Source: Ridgeia piscesae (taxonomy: Eukaryota; Annelida; Polychaeta; Sabellida; Siboglinidae). From it: a DNA stretch of 64,000 nt. Where the stretch lies: positions 175,001 through 239,000 of the forward strand of contig JAODUO010000054.1 in NCBI GenBank assembly GCA_025642075.2, read 5' to 3'. A program made the translations under genes and the position numbers. Below are positions 1-64,000 of the stretch, piece after piece. Numbering within the stretch: the first letter of the stretch is position 1; each line of letters opens with the position of its first letter. The notes beneath the pieces are model-generated. The model was given only the letters and a program-made list of their open reading frames with translations, was not told the origin of the DNA and ran no database searches.

Positions 1-489
1 AGACGGTCAGTCAGTGTCAGTTGAGTTGGGCGGAAAAGTGGGGTCTGCTGGCGCTGACGTTGTCCATGCAGGCATGCTGGAAAAGCGAGTTGCATCACAA
101 CTTTTAAACGCAGATTTGTATACTCATTTAAACGATCCTAATAATGTTGCTGGCAAATACTAAGGTCTGATCTTTTAGAAATGAAAACAGTTAGTCGGAT
201 TCGCTTGAATGGTTGTCAATCCATAACACAAAGTCGTATATTAATTTGTGAGTGCACGTACTTGTTTTAGGAATGCCCTGGTCGATGAAAGGAATCCCCG
301 TGAGTTCGGAACGAGGCAGCAATGACGTCAGGAACTTCATCATATAGGTCATCGTAGTTTCAGAACGTCCGAAACGGAGTGGTTTTGTGGCAATGATGGC
401 CAAATGATGTTGATTATAACATAGCTACCAACGTGATGTCGAATGTAATACGCTTCCCTGAGCTATAGCCCACTAAAGACGTGTCCGAA
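1..489 (+). promoter_or_regulatory. PAR-6 5' flank and probable 5' UTR, with a CRE-like site
   Basis: This is the sequence upstream of the PAR-6 start codon. A perfect palindromic TGACGTCA, the consensus cAMP-response element bound by CREB/ATF factors, sits at 323-330. An in-frame TAG at 466-468 precedes the ATG at 490, so the reading frame cannot extend upstream. No TATA box at a credible spacing was recognised, and the transcription start cannot be placed. Calling this a promoter is inference from position. Confidence 0.4.
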
Positions 490-543
490 ATGCCAAAACC
501 CACCAAATCGCAAGCCAGTTCGTTGGTGGAGGTGAAAAGCAAA
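490..543 (+). CDS. PARD6: PAR-6 exon 1
   Basis: This short first coding exon has 18 codons, [18 protein letters not shown], and runs into a canonical GTAAGT donor. The VEVKSK ending is the conserved N-terminal edge of PAR-6 just before the PB1 domain. It joins in phase 0 to FDAEFRRF of exon 2, reproducing the family junction. The upstream in-frame stop at 466-468 supports this ATG as the start. Confidence 0.92.
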
Positions 544-874
544 GTAAGTTGTCGCCGAGATTGACGCACGGGCATTCGAGTGACTGTCGTTTCAGACATT
601 CTGGGGCTATGCATCATTGGGTGACGCCTTCGCAAAATAGGTCAATGGCGAAATCGATTATTATGCTTTTACTATTCCACGTATTTATGTAATGTCTTAT
701 AATTATGGATCGGCCAGTCGCAGTTCATTGTTGCCAGGTTGATTGTCCAGCAAGTTTTATCAAAATTTATTAAAACTTTAAAAACAAGTTTACTTTCAGT
801 CACTCACTCTTGAGTCTGACTCAATCTGAGTGAGACTGCTTCAGCCATCAAATCATTAAAATATTTGTTATTGT

Positions 875-906
<32 letters not shown>

Positions 907-909
907 TAT

Positions 910-944
<35 letters not shown>

Positions 945-3900
945 ATCTAACATGATTGACATAAATCTACGTACACATCCCCCATAAGTACACAGGCATG
1001 TTGATAACATACTACATAGACACAAAAATCTTACGAATGCATTCAAACTTAAAAATCAAAGAAGATATTTGATTTATTTCAGACTATATTTTGGTGATAA
1101 CATTTGAGTGTAAATTAGCTCAGTGAAATGTACATGGATTGATTAGCACATGATAGTATAGTGGTTAGCACATCCGCCTGGCACCCAAAGTTTAGTCCCC
1201 TGACTGGGCAGGCATGATATTAGGTGTAAAGCTAGACTCATGACAATGGGGAGTATGCATACCTTGCAACTTGGGAGATCACATTAATGTTGGTCCCATC
1301 TCAATCTTGAACGTAACAAAACTACTGAAGATGACAAGCTTCCGGGCTGTGACCACCCTCAATGCCAACATGGAGACATTGGTTTGGCAATAATTTCATG
1401 AAAAAGGCTCTCATTCAAGACCACTGTAACCATAATTATGACAATAGTGAATTATTATTCAATATATAGAAACTACTGGTAGTCAATTTATAGTGTTGCT
1501 GTGAGCCAGGGCTTAATGCAGGACCAAATTATTGGCAGTCACACATGTTTGGGTGGACACATGGATGTTAACTGTTAAGCCAGTTTACAAACTATGCTTT
1601 TGGAAGACCTTTTTTGCTCCTTCATTTGTTTACCCGTCCACCCATGTTTCTACCCATCCACAACCGCAGCACTGGAGATAATTAAAAGAGTTATTTACCT
1701 TAAGGCCTTTACAATCAGTTATGGCCTGCACAATCAGAAGAATCAATATGCACCCACTCCCATCATAAACTACAGTCAAGAAACTAGTGACTTCTTACAA
1801 CATTCAAATATCACAAACAAACTATCACATTTGTACAGTTCTTTTATGTCATTGGTGGTCAGAGTTGTGCATAAATATTAATCCCAGTTGATCAGTTTTC
1901 ACCAACATTTTTAGAAGTACATAGATTTTATTGATAAGAACCACATGAAATATGTTGTTTTAGTGAAATACAATATTCCTTTATAAGATGATATCACTTT
2001 ATACACCAAGTGGAAGCACTCGGTTTCTGTCGCATTGTGTTTGAAATCATCACTACGACAAAATGGAATGCATTCATTACACAAATACCACATACTGTTC
2101 ATTGACTTGCTAGTTTTGTTGCAGTTTTGTCCAGTAAATTAAAATGTTACCAAATATTGTTTACCTAACCAATATGGTGCATTGTAGTAATGTGATCTGT
2201 GTTTGAACACTATAAGTAACTTTGTTGCAAGTTTGTAGACTTATGTCCTTTGCTCAATGTCAAATACAGCTGACTAAAAATGCATGCATAAGAAGGCTAA
2301 GAGAAATTATCGTGGCAGATGTTGACTAAGTTCGCAGTCATGGTCAACCAGGGCTTTATGCAGGATCAAATTTTTGCCAGTCACAACTTTGGGTAAAAAC
2401 CTAATGATACATGTCTACAATTTTGGAAGACCTTTTTTTTGCTATACTATCTTATTTTATTTTTTATATGCAATAACACAACAACAATAATATAATAATG
2501 TCTTATTTAATGACATTTTTCAATTATTACAACCATACTTAATAAAAAAACAAGTTACATTATGTTGCAGTGTAAATAACAAAATTACGCAAATTATGCA
2601 GTCATTATATACAGTACGACTCAAGCAATGTTACATGTCTACAACAAATTATAAATAACTCTTCAAAAACACCTCATTGCCGTACTCTTCATAACAAAAT
2701 AATACATTCTGTAAAATCATCATAAACGAAGTACACCATTTTACCTTCGCAATTACTACAAAACATAATAAAATAATAAGTCGATGTCGTCGGCGGTGAA
2801 GGTGTTGCCATAACAGTTGGCGTCGGTTTTGCCGTGAAAAACTTCGTTATTGTGGTTAGTTTACGAACGTTCGGCTTCGAGGTGGAGGCATCGCGTGGAT
2901 GATAATATGTAATGTTTATTCGTAGCCACGTGAGTCGCTAACGAGGCCTCGTTTTAAAGTTTATCATTCCCGGGAGTCACTCCAGACATAAACGCCATAA
3001 AGTCGAAATGTTAATAATATACAGGCATATAACACTTGTATATTTTATTATGGATATAAATTCCCTCACGTATATGTAATTTATATGTATTTTTGACGCT
3101 TTGAAAAGTGCGCATAATCCGTATTATGAAGTTTGCGTTACTAGTTAATTCATGCCCATTATTATTGACGTGTGACACCCCAAAGGAATTAACCAATAAC
3201 GTATGCTATTTGCGAAATGGTTGTTGGGGCATTAACGCATTGCTTTGACCCCTCTAGCAGCAAATGAAACCACATGTATGACTGCCGCTGTGAGTAGGCG
3301 CCCTACACGCATGCGTAAAATGAGCTTCTTGTGCTGCGCTACTGCTACGCCTGCAGTGTACGCGTGAATAGTGTGGTGGTAGGCGTCTTTGAGTGCCGTG
3401 CTAGGAATTCACAGTACTGGAAATATTTGTTTCTGGGGGATACAGAACACGTTATATTCCAGTGATGACACGGTGACACCCGTCATATAAACTGCCAGGA
3501 CGGCGCCTTATCACACTGACGGGTTGTAACCCGTCCTCGAAAAATTTCCCCCGTCCATATTTGAAATTGCCCGTCCAAATGACGGGTGGACGGGTCTCTA
3601 GATAAAGCTATGTGGTCAACCATTTGTGTGTTACAAACGTCATACATCCCACTCAATAAACAATGCAGTGCCAATGTTAGATGTATACATAGTGTTTATC
3701 AAAGCTGAATTCTAATAACTTGGAAAAACTTTCACATTATGTTGAGTAGCCATAATTGGTGGGAACATTACCAGGGTAGAAATTAACAAAAAGCCCTGGG
3801 CAATGTGCTGTTTCAGACGGTGTCCTTTTTGTCATACATATCAGTCTTTCACAATACAAATCCTGCAGTGCTACGTAATATGACGTTCTTAACTTGTGTT

Positions 3901-6900
3901 GACATAAGCACAATTGAGTTTTTTTTTTACTATGAATTGTAATTCTTTTGGAAAATATATATACATTGTGTGAAAGTGACTCAATTGATGCATTTATGCA
4001 TTGCTGGAGTAAACGGCAGGAAATGGAGAAAGGGAGTTGGTACAAATTAGCATTTTCTGGTGTCACACGGACACAAAGTCTCACATGCACCACTGACACA
4101 ACTATGCCATTCATGAATCTGCCACAATGACATTCCTGTTTTGTGACCTGTTTTAGCCATGTGTGAATACATGGTGGTCACTATCTTACCACATCATTTG
4201 TTATCTGCTCCGACAAAGAATACAAGGGTCGGACCACAGTTAAACTTACTGTTACATTGCACAATATGTATGTGATACTTGACATTTAAAATAAGTATTT
4301 TTGTGGGAAATGAATGCAATAAATCAGGCATACTGCCAGTGCAGCATGTATTGACAGTAAAATCATTGGACAAGTGTTGATAGCATGGTGATTTGGTCCC
4401 ATTTTTATTGACATGGCACACTTGCTTGTAAACAAACTTGGCTATTTTTATCTTTATTAATTGGATATATTTTAAAGGGGCTATGTACCAAGGAAGGTAT
4501 ATTACTTTTATTAGATTGTGATGAAGTTTTATCAGCATAACAAAGACATAATGACAGCAGTTGTGTAGCAATTTCAAATTTTTGAATGGTTCAGTTTCCT
4601 TATAATCTGACAAAACATTAACAAAGGCTGCCGGTGGGAACGTTATCAGTGACCTTCCCTGCACTACACTGTCCTGTAGACATTCGTCATGCTTGTCTGG
4701 TGTGCACTGTTTACCAGTAGGCCTGAGTAGGGTGTTCAGCATTATTAACCCTAACTGTAGCCTGACCCAGTGGGTAACATTTAAGATAAGCTGAGATTGC
4801 CTGCAGTAATGTTAACCGCAACTAATAGTTCTGAGTTGTGACTAGAAGTGAAGGTGTCGGAGCCCAAGGCAGTACCAACTACCAACCAAACAATGTCTAG
4901 CAGTGAGGTTTATTGCATGCAGCAGGTCCCTGGAGTCTGCCACACATGTCTGGACAGGTGATGTGTGGGCTTAGATGTTTAATTATGTTTGAGATGAAGT
5001 GGAGGTAGGTGATTGGCCTTAAATGGATGTCCACTGTATAGGACAAGGACAGCTCAGCCTGTAATTTAGGTTTTTGTTTTACTAAACTGCACTCCTACAG
5101 AGTCCTACTAGATGTGTCCACTTTATGTATTGTTCGGTAGAACAAATGTTGAAATATCAGACCATATTAGTTTCATGTTATGAACTTGAGAGATTTTAAG
5201 CCCGGCTTTTCTTTGCATTGTTTTTTAATAAAAAATCATCTTTAAGTTAATATGTAGGAATGGATATTTATTTCATGTATTCTTTGGCAAATAAACTGAC
5301 ATGGAGGGAGGGTCTATTGTACACTTTTCTAAATCATAGCAGATAGATGATTGTGTACGTTTAATGAACAAAGTTGCATTCTACAGGTTTAATGGTCAGC
5401 ATGTTGCCAAGCCGTGGGGTAAAGTCCTTACGGTTAGATGTTTATAAATAGCTAGACCTCTATTAATACAATGGAGTGTTAAACTGATTTTTCCTGTGTG
5501 GTTTATTCTTTCTATGTTCAACTGTGCCATGGAACCATTGGAACCATTGGTCTCAACCTTTGAAGATGTATTTCAGAAAAGACTCAAGTAGTTACATACT
5601 TTTTTAAAGATTTATTTAACAATAATTATGTTCTTGATTTGCATGTCTTTTGGAGGACCTTTAATAATAATACACTTTATTTATATACTAAACATCCAAA
5701 ATACAAGCTCCGTTCAGTAATGTTTACAACATTAAAACATTATAAGAAATAAATATAATAAAAGTACAAGTAAAACATATGAGTACGTATATCTAATTCA
5801 ATGTTGTACGGAAACTGAACTTGAAAAAATTAAACAGAGATGACCTTTCTCCTACCCAAGACAATTGTGTCATGACATGTTCACCAGACAGTATTAACAA
5901 CTTTAATGTAGACATTAATAATAATAATAATAACTTAATTTTGACACCATCAAATCCAGGACGGCTGTCCCGTTCACGGGTGTGTACATACATGTAAATT
6001 TGCATATACTGATTAAAATAATGGTGACGTAATAATGATAATAATATAAAGTAATGAGACACTATGATAAAAATGTGTTTAAAATTGGCTATGTATAAAT
6101 TATATAATTCTTTAAAAAAAAGAATATTAAACAATTGGTTTGTTGCTCCGCAGGTTTATGCTAACAGTTATTGTTACTAGGGTATTTAGTATTTTCTATT
6201 TAGGTAACTGGATCAATATGAGAAACTAGTACAGTTGTTTCAAATTAAATGACCAGATGAAAACTTAATATACAGTTCTTTAGTAATTGTAACCTCTTTG
6301 TAATGGACTAATACAATAATACCCATGTGTCTATGCATTTACCTCATTAGAACGTGTATGTTTTATTATTTGCTAGTCACCATGACAGTAATATTTATAA
6401 CATACTCCATGTTCACACAGTTTCCACTTAGCACCAGTATTCATGATCTGGTGATGTAAATTATGTCATGGATTCAGCAAAAAAACAATCTGTGGAGTAA
6501 TTGGAGAGTGAACAAAAGCAGTAGGGCCTGTCCCAGGGTAAACCAGCAGCAGCCCTTGGCAGATGACTTGATTTACTAAAAAAAACGTGCCACGTGGATG
6601 AATGAGTTATTCAGCCCATATATAATTACCTATCCATCCACGTGGCTTCAAACTCAAAATTATTAATTTAAACACAATTATTTATTGTGTATGTGTATAC
6701 CGTTAGCTCGCAAACAATTGCTTTGATGGTCTGTTTTTTTAATGATATGATCGGTATTTAGGAAGCTTGATGGCTGTCTTTGTTCATCCACAACTGTTGT
6801 CATCCTGTTGACTGTGCAGTATTTGCCACACTGGTGAAATTAACCTACTTTCACACTCAGGACGTCCTTGTCAACAACACTTCACTGTAGAGGCTGCCGT

Positions 6901-9900
6901 TGTCACAAGGGAGGGACCTTATCTGTCACACTAGCTCATGCAGAATTTGTCATTAACACTCATGTCATGACGGATTTTGGGGAAGGTCCCGTCTGTAGCC
7001 ATATTACACATGTACACAGTTTGAGGTGACATGCTCACTGTCCGCCCATTGTGTAGACCCTGTGTGTATCTCTGTAGCCATATTACACATGTACACAGTT
7101 TGAGGTGACATGCTCACTGTCCGCCCATTGTGTAGACCCTGTATGTATCTCTGTAGCCATATTACACATGTACACAGTTTGAGGTGACATGCTCACTGTC
7201 CGCCCATTGTGTAGACCCTGTGTGTATCTCTGTAGCCATATTACACATGTACACAGTTTGAGGTGACATGCTCACTGTCCGCCCATTGTGTAGACCCTGT
7301 GTGTATCTCTGTAGCCATATTACACATGTACACAGTTTGAGGTGACATGCTCACTGTCTGCCCATTGTGTAGACCCTGTGTGTATCTCTGTAGCCATATT
7401 ACACATGTACACAGTTTGAGGTGACATGCTCACTGTCCGCCCATTGTGTAGACCCTGTATGTATCTCTGTAGCCATATTACACATGTACACAGTTTGAGG
7501 TGACATGCTCACTGTCCGCCCATTGTGTAGACCCTGTATGTATCTCTGTAGCCATATTACACATGTACACAGTTTGAGGTGACATGCTCACTGTCCGCCC
7601 ATTGTGTAGACCCTGTATGTATCTCTGTAGCCATATTACACATGTACACAGTTTGAGGTGACATGCTCACTGTCCGCCCATTGTGTAGACCCTGTATGTA
7701 TCTGTAGCCATATTACACATGTACACAGTTTGAGGTGACATGCTCACTGTCCGCCCATTGTGTAGACCCTGTATGTATCTCTGTAGCCGTATTACACATG
7801 TACACAGTTTGAGGTGACATGCTCACTGTCCGCCCATTGTGTAGACCCTGTGTGTATCTCTGTAGCCATATTACACATGTACACAGTTTGAGGTGACATG
7901 CTCACTGTCCGCCTATTGTGTAGACCCTGTGTGTATCATCTCTATAGTACCTAAGTCTAGGTCTGCCATGTGTTCTAAATTGTATGCTTGTTATTAATTA
8001 TGTCCGTGCATTTGAGCAATATGTTACGGTACGCATGATGTCATGTGTTCTTAGGTCTAAGTGACCTTTTACAGTGGTCATGTGTTCTTACTTCTTAGAA
8101 TGGACCTATACTACCGGTAGTCACTAAAACTAACTATATCCTGGAACCACTGTCCTCTGTGTTTACAGTGCCTCTGTGTTTAAAGTTGTGGCTTTTTGCA
8201 TTTGGAAAAAGCTCCATAACATTTCCATTGGATTCTGTTTTGTGTCCTTGTGTATCTTTATGAGCCTATTTAACCAATTATCATAGTGACATGGTCCCCC
8301 ATTTGTGGCTCTACCACAACAGAATATATAATAATTAACCAATAATTATTATTGTGAAATATGGAGTTTTTGCATATTGAATGATGACATTGAAACCACA
8401 AAGAATTTCCCCTAAATGGCCTACTTTCATTCAGTCACTGCAAGAAAATGTGATACTGCCGTGTTTTCCCGTTGTAAAATGACGGGTGAGGTGGTAGGGC
8501 TGAGCTTGCACCCAATGTGCACTATGTGGATCCGAGGGCATGGCTACTAACAGCATTTTTTTTTATACTTTTAAAATTGTGCATTCTGGAGGGTGTTTAA
8601 CCTGTTTCCTGGGAAATAGAGGGGAAACAAATAATAACTACCCGTACAAGGTAGCAACATGTAAATATGTTTATAGCAAGAAATATGTATGATGTGGCAA
8701 TCCTGGTTTATTTTGAGCGAGGTGGCTTAGAAAAACAGCGAGGTGGCCCACCTCGCGCATCATATAGCAGGGGAAACACTGCTTTCTTTTGTTAAATTAA
8801 CCGAGGAAGTCCATAATGAAATGTCTTTGTTGCTCTCAGAAGAGACAGTGTTGGTAGCATCTTCTTCTGCGAGAATCTTTAACACAACATAATCAGTTAG
8901 TTAGTACTGTACTTACTAATTACAATAGTAGAATACTGGAGAAAAAAATTAATGTGTCTCATCAATTATAGTTATGTAGTAATTATTAAACCCAGCCATG
9001 CTTGTAGATGTGTGACATTGGTTTTTATTTCTGTAACTTATCATTCAAATGTTCTGTATTGTATCAATTACATTATTTACCAACCTTTTTGTACGGCCAG
9101 TGGCCACGCCTTATTCATGGTGCATTTCCTATACAATGCTTCACTCCGAGTGTTTCATAACTGGTCACTGTCGTAAGTTAATAGTGTTTTTGGCGTGCAC
9201 TGTCAAATCAATATTAGTGAAAGAAAGATTGAAACCTAGGGATTTAGCCAGGCATCAGTATCATCTTTTAGCCTAAACAGTTTGGTAAAACTTTGTCGGT
9301 AATAAGACAGTATTTGAAAGTTGTTTGAGCTATGCCTATCACAACTTAGATATTCTTAATTTGCAAAACTTTTGCACCTGGCCTGGTATGGCAAAGTTTA
9401 TAATCTATTTCATATCAGCAAAGATATCAGCATTAGTGACTTTCCATGAAATATAAAGGGAATGCTATGGCAATTTTGCAAGATAAGTTACCTTCTATGC
9501 TAATAATTAACACCTACCATTTCATCACCAAGTGACACTCCTTGACCGATGCTGTTTTTTTCTCAGAAAATGGCCCATTACCCTGTAGTGGCATTATTTC
9601 TTACATCATTACCAGGTTTCTCTCTGCCTTTTTCCGAGTGCCTTAACCCAGGTCCCAACTCTGAGCCCTCTTAACAAAAAACATGATTAGATTCCCATAG
9701 AATGAGCACTTTTTATTCAGACAACTGCATCCAATAATAAAATGCAATGCCATAAATTCTACTACACAGTACACACCGAAGTCTACCCACCAATTTCATG
9801 TTGACACAAGCCGACCCTCCTCACCTTTGTGAACTCTCCTCTCCTACTTGTCACTATGACTTTGGCTGTCATTTTCATGTCCCATGGACAACAGTGAGAA

Positions 9901-11072
9901 CCGGTAGCAACTTGACTTCTTTGGTGGCTATTCCAGGTGTGTCAGGCTGTTGCATGTGTTATGTGTTCAATAAATATGTATTGTTTTTATTTCCAGTTTG
10001 ATGCCGAGTTCCGACGATTCTCTGTAAACCGAGAGAAGTTGACAAAGTTTGATGATTTCAACCACCTCGTCGAAGTAATCCACGGCCTGCCAAACATTCC
10101 ATTTGTCATAGCATACACTGACCCAAAGGACGGAGACCTGTTACCAATCAACAATGATGACAATTTCGTGAGAGCTTTGATGATTGCCGGTCCGCTGTTG
10201 AGGCTGCTGGTACAAAAGAAAGGTGTGTGTGGTACACTTTGTAACATACAGTAGGTACTGTTGTGTTAGTCGCACTGTAAACAGTTTTGTTTTATGGAGC
10301 TCTTGGTTAACTGTTGTATGATTTGAATAATATTCAAGTACAACCTAGGAAATAGTGTTAATCTGTTATAGAGTAAATTTTCATTAGTTTGAATGATCCA
10401 AGTGATGACATAAATGTTTGCCAATCATTCATCAGGTGAATTTTCATTAAGAAACACCCTTCGTACAAAACACCCCTCTTATAAACAAACTACTAATTGA
10501 TTCCAGTTTTGAAATGATGCCATAATTATGATTGATTTCATTGTAATATATTAATTAGCAACAATATCTTTTCTCTGAAACAAAGTCCACATCAGTCTTA
10601 TGAGTGATATGATGTACACAAAGTACATTAAATCAGCAATATGTATCGATGAAATTAACATATTACTGAATATTTAGAATAAATACTTAGGCCCACATGT
10701 GAAATTGTTTTTTTTTAAACATTTTACAAGGGTAATTATTATAGCATAATTGAACTGAAAAGTTGTTTAATCTATTTGATTTATATTATGGGAGTAAATC
10801 CTGTGAAATTCAACAGCATCTGAGGCTACGACCAGAGTGTTGGTTTCCGGGATCTGTGGCAGGTGCAATTCATAGTAGTGAAACTTGAAACCTGTGATGA
10901 TTCATTGGGTCTACTGATCCGCCCACCATCAGTGGGCCGGAGTAATACAAACCAATGTTGACTCAAAGGTTTAGTTTGGTAGGCTAAACTCACTGAAATG
11001 ATATCAATATTTTCCCAGTGGGATTGTGATGAACACAAACACACACACACACACACACACACACCGCACGCA

Positions 11073-11104
<32 letters not shown>

Positions 11105-11105
11105 C

Positions 11106-11149
<44 letters not shown>

Positions 11150-12785
11150 CACACACACAGCCGCACAACACTCCACTTATATTTTGCTCTGTCACAACAC
11201 GTCAGTATAACGGTTGGTGGTTGAACAGGATCTGTGTGCTTATACTCCTGTGTCTATGATGCTGTAGTTGAATTAGTACATCATATATATGGCTATACAT
11301 AAAGTACATATAACAGATGCCCTTGCTGGCAGGATGTTCTCTTATGTCATGTACACCAAACATCTTGTACCTGTGGTCATGTAAAGGAAGTGTCTGTTTG
11401 ACAGGTGACCAACTGACCATGTGTTTGTTCCTCAGAGGTATCCTGTCTCATATCTCTGTTGTCATTCATTCTTATGTACCTCTCTCAAAACAGCAGCCCA
11501 ATTTGAACACAATTCTTTCATAGATAAATTGTTGGCATGAGTTGCTTAGTTTATTGAAAATGGACATTATGAAGCATACATGTCATATTTTGTTCATTCA
11601 GCAGGACTTAAATTTCTGCATTTATTTTATTTAGATTTATTTTAATCTGTATTCCAACGGGATAATACAAAACTACTACATTTATATTTTTGCATGCAAA
11701 ATATAGATACACTGTGTTAATCAATCAAAATCCATTGTGTCTAGTCAGATATGCTTGATGTAAAAACGTGTTTCTTTCGAACATTTGTACAGAATAACAT
11801 TATAATCTTAATGGTATTTCTAAATCAGCTCTTATCCATTATATCTTATAGTTATATTTGTTTATTTAAAATATTTTCCATAAACAACTATTAGAGGTCA
11901 TCTGCAAAACATTGCCCTGTGTGTAAGGCTGCTTTGTTGTGATTAATGCAGTATATGCAGCATTAGTAGACGCGTCATTGGACCTTTTTTGAGTGTCATC
12001 ATTGCCTTGTTGTAGGTCAAAGCTATGGTGAGACGAACGGCTATGGCACACTGGGGAGCCGTCGGCGCAATCCCCTCATCACCAAACTTATCCAGAGCGA
12101 GGTGAAACTGCGACCACATGTCGAGATCAGCCTGCCGGAAGATTTCCGGCGTGTGTCGGCGATCATCGACGTCGACATTGTTCCCGAGACGCAGCGCCGC
12201 GTCAAACTGATGAAGAACGGCTCCGACAAGCCACTGGGGTTCTACATCCGCGATGGCAACAGCGTGCGGGTGACAATGAACGGACTTGTCAAGGTCGCCG
12301 GCATCTTCATATCGCGTCTCGTCGCAGGCGGTCTCGCCGAGAGCACAGGGCTGCTCGCCGTTAACGACGAGGTGCTTGAGGTGAACGGCATCGATGTGAG
12401 TGGAAAGACACTGGATCAGGTGACTGACATGATGGTGGCAAACAGCTCCAATCTCATCATCACAGTGAAGCCAGTTAACCAGCGAAACAACATCGTGCTG
12501 CGACGACGCGCAGCCGCCGCTGCTGGCGGACACATATCCCAGAAGTCCACGCTGTCGCTGCAGTCGGGCATCTCGGGGCTGTCATGTGACAGCGATGAGA
12601 TTCGGGAAGTTGATGACGAAGACTTCGTGAAGGAACATCTCACTAAGGATAAGGAGGAGGATTCGGAGGCAGACGTCAAGGAAAAGTCGAAGGCAAAGAA
12701 CGAGTCCAAGGAGTCGTCGCCCGCAAAAGCAACAGAGGAGAGTGGGGAAAATGGGAAGACAGACGAGGATTATATGACGTTATGA
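490..12785 (+). CDS. PARD6: PAR-6 cell polarity protein (PARD6 family), complete, 3 exons
   Basis: Coding exons are 490-543, 9997-10222 and 12016-12785 (junction phases 0 and 1), giving about 349 residues; the family is usually 330-380. PAR-6 is the cytoplasmic scaffold that joins atypical PKC, through PB1, to CDC42-GTP, through the semi-CRIB plus PDZ, in the apical PAR complex. Visible: a PB1 domain at residues 19-93 with the OPCA-like acidic stretch [12 protein letters not shown]; a semi-CRIB core [11 protein letters not shown] at about 131-141, followed by [16 protein letters not shown]; a PDZ domain at about 155-250 with the carboxylate-binding loop [10 protein letters not shown]. The tail is rich in Lys, Glu and Ser and ends in YMTL, like the TITL ends of vertebrate PARD6. 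The three-exon layout, with one large last exon for CRIB-PDZ-tail, matches vertebrate PARD6B as I remember it. Very sure of the family; paralogue not assigned. Confidence 0.96.
880..946. repeat. (AT)n microsatellite
   Basis: Nearly pure TA dinucleotides with two short interruptions, within PAR-6 intron 1. Confidence 0.95.
1150..1400 (+). repeat. tRNA-like SINE fragment
   Basis: TAGTATAGTGGTTAGCACA at about 1154 fits the RNA polymerase III A box (TRGYNNARNGG) and resembles the D-arm region of tRNA-Glu or tRNA-Asp. The B box about 40 bases downstream is only a degraded match (GTTTAGTCC). A non-tRNA body follows. It is best read as an old SINE, not a functional tRNA: no acceptor stem pairs. Confidence 0.5.
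1504..1675 (+). repeat. Partial copy of the CTTTATG-ended MITE-like repeat
   Basis: It contains AGGGCTTAATGCAGGA, the phrase for a hanging 'TTGGCAGTCACACATGTTT' block, a TTTTGGAAGACC block and several CCGTCCACC units. The same blocks occur in the same order in the fuller copy at 22392-22688. The middle is deleted here. Confidence 0.6.
2347..2440 (+). repeat. Partial copy of the CTTTATG-ended MITE-like repeat
   Basis: It begins CAGGGCTTTATGCAGGAT and carries the TTTTGGAAGACC block, and then stops. This is a short relic of the family seen in full at 22392-22688. Confidence 0.6.
3530..3613 (+). repeat. 3' end of the CTTTATG-ended MITE-like repeat
   Basis: Repeated CCCGTCC units are followed by a terminus reading GGGTCTCTAGATAAAGCTATG, matching the right end of the copy at 22392-22688. 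Confidence 0.55.
6993..7940. repeat. 79-bp minisatellite, about 12 copies
   Basis: Tandem units start CTGTAGCCATATTACACATG and end in GACCCTGTGTGTATCT. The starts at 6993, 7072 and 7151 fix the period at 79. Copies are nearly identical, differing mainly at GTGTGT/GTATGT, with one two-base deletion near 7703. It lies in PAR-6 intron 1, about 2 kb before the PB1 exon. The high identity points to recent expansion or homogenisation. Confidence 0.97.
9997..10222 (+). CDS. PARD6: PAR-6 exon 2 (PB1 domain)
   Basis: Acceptor TTTCCAG, then 75 codons plus one base, then donor GTGTGT. It encodes [10 protein letters not shown] through [10 protein letters not shown], the whole PB1 domain. PB1 pairs with the PB1 of atypical PKC; the acidic [14 protein letters not shown] segment is the type I acidic face. 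Confidence 0.96.
10223..12015 (+). other. PAR-6 intron 2
   Basis: A 1.8-kb AT-rich intron holding a compound CA/CG microsatellite near 11035-11159. Open frames over that tract are low-complexity His-Thr or Cys-Val translations and are not genes. Confidence 0.85.
11035..11159. repeat. Compound (CA)n / (CGCA)n microsatellite
   Basis: Alternating CA runs and CGCA tetranucleotide runs, in two cycles. This is an alternating purine-pyrimidine tract and is therefore Z-DNA prone. Confidence 0.95.
12016..12785 (+). CDS. PARD6: PAR-6 exon 3 (semi-CRIB, PDZ, C-terminal tail)
   Basis: The acceptor TTGTAG completes a split Gly codon. The exon encodes a short linker, [10 protein letters not shown], then the semi-CRIB and PDZ domains ([19 protein letters not shown], then [11 protein letters not shown]) and a low-complexity charged tail to TGA at 12783. 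Codon use is GC-rich compared with the surrounding AT-rich DNA, as expected for a constrained exon. Confidence 0.97.
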
Positions 12786-13637
12786 GCTCAACGTATTGCA
12801 GTGCATGCTCAGATACATGTTACCGCATTTTGCTGCGGCAGTGGGTGAATTGTAGGGGACTAAGGGACAGACATATCATTATATTCCCGCGTCTAATCCT
12901 TATTCTCTTTGGTTAAACGATATCAACTGCAGCGGAGTAGTAGTAGCAATGAAACACAAACCATCGGCCAGTGTAGTATTGCATGCATATTGACTCACAT
13001 TTCAGGCGAGTTTATAGTGGCCTTAATCCAGAAATATTTTTTCGAACCAGTTTTCAGAGAGTTTCCGTCCAACATCATAATGCTTGTTACATCAGAGCGG
13101 TCATTTGTGAAAGTGGGTGAAAGTGGGTGTCTTGCATACGACCGATAGAAAATGAATTAAAATAGAGTTGAGATCTTTACTGTGTTATACGCCAGACATT
13201 CTAACCAGCCATCTTTGTGGCTTCTCAGATGCATATTGTTATTGTAAACACAACACGGGATAAGCAATGTTTGTATTCGAATGTGCGGAATATTTAAAGG
13301 TGATTACACCATATCAAGATGATGCATGATATGTCCAGATTGTATAATTTTACAAAACAGTACTAGTGTGGGCGTGCATATTTGTAGGGTTACCTTGCAT
13401 GATCGTGTTACAATTTACACTACAGCTTTTCTGCAGCTTCATCAACAATGTCTGTCGTATCGCATTGCAAAATGGTGTTGCTTTTCTGCCTGTATACTTA
13501 TCAAATCTGAATGTTTACTAACTACGGTTACCCTCGTACTTAGATGTGTTCCCCTTCCTGTGCTGTTTTGGTGGATTTTACCCAGGAATGGACTGAGAGA
13601 AATATTTATATACTGTCTTACAGTGGATGACCACCAC

Positions 13638-13648
13638 TAAATATATAT

Positions 13649-13681
<33 letters not shown>

Positions 13682-13700
13682 AATATATATATATATATTT

Positions 13701-13738
<38 letters not shown>

Positions 13739-13796
13739 ATATATATATATACTATATACACTACTATATATACACATATATATATATTTATATGTA

Positions 13797-13832
<36 letters not shown>
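13638..13832. repeat. (AT)n-rich tract
   Basis: About 190 bases of TA dinucleotides with occasional C or G interruptions. Confidence 0.95.
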
Positions 13833-13833
<1 letters not shown>

Positions 13834-13927
13834 CTATACTCTGTAGTTGTCTAGTGCCAGTAAAGGATGAAGCTACAGTGTCAACATTCGATTGATGTAA
13901 CAGCACTTTTTTCAAGAAAAACTACAT

Positions 13928-13933
13928 AATAAA
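13928..13933 (+). terminator. Candidate PAR-6 poly(A) signal
   Basis: A canonical AATAAA hexamer on the gene strand, the first clear one I found after the PAR-6 stop. The hexamer is common by chance in AT-rich DNA, so this is tentative. Confidence 0.3.
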
Positions 13934-14040
13934 ACACCATTCGTGTCTTCACTAGTGATGACTGCTGTATGATATTATCGTACTTTCTCATTTCTAATAC
14001 CTGTTGATTCATAACAAACTAAGAAACACTGATCAAATTT

Positions 14041-14350
14041 GGTTGTGAATATTGAGTCTGACATCCAACTTATGTCATTGGTGTGTCTGATGTCCAAGTC
14101 AAACCTTGAGTTGGTTATGTGCAAATCATGTTTTGAGTCGGTGATATCTCAAGTCAAGTGACATCCATTCAAGCAAATCTTGAGTTGGTGATGTTTGTTT
14201 TAAAATCTCAAATCAGTGACATCTAAATCAAATCTTGAAAAAATGGGCCAACTCAAGTTTCATTAAAGTCAGGCTTTTACCTTCTGAGTGACATCAATGT
14301 CAAGTCTTGAAAGAGGAGGCCTCCTCAAATGGCATTCAAGTCAGTGCCTA
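14041..14350. repeat. Degenerate TCAAGTC / GACATC tandem repeat
   Basis: Loose repetition of a phrase close to AAGTCAAATCTTGAGTTGG-TGATGT, with units of roughly 30-40 bases and much divergence. It is an old minisatellite. Confidence 0.5.
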
Positions 14351-14812
14351 TGACTCGACTGAATAAGTTCCATGCAAGAACTGTCGGTGTTTTCAAACTC
14401 TATTCTGTGCTCTTATTTCCATCTTCACACCATTTCTTTATTACTCTAGCTTGAAGCTGTGAATTCTGAGAGCATCTCACTAGTTTCTGACCAAACAACT
14501 CTTCTGTTTGTCAGTCTTCAGAGAGAGAAACAGGAGAAAGAGACATACACAAGTACCGTGCATGGCCCAAACTTTAGACCTGTGTGTTGGATAATGCTTA
14601 TAATTATATTGTGTGGGCTCAGCCAGGGGTTAACAATTGCAGGCCTGGCATATGTTTTGGATGTAATCAAATATTAATTTAATATTGGTCAAATCAAACA
14701 CAGCAGCCCATTCTCCATACTGTGAGTAGTTTCACCTGATCCCTGCTACTAAGTCGTTGGATGTTGTCAGACATTACCCAACATGGCAGCCTGATTTATA
14801 TTACATTATGTT

Positions 14813-15231
14813 AAAGGGATTCTTTGGGACACAAAATGGATTCTTTTGTGTCTCAAATTACAATGACAAGGGATTCTTTGAGAATAAAAAAAACTAATGT
14901 ATACAATTTTTATTAATATAACTATCAGCTAATCCTGTGCTTCCATTTCATTAGAATTATAGTGTATTAATAACTAATAACCCTGACAATTTATTTAAAA
15001 AAAACTCATGTCCCAAATAACTAGTTTCTTGTTATGGCTCGATCCACCTATGTTATTAATTAAATATATTTACTAAAACATAATTCGAATGAAATAAAGG
15101 CATAGTGTTACATAAAACAATTTAGTAACAGAATTGAAGAGATTTAATATGAAGAGTTAAATGTTCTCTAAAGAATCCCTTTATAATTTGGGACACAATA
15201 GAATCCCTTTTGTGTCCCAAAGAATTCCTTT
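14813..15231. mobile_element. Foldback MITE with about 68-bp terminal inverted repeats
   Basis: The left end starts AAAGGGATTCTTTGGGACAC. The right end, read on the opposite strand, starts AAAGGAATTCTTTGGGACAC, and similarity continues inwards for about 68 bases through a second GGGATTCTTT block. The element is about 419 bp with no coding capacity. No clear target-site duplication was found, so its superfamily is not assigned. Confidence 0.75.
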
Positions 15232-15398
15232 CAGAGAGAATCCTCATCTGCTAAGAGATCAACAGTAACTGAAGGGAAGACTTAGTTTTCATTAGCTCAA
15301 GAGCTGCCATGTAAACTTGTGGCATAATAAATACACAAGCCAATTTTACTCGTATGACAAATTCTAGTTTGTGGGCCTTGGATCTTTGCAGGGCACTA

Positions 15399-15693
<295 letters not shown>

Positions 15694-18051
15694 GAGATAG
15701 AAGGGCAAAATATTATTGTTATCATATCTGCAAACACAAAGTGAATTACTTTAATTTTACTCAAACAGAATAGGTTTCAACATAATATAAATTATGTGAT
15801 TATGTTATTATTATGTTATGTTATGTTATGTTAAAATTATGTTTAAAAAAGCTTCAGTGTCCAGTATAAAGGATAACATGAATGTCAATAGGGTAGAATA
15901 GCTGAAATGTATGTTTTTATTTGAATAATGGTTATAATTAAGAATATTATTACTAACAGTAATAGAATTACATGTACTGTTGATATTTTGAAACATTTGC
16001 CAAAAAAATGTTTTGTTGCGAAATTACATAAGTTCAATGTATCTGTGACATTTGACAGATGTTTGCTGTCCACATAGCATGTGTCCAGGGATAGCCAGAG
16101 CACAGTAAATGCATGTTGGAATGTTGAGCTTAACTGGATAAGAAGCTTTTCTTATTTTGCACAGACATTTCCTATTACAGGGCCACACAAAAATCTGTAT
16201 TTGACCCAAAATACAATTTGTATGGTGTACCTATTTTTATAGTCATATTTTCTCTCATTTTATATTGACACTCCATGTTATAATGCCACTATGATACACC
16301 AAAATAATGTTATAATGCCACTATACGATTCATCAAAATCACAATATAGTCCTTTTTGTCAGACATGTTTACTGAAAGGGATATACAATAAATAAACAAA
16401 TGTAGTTAACTGTGACTACAAGTTTAATCACATTTGAGAACACTTATAAGTTTTTAATCCTGGGATCCTCTCACTTAGAACACATTAATATACACTATAT
16501 AATATAGTACTTAATCGTGGTATCTTCTCAGTATAAAAACAATAAATACAATAGTCAAGCAATATCCAAAATAATACAAATTTGTAGGGAAAGTATAATT
16601 TTTGTGTGATCCATGAGCCATTTTTCACATTTGCTTTAAAAAAAACAAGCGTTCAGGTTCCTATGATTTATTATTTAGTATTACATTCTTATAACTACCT
16701 CATATATATCAAAGGTTTACTGCCAGCCAAATTGTATTTAGTTACTTTATTAACCTTGGAATAAATGTTTGCACCTCGGAACAATGTTCACAATTTGAAA
16801 GATTCCACTCACAACACATTCAAATCGAAAACAAAACATCCAGTTTCAAAACAAAATTGATTGGCAACCGATGTGAGCAGAGTTAACCGCGGTACCGTTT
16901 AATGTTTAGTTTCCCACATTCTAGACAGTAGACTTCCTATTACAAATTACTGCTCTGCCAATCCTGGGCAATAGAGCAGGCTCCCTCCCTTTAAAAACTA
17001 CTATTATATTACATTAAAGTGTATATCCTCTAAGAAGGTCATAACATTTGTAAGGCTAGTATTTTAAATAAATAATATGTTACTATCTAAATGAATGAAC
17101 TGGCTCTATGGGTGGTAACCTCCATGTCCTTTGAGCCATTGTGTGTCCCTAGAACCATAACAACACTTTTACACCTGTATATTTAAAACACATCGGTAAT
17201 TATAACATACAATATTTTATTATAGTAACACACATTACGTATTATGAATTATAATGTTATGTAGGCCTACAAGTTATTCAATATAGCTGAAATTAAGATA
17301 TGATATTTGAGCTTTGCAATATATCTGTGTCAGATATTAATTAGTACTTTTCCTGTTGAAAATATGCTTCAAGGAATGTGTTAAGTTGTACAAAACTAAG
17401 TTACAATAAATAAAATGTGGGTTAATTAATCCACGGTTTAGTTAGTTATTGTAACATATTTTATATGATGTTGATGTGTTCCATGTTCCTAAGAGATTTC
17501 ATATGTAATTAAAGTTGTTTTCTTGGTGAGATATGACCCACCAACCTGTCTGGAAGCTGACAATTCTGACATACAGTTATAGATATTGTAACCGACTTTT
17601 CACACATTATACCACCATTGAGGAGAATATAATATAATTATTATCCTCAATTTTTTTCAACATTGTAAAAAAGGATTTAATAATAATTATGTAAATTAAG
17701 TAATATGTTAATTTTACAAACACATCAACAACTCATTCGTGGCTTATTTTACATTTCTCCACACTGGATATTGCAGAATTTTGAATTGACACAAAATGCA
17801 GGGTTATATGTAGAGCTAACCATTTTGTGGTTTAATGCCATGCATGCAGTAGGAAGCATTGTGGAAAAACTAGTGTTATTGCTGCCCTCCTAATACCTGG
17901 AGTTTGCTTAGCGAATTGCTGGACAGTGTAACCGGTGAACGTTGTTCAAATCATGAATCATTCTATGCAAGCGTGCCACGTAGTAACATAGTGTGCAGTC
18001 ACAAGCGACTACTTGCAGGTTATCCACACAGTGACGTGCTTCACGTTGATC

Positions 18052-18345
18052 ATGGCGGTGCTACGACGTGTCATGTTGTTATGTATTTTTCTCGCAGCTG
18101 TTTTCAGTATTTCAGAGCAGTTAGAACCGGATAACGGAGGAAATGTTCCCAATGCCGTTGGTGGTGGTCAACCACTTCGAGTCAAGCAAGACATCCACCA
18201 GCATATACAGCCACCGCATACTCGACATACGCCTCTGAAGATTGCTGATCATCCAGCTTGTATCGCTGACGTCAAGGCGTTGTGCAGTCCAAATTTGGCC
18301 ACTAACAACTTTGCAGTTCTTGAATGTCTGCAGAATGACGAAAAG
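18052..18345 (+). CDS. GLG1: GLG1 exon 1 (signal peptide, first Cys-rich repeat)
   Basis: 98 codons, donor GTGAAT, phase 0. It carries the hydrophobic signal peptide, then a variable Pro/His-rich linker (residues about 25-65), then DHPACIADVKALC...AVLECLQNDEK, the start of the conserved ectodomain. The ATG at 18052 directly precedes the signal peptide. Confidence 0.93.
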
Positions 18346-21300
18346 GTGAATATTCTAGATACTGTTACGTTCTATGTCATTGTTAAACGCAATGTTCCAT
18401 TCTTCCATGCTCATAGAAGTTGCGATTGTTATGATCATACATAGTCATAGACTATCTTGGTAAATTGCTAGGCTGCAGCCAAGCTTGATACTTAGTTACT
18501 TAAGGTTCTTACAGGTCTTTTTCTTTCTTTAATATACCAGTCTAGGTAATCTTCCAGTTAACTGGCCTAAATTATTAAGGCCTTTTCAAGACGGTTTTAC
18601 AAACTTCTTTGATATGTATGTATTCGGAATGTCATTCTACATAATTTCCGGTACAAAGAATTAAGATGTTATTAAAAAAAAATTGTGTTTTAGATCAATG
18701 TAATGCAGTCGAGTCGAACACATCCTGCGCCTTCAAAATAAAAAAGTATTTCACAATCGATAGGGGCTCATTTTGTTATCGTAAAAAAGTCACTTAGAGG
18801 TATGTAATTATTATAAAAGTGAACTTTATTGATAGAATACATATAAAAGAATTAGAAAACGGCAAAAACACATATTTTTTTAACCGTCATTTCAGCTGCC
18901 ATGTCTATTTTAATGTTCTAAATATAAACAAATATATTTTATTGTACAATGTACACGTCTATTTTTAAAAGAATAAATTTGTATTCCTGCAAAAAAGTTT
19001 GGGCCAGTAACTTTTTGTTGGGGGCCAGTAACTTTTAAAATCCACTGGCCCCCAGGCCAGCGAATATAAAACCTTATTGTCGACCCCTGCCAAATCATTT
19101 ATGTAGTGACGCTGCGATAAATTACCGATTACCAATGTTATGGTAATTGCTGAGCTGCTGCATATCACATCGAGTTTTGCATGAGTTAATTTTATTCTTT
19201 ACAGGAATTTAAACGATCTTATTTTGTAACCTAGTGTATGCTTAAAATATGTGAAAGGTTTGGCGGCTGTCAGAATTTGTTTTCATGGTTAGGGCAGAAA
19301 GTAAACAAAAAAATCGATGAGTGTGGCCATGATGCTGACAACTCTGGCTCAGACTTGTGCCCATGGCCATTAAATGACACAGCCCCATCAAAACATCTCG
19401 ACAGCGTCCAATATTCTAATCAAATTTGAAGCCGCTGAAGATTCGATGTTCAATTCGTATTCACAATTTTGAGGATATTTTATTCAAGTGAAAGGTTCAT
19501 CTTATCCTTAGTGTGCAATGTGCATGCATCATGTAGCTTAATATGGAGACCCGTCCACCCACCATTTGGACTGGTAAAACCTGATGTGGATTGTGGACAG
19601 ATGGATGGGTAAAAAATTTAATGGCAAAAAAAGGTTTTCAACAATCATAGACATGCCTTGAAAATGGGTGTAAATGGTTGTCACAAGTATGTTTGTAGTT
19701 ACAGGTCTGTAATTTCAGGTCATAAAACATCAACAGGCTTGTATGTATGAGTTCACATTCACATGTTCACCAAAAATGTGTGACTGGCAAATGTTTTATC
19801 TTTCATAAAGTCCGGCATGCATGTATCATAAAGATCTGTGACAGTGCGGTATTGTGTCGGTTTTCATAAACCTAAAATATTTACACAGAATGCGACCAGA
19901 TTTTACAGTATCCGCATTAACTGTCTTGAATCAGAAATGTTGACTTTTGGCTTGGTAGCTTAAAATTGTTATTTTCATCACATTAATTTGGAGTGCACTT
20001 TCAAACTAACTTGATCTGGCTTAGCTAGGGTAACCTCCTTGCCCATCAGTACAATAGCTTAGGATTGATCTGATCCAGTAACAATGCCATCAATATGATA
20101 AACATGTAATTGTAATTAATACACCATTTGGTGATGTTGCAATTGTTTTTCTTAGATTTAGTAATTTTAAAAGTAAAATCTAAAGACCAGACACATTTTA
20201 TTTGGCTAAACAAATTACAGTTACTCCCCATGTACAACCAGTATGTTATTAAACATTAATTAAACCATATGAAGTTTACAAAGATTATTGCTACACAATA
20301 GCACATGATACTACACATACACTGACACACCAGTAGGTCATAACGTTGGCACGCATCGCACGGCAGAACGCTTTTTCAATTATATTTGCCTAATGCTACG
20401 CAATGTGGCGCCGATGACTTGATAAAGGGGAGCTAAAGCACTGGAACAACCATTGCACAAACAAAAGAAGGACATGTGACCATTATTTTATGAGAACTGG
20501 GCCACAGTGTATTTTAAATAAATACTGCCATTACTCTTTGAGCTACATTTGGTTTGACTTGCTCCTATCTAATCAATGTAAATTTCAGAATTTTTCCCCT
20601 GAATTCCTTAGCCGATTCCTGTGTGAATATATTTCTATTTGCAACACCAGGCAATTCAATTTGCTGAAGCCACACTCATTCAACGTATTGTACTGTACAT
20701 CTGCGTAACTTTGTTTATTTGAGTATGTTGAGAACTGAGAAGTAATGAAAGTATTTTCCAAAGAGGCAAGTATGAATTTGCGCATCATTACTTTATGAAT
20801 ATTGCACAGCACTGCTTCTTTGTCTGATATGGGCATAGCCATCTTGGGTTAACATAGCATGGAGGTATTTGCATGCGAGTGGTCAAAATATTGTTATAAG
20901 ATAATTGAAGATTGCCCCACTACTACACACTGAAGGTCAGGTGGCCTACCTAAAAAGCATAGCTAACTGGTGTTTCATCTGCGGCAGGCCAGTGGCAGCT
21001 GCTTATGCAAGTTTTACTTAAGTATTATCTTCAACAAGACTATTGATTTTCAAATCAAATGCATGTTGAGTTTATTTTGATGCTTATTTAATTATTTTTA
21101 CAGTGGTGTCAGTGGCTGGTTTGTTGTCACATGTAGGCAACAAACATATAACATTAACATTCTCAACATCTACAGAATAAAGTATCATACACTTCTAATG
21201 ATGTCAACTGTATTCTGCTCAAGGTACTCCATTTTTACACACACTGGCTGTGTTTCTGGTAATCTTATACGAATAACCAGAGAAAATGCCAAGTAGGTTA

Positions 21301-21366
21301 TTGTGGAAATTAGGCAGTGATCATGATTCTCCGAAACACATTTCATAATTACAAACTCGGAGTGTT

Positions 21367-21449
<83 letters not shown>

Positions 21450-24400
21450 GTTATATATTTTATTAAGGGCTCTTGGATTTGCGTAGATTTCATAGAAAAA
21501 AAACAGAAATGTGAGTACACTTGAACTATTGTTTTTATTACTTTATTAAGGTTTAGATCCTGTGTAACAATGTATCAAGTATGTGTCATGAGGTTTGTCA
21601 GCTTATATCTTATTAATGTGGCACTAAAATAAATAGTCATGTGAATCTATGGCTCCTTTGTAACATGTGTGCCGAGAGATGTATGGTTCCCAGACCGGGT
21701 GGTGAATGTGTAAACTTTAGAGACTAGGATATCATCCTAATCTTAATTTAAATAACGCCTGAGCAGTGCTAGCACTATTGATTGCCCTGACCCTGTACAA
21801 CTTTTTCAAAAGTTGTAAGGTAATAAAAATTTATTCCTGTCCAAGGACCTTTGTTAGCATCCACTTAATCAGCCTAGCATTTACCTTTTAAATAGGTCGA
21901 TGGCCTGGTTGTAAGAGAGCCATATAAATTAGTTGTTAACTTGTTATATATGTCACAGTAGGCCTCCCATGCAGAGAGCAAATGTTGTTTAGTGCAACTA
22001 AATTTATGTGTGTCAGCCTGGTGAAGTAGCAGCCACTCATAAACTCACACGTGTAGGTCATTGTGTGAGTCATTGTTCATGAGCCAGCGATACTGTTGTG
22101 CAAACCTGTCTAACTTAAAGCTATTGGTCGTGGAGGACCGGGTAATATGTGAACTTTGTACCAGTGAAGCCCTCATTCATGCTCTCAGTTTTGTAGCTCC
22201 ATCAACGGTGTATGATAGAAGCTGCTAACTGAGAAACTGCACTTTGTTATTTTTATCGGTTTTAATGGGTGTTGGCATCACGTGATTGTGGAGAGACATG
22301 ATTTTTATAATTTTATTGTTGTAGCATATGTGAACAGATAACTTAGCAATGTAATTACAGGGTGGTTTTCTTACAGGGGAGGTGAATTTGTAACCAAGGC
22401 TTTATGCAGGATAACATTATTGCCAGTTACACATGTTTTGGTGGACACATGGATGTTTACTGTTAAGCCAGTTTACAAACTTTTAAATGTGTCTGATGAC
22501 CTGAAATGGACTACAAACACACACATCACACCATTTTTACTCACTTTCAAGGCATAACTATCTGGTTTTGGAAGACCTTAATTTTTTTGCTCCTTCAGTT
22601 TTTTACCCGTCCACCAATATTTCTACCCGTCCATATTCGTTTTTACCCGTCCAAATGATGGGTGGATGGGTCTCTACATAAAGCTATGTGTGTAACATAT
22701 CCCAGATATGATTTAATTATTACTTCTGGGTTCACAAGTACTATTTGTTCAGTACAGATACCGCTAGTCAAATTTAACAATAATGTAAATTTATTGATAA
22801 TTTTTGACATTTGAATTACTTAGTTTTTAGTTACATTCTTGAAAGATACTCAGCAAGATGGGCACAATGTTTTTCAGCGTAATGATAAAATATACCACCT
22901 TGACACAAATTGCTGTTGCAGACTAAACCTACCAGTACTTTATTCTAACATTAAATAACCACCAGTCAACCATCTACATGCATCAGACCTACATTCAGGA
23001 TCCAGTTTTTGTCAATCCAGAATTTGAAAATGACACAGTAGACACGAGCATCTAAACTTGCATACATAAAAGTCAGTCCAGACGTGTAAACATGTCCAGA
23101 AATAGTGTACACAACAGTTCATGCATATACAAGTGTGACATCCATTTTCAAAGCATAATTGACAACATACATTGATAATGTTTTACATACTAAAACTATA
23201 TTGTCTATATTGACCTCATAATTGTTATTCTTCAAAACACATTTCATTCATAATTACAAACGCACTATAACGTATAGTTTCATAAGTTTTCATAAGCTTG
23301 CTTGAACTCGTTATATTCACTTGATATGACAATATGGCATTAAATGTCATCTGATTGTCATCAGCGAAACGGATATTGCATTGCTGGGCGAAATACAACG
23401 GTTTGTTTTGTGTTGCAGGGATACAAGAGCATCACTTCAAAGTGTCAACACGTAAGTATCATTTGTCACTAGGTAATATAACCGTCACAACATTACCCTA
23501 TTTCTTCCCCGTGACGTGTAGCAGCTTTGAGAGTTGTATCACTGAATTTATTCCACCTTTTGGCAAGTCCAGAGAATCCAGACCGTGTTATAAATTTATA
23601 ATTAAACTGAATTGATCATAAAATTGTATGAATAAGAAATAAATTAAGTACACTGTAAAACCAGATTGAATTGGAATTGTATCCCTCAAAATATTTCTGT
23701 GATAGCCGATACATTGCCCCGTTAGTTATGCAGGAGATGTGTGTTAATGTGAAGAAATGAGTGGAGGTTGTACATCCTATGGACTGCATTTGAGAAGGGG
23801 TACCTTAGGTTGTCATGTGTGTTCACGGAATGGTGCATGTGACTTTCAGCTTGTCTGGCAGTACAAACAAAACTTGACAAAGGACATGAGATTTGATGAG
23901 GCGGCTTCAGAGGTGTGCAAGGCATCGCTAGAACAGGTGAGTGATATCTGAAAATGAGCAAGTTTTGTCTATCTGTAAAAGTTAAAACCCCAGTTAAATA
24001 AAGTATTAATCTTTTTTTATTGGAATCTAAGAAGTTTGTTTGAATCAGAATTGAATCAATGATGTGGAATAAATACCAGGTCTGATAACTGCTTTGGTAA
24101 TATATGTAAATAACATGTATCACATGGTACTGTTTTACCATTTATCAGTTTAATGATCCGAGTATCACAAGAGGCAAACCAATATAAATCATCACATCTA
24201 GATAAAAAGTTCTATAAACTAGTAATATTTTGCACTTACCAATTGACAGCATATGATTTTACAACTATATACCAACATTTTAAATAAATATAACTATATA
24301 AAATCAGGCTTTACAAAGGTAGTTAGAACTCTGAGAATGAATTGTTTATTGCATTTAAGACTTTTAAGTTCAATCAACTACACCATGTCAGCATTTATGG

Positions 24401-27400
24401 TCTTTTTATTAGCCCAGTCTTTTCATTAACATTTCCAAAAAGTAAACACCTTTGTATGATGACAATCAAAACATTATTCAAAACTTGTCATGCAACTAAT
24501 CGTTGCAGTGGTTTGCTGCATAACGCATCCAGCCATTTTCGGTCCTTCCATTCTCTTCATTAAAAAATGCAATTGTTGCACATGAAGTGACTCTGCAAAC
24601 AAAAACGCACACAGCAGACTCACCAAGTATGTCTGCCACATGCTTCAGTTGTCAGAATGCAAACAATTGCCTCAAGGAGTCGGCCATCGTATTAGCTGCC
24701 TCATAGAACACAAGGACAACGTGACAGGCGCAGGCTGCAAGCAGTTCCTCACGAAGATGGCGAGCATTGTGTTCAGTGACTACCGCCTCATCTACAGATT
24801 TGTGGACCAGTGTAACAACGATATCAATACACTGCACTGTGGCAGGACTAACACTGAGGACGACGCTGTAAGTGTTTGGAGAATGGTGGATTTGCATGCA
24901 CATATAGCGTACTATTATAGATATCTGTATTTTCAAAATTAAATCTACCACTAACTAATAACTTGTCCACCACGGCCTTAAAACTGTTTTGCTGAAGTAA
25001 AAGATCCCACACAAGGGGTAATTGTGTAACCTGTAGTGGACTCACTAATTCTAGAGAAGGACAACTCTAAAAAACCAAACTCGGCAGTATTCTAGCCACA
25101 AACATGCGGCTAACATAGAGTGATGAAGAAGAAGAACCAGTTTCAGAACAACTCAGTTGTTTTAGTGGTATTCCAACAACCAGTTGCCAGCCTAAGTTTA
25201 CTAGTGTAATTAGACTGTGATATAACTTCTAAAATCAGATTAAAGTGAAACACCAATTACAAGTACAATTTGTGCAACACTGAGAGTGCATCACATTGTT
25301 TTGTTAACTTTGTGAAGACATCTTTCTGTCTTTCATGTCACACAGCCTCACTCGCAAGGCAAGACCGTGCAGTGTTTGTCCAATCATATTAATTCACTTG
25401 ATGACAACTGTAAACGCGAGATCCTACGCATCGCTGAGTTGCAAGCAGACGACTACCACATGGATCGGCCATTGTACTATGCGTGCCGTGATGACAGGGA
25501 ACACTTCTGTGAGAAAGTGGTTGCCGGCGCCGGCAAGATCTACAAATGTCTGCTGAAGCACAAGTTTGAGCGAGAGATGAGTTTGGAGGTAAGGGTTGAG
25601 GCAATGTTTGGTCAGACAAACAGGATAGTTTTATTATTAATATCACAAAATAGCAAAAAATTAGGAAAGCTGTCCCAGGCTATATATTACAGCTGGGGTG
25701 ATCACATAGGACTGGCAGCAGTTTAATAACGAATCTGGGAAATACTGGTTTGATATCCAATAGTTGATGTTCAGTGGATACATAAATGAAATGACTTCAG
25801 TATTCAGTGATGTTGTGACAAGAAAACATACTAGTTATGGTTGCATTCTCTAGGCTAGCGCTGTTGATCGCCAATTGCGCCATAGGCGAAACGGTTTGCT
25901 ATTTGGCAAAAATAAATTTAAACTGCCAAATTGGCGAAACAATTACTGATAAGATGCTCAAATAAACTTATGAATTTAAAATATTCACTTCAGTGGAAAT
26001 TTTTTATATTTAGATGTCCATACATACCTAAATAGTGTCTTTAAATAGTATCATGTTCAAAGATGCAGTTATATTAGATATTAGATTACTCAAGTGCATC
26101 AGCGGAATTCCGAAAAATGGGAGGTAAATTCAAAACGACATAGCAGCAAAACACTTCAGTACAAACAGCAACCGGCGTACTGACACGAACCTAGCAGATT
26201 TGCAGGTCCATAACAGTGCTCTAATACATGTGCTTGTACATGACACTGACAGTCACACGTGTCTCTTGTGTTTGCAGTGCCGGGAACAACTAGTGCGGAG
26301 ACAGAAACTGATGCAGGAAGACTACAAGGTGAATAAGGCCCTGCTGGTTGCTTGTAGACATGACATCCGCTCTCACCATTGTCTGCGTGGCGAGAATGTG
26401 CCGAGGGGAAAGTTCGCAAAGATGTCACATGTCCTCATGTGTCTGGAGGGAGTTATACGCGAAGGTAGATGCATTGATGATATCGGTTGTTTTGGTTCCA
26501 TCAACTTGATGGTTCTGTTTAATGTCAGATGTATAGAGCATTCAGTTGCCAGCAAACGTTAGGGTGAAGATGTAATTATACAGGAAGATATCGCGAGGTG
26601 AATGACATTGATCTGTGCAGTTTTGTTGGTAAACTCTTCGTGAACACTTAGTGTTTGTTTCAAATGTCTAGAACACCATATGGTTACTCACAGATGTTGA
26701 CATCCTCTGGCCGGATAATGATATCTAAATGTGTGACCATACTCGCACTTTCAGGCCAGGAGATGACATCGGAATGTATGATCATGTTGATACTCATACC
26801 AGAATGTCAAATTGTTACCGCATTCATCAAAAGTAAATACATAAAGTAGTAAAAATTATTAATTAAAACAATATCTTCATCATGATAAAAGGTCTAATCA
26901 ATGTTATAATTGTGGTCGTCGTATCACAATAAATACAGTATATACGCATAATGAATTTCATATCTCTCACCGAAACTTCAGAGGTGTTTGTTTTTTCTGG
27001 CTCGTATGTCACCTAAATGTGTGATTATGTTGACACTTTCTGGCTAGTATGTCACCTAAACGTGTGATTATGTTGACACTTTCAGGCAAATATGTCGTAC
27101 CTAAATGTGTGATTACGTTGACACTTTCAGGCCAGGAAGTCGCACCAGAATGTGTTGCTGAGCTGAATGAAATGCGTCGCAGTCTGATGGAAGACTACAA
27201 GATCAGTCCAGAACTGGTGACATCGTGTGCGAATGAGATCAACACCCACTGCAAGGATAAAATCACACACAGGGGAGGAGAAATGTTGCATTGTCTGATG
27301 GCCCTTGCTGATAATCACAAGCGGAAGGAGGGAGAGACCATATCACCAGAGTGCAAGCGTAAGGTAACTGTCATTCTCCTACACCTCATGCCCTTACTAA

Positions 27401-30400
27401 TTGTACATGAGTCAGTAGTAATAGTACACATGTTAGTACTAATAGTACATGTACTCTCATACTGCTATAAACACGCTAACATTGCGGCTGTCACCACCGA
27501 CATCCAGTTGCATCTTTCTATTGCCTGGAACCATTGGTCCCCGATCTAACAGCTGGTAATGTATTAAAAAATTAAAAATAAATGTAATTTATGTTTATTG
27601 CTGCCACACAAAACTGGATAGATTTAAATTGTTTGTATGTACAATTTTGCAGTTTTTGTTGAAAACACTAGCAGTTAAATTATGTTTCCACAGGTGGAAG
27701 CAATTTTGGTTGAGACAGATGTTGCAGAAAACTACTATATTGACCCACTACTGCAGAAAGCTTGTCAGCCTGTTGTTGATGTCGCCTGCCAACACATCGC
27801 TCCTGGTGATGGAAGGTTAGTTACAATTCACAGGTATTTATACCAAGTACATGTACTTAAGTTCAGCTACCAAATCTCACAATACTAATCAGTTTACTGT
27901 TGTGATTATAGTATAACAACTACAACAGTTACTGATGCAATTGTAGAAATAATGTTACGGTTCTATTTACAGTAAAGCATGCTTTATTATGCATAGTTTG
28001 ACCACTTCTATCAAATATGCTTAAAGGGGAGCTGAAACACTCGAATAACCAATGCCCAAGCATAAGAACATACCATTGTGTAACCATGATTTGATGAGCA
28101 TTGAGCCACAGTATATTTATTATAATTGAAACTTGCATATCTTTGACCACTGGCAAACTATTATGCTCAAACTGCATTTGGTTTGACTAGCTCCTATCTA
28201 CCCAATGTAAATTTTAGATTTTTTAGTCCTTTGAACCGAAGGTCCAATGGGCTTAAAACGTCAGTTTGTGTCCACCGTGCACCATCCGCAGACTGCAGTG
28301 CACTGTTAGCGCCCATATCTTAGAAACCGTTAAGGGTGTATTTTTATAGTTAATTTAGCATAGACTTACCTTAGGGCACTACTATGCCCATTGGCAATAG
28401 AGTACATTGCGTTGTGTGTGCATTCATGTATAACTGTGTCAGTTATGCTGATATATGTCTACTGTTAATCACAATGAAGATGTGCTTGTATGGTAGTTTA
28501 CAAGGTGTCTACATTTGCCACACTGTGGCATTAGCAGCTTCTGTTTCTTGTGATTGCATCCTTCAGTACATCGTGCTCACATCATACCATACCTCATCAC
28601 CATGCTTTCAGTTGCTCTCACACCTTGGCTTAACACCATGGTTTTACAACATACCTCCACAACATGCTCTCAGAACATGCCTCTGTTCAGTCCTTTTTTA
28701 CCTGCGGTGGTCTGTCAAGGGTGGCTGTTGTTTTGTCTTTTAGAATTCTGGCATGTTTGATGGAGAAGGTGGACACGGACAAGATGACTGATGATTGTGA
28801 AGATCGACTCATGGAGATACAGTACTTTGTGTCCAGGGACTTCAAGTACGTCTAACCAAGTCCCATTTATTGTTGTATTTTAGCTCCAGGGACTTCAAGT
28901 ACGTCTAACCTGGCCCCATTTATTGTTGTACTTTAGCTCCAGGGACTTCAAGTACGTCTAACCTAGCCCCATTTATTGTTGTACTTTAGCTCCAGGGACT
29001 TCAAGTACGTCTAACCTGGCCCCATTTATTGTTGTACTTTAGCTCCAGGGACTTCAAGTACGTCTAACCTGGCCCCATTTATTGTTGTACTTTAGCTCCA
29101 GGGACTTCAAGTACGTCTAACCTGGCCCCATTTATTGTTGTACTTTAGCTCCAGGGACTTCAAGTACGTCTAACCTAGCCCCATTTATTGTTGTACTTTA
29201 GCTCCAGGGACTTCAAGTACGTCTAACCTAGCCCCATTTACAGTCATACTTTATCTGCAGGAACTTCAAGTACGTCTAACCTGGCCCCATTTATTGTTGT
29301 ACTTTAGCTCCAGGGACTTCAAGTACGTCTAACCTAGCCCCATTTATTGTTGTACTTTAGCTCCAGGGACTTCAAGTACGTCTAACCTAGCCCCATTTAC
29401 AGTCATACTTTATCTGCAGGAACTTCAAGTACGTCTAACCTGGCCCCATTTATTGTTGTACTTTAGCTCCAGGGACTTCAAGTACGTCTAACCTAGCCCC
29501 ATTTACAGTCATACTTTATCTGCAGGAACTTCAAGTACGTCTAACCTAGCCCCATTTACTGTAGTACTTTTTTCTCCAGAACTTCAAGTACGTCTTACCT
29601 ATCCCCATTTACTATCATAGTTTATCTCCGGGCACTTCAAGTAAGTCTAACCTAGCCCCATTTACTGTCATACTTGATCTCCAGGGACTTCAAGTACATC
29701 TAACATAGCCCTGTTTACTGTCATACTTGATCTCCAGAGACGTCAAGTACATCTAACATAGCCCCATTTACCGTTGTACTTTATCTGCAAGGACTTCAAG
29801 TGTGTCTAACCTAATCGATTTACTTTCATACTTTATCTCAAGGGACTTCAAGTACATCTTACTTAGCCCCATTTACTGTCATACTTTATCTCCAGTACAT
29901 CTAATATTGTCCCCATTTTCTATGGTGATTTTTTCTAACGGCTTTGGGTAGATCTATCAATCTGGTATGTATTTAGCAACACAGAATTGAGAATTGAGAT
30001 AATAATCTGACTTTACAGAGCAGTTGTTATAGTATTGATAACTTGTTTGAAGGATGCTGTGATATTTTACATTTGGGTTTTGTAAATGTTTGTATCACAA
30101 ATTTTTCCATTTGGAGTAAGGAGAAAGAAGCTTGTGTAATAATGTCCCCTGTCTTATCACAGACTTGACACACGACTCTACAAGTCATGTCATCGGGAAG
30201 CTGTCGATCATTGTCACGCCAACAAGGACTGGTACAACCCTGAGTCTCAGAACGTGGAGGCTACACCCATGATCTTCTCATGTCTCTACCATCTCATGAA
30301 AAACTATGCCACTGACAAAGTCAAACAGGTAACATCAGCATATTTTACTCATGTTTATCTAAAAATGTAAATTTGTGGAAGAGGTGCAAAAAGGGGAATT

Positions 30401-33400
30401 TGAGGAAGATATGCCAAACGAACAGTGCAATAGTTAAAAGTACACTGAGGTAATCTGCTTTTTTTGCATTGACATTTGTTAGGGTACTGTCACTATGCAC
30501 AAGAAATGTAAATTTTATTGAACCATTTTTAAGCTTCCTAGGTTCCTTTAGAGCCTAAAAATTGGTACATTTTAAGTTTTCCTATTTTACACAAAAAGTT
30601 CCTGAAGGCTTTTGCTGTAATATTTGCATAGACGTATATTGGGGTAGTTTCATTGTATGCAAGAAATTTATAGTTCAGTAGTATTTTGTAAGGACATCTC
30701 TGCACCTCCAAAACAGCAAAATGTAAAAATTGTGCCTGTTTCTGCCTGGGCTTTTAGCAGATCTCAGGTCACAAACTCCTGTGGTGATCTGTATATTGGT
30801 GTTAGCACACCTGACATCACAAGTCTAGCTGGACACTAAATTAAATTAGAATGATTTACAACCAATGAAAGAATTTCAAACAACACACTGGTCAGTCCTC
30901 ATTAATATTCATGAAGTAATTATGTGTAAATTTGTACATGCTCCGTTGACGAAACGTACTTTATTTCTAAACAAAGTTACATGCATGTACAGTCATTTTG
31001 AATGACTTGTCATGTGGCATCGACAAATTTAATCTCTTGGTGTAGCGATTTGAAAGGAGTTGAATTTATATATATACAAATGCATGTATATTTGACTTGA
31101 TATATATACCAGTATTACAGCTGTATCGTGTGTCATTTCTACTGTGGTTGTTGCAGCTGTCGCGTGGCTGTGCATTCCAAGTGCGACGCATCATGCACCA
31201 GCGAGCCATCAGTGTGCACCTGGAGCCCCGAATAGAAGAACCGTGTCTAAAAGATCTCGCCAGTTTCTGTACTGATGCAGCTAGCGAGCAGGGAAAAGTG
31301 AGTACACTTTGATTGTTTCAAGTCGACTTGTCTTCACAGGAGGATGTTGTTATTTGAGCTGACATTGTATGGCTGATGGGGTGTCTTGGACTGTCTTGTT
31401 GGGTTAGACCAGTCATTTTGTGGGTCTGTTGTACACGGGAGACGGAGTGTCTAGGATCATCTGGTTGGGTTAGACCAGTCATTATGTGGTCTCTTGTACA
31501 CAGGAGATGGAGTGTCTAGGATCATCTGGTTGGGTTAGACCAGTCATTATGTGGTCTGTTGTACACGGGAGATGGAGTGTCTAGGATCATCTGGTTGGGT
31601 TAGACCAGTCATTGTGTGTGTCTGTTGTACACGGGAGATGGAGTGTCTAGGATCATCTGGTTGGGTTAGACCAGTCATTGTGTGTGTCTGTTGTACACAG
31701 GAGATGGAGTGTCTAGGATCATCTGATTGGGTTAGACCATTCATTATGTGGTCTGTTGTACACAGGAGATAGAGTGTCTAGGATCATCTGGTTGGGTTAG
31801 ACCAGTCATTGTGTGGTCTGTTGTACACAGGAGATGGAGTGTCTAGGATCATCTGGTTGGGTTAGACCAGTCATTGTGTGTGTCTGTTGTACACAGGAGA
31901 TGGAGTGTCTAGGATCATCTGGTTGGGTTAGACCAGTCATTGTGTGTGTCTGTTGTACATAGGAGATGGAGTGCCTAGGATCATCTGGTTGGGTTAGACC
32001 AGTCATTGTGTGGTCTGTTGTACACAGGAGATGGAGTGTCTAGGATCATCTGGTTGGGTTAGACCAGTCATTGTGTGGTCTGTTGTACACGGGAGATGGA
32101 GTGTCTAGGATCATCTGGTTGGGTTAGACCAGTCATTATGTGGTCTGTTGTACACAGGAGATGGAGTGTCTAGGATCATCTGTTTGGGTTAGACCAGTCA
32201 TTGTGTGGGTCTGTTGTACACAGGAGATGGAATGTCTAGGATCATCTGGTTGGGTTAGACCATTCATTATGTGGTCTGTTGTACACAGGAGATGGAGTGT
32301 CTACAAGAACATCTGGATGATTTAGCTCCGGACTGTCAAGCTGCTGTTGGCAACTTCACCGAGGATGAAGATGAAGACATTTCTCTTGACAGAATCCTTA
32401 TGAAGGCTTGTGCACCAATGATGAAACGTTTCTGTGAGGTAAGTTTGAAGCTATGGTGGCTTTATTTAACTAGTCAAATTTGTGAGAGAAAAAATGCATT
32501 TAAAAAATAATTTAATCATTGATGAGTTCTGGAAACAGTTATAGTTTACAAATAAAAATATAATGTGGCCATCAAGCACCAATTGTGTTGTCCCCTAACT
32601 ATACTAATACAAGACTACATCTATGAAATGACAACTGTGGCCCAGGTAAAGGAATGGCAGTGATGTTATATGTTGCCAGGACATCCTTGAGAAAGATGAA
32701 GCGGAACCTGGAGAGATGATGGACTGCCTCATCAAGCACAAACACCATGCAGACATGAATCAGAAATGTGCTGCTGGAGTCATGCATCACCAGTTGGTGA
32801 GTGTCGACATAATTCGGGCATGAGTAACAAATGTGCTTTGAGAGTCGTGCTTCACCAGTGTGACGTGTAGAGATGCAGTGGTAGAGAAAAACTTTCAATT
32901 GAGAGAACCCTGGCTTGAATCCTGTGCTGCCATGTTCAACCTTGGTAAAGATTTCTAGTCCTTTGGGCCGAAGCTGTAATCGCTTTGTGTTCACTGTGCG
33001 CTGTTAGGGCCCAGATTTCAGAAACTGTTGACGATCTATTTTGATCAGATGGCATAGATTTACTTTAGGACACTGCTAATATACACAAGAAGTATTCATT
33101 TGATTAGAACCTTCTTATGGGCCCAAAACTGGTTAAAAAAATTCAAAACTTTTACACAGGCATAGGGTATATAGATAGTACACAGTAAATGTGTATCTAA
33201 TGGCACCTCAGGACCTCCAAAAAGCTATTTGTCCACATTTTGCCTGTGTCTGCCTGGATAGACAGGAAAATAATACTTTATGTATTCTGACTGCCCCAAC
33301 TATGAAGGCTAGGTAGCCTGCCAGGAACCACAGCTAATTGATGATTAGATAGTGTTGGCTTGCCCCCTGCCATACACTGTGAATGCCTGGTAACCCCTGG

Positions 33401-36400
33401 GAAGTTTCTAACTAGGCATTGCATCTGTGGTTGGCTGCTTCTGCAGGATTTTTAAATTAAGCTGTATCTTCAAAACTATTGATTTTCTCTAAATGCAATT
33501 TAAGTTTATTTACTGATATTCTGATCACTTGTCCGGCCAAGTAGAGGGGGAGTAGATAATGCCATCTAGACTAAAAAACACTAATGACCAGTCCTGTTGT
33601 TCATTCACACAGTTTGGTTGTTTCTTGTCATCTCATGGATAACCAGAGAAAATGCCAGTTAGGTGATCATGGCTAGAAGACTAGGCTGTGACTATGACTA
33701 TGATTCATCAAAACACATTTCATTCATAATTACAAACTCACTCTAATCTGAAGGACTTCAAGGCCTCTTGCTCCAGTTTCACTCTATGTTGCTCCAGTTC
33801 ACTTATTTGTACAAGTGTGAATGATTAAGTTATCATCTGTTTGCAAAATCTGCCTTAATGTCATTCTCAAATAATTTGCTAACAATAGTGATGTTCCATG
33901 TCTTATTGTTGCTTCACTGTTGATCAGACCTCAATGAAAAGGATCAACTTCAGCTACAAGTTTAAGGAAGCATGCAAGCACGATGTTCGTAAGATTTGCT
34001 CAAAGTCCAGAAAGAAGTGAGTTTCTTTGTCTTGGTTGCTTCTGTTACCATGTTTCAGCCGTTGACTGCAATATGAACATATGAACAAATTTGCATTTTG
34101 ATGACGTATAGTGTTCAGATGCATAAACTGAACATTTGGCTGGTAACTGTGTGTGAGTTTCTATTATTTTCAAAGAGATGTTCATTTTGCCTACTGTATT
34201 TCTGTTTAAACAATAACTTTGTAAGTATCTTGTCATGATAGAGAGCATATTTGTATAATATTAACAGTAATGTCAGCTAAATAATGTAACTATTTTTATT
34301 ACTTCCTAGAGAAGTTGATATGATGTTTGATTTCAAGAACAAATCTGCGATGGGGGTTAAGTGGAAAGGACTTTAACAGTTCTTTAAATAACTGGACACT
34401 GCAATGTAAGAACTACTTTTATTACTGGTTTATAAATATTTCTGTGCTGTGGTCTTCTTCAGGTCGGAAGTAGTGCAGTGTCTGAGTGAAGCGGTGCGTA
34501 ATGATACATTACTTGAGGTGGACATGCGAGTTTCCCACGAATGTCGCAGACAGTTGCGTGTTGAGCTACTGGAGCGGGTAAGTTAGAGGTCATTCAGTTT
34601 CATGCCACTCTCAGTGAATGAGATCCAGTGATGTTCAGATCTACCACAGCTAAGAATGGGTCTAAATCACACAACCGTGAGTCTGAATCACACATAATGG
34701 CGTGATTCAGACCGTCTGTTGTGTGTGATTCAGACCTTCTGTTGCATGTGATTCAGACCTTCTGTTGCGTGTGAATCACACCTTCTGTTGCATGTGATTC
34801 ATATCTGGTGTTGTGTGTGATTCAGACCTTCTGTTGTGTGTGATTCATACCTGCTGTTATATATGAGTCAGACCTGTTGCAGGTGATTCAGGCCTACGTT
34901 TATGTGTGATTCAGACATATTGTGTGTGATTTAGACCTACTGTTATGTCGTGTGATTCAGACCTGTTTGTGTGTTTCAGAACTACGTGTGTGATTTAAAA
35001 GTACTGTTGCGCATGATTTAGGCCTTTTGTTGCACATGATTCAGGCCTTCTGTTGTGTGTAATTTAGACCTTGTGTAGTGTGTGATTCACACCTACTGCT
35101 TTGCTTGGTTTTGAACTACTTTGTGTGTGATTTAGACCTTTTGTTGTATGTGTTTGAGACGTTCTATTGCACAAGACCTGCAGTGTGTGTCATATAGACC
35201 TTCTGCTGTGTAATATTTAAATGTTTTGTTGTTTGCGATTCAGACCTATTGTTATGTGTGATTTTAAACTTCCATTGTGTGTGATTGGCACCTTTAGTTG
35301 TGTGATTCAGACGTTCTGTTGTATGGGATTCAGACGTAGGTTTTGGGTTTGTTAGGCAATATAGCTATTTCTAAAATATTTGTTCTATCCTTGAATTTGA
35401 CCAAGTATATTGCATCTTAGTAACTATAATTGAATTGTTATGTTTGTTGTCAGAGTGAGGACATAGAGTTGGACCCTGAACTGAAGGAAGCGTGTACCAC
35501 AGATGCTATGAAATTCTGTCAACATGTAACCCATGGAAATGCAGCGGTGAGACTCTACCATATTCTTCCGTAATCAATCGCTTACACCCACCCACAGATG
35601 GGTGGGTGGGTTATTTGATTGAATAGGATTTGAAATGATATTAATTTTAACTTGTGTATAATACATGTGTTTGTGTGAACATTCTGTAATATTAACACAT
35701 GCCAGACGGTTTACTGTGGTTAATTACTGTCTGTGCTTAAATTTACTGTCATAACAACTGGCTTTGGAAACTTAGTTTGGTATAACTTCTGGTTTCTCTG
35801 TTCAATGCAGGTGATTCAGTGTATGAAGAAACATAGAACATTACTCTCTCCAGAATGTCACCAAATGATCTTCAAGAGAGAGGTAGGTCCAGAGTCATGT
35901 GTCATAACTCTTCACAATTTGCAGGTTTTCTAATTGTGGGAAGCTGTATCTTAAAAAATTTATTGATGTATTGTAGTCTTATGAATGTTTTATAGTCCTT
36001 TGTGCCGAAGGTCCAACGGTCACTGTGTCCAGTGTGTCCATGGTGCGCTGTCCGCCGTCAGCTCCCATATCAAGGACAAGAACAAGATGTTTATTTATGA
36101 CTCCAAAATAAGTACATGAATTCAATAATCATATCAGAAACAGTTGTTGAAGATCTATTTTATTATTTGCTTAGATGTATCTTATGGCACTGCTACTAGG
36201 CGTTGTTCTGAAGGCCCTGAAACTGGTAAAAACATTTTTTTCAAAACTCTTATCAGGGTCTGCACAAGGCCTTGATATTCTTGAAAAGACCAGAATTTGA
36301 TTGGACCTATTTTAAAGCCTTGAAATCCTCGAATTTAAAAAAAAATAGTCTTGAAAAATTGTTTTGAATTTTACTGAGTTCAATAAAACTTATTATTGGC

Positions 36401-39400
36401 CCATCTGTTATGACAAGTATCAGCAAAAAAACGTAGGCAAATCTTCGCACCTTATAATTATCCAGTGAGCACGAGAATAATTTTATACGTCAGCCTTCCT
36501 AAGGTGTGATTAATTGTAAAAAAAGGTGATTAAAAGTGGATTAAAATTAAACAAAATAATTATAGTAGTTTTGAATTTTTTCTCTAAATACCCTTGAAAA
36601 GTTTTGAACACCCTTAAATTTTATATCTTTAAAAGTGAATGGACCCTGTCTTATATAACTTTTCTCTAACTTTATTTAGGCATATGTTAGGGTACATCGT
36701 TAGTATACAAGAAATGTTTTTTGAGTGAATGTTTCTATGAACACCTGAGGGCCTCCCAAAAATCTACATGTTTATAGTTTCCCAATTCTTGTATTTTTGC
36801 AACTGCCTCACTTGACCCCAAATCTGGAGACAAGGTGGCCTGCCAGGAACCATGGCAAATTGATATTTCTGCTTTGATATCTACTCACTGCCACACACCG
36901 AAGACCAGATGGCCTGCATGAAAAGCATAGCTAATTGGTATTCGATCTCTGGCAGGCTGCTTCTGAAGGTTTTAAATAAGCTGTATCTTAACCCATTTTA
37001 TCCTGAAGCTAGTGCAGACGAGTTGCAGCCAGTTCCTGATCATTTCCTCAAACCAATCTGTCAGCATTAAAAAATGACAGGCCTTCATTTTAAATGGACA
37101 TAACTTTATTATTTCTCAATCAATTTTTAAATGTGATATACCTTTAGAAAGTAGATAAAATAAACTATACAGTCGCATCGATAAACTCATAGTTTTATAA
37201 TATATATTATATGTGGCATATGGCAAAACATGCCTAATAAATTCAAACCTATGTTGAGGTTTGTCACATTACTTTTCACCCGACATTTTCGCCATGAAGG
37301 AAGCAACATGTCAAGGAGCAAGTTGAGTTTATTTTATGCATTAATCTCTGCTGAAAATAAAGGTATACAACTTGTCCACACATCTTGGATAATAATCTCA
37401 TAATGTAAAAATTGTTTGTAATACCCCCACGTCAGTCAACTAAATCGCCAATGTGTGGCACCGCTGAGCAGAATTATGCAAATTTTGGAAATATTTTCTG
37501 TCAACGATATATAATTCTGTGCCTCTTATAACTTATAACTAATAAAGAAGTACTATAAAGTAACAACTTTGTTCAATATTTCAACATCACTTTATTTATG
37601 AAGTAGTTACCGTCGTTGGAAATATTCTTAACTTTGTTTGGCGCCAAAAATACGGCGTGGAGCGAGGTTGGCGAAAATGGATGCCGTTGTCGGTTGACCC
37701 ACTTCGATGGCTTCAAAGTATGTCTTCACGGACAAATGTCGCATCAAATACCATAACCGTCCATCTTATATCGTCTATCCACTTGTCTGCCTTCTTGTCA
37801 TCACCAGTATGAAGTAAATTAGCGGAGTTATCCTTCAAAATACGTCAACATTTAACGATCTTTGCGACTCGATGCCATCTTTGATTTCACTTTAGCTTGG
37901 GGGTACCCGCTTTGAACTGCAAATACCCACAGAACGGCGCTGATTGGTTGAAAAATATGAGTTTCCTAGTGATCCCGATATACTGACGTCATTCGGTGTT
38001 AACCAGCCAATGGGATTCCAAAACGTCAGAGTGCAGGGAAGCCGTGTCAAGTGCAAACTACGACTAGAATCGTATTCCGGATAAAAAGGGTAACTACGAC
38101 TAGAATCGTATTCCGGATAAAATGGGTTAAAAACTATCAATTTTCTATAAATGCAAGTTTAGTTAATTTTGATGCTTATTTAATTATTTTTTAAATGGTG
38201 TGACAGTGGTATATTGACACCTGTATGTGTACAATTAGTATTCTGAACAAGTATGCAATGAAATATATACTTTATTGTTATCAACTGCATTATGATCACT
38301 AGGCTAACCAGAGGAAATGCTAGTTAGGTGATTATGATGAAGCACATTTCTTTCATAATAATTACAAACTCATTATATTATCCAAAGGACTTCAGGGCCT
38401 CTTGACCCATTGTTATGAGTTGGTTTTCATGTCTATAGATGGTCAATGGAAAATGTGTTTCGTGAAACACAACATCTGGCAATGTGTTGCACTAAATGTG
38501 TGTTATGGTGTTATGGTACACTAAATGTATGTTATGGTGTTACGGTACCTTCCCTATTGCTACAGAACTTCGCAACCATTCGGGTTATGGGGGGTATTTG
38601 AGAGGTACGAAGAGAAATGAAAAGAACTAAACAGGCTTTACTAACATACAATATATATATATATATATAACAAGACCATTTTGTGGTTGAATAGTTAATG
38701 AGTTTCAATTTTGCTAACTTAAAGGTTACATCTGAACTACCAGAACAAGATGACATTAAAACTAACATTTGAAACAGACTATTTCACAAGAGACTGGGAT
38801 TTACACAGTAATAGAGAGGATGGTATGAACAGGTACAAACCGTGCATCATTAAGGTTAGTATGAATCACGCATTACACTGTGTAGAAGCGTTGAAATATA
38901 AAATGTACTTATATTGTTGTCATTTACAGCGACAGCAGGCACTTGACAGTGGCACTGACTACTTGCTGATGAAAGCCTGCAAGAAAATGGTCAAGGTTAG
39001 ACATCATTCCTAGTTTACTTACATCACTTCCAGGTACTTGATGTCACAAAGTTATGATGTCTGTAATATCAGTACTAATTAGCAGTGATTGACTGGAGAA
39101 TAAGATTGCCGTCATCCGTATTGACACAGGTCAGTTGTACAGTACACATCCTTCCATTGGCTGTGATTGACAAGAGAGTAAAATTGCCATCACCCGTATT
39201 GACAGGCATCAATTGTATACATCCTGTTGTTGGTACTTGTTGGTGGGAGAGTAAGATTGCTATAACCCATGTTGACAGGTGTCAGTTGCTTTAGCAGTGA
39301 CTGGCAGGAGAGTATAAGTTTGTCATGACCTATGTTAATTGTCAGTTGCAATTAGCAGCGATAGGAGAGTAAGATTGTCGTGACCCATGTTGACAGACAT

Positions 39401-42400
39401 CAGTTGTAGATAGCAGTGATTGACAGGAGAGTAAGATTGTCATGACCCGTGTTGACAGACGTCAGTTGTAATTAGCAGTGATTGACAGGAGAGTAAGATT
39501 GTCATGACCCGTGTTGACAGACGTCAGTTGTAATTAGCAGTGATTGACAGGAGAGTAAGATTGTCATGACCCGTGTTGACAGACGTCAGTTGTAATTAGC
39601 AGTGATTGACAGGAGAGTAATATTGTCATGACCCGTGTTGACAGACGTCAGTTGTAATTAGCAGTGATTGACAGGAGAGTAAGGTTGTCATGACCCGTGT
39701 TGACAGACGTCAGTTGTAATTAGCAGTGATTGACAGGAGAGTAACGTTGTCATGACCCGTGTTGACAGACGTCAGTTGTAATTAGCAGTAATTAACAGGA
39801 GAGTAAGATTGTCATGACCCGTGTTGACAGACGTCAGTTGTAATTAGCAGTGATTGACAGGAGAGTAAGGTTGTCATGACCCGTGTTGACAAACGTCAGT
39901 TGTAATTAGCAGTGATTGACAGGAGAGTAAGATTGTCATGACCCGTGTTGACAGACATCAGTTGTAATTAGCAGTGATTGACAGGAGAGTAAGATTGTCA
40001 TGACCCGTGTTGACAGACGTCAGTTGTAATTAGCAGTGATTGACAGGAGAGTAAGATTGTCATGACCCGTGTTGACAGACGTCAGTTGTAATTAGCAGTG
40101 ATTGACAGGAGAGTAAGGTTGTCATAACCCGTGTTGACAGACGTCAGTTGTAATTAGCAGTGATTGACAGGAGAGTAAGATTGTCATGACCCGTGTTGAC
40201 AGACTTACTGCATGGACGAGGAGCCAAGGAACTTGTTCAGCTGTCTGAGGAAACACAGGAACTCTGTAGACTTTGACCGCAAGTGTAATGATGTGTTGTT
40301 GATGAGAATGCGCACAAGGGCACTTGGTAAGTCTTCCTGTCACTCAACTTAGTAATAATTGTTAACACATTCTCATTTCTGCCCATGATGGTTGATGCAT
40401 TTTGCCAAACCCATTTTCAAAATAAGACTTTCATTTCAAATAAATGCATGTTTAAATAGCTGATTTGTGTATTGTTTGAAAAACAAATGGGTTTCATCAG
40501 CATTAGTGATCGTTATGTAAGTCATACATGTGCTACGTTTATCTACATACTCAATTTATCATTGTATATGTGTCCACAGATTATCGGCTCAACCCACAGC
40601 TACGTAAATCCTGCAAGGCTGACATCAGCAAATTCTGCCATGACACGATGCAGGAGACGAAACCAACAGAACTCGAGGGAGAAGTCATTAAATGTCTCAA
40701 ACTGGTCTTTACTAAAAAAGTAAGTAGCAGACTTTCGACATGTGTGCAGTGTAATGGTTGTCACGGATGGACTGTACAGTCCATATCTGTGTCTCATGAG
40801 TTAGGAACATGCCCGCATACTGACTGCTGTTGTTTAATCACCACCTTCATTTGGCTGAAAATGTTGTCATTTTGGGGGTAATCATTGGCAACATGAAAGA
40901 AAAAACAGATTTAATATTGCAATTTTGTGGGGTTAAAGGTTGTAGATGGGGGGATGAGAAAGGGATGAGAATGATGTTTATGAATGGCACTGGAGTCAAG
41001 ACTAAATAATCCAGGGTTGTCACAGACACTACACCATGGGGCAGACTATTCCACTTTGCTAGTGGGGTTGATGGGGTGTAGATATGAAGAGAAGAGGGTA
41101 TGGGAGATGTTTATGGAATGTGATATTGAAGCTTGCACTCAAAACAGTCTAGGATTGTAGCAGATACCACTTTATGGGACTATTCCAATGTGTTGTTCTA
41201 TGTGGGAAAAACAACATCTTCCCTTCCTACATAATGCTGGGGAAGTTTTGTGCAGTTTTCTAGCACTTGTTTGTTTTACACGGGCCAGACAGCATAGACA
41301 GGTATAGGGAGTCAACTGAGGTAAACTCCTGTTTTGTTTTTATATTGCAGCATCTCTCTCATGACTAAAGAACGCATCCATGTGCTAACAATTGTGTTTG
41401 TGGTACAGCATCTCTCATGGCTAGACAACACACCCTCATGCTGACAGTTGTGTTTGTATTGCAGTATCTCTCTCATGGCTAAAGAACACATTTCACATGC
41501 TGACAGTTGTGTTTGTATTGCAGCGTCTCTCTCATGGCTAAAGAACACACCCTCATGCTGACAGTTGTGTTTGTATCACAGTGTCTCTCTCATGGCTAAA
41601 GAACACATCCACATGCTGACAGTTGTGTTTGTATTGCAGCTTCTCTCTCATGGCTAAAGAACACATCCACATGCTGACAGTTGTGTTTGTATCACAGTGT
41701 CTCTCTTGTGACTAAAGAACACATCCACATGCTGACAGTTGTGTTTGTATCACAGTGTCTCTCTTATGACTAAAGAACACATCCACATGCTGACAGTTGT
41801 GTTTGTATTGCAGCTTTTCTCTCATGGCTAAAGAACACATCCACATGCTGACAGTTGTGTTTGTATCACAGTGTCTCTCTTGTGACTAAAGAACACATCC
41901 ACATGCTGACAGTTGTGTTTGTATTGCAGTGTCTCTCTCATGGCTAAAGAACACATCCACATGCTGACAGTTGTGTTTGTATCACAGTGTCTCTCTTGTG
42001 ACTAAAGAAGACATCCACATGCTGACAGTTGTATTTGTATCACAGTGTATCATGACTAAAGAACACGTCCCCATGCTGACAGCTGTGTTTGTATTGCAGC
42101 GTCTCTCCCATGACTGTGAGGACCATGTTCGTACGCTGACAATTGAAGCGATGAAGGATTACCAACAGGACCCGGCCCTCGCTCGCAAGTGCACTTCTGA
42201 GGTTTGCAGAGATTTACCATTCGTTAAATCATGAAGTTGATCTCAGTCACTGAAAAATCACTTCTGTCTTTTCAATACTCCATTCAGTCATTTAATCCAG
42301 TATCTTTATGTCTAGTAGTCCTCCACCATCACACAGCGATAGAGCATAATTCATTGCATTGCACCTCAATATGAATGTATTGTTTATTTTCCATTGGTCG

Positions 42401-45400
42401 TCAGGGTATAATTGTTAATATAATGGACTGTGATTTCAAAGCTGCCACTCGTGGTTGTAAAAATATTTTGTTTTGTAAGTTGCTGTGCTCTGTATAATTT
42501 TTCAAGTACCAAGTACAACAGAGTTCTTTAATTATGTTTATTTGAACTAATTTGATTGGTGTTTGCCTTCCTGTAGAATTCCCTACAGCCACATGTCTTG
42601 ACAGTCTAATGAACCAAAGCAACAACAGGAAGTTCCACATATTTTCAGTACAATAGTTGCATATTAAGTCTATAACAACCTACAAGACCTTGCTATTGCC
42701 AAAGCTTCAATAATAGAAATATAAGCACATATGTAAAGTTTGTGTCAAGTACCTGAGAATGGATTTTCTGTCTCGTCAGATCAACAAGTACTGTCTGAAT
42801 GAAGTCGCGTCTGGCCATGGAGCTGTTATTGAATGTCTCCGCACGGCCATGGGGGAGGGGAAGCTGACAAACAACAAGATGTGCATGATGGTCTGTACAC
42901 GACTTCTCTGTCACATCACCCAGTCACACACTCTCTCGAGTTCTTTGTCTTGTGTTATCAAGTCACAAGCTTTGTCTTCAGTTCTCTCATATCACTGTCT
43001 CTCTTGAGTTGTCTCTTACATCATCAAGTCACAGTCTCTTTTTTGAATTGTCTCTGTCTTGAATTGTCTCTTATCTCATCAAGTCACAGTCTCTATCTTG
43101 AATTGTCTGTCTTGAGTTGTCTCTTATCTCATCAAGTCACAGTCTCTTTGAGTTGCTTCTTACCTCATCAAGTGACAATCTCTGTCTTGAGTTGTCTCTC
43201 ATCTCATCAAGTCACAGTCTCTGTCTTGAGTTGCTTCTTACCTCATCAAGTCACAGTCTCTGTCTTGAGTTGCTTCTTACCTCATCAAGTCACAGTCTCT
43301 GTCTTGAGTTGTCTCTCATCTCATCAAGTCACAGTCTCTGTCTTGAGTTGTCTCTCATCCCATCAAGTCACAGTCTCTGTCTTGAGTTGCTTCTTACCTC
43401 ATCAAGTCACAGTCTCTGTCTTGAGTTGTCTCTCATCTCATCAAGTCACAGTCTCTGTCTTGAGTTGTCTCTCATCTCATCAAGTCACAGTCTCTGTCTT
43501 GAGTTGTCTCTCATCTCATCAAGTCACAGTCTCTGTCTTGAGTTGTCTCTTATCTCATCAAGTGACAATCTCTGTCTTGAGTTGCTTCTTACCTCATCAA
43601 GTCACAGAGACCTTGAGTTGTCTCTCATCCCATCAAGTCACAGTCTCTGTCTTGAGTTGCTTCTTACCTCATCAAGTCACAGTCTCTGTCTTGAGTTGTC
43701 TCTCATGTCATCAAGTCAGTCTCTGTCTTGAGTTGTCTCTCATCTCATCTCATCTCATCAACTCACAGTCTCTGTCTTGAGTTGTCTCTCATCTCATCAA
43801 GTCACAGTCTCTGTCTTGAGTTGTCTCTCATCTCATCAAGTCACAGTCTCTGTCTTGAGTTGTCTCTCATCCCATCAAGTCACAGTCTCTGTCTTGAGTT
43901 GCTTCTTACCTCATCAAGTCACAGTCTCTGTCTTGAGTTGTCTCATCTCATCAAGTCACAGTCTCTGTCTTGAGTTGTCTCTTATCTCATCAAGTGACAA
44001 TCTCTGTCTTGAGTTGCTTCTTACCTCATCAAGTCACAGAGACCTTGAGTTGTCTCTCATCCCATCAAGTCACAGTCTCTGTCTTGAGTTGCTTCTTACC
44101 TCATCAAGTCACAGTCTCTGTCTTGAGTTGTCTCTCATGTCATCAAGTCAGTCTCTGTCTTGAGTTGTCTCTCATCTCATCTCATCAACTCACAGTCTCT
44201 GTCTTGAGTTGTCTCTCATCTCATCAAGTCACAGTCTCTGTCTTGAATTGTCGCTCATCTCATCAAGTCACAGTCTTTGTCTTGAGTTGTCTCTCATCTC
44301 ATCAAGTCAGTCTCTGTCTTGAGTTGTCTCTCATCTCATCAACTCACAGTCTCTGTCTTGAGTTGTCTCTCATCCCATCAAGTCACAGTATCTGTCTTGA
44401 GTTGCTTCTTACCTCATCAAGTCACAGTCTCTGTCTTGAGTTGTCTCTCATGTCATCAAGTCAGTCTCTGTCTTGAGTTGTCTCTCATCTCATCCCATCA
44501 ACTCACAGTCTCTGTCTTGAGTTGTCTCTCATCTCATCAACTCACAGTCTCTGTCTTGAGTTGTCTCTCATCTCATCAAGTCACAGTCTCTGTCTTGAGT
44601 TGTATCTCATCAAGTCACAGTCTCTGTCTTGAGTTGTCTCTCATCTCATCCCATCAACTCACAGTCTCTGTCTTGAGTTGTCTCTCATCTCATCAACTCA
44701 CAGTCTCTGTCTTGAGTTGTCTCTCATCTCATCAACTCACAGTCTCTGTCTTGAGTTGTCTCTCATCTCATCAAGTCACAGTCTCTGTCTTGAGTTGTGT
44801 CTCATCTCATCAAGTCAGTCTCTGTCTTGAGTTGTCTCTCATCTCATCAAGTCACAGTCTCTGTCATGAGTTGTCTCTCATCTCATCAAGTCACAGTCTC
44901 TGTCTTGAGTTGTCTCTCATCTCATCAACTCACAGTCTCTGTCTTGAGTTGTCTCTCATCTCATCAAGTCACAGTCTCTGTCTTGAGTTGTCTCTCATCT
45001 CATCAAGTCAGTCTCTGTCTTGAGTTGTCTCTCATCTCATCAAGTCACAGTCTCTGTCTTGAGTTGTCTCTCATGTCATCAAGTCAGTCTCTGTCTTGAG
45101 TTGTATCTCATCTCATCAACTCACAGTCTCTGTCTTGAGTTGTCTCTCATCTCATCAAGTCTCTGTCTTGAATTGTCTCTCATCTCATCAAGTCACAGTC
45201 TCTTTTTAATTCTTGCACGTGTCTCCACCACTCAGTCTCTGTATAGAATTCTCTTTCTCTTCTCGCGAATCACAATACCTGCTTAGAATTAACTATGTTG
45301 GCTCGTCAAGCCACAATCTCTTGATTGAGTTCTCATTTCATCAAGTCGTCGCAGTCTTTATCTTAAATTATGTGTGTTGTCAAGCCACAATGTCAGTAAT

Positions 45401-48400
45401 CAGGCATGAGATTTTTCTGTGGAACCATTGATTTTTGCGATTCATGAACCTGGTTTGGCTGTTTCTGTGATATGTCCAAATCCAAGTTTTTTTTTCTTTC
45501 TAATGTGGAGGTGACAAAATTTGTCAAAAATCAACAACAAATTGTGTTGATTCTTGGCACAGGTCACCTTCGTGACTATTCTCATTATAAAAGCAAGTCG
45601 CATTTTGATTAGCTGAGAACTGTGAATCAGGTCACTGCATACAATTCCTGCACACATACCAAATTACCAAAAAAGCCTGATTTTATTATGCTCTGTGTTA
45701 GAAAGTTACATTCCCATTCAATTCTGGATTGGGAAAGTGTGGTACAAACAGAAAGCCTGCTGATTGGTCTGGTCTATCCAAATAAAATTTAATCATGTTC
45801 AGCCAGTGAGAACAAATCTCACAATCTATGTTTTGTTCACACAAAGAACCAGGCAAGACTGTGTCCGCCATGTTGTTATGTCTCACTTCGATTATATAAG
45901 TCAAATTAGTTCTTATTTTTTATTTTCAAAATCCTGACAGTAACCATGGATAAAGTTATATTTATTCAGACAGTTAGACTGACTGAAATGGACTTTCAGC
46001 AAGATGCCAGCAAGTAATGTAGCCGGAGATTGCCATAGCCATGCCATTTGGGTGAAGGATACGTCAATATTTTAGTGCGACACATTCAAAGATCTTACCA
46101 TACATTTTTATAACCCATTGACACATGTATGTATGTATAATTAGGGACTGTAGGTATTATTTATGTAATCCAAAGGTAAACATTTTAATATATACGCCAT
46201 TCTATCGTACAACTGCGTAGTATGCAACAACACAACTAGTTCAAATCAAAGTAAGCTTGCCATATCAGTTGTATTTGAATGTTATATGATAAAACTAATA
46301 CAATCAACAGTATTTAATATATGTGACGAGTCCTGACGAAATGAGTCACATGTACAAAATCAAAAATATTGAGTTATATATATCGTTGGAAAGAGCAAAT
46401 ATTCAGCTTTAATATGGTATATATCTTGTTGCTATAGCGTATTTCTATCTGAAGTTATGTCACGTTGAACACCCAATGGGTTGAAATGTTCAGACTGAGA
46501 AAAACCCGTTTGAAGTCTGAGAACATGTCTACTGAAATGTACCTTAGTTACCATGAACGGATTTCCTTGAAATTTTGCACAGACTATAAGAATGATGGTC
46601 TTGTAAGACACTGTAAATATAACTTAAATGGGTGGGGTATTTAAAAAGTTATGAGCAAAATACACATAGGTTGAAATGTTTAAACTGAGAAAGCGCTGTA
46701 TGAAATTTGAGAACATGTCTACTGAAAAATATATTAGTTACCATGAACGGATTCCCATGAAATTTTGCAACAACTACGATGGTGATGTCATTGTAAGACT
46801 CTGAAAATATGAATAAAATGAGAGGAATATTAATAAAGTTATGGAAAAAATACGTTTTTCATGTATACTTCTATAGGGATACCTTTACGAATGTCATAGC
46901 ATACTCACAAACAGCCTTGGCTGACATGTAAACACATTTATTTGTAAAATAATAATAGATACAAAGGTGCAGACAAAACAAATGTGTAAACACAAACTGT
47001 GCTGAAAGCTACAGAGTCCCACAACAGTTCAAACATTGGCATCACTGCCACGACCCCGGCCAGCACCGCCACGACCCCGGCCACGAGTTCTCTTCCTTGC
47101 TGGTTGAGTTGGGGAAGGCGATGGTTGACGAGGAGGTCGACCTCGGCCACGTTTTCCTCCTCTGTGCACTGCAGATGCAATGGCAGTCGAAGGCCCAGCC
47201 TCAGGGGCAGTTGACGGCCCTGACACAGGAGAATCTGCCCTCTCAGTGGGGCGAGGACATAGCACATCCTTCCATTCTTCCTTCACAAAAGGACGGATGT
47301 GAGTGTGAAGGTATTGCTGCCGGTCGTGACTTAAGCCGGGTGGCTCAATGGCGACTGGTGGTGTAGATGGCAGCGAAGTATCACTGTCCCCCATCAGCCT
47401 GAACTGCTCCTCAGGACTGTCACGAGCTGCCTTCATGAAGACGACACCAGGGCTGGCTGCGTCAAACCTGTGAACAATTTAACACTGTTTAAAAGCCACT
47501 TTTCATTGCATACAGGCAAGTAAATATTTTGCACAAATAAAAATACTTGTACCAGTGGATGAGGGCAGTGAGTCGGTTCTGGCTGATGCTGTAAAATACC
47601 AGACCATCATTTTACTAGCCATTGCCAGTAATTGTGAGGTCAAATAAAAGTGCACAATACAGGTATATGTAAACGGTGTACTGTGTAAGAATAGTGAATC
47701 AGCTTGCAGTTTATTTAGATAAATATTAAATAATTATAAATTTCAAAGATACATTGCTTCTAAAAAAAATATACTAGCAGTTATACAGTGTATAATGATG
47801 AGTTATTTAACATATATTACTATCACAGAACACAAATGCATAGAAATAAAGATTTCTGTTACTTAAACATAAAAGTGTTTGTTTAATGAAACAACGTGGA
47901 GTAAACTTTGGAACTCTCAAATGAGAGCGTGTTGCTCTACCCATCACGTGACATCCTCACAATAATAATATTATAATATTTACAAAGGATAATAAAATAC
48001 ATACGCATGCATAAACTTGAAGGTTTCCCGACAAAGCTGGTGCCCATTAACATAGTACACCATCCGCTGGTGCTCGCGGGCTTTTTCTATCCGCCCAACA
48101 CCAAGAACTGTGTCTGACAGGTTCATGAACGTCGATAGTTTTCCGAGGAAAACTAGCATCTGTTCTCCTTAAACAAAACAAACAATCAAGACAGTATTAA
48201 TTTCTGTCATAAACCTAGAATTGGGTGGTTGTGACACACAGAACAAACCAAAAAATTATTGACTACATCCATGCTGGCAATAATTATAACTGCTTTATAT
48301 TTCTGAACACTATGCAACAGGATTATAAAATTGTCCTTGATTACATATGATAACCGAGTATAATTCATACAAAATATGTCACAAATGTGTGCCTTTTCTT

Positions 48401-51400
48401 CAATAATGAGGAACTGTGTAGTTTCAAATATAATAATTACTATAATTAAATTTTTAAAGTAGTAACATATTTCCTTACTTGGCGTAAATTCATTTTCATC
48501 CTTGTGTCAACCACCTCCTGTGGCTGATATACACTGTAGCATGAATGGCCTTTGTTGTACTTGCATGTACACCTAAACATAATACGAATTATTATTCAAA
48601 AGGCCAAAGCATAAATTTGTAAATAATCGTGACTATAATATTAAACTGTAATAAACTTATAATAAAAGCTATGCTACATACATATATTACTGATTATTCT
48701 AGACACAAATAAGACGTTTGGCACCATTAATAAAAATATATATAATAATTAACCTCTCCCAGACCTAGTGTCGGTAGTGAACTAATGTCTGACCATCCCT
48801 GCATATCATGGGAAACCACATTGTGTTATATCAAGTACAGTCTTGGAGGTAGTAATGATCCAAGTAATAATCAAATTAGACATCTGCCATGATAAAAAAT
48901 ATCACTCTGGTAAAGTGCACGTGCACTCAAGTCCAGGCCATTGCCTGGCTGTGTCACTGCTCGTGTAAATAACAATAAATAAACTGAATCACAGACAGTG
49001 ACACAACATCCAATTATTATGCTTACGTTGGATATGATACACATACTCCGATAGCGCATACAACATATGTAGATAATAATCATACATACCGAAACCTGTT
49101 AACTTTCGCCAGTTCTTCGTCCACCGAATCCAACACGATGTCGTCGGATTCGGCCGCCACTAACATGGCATCGTCGAAGTCGTTTCTTCGGTCGTCAAAT
49201 AAGTCATCCTCGTCGGATGACCTCCCATTACACTCGTCCGATTCCGACTCATCGCTGCCGCCACACATATATTCTTCTAATAATCTATCTAGATTTTCCT
49301 GATCAGAATTCGCAACATCGCAATTTATCAACTTAGCTAGCTCGAGCGCCATTTTTAAAGGGACGGACAAAGAGAACTGCAAAGCGCATGCGCCACTGCA
49401 ACTCAGCGAATCAGAGGCCTGGAATTACCATACGCTTAGCAACAAAGCGCGAAATGTTTACGTCTAGGGGAGTCACTCAAGCTTCCCTATAGGCTAAATT
49501 CAAAAGCATGTGACCACGGCCGCTCCATATTTGGGTAGAGGATATCCCGGCCTTTCTGACGGTACCAAAAGTTTTAGGGACCGTCAACAATTTACGCGAA
49601 AACCCGCGTCAAAAATGTAGCGTTTTCGGCTTTGTTTTAGCGAATTCATCCGTGAAATTTTACACAGCTACAACGAAACTACTCTACAAACAGCAAATAA
49701 GCGCTGTTTTAACAAAAACGACGATGCCAGTCGATAATATACACATTAAGGACCAAGTTTATAGAAAAATCGCCAAATCGTAAATTTTCCGGTGGCAACA
49801 CATGTTGGCATTTTCTGGCGTTCGAAAAATTTGTACATCCGACTCATTTCGTCAGGACTCGTCACATATAATTATTTTATTGTAGTTTTCTTTATAATGC
49901 AGATGAAATGTACAGCCACATTTGTCACATACGTATGTTGTTTGCATTTTATGATATCAATGTGTTGTTTGCAAGAGATTGTATGTGATCTCACTCAGTA
50001 TTTTGTTTGCAGGAGATTGTGTGTGATCTCACTCGGTATTTTGTTTGCAGGAGATTGTGTGTGATCTCACTCAGTATTTTGTTTGCAGGAGATTGTGTGT
50101 GATCTCACTCTGTATTTTGTTTGCAGGAGATTGTGTGTGATCTCACTCAGTATTTTGTTTGCAGGAGGTTGTGCGAGTGATCTCAGAGGAGAGAGCTGAT
50201 ATCCATGTAGATATTATACTACACCGGGCGTGTGTCAGTGATCTTGGTCACTATTGCTCAGATGTGCCTCGCGGGGAGGGAAGGCGTAAGTCCTCTTTGT
50301 CACACTTTCATGTAGCAATTATCACACTTTTGGGACACCTTGTTGTCAGTGCTTTGCTGGTGTCACCAGTGCAGACTTCATCAGCAGTGAAGTGAAGTGA
50401 GCAATGCTGGCAATTAGCACAAGCGATGAATCATTCCTAGATGTGATTGGCAGGAGCAGAAGGTAGCAAGAGATGGCTCACCTAGATGAGTGATTGGCAG
50501 GAGCAGAAGGTAGCAAGAGATCGCTCACCTAGATGTGTGATTGGCAGGAGCAGAAGGTAGCAAGAGATGGCTCACCTAGATGTGTGATTGGCAGGAGCAG
50601 TAGGTAGCAAGAGATGGCTCACCTAGATGTGTGATTGGCAGGAGCAGAAGGTAGCAAGAGATGGCTCACCTAGATGTGTGACTGGCAGGAGCAGAAGGTA
50701 GCAAGAGATGGCTCACCTAGATGTGTGACTGGCAGGAGCAGAAGGTAGCAAGAGATGGCTCACCTAGATGTGTGATTGGCAGGAGCAGTAGGTAGCAAGA
50801 GATGGCTCACCTAGATGTGTGATTGGCAGGAGCAGAAGGTAGCAAGAGATGGCTCACCTAGATGTGTGACTGGCAGGAGCAGAAGGTAGCAAGAGATGGC
50901 TCACCTAGATGTGTGATTGGCAGGAGCAGTAGGTAGCAAGAGATGGCTCACCTAGAAATTATGGATTCGTCATCATTCTCACACTTAAAGGATACTCTGC
51001 CTCTGTGTGTCATCAGTGTCACACTTAACTCTGATTTTACATTGCCACAGAACATTCCATTCAGCAATATGATCAGTACACAGTAGCTGTTTTGTAAATT
51101 ATAGCCTGAAAGTTGAAAATTAACTGTCAAAATATGACAAATGTCTTGCTAGTACATGAGGAAACTGCCATCTTTTTTGTCACCAACATTTTTGAAGTTT
51201 GCTTCTGAAATCATCATCAACGACTCACGCACTGTTCTACGTTTACGCAATTGCTTAACCCCTTGGTTTTGTCGCGCCACTGAGCTTGATTTTCGAGGAT
51301 ATTGGCGCATAAGAAGTTATTATTATTATTATTATTAAATGTAATTTATTGCAACATGGAAATTTCATAGCATATTTTATTCACACAATCATTTCATATA

Positions 51401-52586
51401 CAATTGAATTCATTTTATATATTTTCATGTTTCGGATGTCGAGATATGCAATTCATGTTTGGCTGCCATCTTAAAATTATCTCTCACAATGTCTTCGTTG
51501 TCACACATACATGATACTCTTATCATGTCTCTGTTGTCATGTTTCCAGAAATGTCCTGTTTGCTGGCGGCCTATGATGACAAGCGTAAGTTGACAAAGGA
51601 TTGCTATGACAAGCTGAAGGACCGTGTCACACTGTGGGAATATGCAGTCAAGGTGAGAAATGCTTGTGTCATCATAAGTTCTTTCATATATTTAACTGAA
51701 TTCTATCATATAATACAACCTCTGTTACAAAAACCTGTTTGTTGTATGTGTATGAAGAATTACTATTGGGTTTGTATTATAAATTTATATAATATTTATT
51801 TAATTTATTTAATTATTGTATGTTGACAACGATCTTGTTTGTTTTTGATTAGATTTAGCAGGCACACTGGGATGTTTCATATATAATTTTTTCTAATTTC
51901 ATTTTGGTGTGGGGTGTCCCAGTTTTAAACGTTCATTAGCTATGTCAGTTTTGCATGTAAGGGGCTAACATTTTGTGTGCAATCTAGCAGGCCCATTTGG
52001 GTGGTTCATAAATGTTGATATTTGTGAGGATTCCGATTCCAAAACAGTTTTGATTCATGCAACTGCTTTTTTTCTGACACACCAGGACATTTTTTGTTGT
52101 TCGGAAACAAATATGCTGAACATATACAACAATTTGGGTTTAATAAGGCTGAAACGATGTGTACAATTTGAATGTTGCACCAAAACTATGAAATAGTAAA
52201 CAGTCCAAGTTGCTGTCGGAAACAGCATTATAACGCGTAACTTTGAAATGTCCAGATTCCCTATCCAATTTGGTAACTTCTGTTCATACTGTACATTACC
52301 ACCCTTTGCATGAGAAGATGATGTTGGGAAACGGAATAAACACGTCTGGTGTTAAATAAGTGCTAATTGCGTGGGCAATTTGTCGAGTGCCTCATTACAC
52401 CGATGTTTGTGTCTATAGGTGAGCCCGCCTGGGAGCATGCGAGAGCTGGGCGACCAAATATACAATTCGCCATCGAGGAACTATTTCATCACTGTCATCT
52501 TCCTCTTCATTGGCTGCATGTTCATCGGGGGACTGTTTTGTGGCCGCGTCACGAAGCGTGTCGGTGCTATGCAGAAGAACAAGTAA
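18052..52586 (+). CDS. GLG1: GLG1 (Golgi apparatus protein 1 / cysteine-rich FGF receptor / ESL-1), complete, 25 exons
   Basis: A type I membrane sialoglycoprotein of the Golgi. Vertebrate GLG1 binds FGFs and E-selectin and handles TGF-beta precursors. The 25 exons join without a phase conflict to about 1132 residues; human is about 1180. Visible: signal peptide MAVLRRVMLLCIFLAAVFS; a first Cys-rich repeat with PACIADVKALC and AVLECLQ; then successive roughly 60-residue GLG1 repeats, each with a C...C...C...CL pattern (KTVQCLSNH, LACRDDREHFC-like, IQYFVSRDFK); a membrane helix at about 1099-1119 (YFITVIFLFIGCMFIGGLFCG); and a 13-residue basic tail, RVTKRVGAMQKNK, very like the human RITKRV tail used for Golgi retention. 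NxT sites occur in exons 3, 12 and 15. The gene spans 34.5 kb. Its introns carry arrays that copy its own splice junctions, and intron 22 holds an antisense transposon. Confidence 0.97.
19540..19815 (-). mobile_element. CTTTATG-ended MITE-like element, reverse copy
   Basis: Read on the minus strand it repeats the order of blocks in the 22392-22688 copy: CTTTATG terminus, GCCAGTCACAC-like block, GGTCATCAGAC-type block, the repeated CCGTCCA blocks and the GGGTCTCCAT end. No coding capacity. Confidence 0.6.
20424..21360 (+). repeat. Dispersed repeat family B, copy 1
   Basis: It starts AAAGGGGAGCTAAAGCACTG, contains TTTGGTTTGACTTGCTCCTA, and ends near ACACATTTCATAATTACAAA. The same landmarks, in the same order, occur in copies at 28024, 32955 and 35990. 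No open frame is conserved, so it looks non-autonomous. Boundaries are approximate. Confidence 0.55.
21368..21446. repeat. (AT)n microsatellite
   Basis: About 80 bases of TA dinucleotides next to the end of repeat family B copy 1. Confidence 0.95.
22392..22688 (+). mobile_element. CTTTATG-ended MITE-like element, fullest copy
   Basis: About 295 bp with imperfect terminal inverted repeats: left AAGGCTTTATGCAGGA; right end, on the opposite strand, ATAGCTTTATGTAGAGA. Internal landmarks are TTTTGGAAGACC and three CCGTCCA units near the right end. No coding capacity. At least four other partial or inverted copies lie in this window. The target duplication was not resolved. Confidence 0.65.
23419..23451 (+). 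CDS. GLG1: GLG1 exon 2 (33-nt microexon)
   Basis: Eleven codons, GYKSITSKCQH, between GTTGCAG and GTAAGTAT. It supplies the Cys that aligns with the human ISSDCNH segment between exon 1 (ECLQ) and exon 3 (LLWNYK equivalent). Phase 0 on both sides. Without it the first GLG1 repeat would lack one cysteine. Confidence 0.85.
23850..23936 (+). CDS. GLG1: GLG1 exon 3
   Basis: 29 codons, LVWQYKQNLTKDMRFDEAAS and on to EVCKASLEQ, phase 0/0. It contains an N-glycosylation sequon, NLT. The residue pattern matches human LLWNYKLNLT. Confidence 0.93.
24649..24867 (+). CDS. GLG1: GLG1 exon 4
   Basis: 73 codons from LSECKQLPQG through RISCLIEHKDN and FSDYRLIYRFVDQC to TEDDA, with the canonical donor GTAAGT. 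It is a full Cys-rich GLG1 repeat; FSDYRLI is highly conserved in the family. Confidence 0.95.
25346..25588 (+). CDS. GLG1: GLG1 exon 5
   Basis: 81 codons, PHSQGKTVQCLSNH through LYYACRDDREHFC to FEREMSLE, phase 0/0. The ACRDDRE-FC motif is diagnostic of GLG1. Confidence 0.96.
26278..26464 (+). CDS. GLG1: GLG1 exon 6
   Basis: 62 codons plus one base, CREQLVRRQKLMQEDYKV through LMCLEGVIRE, then a split Gly codon. Matches human CREALTTRQKLIAQDYKV. Confidence 0.95.
26660..27130 (+). repeat. Degenerate copies of the exon 7 acceptor region (intron 6)
   Basis: About five diverged units, clearest at 26990-27130, repeat GTGTGATTATGTTGACACTT plus TCAGG and a decayed version of the first exon bases (GGCAAATATGTCGTACC against exon GCCAGGAAGTCGCACC). 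The last unit is the real acceptor of exon 7. Unit length varies around 50 bases. Confidence 0.7.
27131..27363 (+). CDS. GLG1: GLG1 exon 7
   Basis: It starts by completing the Gly codon after ACTTTCAG, then encodes QEVAPECVAELNEMRRSLME to ISPECKRK. Cys spacing fits a GLG1 repeat. The intron just upstream holds degraded copies of this acceptor and of the first exon bases. Confidence 0.95.
27694..27815 (+). CDS. GLG1: GLG1 exon 8
   Basis: 40 codons plus two bases, VEAILVETDVAENYYIDPLL through ACQHIAPGDG, donor GTTAGT. It matches the human IRSGDP region. Confidence 0.94.
28024..28395 (+). repeat. Dispersed repeat family B, copy 2
   Basis: It starts AAAGGGGAGCTGAAACACTC, with TTTGGTTTGACTAGCTCCTA and then AGTCCTTTGAACCGAAGGTC and CGCCCATATCTTAGAAACCG. 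It lies in GLG1 intron 8. Confidence 0.55.
28744..28845 (+). CDS. GLG1: GLG1 exon 9
   Basis: It completes an Arg codon, then encodes ILACLMEKVDTDKMTDDCED to EIQYFVSRDF plus two bases of Lys; donor GTACGT. Its last 13 bases and the following intron start form the first unit of a 53-bp tandem array. Confidence 0.95.
28833..29900 (+). repeat. 53-bp array founded on the exon 9 donor site
   Basis: The first unit is the end of exon 9 plus the start of intron 9: CCAGGGACTTCAA|GTACGTC followed by about 33 intron bases. Starts at 28833, 28886 and 28939 fix the period at 53. About 15 near-identical units are followed by decaying ones to about 29900. Every good unit keeps CTCCAG, GGACTTCAA and GTACGT, that is, an acceptor-like AG, nine exon bases and a consensus donor. 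Confidence 0.95.
30163..30328 (+). CDS. GLG1: GLG1 exon 10
   Basis: One base completes Lys, then 55 codons: LDTRLYKSCHREAVDHCHAN to MIFSCLYHLMKN and DKVKQ. Aligns with human WKLDPVLYRKC...AVFSCLYRHAY. Confidence 0.95.
30329..31156 (+). other. GLG1 intron 10
   Basis: Noncoding. The middle (about 30475-30840) has weak resemblance to repeat family B (CACTATGCACAAGAAATG, CTGCACCTCCAAAA, TGTTTCTGCCTGGG). No exon was recognised. Confidence 0.5.
31157..31297 (+). CDS. GLG1: GLG1 exon 11
   Basis: 47 codons, LSRGCAFQVRRIMHQRAISV to CTDAASEQGK, phase 0/0. The RIMHQRA/RILHQRA block is conserved in human. Confidence 0.95.
31371..32288 (+). repeat. 65-67-bp array founded on the exon 12 acceptor
   Basis: About 14 units of intron tail (GGTCTGTTGTACACAG) followed by GAGATGGAGTGTCTAGGATC and on. 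The second part is a near copy of the first 35 bases of exon 12 (GAGATGGAGTGTCTACAAG...CATCTGG-TG). The final unit is exon 12 itself. Starts at 31439 and 31504 give the 65-bp period; some units carry an extra TG. Confidence 0.95.
32289..32438 (+). CDS. GLG1: GLG1 exon 12
   Basis: 50 codons, EMECLQEHLDDLAPDCQAAV to KRFCE, phase 0/0, with an NFT sequon. Human has ELECLQDHLDDLVVEC. Its acceptor and first 35 bases are the founder of the 65-bp array upstream. Confidence 0.96.
32680..32796 (+). CDS. GLG1: GLG1 exon 13
   Basis: 39 codons, DILEKDEAEPGEMMDCLIKH through NQKCAAGVMHHQL. Human has GDLMECLIQNKHQKDMNEKC. Confidence 0.95.
32955..33760 (+). repeat. Dispersed repeat family B, copy 3
   Basis: It runs from AGTCCTTTGGGCCGAAGCTG to GAAGGACTTCAAGGCCTCTT in GLG1 intron 13. 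Shared landmarks are CTGCCAGGAACCACAGC, AAGCTGTATCTTCAAAAC and ACCAGAGAAAATGCCAGTTA. This copy supplies the empty site for the insertion seen in copy 4. Confidence 0.65.
33928..34016 (+). CDS. GLG1: GLG1 exon 14
   Basis: 29 codons plus two bases, TSMKRINFSYKFKEACKHDV to CSKSRK. The FSYKFK-AC motif is conserved. Confidence 0.95.
34310..34376 (+). other. Possible alternative terminal exon in GLG1 intron 14
   Basis: After CTTCCTAG the sequence reads in frame with exon 14 as EVDMMFDFKNKSAMGVKWKG plus L and then TAA at 34374. Used instead of exon 15 it would end GLG1 at about residue 750 with no membrane helix. Human has KKKVDVVI at this junction, a weak likeness that may be chance. Speculative. 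Confidence 0.2.
34463..34577 (+). CDS. GLG1: GLG1 exon 15
   Basis: It completes Lys, then 38 codons: SEVVQCLSEAVRNDTLLEVD to QLRVELLER. An NDT sequon is shared with human VRNDTL. Confidence 0.95.
34650..35345 (+). repeat. Degenerate GTGTGATTCAGACCT minisatellite (GLG1 intron 15)
   Basis: About 25-28 diverged units of 22-30 bases built on TGTGTGATTCAGACCTTCTG. It is not obviously derived from a flanking splice site, although each unit has a GATTCAG|AC acceptor-like end. Confidence 0.85.
35454..35546 (+). CDS. GLG1: GLG1 exon 16
   Basis: 31 codons, SEDIELDPELKEACTTDAMK to THGNAA, phase 0/0. Human has TEDIRLEPDLYEACKSDIKNFC. Confidence 0.95.
35811..35882 (+). CDS. GLG1: GLG1 exon 17
   Basis: 24 codons, VIQCMKKHRTLLSPECHQMI to FKRE, phase 0/0. 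A small exon whose Cys pair continues the repeat begun in exon 16. Confidence 0.93.
35990..38420 (+). repeat. Dispersed repeat family B, copy 4, interrupted
   Basis: It runs from TAGTCCTTTGTGCCGAAGGT through CTGCCAGGAACCATGGC and AAGCTGTATCTTA, is broken by the TTAA-flanked element at 36992-38126, and resumes at AAACTATCAATTTTC through CTAACCAGAGGAAATGC to GGACTTCAGGGCCTC. It occupies most of GLG1 intron 17. Confidence 0.7.
36992..38126. mobile_element. piggyBac-like non-autonomous element (TTAA target)
   Basis: A 1135-bp element flanked by TTAA at 36988-36991 and 38127-38130. The ends are inverted: left CCCATTTTATCCTGAA; right end, on the opposite strand, CCCATTTTATCCGGAA. A CCC start with a TTAA duplication is the signature of piggyBac-type transposons. 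The right end carries a second tandem copy of its last ~37 bases. There is no transposase open frame, so it is a non-autonomous derivative. Comparison with family B copy 3 shows the empty site exactly. Confidence 0.85.
38930..38995 (+). CDS. GLG1: GLG1 exon 18
   Basis: 22 codons, RQQALDSGTDYLLMKACKKM plus VK, phase 0/0. Human has ELDYTLMRVCKQMIKRFC; the FC equivalent follows in exon 19. Confidence 0.92.
39080..40202 (+). repeat. 62-bp array ending at the exon 19 acceptor
   Basis: About 18 units of ACGTCAGTTGTAATTAGCAG, a GTGATTGACAGGAGAG part and TGACCCGTGTTGACAG. The first units are diverged, the rest almost identical. The last unit's GTGTTGACAG is the acceptor of exon 19 (ACTTACTGC), and each unit repeats that AG followed by AC-T. 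Little exon sequence is included. Confidence 0.95.
40203..40326 (+). CDS. GLG1: GLG1 exon 19
   Basis: 41 codons plus one base, TYCMDEEPRNLFSCLRKHRN to MRTRAL. Its acceptor (GTGTTGACAG) is the last unit of the 62-bp array upstream. Confidence 0.94.
40580..40719 (+). CDS. GLG1: GLG1 exon 20
   Basis: It completes Asp, then 46 codons: YRLNPQLRKSCKADISKFCH to CLKLVFTKK. YRLNP-LRK-CKADI-KFCH is nearly identical to human. Confidence 0.97.
40720..41340 (+). other. GLG1 intron 20, unique part
   Basis: Noncoding sequence before the 58-bp array. It contains two related GGGGTTGATGGGGTGTAGAT-type stretches near 40930-41110, a diverged duplication of about 150 bases. Nothing else was recognised. Confidence 0.5.
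41345..42099 (+). repeat. 58-bp array founded on the exon 21 acceptor
   Basis: About 13 units of CGTCTCTCTCATGGCTAAAG, AACACATCCACATGCTGACA and GTTGTGTTTGTATTGCAG. The first 44 bases mimic the start of exon 21 (CGTCTCTCCCATGACTGTGA...ACGCTGACAATTG), and the last 14 are the intron end with the AG. Each unit therefore carries a decoy acceptor plus a decayed exon start. Most copies have an in-frame TAA six codons in. Confidence 0.95.
42100..42201 (+). CDS. GLG1: GLG1 exon 21
   Basis: 34 codons, RLSHDCEDHVRTLTIEAMKD to ARKCTSE, donor GTTTGC (weak). Human has RLSSDCEDQIRIIIQESALDY. Its first 44 bases are copied in the 58-bp array upstream. Confidence 0.95.
42202..42779 (+). other. GLG1 intron 21
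   Basis: 578 bases of AT-rich intron with no repeat, mobile element or extra exon recognised. Confidence 0.7.
42780..42890 (+). CDS. GLG1: GLG1 exon 22
   Basis: 37 codons, INKYCLNEVASGHGAVIECL to NNKMCMM. The end is set by aligning CMM|EVV with human CKK|EVL, which forces a weak donor, GTCTGT. No better donor lies near. A 39-bp array begins just inside the intron. Confidence 0.88.
42891..45250 (+). repeat. 39-bp array next to the exon 22 donor, about 60 copies
   Basis: Units of GTCTCTGTCTTGAGTTGTCT plus CTCATCTCATCAAGTCACA. The first bases of the intron (GTCTGTACACGACTTCTCTG, then CATCACCCAGTCACA) look like a diverged first unit, so the array probably grew from the donor-side intron edge. 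Because 39 is divisible by 3 there are open frames of up to 315 codons; these are Ser/Leu/Cys-rich repeats and not a gene. Confidence 0.95.
45251..46321. other. GLG1 intron 22, sequence before the transposon
   Basis: About 1 kb of AT-rich intron with a few decayed 39-bp units at its start. No gene or element was recognised before the transposon end at 46322. Confidence 0.6.
46472..46856. repeat. Tandem pair of subterminal repeats in the transposon
   Basis: Two copies of about 190 bases, each containing GGTTGAAATGTT-AGACTGAG, GAGAACATGTCTACTGAAA, TTAGTTACCATGAACGGATT and GAAATTTTGCA. They lie about 150 bases inside the left end and may be transposase-binding subterminal DNA. Confidence 0.8.
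46934..46945 (-). terminator. Poly(A) signal of the transposon gene
   Basis: On the minus strand this reads CAAATAAATGTG, about 85 bases after the stop codon of the transposon gene, with its AATAAA hexamer at a fitting place before the element's left end. Confidence 0.6.
47029..49352 (-). CDS. Transposon-borne protein, about 316 aa, 4 exons, function unknown
   Basis: Exons in gene order: 49352-49090, 48572-48479, 48159-48005, 47467-47029; phases fit and each has GT-AG ends. Residues 1-88 form an acidic N-terminus (Asp/Glu/Ser-rich, SDESESDECNGRSSDEDDLF). A Cys motif CTCKYNKGHSC then precedes a helical MLVFLGKLSTFMNLSDTVLG and the phrase QLCRETFKFMH. That C-x-C...C plus CR-TF-F-H arrangement resembles the N-terminal half of large uncharacterised transposon proteins of cnidarians, molluscs and fish, which then continue into an integrase-like core. 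Here the core is absent and a C-terminal part follows: GLSHDRQQYLHTHIRPFVKE, then DVLCPRP, then a Pro/Arg/Gly-rich nuclear-type tail. It is probably an internally deleted or accessory protein. The exon 3 acceptor is the least certain junction. Confidence 0.65.
49972..50164 (+). repeat. 38-bp array founded on the exon 23 acceptor
   Basis: About five units of GAGATTGTGTGTGATCTCAC plus TCAGTATTTTGTTTGCAG. The first 20 bases copy the start of exon 23 (GAGGTTGTGCGAGTGATCTC) and the rest is the intron end with its AG. The last unit provides the true acceptor. Confidence 0.93.
50165..50285 (+). CDS. GLG1: GLG1 exon 23
   Basis: 40 codons plus one base, EVVRVISEERADIHVDIILH to DVPRGEGR. Human has ESKADIFVDPVLHTAC. 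The acceptor TTTGCAG is the last of about five copies in a 38-bp array. Confidence 0.95.
50395..50956 (+). repeat. 47-bp minisatellite (GLG1 intron 23)
   Basis: About 12 units of GTGATTGGCAGGAGCAGAAG plus GTAGCAAGAGATGGCTCACC and TAGAT. Starts at 50443 and 50490 fix the period at 47. It begins about 110 bases after the donor of exon 23 and does not copy it, but each unit holds an AAG|GTAGCA donor-like site. Confidence 0.95.
50957..52418 (+). other. Rest of GLG1 introns 23 and 24
   Basis: Noncoding sequence on both sides of exon 24 (50957-51548 and 51653-52418). A (TAT)n run of about 20 bases lies near 51318. No other repeat or exon was recognised. Confidence 0.65.
51549..51652 (+). CDS. GLG1: GLG1 exon 24
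   Basis: It completes Gln, then 34 codons: MSCLLAAYDDKRKLTKDCYD to LWEYAVK. Human has RQMSCLMEALEDKR...MWSYAAK. Confidence 0.96.
52419..52586 (+). CDS. GLG1: GLG1 exon 25 (membrane helix and cytoplasmic tail)
   Basis: 55 codons and TAA. VSPPGSMRELGDQIYNSPSR leads into the membrane segment and GRVTKRVGAMQKNK. The juxtamembrane SPS-NY and the CGR-TKRV tail are shared with human GLG1, which fixes the C-terminus. Confidence 0.97.
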   Translation: MSPPGSMRELGDQIYNSPSRNYFITVIFLFIGCMFIGGLFCGRVTKRVGAMQKNK

Positions 52587-55500
52587 TTACTTTGTGATTT
52601 CAGATGGACTAATGGTCGAATTGTGGGGGAGATTTGATGCTTTGGTGTTGGTGTGTCAAAAACGTATGTTAACAAAACAACAGCGGTGGTAGTAAGTGTG
52701 TCTTACGTACCCATGTGAACATGTTTTGTTTAGTATCCGGTGCTGTAAAATGATATGGTTGGTAACAGCACTTTGTTGAGCTAACCAGATGTACCACCTG
52801 ACAGTGGGATTGGATGGGTGAAATGAGTGTGGGACAAATGAGAATAACAGGTGCTTCTGTGGCGCCCCTGACAACTGACCTACTGCTTACAATAATCAGG
52901 GTTGGGTGTAAGTGTAACATTTATATCCTTCCATGTTCTTTGTATGCATGCAAGTATGGCCACGTTAAATGTAAGGGGAACTGTAAACAGCGCAATTGTA
53001 GTTTGATCCAAACACAAAACGCTACATGCGTATTTTAAAGGTGGACACACTATATAGAAAATTTGGTTCTTTACTTGATTTAAAAAAAATACAATGTACA
53101 TGTAATACCTGTACTCACATCGATGTATGGCCACCATACTGGAACTAGGGTCATGTGACTTTGTTCATGGTCTTGTGACAATGAAATGCAGACAACATAC
53201 CGGGTAGATGTCATGTCTGATCACTCGGGTGACTTAAGTCGTTCCCATTTGTGGAGCTAGGCATTCCACTTTTTGATATTGTCTAAGTACTAAGTAAAGT
53301 GCGTAGATGGCCTATTTTAAAGGCATTCAGTGGTGTCTAATCACAGTTGATATGTAGATGTCACCTAATCCTAACAATGCAGATGCTGTATTTCTACTTA
53401 AAAAAGCTATAATAATTTATTATGTTCGTGTTCCATTAATGTCATAATCAGCTGGGTGATAACCCAAATCCCATATTACTCTCCTACCGTATTCATCTAG
53501 CTTGTGGGTGGAGTCAATGAGAGATAATCCTCACCAGATTAGAACAATCAGATGTATTCAAAGAAGATGTTTGTTGCTTTTCAATTGTCATATACTGATG
53601 TAACATACTCATTTTGTGTGTCTAATGACCCACTTGACCATCCCCGTGTAGTTAGTGTCTGTTGTTAACGATAATTTGTAAATTTTACCATAATGTTGGT
53701 AGCCGTTAAGTCACGTAAAACAAAACCTGCGATTGTGGATGGTTGTATTTAGGGTAATATTTCGTGGGACCATAGGTTCATTTGGTTTAAAAGGGTTACT
53801 AACGGTAACCATTAAGGCTTATGTGGAGTAATTATTTATAAGTTGTGTGTTATAAATGGAATGCCAAATGCTGGGGAGGCCAGCCGATGGGTGTAGAACT
53901 ATCAAAATAGGGAATTATGAACAGTGTTATTTCGTGTGGGAATGTTGCTGGGGTGAGTGACACGGAATGGGAATGGTTTGTGGTGTAAACAATGATCTGC
54001 TTGTAGACATAAGTCAGTTTTGTGTTGCCACATTGTGAGGCTGTGGTAATGTGTATATTTCCAATACGTTTGCCGATATTTTGTCACTGAATCTGTGTGT
54101 GTATAATGCACACGGATATACCAGTTACGTGTATCGGATGGCCAAAATGTATGTCTAACATATGTTGGAAGAGCGATGTGATTATCCAGGTGGTGGTGGT
54201 GGTGGTCACATGATGTCAACGTACCACTGTATGTTGCAGTCAAGTAGATGTGAGTGTCCTGTTTGTGTCCTGTGCAATTCCTAAGTATTTGTATATGTTG
54301 TAGTTGGGTAGATGTGATCGTCCTGTTAGTATCCCATGCAATTCCTAAGTATTTGTATATGTTGTAGTCGGGTAGGCATGGTTGTCAATTTGTCAGTGTC
54401 ACACAGTCAGTTAAGGGTAATAGAAATAATTCCTAGATAATCCCCCACCCCCCAGTTACGATGCTGAGTTATTGGAGGATTACGCAGGGCTACGATTTCA
54501 GAATGGAGCTGTTTTAAGTCAAGGCAGTCGATCCTGGTTATTGAAATTATTTTAACTGATAAGAACAGTTACAACATATTTGTTACCATGTGAACATTTA
54601 AACAGCAATTATTTTGTCTTATTTCTGGAACTGATTTAGCTGGGAAAGATCTCCAGAGTTGGGGAAGATGCAACACATACACCAATCTGTCTCCCCCCAA
54701 CCTGGGTCAGCCAATTACATTTCTCCATGGAGAAGACATACTGACACACCAGTGGTTTTTATAAGTGTTTTTCTTAATTGTTCAACACGAATCCAAGAGA
54801 GTGCCTGTGAATCGTTTATGTAGAATGTATTTTTGTTGTGTGACGTGGTTTAAATATGACAGGTCTACAAAAAAGGAGGTGGCGGTAATATCCAAGAATA
54901 CAGGTACATGACAATGGGGCAAATGTTTAATGGAATAAACACAGCCACCTGTTAGCAGTAGTAACAGATGTCAGCAGTTCATTCATGATTTTACTGTGAT
55001 TCCCTCCTACCTACCTCCCCCCCCCTCACCACTCGTTCTTGTGGCCGCCCGCTGACTGCATAGTGATTTGTACAGTCATGTTGTTTATAATTAATTATTT
55101 TTGCTACCGTTCTGCGAGTGAAAGATTTCTGTTTGTTGTTGCATCTGTCGCTATGAAATTCTGTTGGCTAACAGGTGTAAGATAACAGTTTCCTGTGTCT
55201 GGTTGACTCTTTAGATGCACTTGAGATTAAAGTTGTATTAATAAAAACATATTTTCATCATTGTTATCACTGTTTAGTTTGATCTTGCCCACACAAATGG
55301 CATATTGTGAACCCAATATGCCCAGCATGCACTGGGGCAGCATTAAATGAGAAACGTGTCTGAAGTTGGTCACAAAGATCTGGTTGCATCTGATAAGTTT
55401 GGTGTTTTATCAATTCCTGTCAAACTATCTTGCAAACACCTGTGTAACTCTGAAAGTTTGAGGTAGTAATGAAATGGGTTTTTGGCAATAATTGCAGCGA

Positions 55501-56048
55501 GTTATTTCAGAAGGTCCCACACAGTGAAGTGTACAGCTCCCAGACCCAAGTGATGAATGTGGATTCTCTTGTCTGGCCGGGGTTGTTACCCTGGTAGCTC
55601 CTTTCAATTCATTCAAATTTCGGAATTTTTCAAACGCAACTCAAATAATTATTCTATTCCAAATCCAATTCCATATAATAACAACATTTAACCATGTGTG
55701 ATCAATTAGCATACAGCATGTCATATTTGAGTAATTATATAATATGCACACATTTCTTGTGTTCCATTTCTTTTCATTCAAATGCTTGAGTTGATTACAC
55801 AGCAGGTTGAAAATTATTGCGGTTTCTCAAAAATATCAGATGCTCGATTCCTTTTCATTCACTTCCAATTTCCGCTCCAATTCCGTTTTATAACATTGAA
55901 CTATCTAACTTTGCCGTGTCAACACCCCCTGCACAAGATTATATCTTTGTTTCTTCAATTTACAAAGACTACTGAGGGCATTGCTACCCAAATCTGTTTA
56001 TAAGACCTGTGGACCATTTCAAAAAGATAATAAGTACACTGTACATGA

Positions 56049-56111
56049 AAAACTCACTAAACAGAATCGATTAATAAATAATTTATTAATCGATTCTGTT
56101 TAGTGAGTTTT
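56049..56111. repeat. Perfect 30-bp inverted repeat with a 3-base loop
   Basis: The left arm at 56049-56078 begins AAAACTCACTAAACAGAATC. The right arm at 56082-56111 is its exact complement. The loop is TAA. It is far longer than chance allows and lies between the converging ends of GLG1 and ZFTRAF1. Confidence 0.95.
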
Positions 56112-56849
56112 AAAATTATTTATGCTTTTTACAAATACAAAAAGTCCATACTGCGGCACCAGGTACACTATTTTTGTGACACTGGCAAGTGTTCTGTGGT
56201 GTGTCTTGGTGTTTTTCTGTGTACATACGATTATTAATTTTATCTTTACCATAATCTATTGATAATCTTTTTCAAAGCATCGTATCCGTGCCTCTTATTT
56301 ATCTGGAAAAATACTGAATTTTTTTAATGTTTTTAAAAAACTGCACCACTTATTTTGTGGTGCACATTAAAAATATTGTCACGTAATTGGAATATGCAAA
56401 GTATCTTGTAATACAATTTCACTTCCAGATTACAGCCTGCGTGCGTTCAGTCTGCATTCATAAAAAAGATTTCGCATATCCCTAATAATATAATCGGGGG
56501 TGTCTACAAAACAAAATATACTTTATTAATGAATTTAATATTACAATACATGTGCTGCATGATAACAGAGTAAAACGTAAACACCGATTATGTAAGTGCT
56601 ACAATAAAGAAACTAGTGTTTGTATAAGATTTCATGTTTATTAAAAGAGGCATCAGTACAGGCGACATGATTAAAATGTTCATAGCAAGTGTCAGAATGT
56701 GTCACGGTCACTAAGCACACGTCTGACCACTCCCGTATTCCACCTGTACTCTCCCAGGCAACCTCAACACCCCAACCATATCCTTCTAGTTTTTGTGTAA
56801 ATAATTGCAAAACTGTACATAATAGTTAATATCCCGATAAACCGCAAGA

Positions 56850-57240
56850 TGAGGGCTATTTAGCAGACCTCAAATGAGGACCATAGTTTAACAGACCATC
56901 AAATGAAGACAACTTAATGAACCACCAAATTATAATCATGAGGACCTCAAATGCTGACCATTTATTGTTGCATCAAATGATGACAATTTGATGAACCAGA
57001 AGATGCCCATTTGATCATTCGATGGCCCACCAAATTATAATCATGTCATAGACCACCAAAACATGACATTTGTAGAGCCATGAAATAAGACTGACCAAAA
57101 ATTAGGACATGTTAGACACACAAATTGAGGACCATCTGTCAGATCAACAAAATATATTACAAATAATTCATAAGATGTGGGGAACTCACCAAATGGAAGA
57201 CCATGTGCCCGGTCAACCAACGTGTTGTCTGCTAAACGGG
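56850..57240. repeat. Degenerate GACCACCAAATnATnA repeat
   Basis: Loose tandem phrases such as GACCATCAAATGAAGACAA, AACCACCAAATTATAATCAT and GACCACCAAAACATGACATT. Units are about 25-45 bases and strongly diverged. Confidence 0.6.
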
Positions 57241-57959
57241 GACCATTTAGTGATGTGAGTGGGCATTTGTTGTTTTGGTCTGATGTTTAAATAATATCTG
57301 GAAACATACGCTACATCTATACTGGCCACCACTACTCAACCCACATGTGCAAACAACTCGGGCCACATAAATACAACTGAAACTGTATAGACCATGACTG
57401 ATACATAAGCTGGCAGAATTAATTTCATATTTACATGATCCACAGCGTAATTACGCCTCTGCACAACATTCAGTAAAATCAATGTATTAAAATCACTCCA
57501 TGGCCTGATTACAGAAAAGGCAAGTCTGGATCAACAGACTAAGGCAGGACACAGAATTTAGTACAGTGTACTGTCAAAATCTACATTTGACCTTAACGAA
57601 CTTGTCATTCGGGATGGCTAAATAAGGCAATTCATTATTTTCACCTGAAATTCCGATTCGCTGGCACTGATCTTACAGTGAAATTAAGACTGAGACAATG
57701 ATCACAAGCATACATTTGCAATCTTTGTAATACTACAAAAATCAGACCTGATTTTTTCTACACAAAGACAGTCCTTTGTAAAGACTGCGTTACGGCTGAG
57801 CCAAAGACAATAAGAAAGAAAGCGTAACACATACAGCCGAAAAGAAGGAATACTGGCGGTCACCTGTACTGCTATGCAAAATACAGGCTTTGGCACATTC
57901 ATCTGTTCACATTTGCACGTCGCACGCACATATGCAGGCATAAACACATGCATCCACAC

Positions 57960-57965
57960 ACATAC

Positions 57966-58005
<40 letters not shown>

Positions 58006-58027
58006 ACACACACACACACACACACAC
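57960..58027. repeat. (CA)n microsatellite
   Basis: Nearly pure CA dinucleotide run with two slips. Confidence 0.97.
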
Positions 58028-58918
58028 TTGAAACTACATCCTGGTTCTGCTTGTATATTATATTATGTGTATATTATGTGTTGTAGCTGATTATAATACA
58101 CAGCATGTGTCCTAAATATTAGGAAAACTCGTGAATGTGTGCACCATAGCAATGAGTGGAAGAAACAAAAATGAAACTTCTGATTTGCTAAAACTCAGAA
58201 ATAACCTAATGTGCACTGCTCTGCATTCATTAGTTAAAGAAACGGTTGGTCATTTAACAAAACACTGATAAGTATTTTGACAAAATTACAAAGCCACCAC
58301 ACATCTCCGACTATAGTCACCCTAGGATTTGCTGGTTTCCGACAGTTTCCCAATAATAATTGCTGGCTAAAAAATGGTGAATGATGATGTTTCTAGCAGA
58401 ACTTCTACCAGAATTCCTAGGATTAATTTTTCACTCTAATATGTTCCTATAACCTTCCCTTAGAAGATCGGCCAACAGTTGATGTGTTTGCTTAAAAAGA
58501 ATGTAACAACGATTTTCATTGGTTGATTGCTATGAAGCTTGTCGTGGGGTTCATGTCATTATTAAGTTATGTCCTTAATTGTTTCACTTTAAGCTGATCT
58601 ATTTACCATATTATACTTCATGTTTTTGTACTATTGCTTATCTTTAGGTTTAAAAAGTGATTGGATGTTGTCAGAAATGATTTAAACAGGAATTTCAGAG
58701 ATCAATAAATGTGATAACACAGTTGTCATTCAGTCAACCAATAAAAACTGTTACACATTCCATTTAAGAGAAAACATCTTGTTGACCATGTACTCACTAC
58801 TCTTGATTTACCTGGACACACCTGAAAGGTAAAGAGATGATCGTCTCTGTGTGACAGACGGGTGACACTGCGTCCTGTCATGACTGTCTCAGTGTCACTA
58901 TGGGGGTCGTGTCACAAC

Positions 58919-59313
58919 TCACGCTTGCAGCTGGAAGAGAATCAGTCTCAAGTTGATGCTGCGGGCCGCCAGCAGTTTATTGCACTCGACCGAACTGAGG
59001 ATCGGCAGCAGTTGATAGTCGGTCTCAGTCGCCTCGTTGCTGAAGTCGAACTTGTAGATCGCGGGATTCATGTGGGTGTTGGTGTACGGGCCCTCGATCG
59101 CGACGTACTGCAGTTGCATCGGCGTCGACGGCAGCTTCGACTTGAGCACGAGCTGGTAGGTGAGGGTACGATCGGGGCTGTGTACGGGATGCTTCTGGTT
59201 GTCGTTCACCCGCGCTTTCACCACCCACTGGTGGCTGAAGGCGCTGAAGCGACTTGTCTCGTAGAACAACTTGCTGATGTAGTCGTCTGTGCGATACGGC
59301 CGCAGTTGCAGGT
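58919..59313 (-). CDS. ZFTRAF1: ZFTRAF1 last coding exon
   Basis: Acceptor CTTTCAG completes Asp; then [20 protein letters not shown] through WVVKARVND and [20 protein letters not shown] to LFQLQA and TGA. It ends within a residue of the human LFQIQK terminus. Confidence 0.97.
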
Positions 59314-62102
59314 CTGAAAGTGACGTGTTGGTTGTCAGCAGCCGTTATACACCCAGAGGGAGGGAAAATAGTACGGGGGAACCAAATGTTTTTATCAGGG
59401 CGTCTCAGCCAGGGTAAGTAAGACAATACACAATGTGTAAGTGTGTAGGTGGTAGTGGACTTACTAGCTCTAGTGATGGGCAACTTTGAAAAACGGGCTT
59501 AACAATACTGTAGCTACATGCATGTGACAAACAGAGTTGATGAGTTGGTTGAAAGAGAAGCAGAAGAGACAGAGAAGATGAAGAAGAGCAGGAGAACAGA
59601 AAAAAGAACTAGAAGAAGAGGAGCAGAAAGAGAAAAAAAAGATAAGAAGGAGGAGAGTAGAAGATCAGAAGAACAGGAGGGGAAGAAGAGATTGCAGAGA
59701 TGGGATGATAACAAGAAGATGAAAAGATGAAGAATTAGACGAAGAAAAGAGAAGAAACGAACAAAACGACGATGAAAAGAATTAGAAGAAGAGGAGAAAA
59801 AGAGACGTCAAGAAGAACAGAATGAGAAGAGAAAGATGCCCTCACCGCTGAAGGTGATTTTCTCCAGTGAGAGCAGATTGAAGATGTTCTTGTAGAGTCG
59901 CATCTCGTCCTCCTGCCGGTGATACGTCACGTCGAGCAGGTCCATGATGTCCGCGGCGGGCTTGCTGGGGTGCGTGCACATCTTCTCGTGCTCCTTCAGC
60001 TCGTGCGGGGGACCCTCCCACGGACAGCCGATGCGCTCGAACTTGCACGGCACACGTCTACAACAGGGTCGAGGTGTGCACGCGGTGAGACGGGGCGTGC
60101 ACGCACGGCGGCCGACGCACATGCACTAGGAGCGGCGGGGAGAGAAGTGAAGAAAGTGGCGACTTACCGTACTCGCTACATCGCTGATCTCGGCCCCTCC
60201 CTATACCCTCAGCCCACCCCGCTGCAATGGAAGTCAGAAGAGCGGATTAGTGACGGTTCAAAGGTTAATCTAAGTGCGGAGGTTGCTGCCTCGTCATCGT
60301 CGTCGTTAGTTACCTGTGTCATCGTTGTTACGTCGCGTCGTCTTTGTTATTTTTATTTTTGTCGCTTATACCTCATTGTTGTCGTTCATCTGTGTATTGT
60401 TAAATATATCCCATAAAACACCCGCGAAAATATGCAAATTGAAGCCGTTGTAAGTATCACGCAATAACTGTTGGGATCATGCATTATTTCTAGGGACTGA
60501 AAAACTAAATATCATAACTAAAAAATACTGTGTTTTCTTAGAGCCAGATGACAAGTGCCAGTTGTAATTTCACTAATGTGCATGAGAAATGTTAGTGATA
60601 TTATAGTCACTGCAAGTCAAATAAGTCTGTCTGGAATACTGAAGTCTGTCATTTTAATCAACGAGTTACCTCTAAACAAGTTGCTTTGTATACTTTACCT
60701 GTGTCGTTCTGAAACATTACTACATTTGCCAGCATCTTACCATAAATGGCATGAAGCATGAAATGCCAACAGACATTTGGAAAATTATGTTCTTTATTTT
60801 AAAATATAATTTATACAAATACGGAAGATGCGTGGCAAATGAACAATGCTTGCAAGAAATTTCAGAAAGTCATCTTATCTCAATTTCAAACAGGATATTA
60901 ATAATGGAATGATAATTTTGTTTATTAATTATATGTTGCTGTTAGTGTCTAATATAAACGAACTTACCTTTCAGAGATGTTACTGACATGTTTATGTTGT
61001 GATAAATAAATATTTGTAACTTACTGATTGGTTACTTGGTTAGTGAACGAAAATTAGCATGCTTACCCATATCAAACTAGTACAGTAGAAAAGTAACTTG
61101 AATATGAAATATTAACACTGACTAATAGAAATAACCAACGCAATCACTGATATAGTAATAATTAACCAGGATAACAGGTTGTTTACTAAAAAATTGCACA
61201 TCCACGGCAGTCCCTGCTGGATCTAGTCTGAAAATACTTAAACGTTGAATCAACCAATTAAATTATTATTTCAACAAGAACAGCTGCACCAACTACATTA
61301 CTGACATCTATACACAGAAAACGCAATACAATTAGATACACGGATTGGTTGATTCGATGTTTATGCATTTTCGGACTAAATCAGAGTTCACCAGGGGTGG
61401 ATATGCAATTTTTCCGGTGCACACTAGTGTAGCTTGACCCAGGATACGCCAGCGGCAGACAGATTCATGTTTTTGCAACATGTCAGCAAAGTGAATCCCC
61501 TGTAAGAGAGCCTTACCTTGGCGCAAACAGAACAATATATACAGTACCTTCACACGGTGGCTACCAGAAGACTTCCTCTCACAACACGCCCGAGTCAGCA
61601 GTGTGTTTACACAGACAACTACTCATTAACAGAGCGCGCTCGGTCACCACCGACAACTCCGCCACGACACTGCGTCATCGTCGTTCCCTCCATCGCGACC
61701 TACACCTACAAGTGGAACGTCATCGCCGCCACAACGCGTGACGGCGCAAACACAATCGGGTGTCATCATCAATATAAAACACACATACATGACACAGCAA
61801 AGCAATGGTGACATCGACAGTGAGCTGCGATGAAACGTATAAGCGACACGACATGACACGCACCTTTCCTGACACAGTTCCCCCTCGTGCATTGCCAGCT
61901 CGCTCCGCGGGAGTCGTGCCGAGCAGAATCGACATTCCGCCGGTAGCTCCGAGATCGCTTTCTCAACGGCCAGGTTGCGGATGCAGGCCGTCTTGCTGAT
62001 CTCGCACCGACAGTTTGGACAGGTGGCACTCTCGTCCTTCAGTCGGGCATCAGCGAGGAGGTGCGAGAGACAACTTGCGCACATCAGGTGACCATTGGTG
62101 CA
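58919..62102 (-). CDS. ZFTRAF1: ZFTRAF1 / CYHR1 (Cys/His-rich RING and TRAF-type zinc finger protein), 5' end missing
   Basis: Three coding exons in gene order, 62102-61864, 60057-59846 and 59313-58919 (phases 2 and 1), give the last 281 residues. Visible: most of a RING finger ([11 protein letters not shown]...CPNCRCEI), then [13 protein letters not shown], two TRAF-type zinc-finger parts ([13 protein letters not shown]...H, then [20 protein letters not shown]), then the conserved C-terminal domain with [19 protein letters not shown] and [20 protein letters not shown]. These match vertebrate CYHR1, a cytoplasmic protein that binds galectin-3; a ubiquitin-ligase role is inferred from the RING. 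The first CxxC of the RING and the N-terminus must lie upstream, beyond 64000, because no matching exon was found up to the edge. Gene partial in this window only. Confidence 0.95.
59540..59835. repeat. Imperfect polypurine tract in a ZFTRAF1 intron
   Basis: About 295 bases, over 85% purine on the + strand, made of GAAGA, AGGAG and AGAAAA words with no fixed period. On the gene strand it is a long polypyrimidine stretch ending upstream of the last exon's acceptor side. Charged open frames over it are artefacts. Confidence 0.85.
59846..60057 (-). CDS. ZFTRAF1: ZFTRAF1 exon (TRAF-type zinc finger)
   Basis: Acceptor TTGTAG completes Arg; 70 codons, [20 protein letters not shown] to [14 protein letters not shown]; donor GTGAGG. 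Human has [20 protein letters not shown]. Confidence 0.95.
60058..61863 (-). other. ZFTRAF1 intron between RING and TRAF zinc-finger exons
   Basis: 1.8 kb, AT-rich in the middle and GC-richer near both exons. No repeat array or additional exon was recognised. Confidence 0.75.
61864..62102 (-). CDS. ZFTRAF1: ZFTRAF1 exon (RING C-terminal part, first TRAF zinc finger)
   Basis: Acceptor TGTCCACAG; 79 codons plus two bases, [20 protein letters not shown] to HEGELCQE; donor GTGCGT. Human reads [22 protein letters not shown]-rich against its AT-rich flanks. Confidence 0.96.
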
Positions 62103-63669
62103 CTGTGGACAGACAGGATGACCTGGTTAGATGCATTGATAGATTTAGACCGGACTGGTCAACTTATGAAACAGCCACCATGTTAATACTAATAGTTATG
62201 TACCTTAATATAATAGGTGTCTGCATGTGGCATATGTGAGTTTTGATATGTGCACAGTCCACATCCATGTGTGTATTTGTTGCATTGCTACAAACACAGA
62301 CAGTAAATCGAGACAACTGTGATTCAAGTCCATCCATTGGTGTTTAAAAACTTGTACAATTCTGTCTGTCCCTCGCCACCCCAAGGTAATATATATCCAG
62401 CCTGAATGATACCAACATAAAAATGTTCGCTAGATAGAATTTTACTCACACACTCACTCAGTCCTCACTCACTCTCACTCACCCACCCATCCACTCACTC
62501 ACAAACACAATATTACACACATGCACACATCCACGCATACATCTTGACTAGTTTTCTTCCACTGATCACTTCCAAATGTTCTGTATCTCTTCTGTATCAG
62601 CCTGGCACGACAAAACCCCTTTACAGCACACGTCTTGCATAAACTGTGAATGGCTTCCACTGCTCTGTATGTCCGCATGTGTGAAATATATCCCATTATA
62701 CATCTACGTTCACTGTGTTTTTGCACGAGCATAATATGGTGTCCATTTTAAAGCTGGTACTTTTTATATTAAGAACAATTAGTTCTTACAACTGTTACTG
62801 TATCGAACCATTGGATGCTCAGTGATCGATACTGGGTTTTATAATTGTAAAAAATATTTAATTTCATGTTTGATAAGTTTATAAAAATATATATATATAT
62901 ATATACAATATGGTTTCTATTGGACATCTTCGTCACACTGCATGGTGGTATGAACATATAGACTAGACACATGTACACATACATACATGTGTACACACGC
63001 ATGCACGCATGCACGCACGCATGCATGCACACACATGTCTTGGTCCTCAGTCAAACAGCTGTAGAAACAATTTACACTTCAAACTTTTTTCTGCAAAATG
63101 GCACTCTCTACATTTGTAATTGAAGAAACTTGCCCTGAATCAGTGGAATAAACAGTGCACTAGCTATAGCTATGAACCTCGGTGACCCAGTCCAGTCGGC
63201 CAGTGTGTATGCGCTACCTAATTGTCTATATAACTACCAGCCACTGGGTGCACATAATCACTCAACCAGAACATTAATCTTACCTCCAAAGTACAATAAG
63301 GTCACTACACCAGTGACATTCACGATTGCTGTGATACTAAGATACTATCATTGAGCATACTGTTGATCTGATAACCCAACTACATGTAGTACATCTACCA
63401 GCATAAAGCCAGCAGTGGTCTGATAGGATCCTGCAATACTATGGAAATCACTGAAGCGTGTCATATAACAACCAGCACCAGCATTTACTGTATATGATAC
63501 ATGTTGCAAGATCTATAAAAGATTGTCCTGCAACCTAATAGCTGCCGGCAGATTATTAAAACAAGCCAGGAAACAGCTGTCAATGCTGAACACTCAAGGC
63601 CAGTTGTCTTGACAGCCAGATACAATTACACTGTGACTAGAATATACATCACATATTTACTAAAACAGT

Positions 63670-63709
<40 letters not shown>

Positions 63710-63710
63710 T

Positions 63711-63767
<57 letters not shown>

Positions 63768-64000
63768 GCATGTGTATTGTTGCTCCATTCCACATATAAT
63801 ACATGCACGCACGCACGCATGCACACACAGACACACACACACACACACACACACAGGATTAATAATAATTAAGAACTTTTAATTTGTGAAATGCCCTATA
63901 TCCAGAATATACTTCCGCTCCGAGGTGTATGAAATATAACATTTGTAAAACATAAATATCTAAATTATACGTAATCAAGTAAACTTACGCGTAATGATTA
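62103..64000 (-). other. ZFTRAF1 upstream intron, running off the window
   Basis: No exon encoding the expected LCC-VCLDLP start of the RING was found. It holds CTCACT-rich low complexity near 62447-62500, an AT tract at 62886-62905, short CATG/CGCA repeats near 62960-63035, and the AT, GA and CA microsatellites at 63673-63855. Confidence 0.7.
63673..63855. repeat. (AT)n, (GA)n and (CA)n microsatellite cluster
   Basis: An AT run at 63673-63701, a GA run at 63713-63763 and a CA run at 63829-63855, separated by short unique sequence. Confidence 0.95.

Follow-up and report, generated by a model that had tools for sequence, protein, structure and literature searches.

Why do so many of the tandem arrays in one tubeworm gene end on a splice junction? 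The window considered here, by which we mean the whole analysed stretch of 64,000 nucleotides from Ridgeia piscesae, carries GLG1, and several minisatellites in the introns of this gene have a true intron-exon junction as their terminal unit. Judging from the sequence, we think it very probable that they belong with the splice-junction minisatellites known as "mirages," in which a junction is duplicated, the duplicate expands as a minisatellite, and the outermost copy is the one that is spliced.

The identity of the gene rests on its product. Exons 6-25, when spliced, give one open frame. Among the best 120 of 238 matches, the translation is 48-51% identical to the Golgi apparatus protein 1 known from annelids, nemerteans, and a brachiopod (Owenia 51%, Lineus 51%, Capitella 48%; Lingula was also matched). 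The small exon 2 was looked for in the window and not found; all other exons were placed. In a quick tree, which included no amphioxus row, the window sequence groups with Capitella within the spiralians at a support of 97, and the deuterostome rows fall elsewhere. All ten matches to the GLG1 domain in the 628 Mb assembly lie on one contig (C54), which is that of the window. PAR6, also in the window, is 84% identical to that of Lamellibrachia satsuma, a siboglinid tubeworm, and 96% identical to an unnamed protein, again among the best 120 of 2316 matches. Amphioxus names are absent from the best 120 of 238 matches for GLG1 and from the best 120 of 2316 for PAR6. Amphioxus was rejected as the host on these grounds, and we regard the host as an annelid close to Siboglinidae. 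The two genes are placed as follows.

18052..52583, forward strand: GLG1, first to last coding exon
490-552, 9994-10224, and 12015-12782: matches to PAR6

In the assembled sequence, Tandem Repeats Finder reports nine arrays in the introns of GLG1 with a period of at least 20 and at least three copies. Six of the nine overlap an exon edge, namely the acceptors of exons 7, 12, 19, 21, and 23 and the donor of exon 9. These arrays, together with two further junctions that belong with them and two arrays that fall outside the pattern, are listed below; all are on the forward strand.

26994..27155, forward: exon 7 acceptor array, 43-45 bp units; true junction 27130/27131; exon part in register (P 0.001)
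28832..29895, forward: exon 9 donor array, 53-bp units; donor 28845/28846; 20 copies, about 24 nt of exon end per unit
31375..32303, forward: exon 12 acceptor array, 65-bp units; junction 32288/32289; 14 copies, about 37 nt of exon per unit
32807..32859, forward: single diverged copy, about 53 nt, of the end of exon 13, within intron 13; donor edge 32796/32797; offset 65 bp
39246..40204, forward: exon 19 acceptor array, 62-bp units; junction 40202/40203; the intron edge alone is copied
41334..42112, forward: exon 21 acceptor array, 58-bp units; junction 42099/42100; 12 copies, about 46 nt of exon per unit
42891..45203, forward: exon 22 donor array, 39-bp units; donor 42890/42891; the first 106 bp or so are degenerate units, with no exon copy
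49965..50173, forward: exon 23 acceptor array, 38-bp units; junction 50164/50165; 6 copies, about 21 nt of exon per unit
34702..35335, forward: intron 15 array, 23-bp units, outside the pattern; touches no junction
50442..50956, forward: intron 23 array, 47-bp units, outside the pattern; touches no junction

When the true junction is aligned through each of the six edge-overlapping arrays, it proves to be the terminal unit every time, as an initial annotation of this DNA had claimed for the same six exons. Counting the true one, the junction probe finds 4 copies at exon 7, 20 at exon 9, 14 at exon 12, 15 at exon 19, 12 at exon 21, and 6 at exon 23; one of the four at exon 7 is more diverged and lies further upstream, at 26725-26792. 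The unit periods given in that annotation (about 50, 53, 65, 62, 58, and 38 bp) hold except at exon 7, where the period is shorter, and its six cases stand but pass over the donor array of exon 22 and the single copy at exon 13. At exon 22, the first 106 intron bases align to the array unit with a score of 43, against a shuffled maximum of 18.

In mirages, the units carry the boundary itself together with intron and exon bases. Units of this composition are found at exons 7, 9, 12, 21, and 23, and at exon 13 as a single copy, while at exons 19 and 22 the boundary is touched without exon bases, and these two are filed as related only. The copying of exon bases was assessed in register against the exon in question: exon 7 gives a shuffle P of 0.001, none of 2000 shuffles reaches the observed match at exons 9, 12, 21, and 23, and at all five no other GLG1 exon start (or end) in the comparison scores as high as the own exon. 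The same test finds no exon copy at exon 19 (P 0.77), which the initial annotation had likewise excepted, and alignment of the end of exon 22 to its array unit finds none either (P 0.5). Its claim of exon copying at the other five is confirmed, but the 9-45 exon bases per unit that it gave yield to the lengths listed above for exons 9, 12, 21, and 23; for exon 7 the matched length extends, weakly, up to about 40 nt. If the exon bases alone are compared with the whole near intron, exon 7 (P 0.04, at a different place) and exon 23 (P 0.07) give a weak signal, and for these two exons the copying is clear in the in-register test only.

The single copy at exon 13 scores 26, which none of 300 shuffles reaches and which is the highest among 46 exon edges. 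It should be noted that the donor edge of exon 16 also has a match that none of 300 shuffles reaches, shorter (score 15) and some 130 bp into the intron, so that one such match among 46 edges need not mean much; the exon 16 match was left uncounted. The arrays of introns 15 and 23 give best scores of only 10-13 against the GLG1 exon edges (P 0 to 0.05 over 48 edge stretches), which we take as chance.

Is the placement of the arrays itself more than chance? When each of the nine is placed at random within its own intron, with an exon overlap of up to 25 bp allowed, 1.19 junction overlaps are expected and six are seen (P 7e-5); allowing up to 45 bp raises the expectation to 1.8 (P 1e-3). This must be distinguished from a general enrichment of repeats at junctions. 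Repeated 40-mers (score of at least 18) occur at 7 of 46 GLG1 junctions, compared with 25% of 2679 random intron positions and 6% of positions outside the gene. Junctions as such are not repeated more than intron interiors; what is peculiar is that arrays end on them.

As the GLG1 test was made on a gene that had already drawn attention, a second placement test was made in other genes. The chaperonin family (PF00118) was picked before any locus had been seen. Nine contigs carry several exon hits each, and seven of these were read, C505 and C17 in part. Among their 39 exon hits are seven junction arrays of the GLG1 design, six at acceptors and one at a donor, distributed over five of the seven loci (C525, C288, and C661 with one each, C564 and C17 with two each); C74 and the part of C505 that was read contain no junction array. 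The true acceptor of one chaperonin intron is preceded by 46 copies of an acceptor edge, as matched by motif. Copying of exon bases passes a shuffle test at P of 0.001 or less in five of the seven cases, with motifs and exon lengths that were set after the sequence had been seen; the other two, with 7-9 copied exon bases, fail it (P 0.08 and 0.13). Exon edges here are the edges of profile hits, and those with an array at or near them were the only ones adjusted by eye. Of the eleven arrays whose introns are bounded, four overlap a junction, where random placement predicts 0.39 (P 3e-4 if an exon overlap of 25 bp is permitted, P 2e-3 if 45 bp). Two arrays were left out of this count because their introns do not have a hit on both sides. 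One of them, L030 42-218, overlaps a junction; the other, L030 8798-9074, starts about 22 bp inside the intron according to Tandem Repeats Finder, yet junction copies are seen in it. The C288 case amounts to two copies by Tandem Repeats Finder, under the three-copy limit. Permutation of array positions, which the initial annotation had put forward as a genome-wide check, yields a junction excess in GLG1 and in the chaperonin genes.

A further case lies near the window on the same contig, C54, where an exon encoding a Tudor domain ends on an array of eleven copies, each with nine exon and 20 intron bases. The neighbouring 200 kb of sequence contains 24 arrays, and the open reading frames at their edges make up 98 entries, of which 20 were scanned against Pfam and three gave hits; the Tudor exon is the only one of the three to end on its array. 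The 20 are not a fair sample, since length and visual inspection guided the choice, and one was taken for its donor-like array unit. PAR6 has a single array of comparable size, which is mid-intron and touches none of the three PAR6 matches. In total there are 16 cases (eight in GLG1, seven in chaperonins, and one at the Tudor exon), 11 at acceptors and five at donors, and the pattern is not peculiar to GLG1. Of the local process favouring intron-exon borders that the initial annotation proposed, the excess at borders is supported, but it is not local to this gene. Among the mechanisms named there, R-loops and RNA templates are no better favoured by these data than ordinary slippage or unequal exchange.

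How might such arrays arise? A short segment that abuts or spans a splice junction, 27-72 bp long in the observed cases, would be duplicated in tandem. Where the duplication crosses the junction, one exon would be left with two splice sites, and the inner copy would leave with the intron. The duplicate may then grow by slippage or unequal exchange, lengthening only the intron. Because the intact exon is found on one side only, every surplus copy lies within the intron; the true exons at the array ends are intact and the frame is kept, with exons 6-25 in a single frame that matches the relatives. The outermost copy, that is, the last at an acceptor and the first at a donor, would remain joined to the exon and would alone be spliced, so that the mRNA is unchanged and the array tolerated. 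Use of an inner copy would bring a frameshift or stop in 60 of the 62 copies found by motif, and splicing must then be discriminating. A precedent for choice of the outermost donor may be seen in human factor VII (F7); in the tubeworm, we infer the choice of site as well as the growth step. The sections of PMC6627357 consulted describe 37-bp repeats in intron 7 of F7 with the donor in the first of them and only the most upstream donor normally used. F7 is one human locus of the donor type, whereas here there are many junctions, mainly acceptors.

Which came first, the exon or the array, can be approached through conservation. Copied exon bases encode 77 GLG1 residues, whose mean identity to five relatives is 0.55, compared with 0.49 for the rest (overall 0.50). 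As the copied codons are on average as conserved as the others, the exon is on the whole older than the array, and the units would, on the whole, appear to descend from the junction. The opposite course, in which an exon edge drifted into an older repeat so that the array predates the edge, could draw on two observations: at exons 19, 21, and 23 the array is matched more closely by the intron side of the true junction than by its exon side, and the copied residues at exons 21 (0.44) and 23 (0.37) are less conserved than average. Those at exons 9 (0.71), 12 (0.63), and 13 (0.63) are above average in annelids, nemerteans, and the brachiopod, however, and we consider a drifted edge highly improbable. 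An assembly artefact, or a dispersed satellite or mobile element, seems to us highly improbable as well. The consensuses of four of the eight GLG1 unit types were searched in the 628 Mb assembly, by a search that passes over very common words and could to that extent overlook a dispersed element; all 35 matches lie at the units' own arrays, and these four have no copies elsewhere in the genome, as a dispersed repeat should. The units also differ among themselves, matching at 84-95% in seven GLG1 junction arrays, and arrays of like design and unrelated sequence occur in other genes on other contigs. An independent origin of the arrays, as the initial annotation supposed, agrees with the differences between their units and with the locus-specificity of the four that were searched.

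If duplication of the junction is accepted as the origin, why junctions are involved in excess is the more conjectural part of the explanation, and two readings of it remain, a selection filter and junctions that are prone to break or slip. Under a filter alone, minisatellites would arise anywhere, exonic ones would be purged, and those in introns or at junctions would survive. This fits a genome rich in minisatellites, as the density in the neighbouring sequence attests, and intron interiors in which repeats are no less frequent than at junctions; but the junction overlaps (six of nine in GLG1, four of 11 in the chaperonins) are well over those of random intron placement, in a comparison that leaves array age uncontrolled, and a filter by itself is to our mind possible but rather unlikely. 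The alternative is that damage linked to transcription or splicing, or the low-complexity acceptor tract, makes breaks or slips more frequent at junctions. The placement excess in both GLG1 and the chaperonin genes points this way, as does the majority of acceptors among the 16 cases, but that majority is small and a bare count; we regard targeted duplication as a serious candidate that falls somewhat short of an even chance. A wider proposition, that minisatellites arise preferentially at splice junctions in distantly related animals, at least annelids and amphioxus, through transcription- or splicing-linked duplication that lengthens introns and supplies new exon or intron material, we put forward as speculation and hold to be doubtful.

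Mirages themselves are not new, and the initial annotation was mistaken in taking the pattern to be undescribed. The name was given to tandem repeats across exon-intron boundaries of amphioxus Adh3, and, in the parts of PMC3087553 and PMC3902484 consulted, mirages are later recorded in the amphioxus globins BflGb6 and BflGb9 (with a suggested role in intron gain), in PGBD5, and in troponin C. From the same parts, the units measure 10-72 bp in Adh3 and up to about 160 bp in globin; splicing apparently stays regular, and length is unstable. As in GLG1, these are boundary-spanning tandem repeats, and both 5' and 3' boundaries are hit. Amphioxus is a chordate and, as far as those parts extend, its mirages were reported gene by gene, whereas here the host is an annelid, eight junctions of a single gene are involved, other genes add further cases, and a placement test was made. 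The open-access text consulted reports mirages of this kind for amphioxus, and we found none in it for an annelid. Large minisatellite arrays are known in an annelid from the introns of earthworm metallothionein (PMC12783039); the portion consulted does not state that a splice junction lies within an array. In PMC4974935, one tandem duplication that crossed an intron-exon boundary gave rise to a new intron, whereas here existing introns are enlarged, and neither a new exon nor a new intron is shown. What is new is the annelid host, the density of cases, and the placement test.

Mirages are thereby extended from cephalochordates to an annelid; repeats can thus be seeded by splice sites outside the chordates too, and preference for junctions becomes something that a test can count. 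The arrays are also natural test objects for splice-site choice, where the question is how splicing finds the one true site. The single copy at exon 13 appears to be the two-copy stage, and together with the long arrays it offers a series for the study of intron growth. In favour of the proposed origin, units farther from the exon fit their consensus less closely in four of the five arrays tested, a trend that is significant at exons 9 and 19; the exon 22 array, in which this polarity is reversed (p 0.06), speaks against it.

In many units of the tandem array at exon 9 of GLG1 (window 28832-29895), approximately 9 exon bases are immediately preceded by AG and immediately followed by GT, and, on the strength of these flanking dinucleotides, each such unit could in principle be a tiny exon.

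A two-copy repeat with a nearly identical 36-bp unit is found both in a GLG1 intron (window 38056-38127) and, on a different contig, in a chaperonin intron (L030, a stretch read for PF00118 loci, 6664-6735); the two occurrences are oppositely oriented, and their common unit is probably a piece of a dispersed element. By eye, a diverged sequence around "tccttt...ccgaagg" also recurs in several GLG1 introns (window ~28226, ~32958, and ~35998), and is likely to be an interspersed repeat. In GLG1 intron 22, a stretch at window ~46320-49870 looks by eye like a DNA transposon whose ends are inverted and whose gene lies on the minus strand; a Pfam search with its ORF at 47029-47436 returned no match.

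PAR6, which the window also carries, contains the following array:

6992-7937, tandem array with a 79-bp unit, 12 copies, 98% matching

It sits between the first and second PAR6 matches (490-552 and 9994-10224), distant from either.

Among the chaperonin loci, a second array in L029 (3410-3524) lies 22 bp off the donor of an exon whose acceptor bears a junction array. In contrast to the multi-exon chaperonin genes, the matches at G000:C107:419691-420908 and G000:C271:350940-351863 (contigs of the 628 Mb assembly) run in long unbroken frames, and are possibly intronless genes or bacterial contigs.
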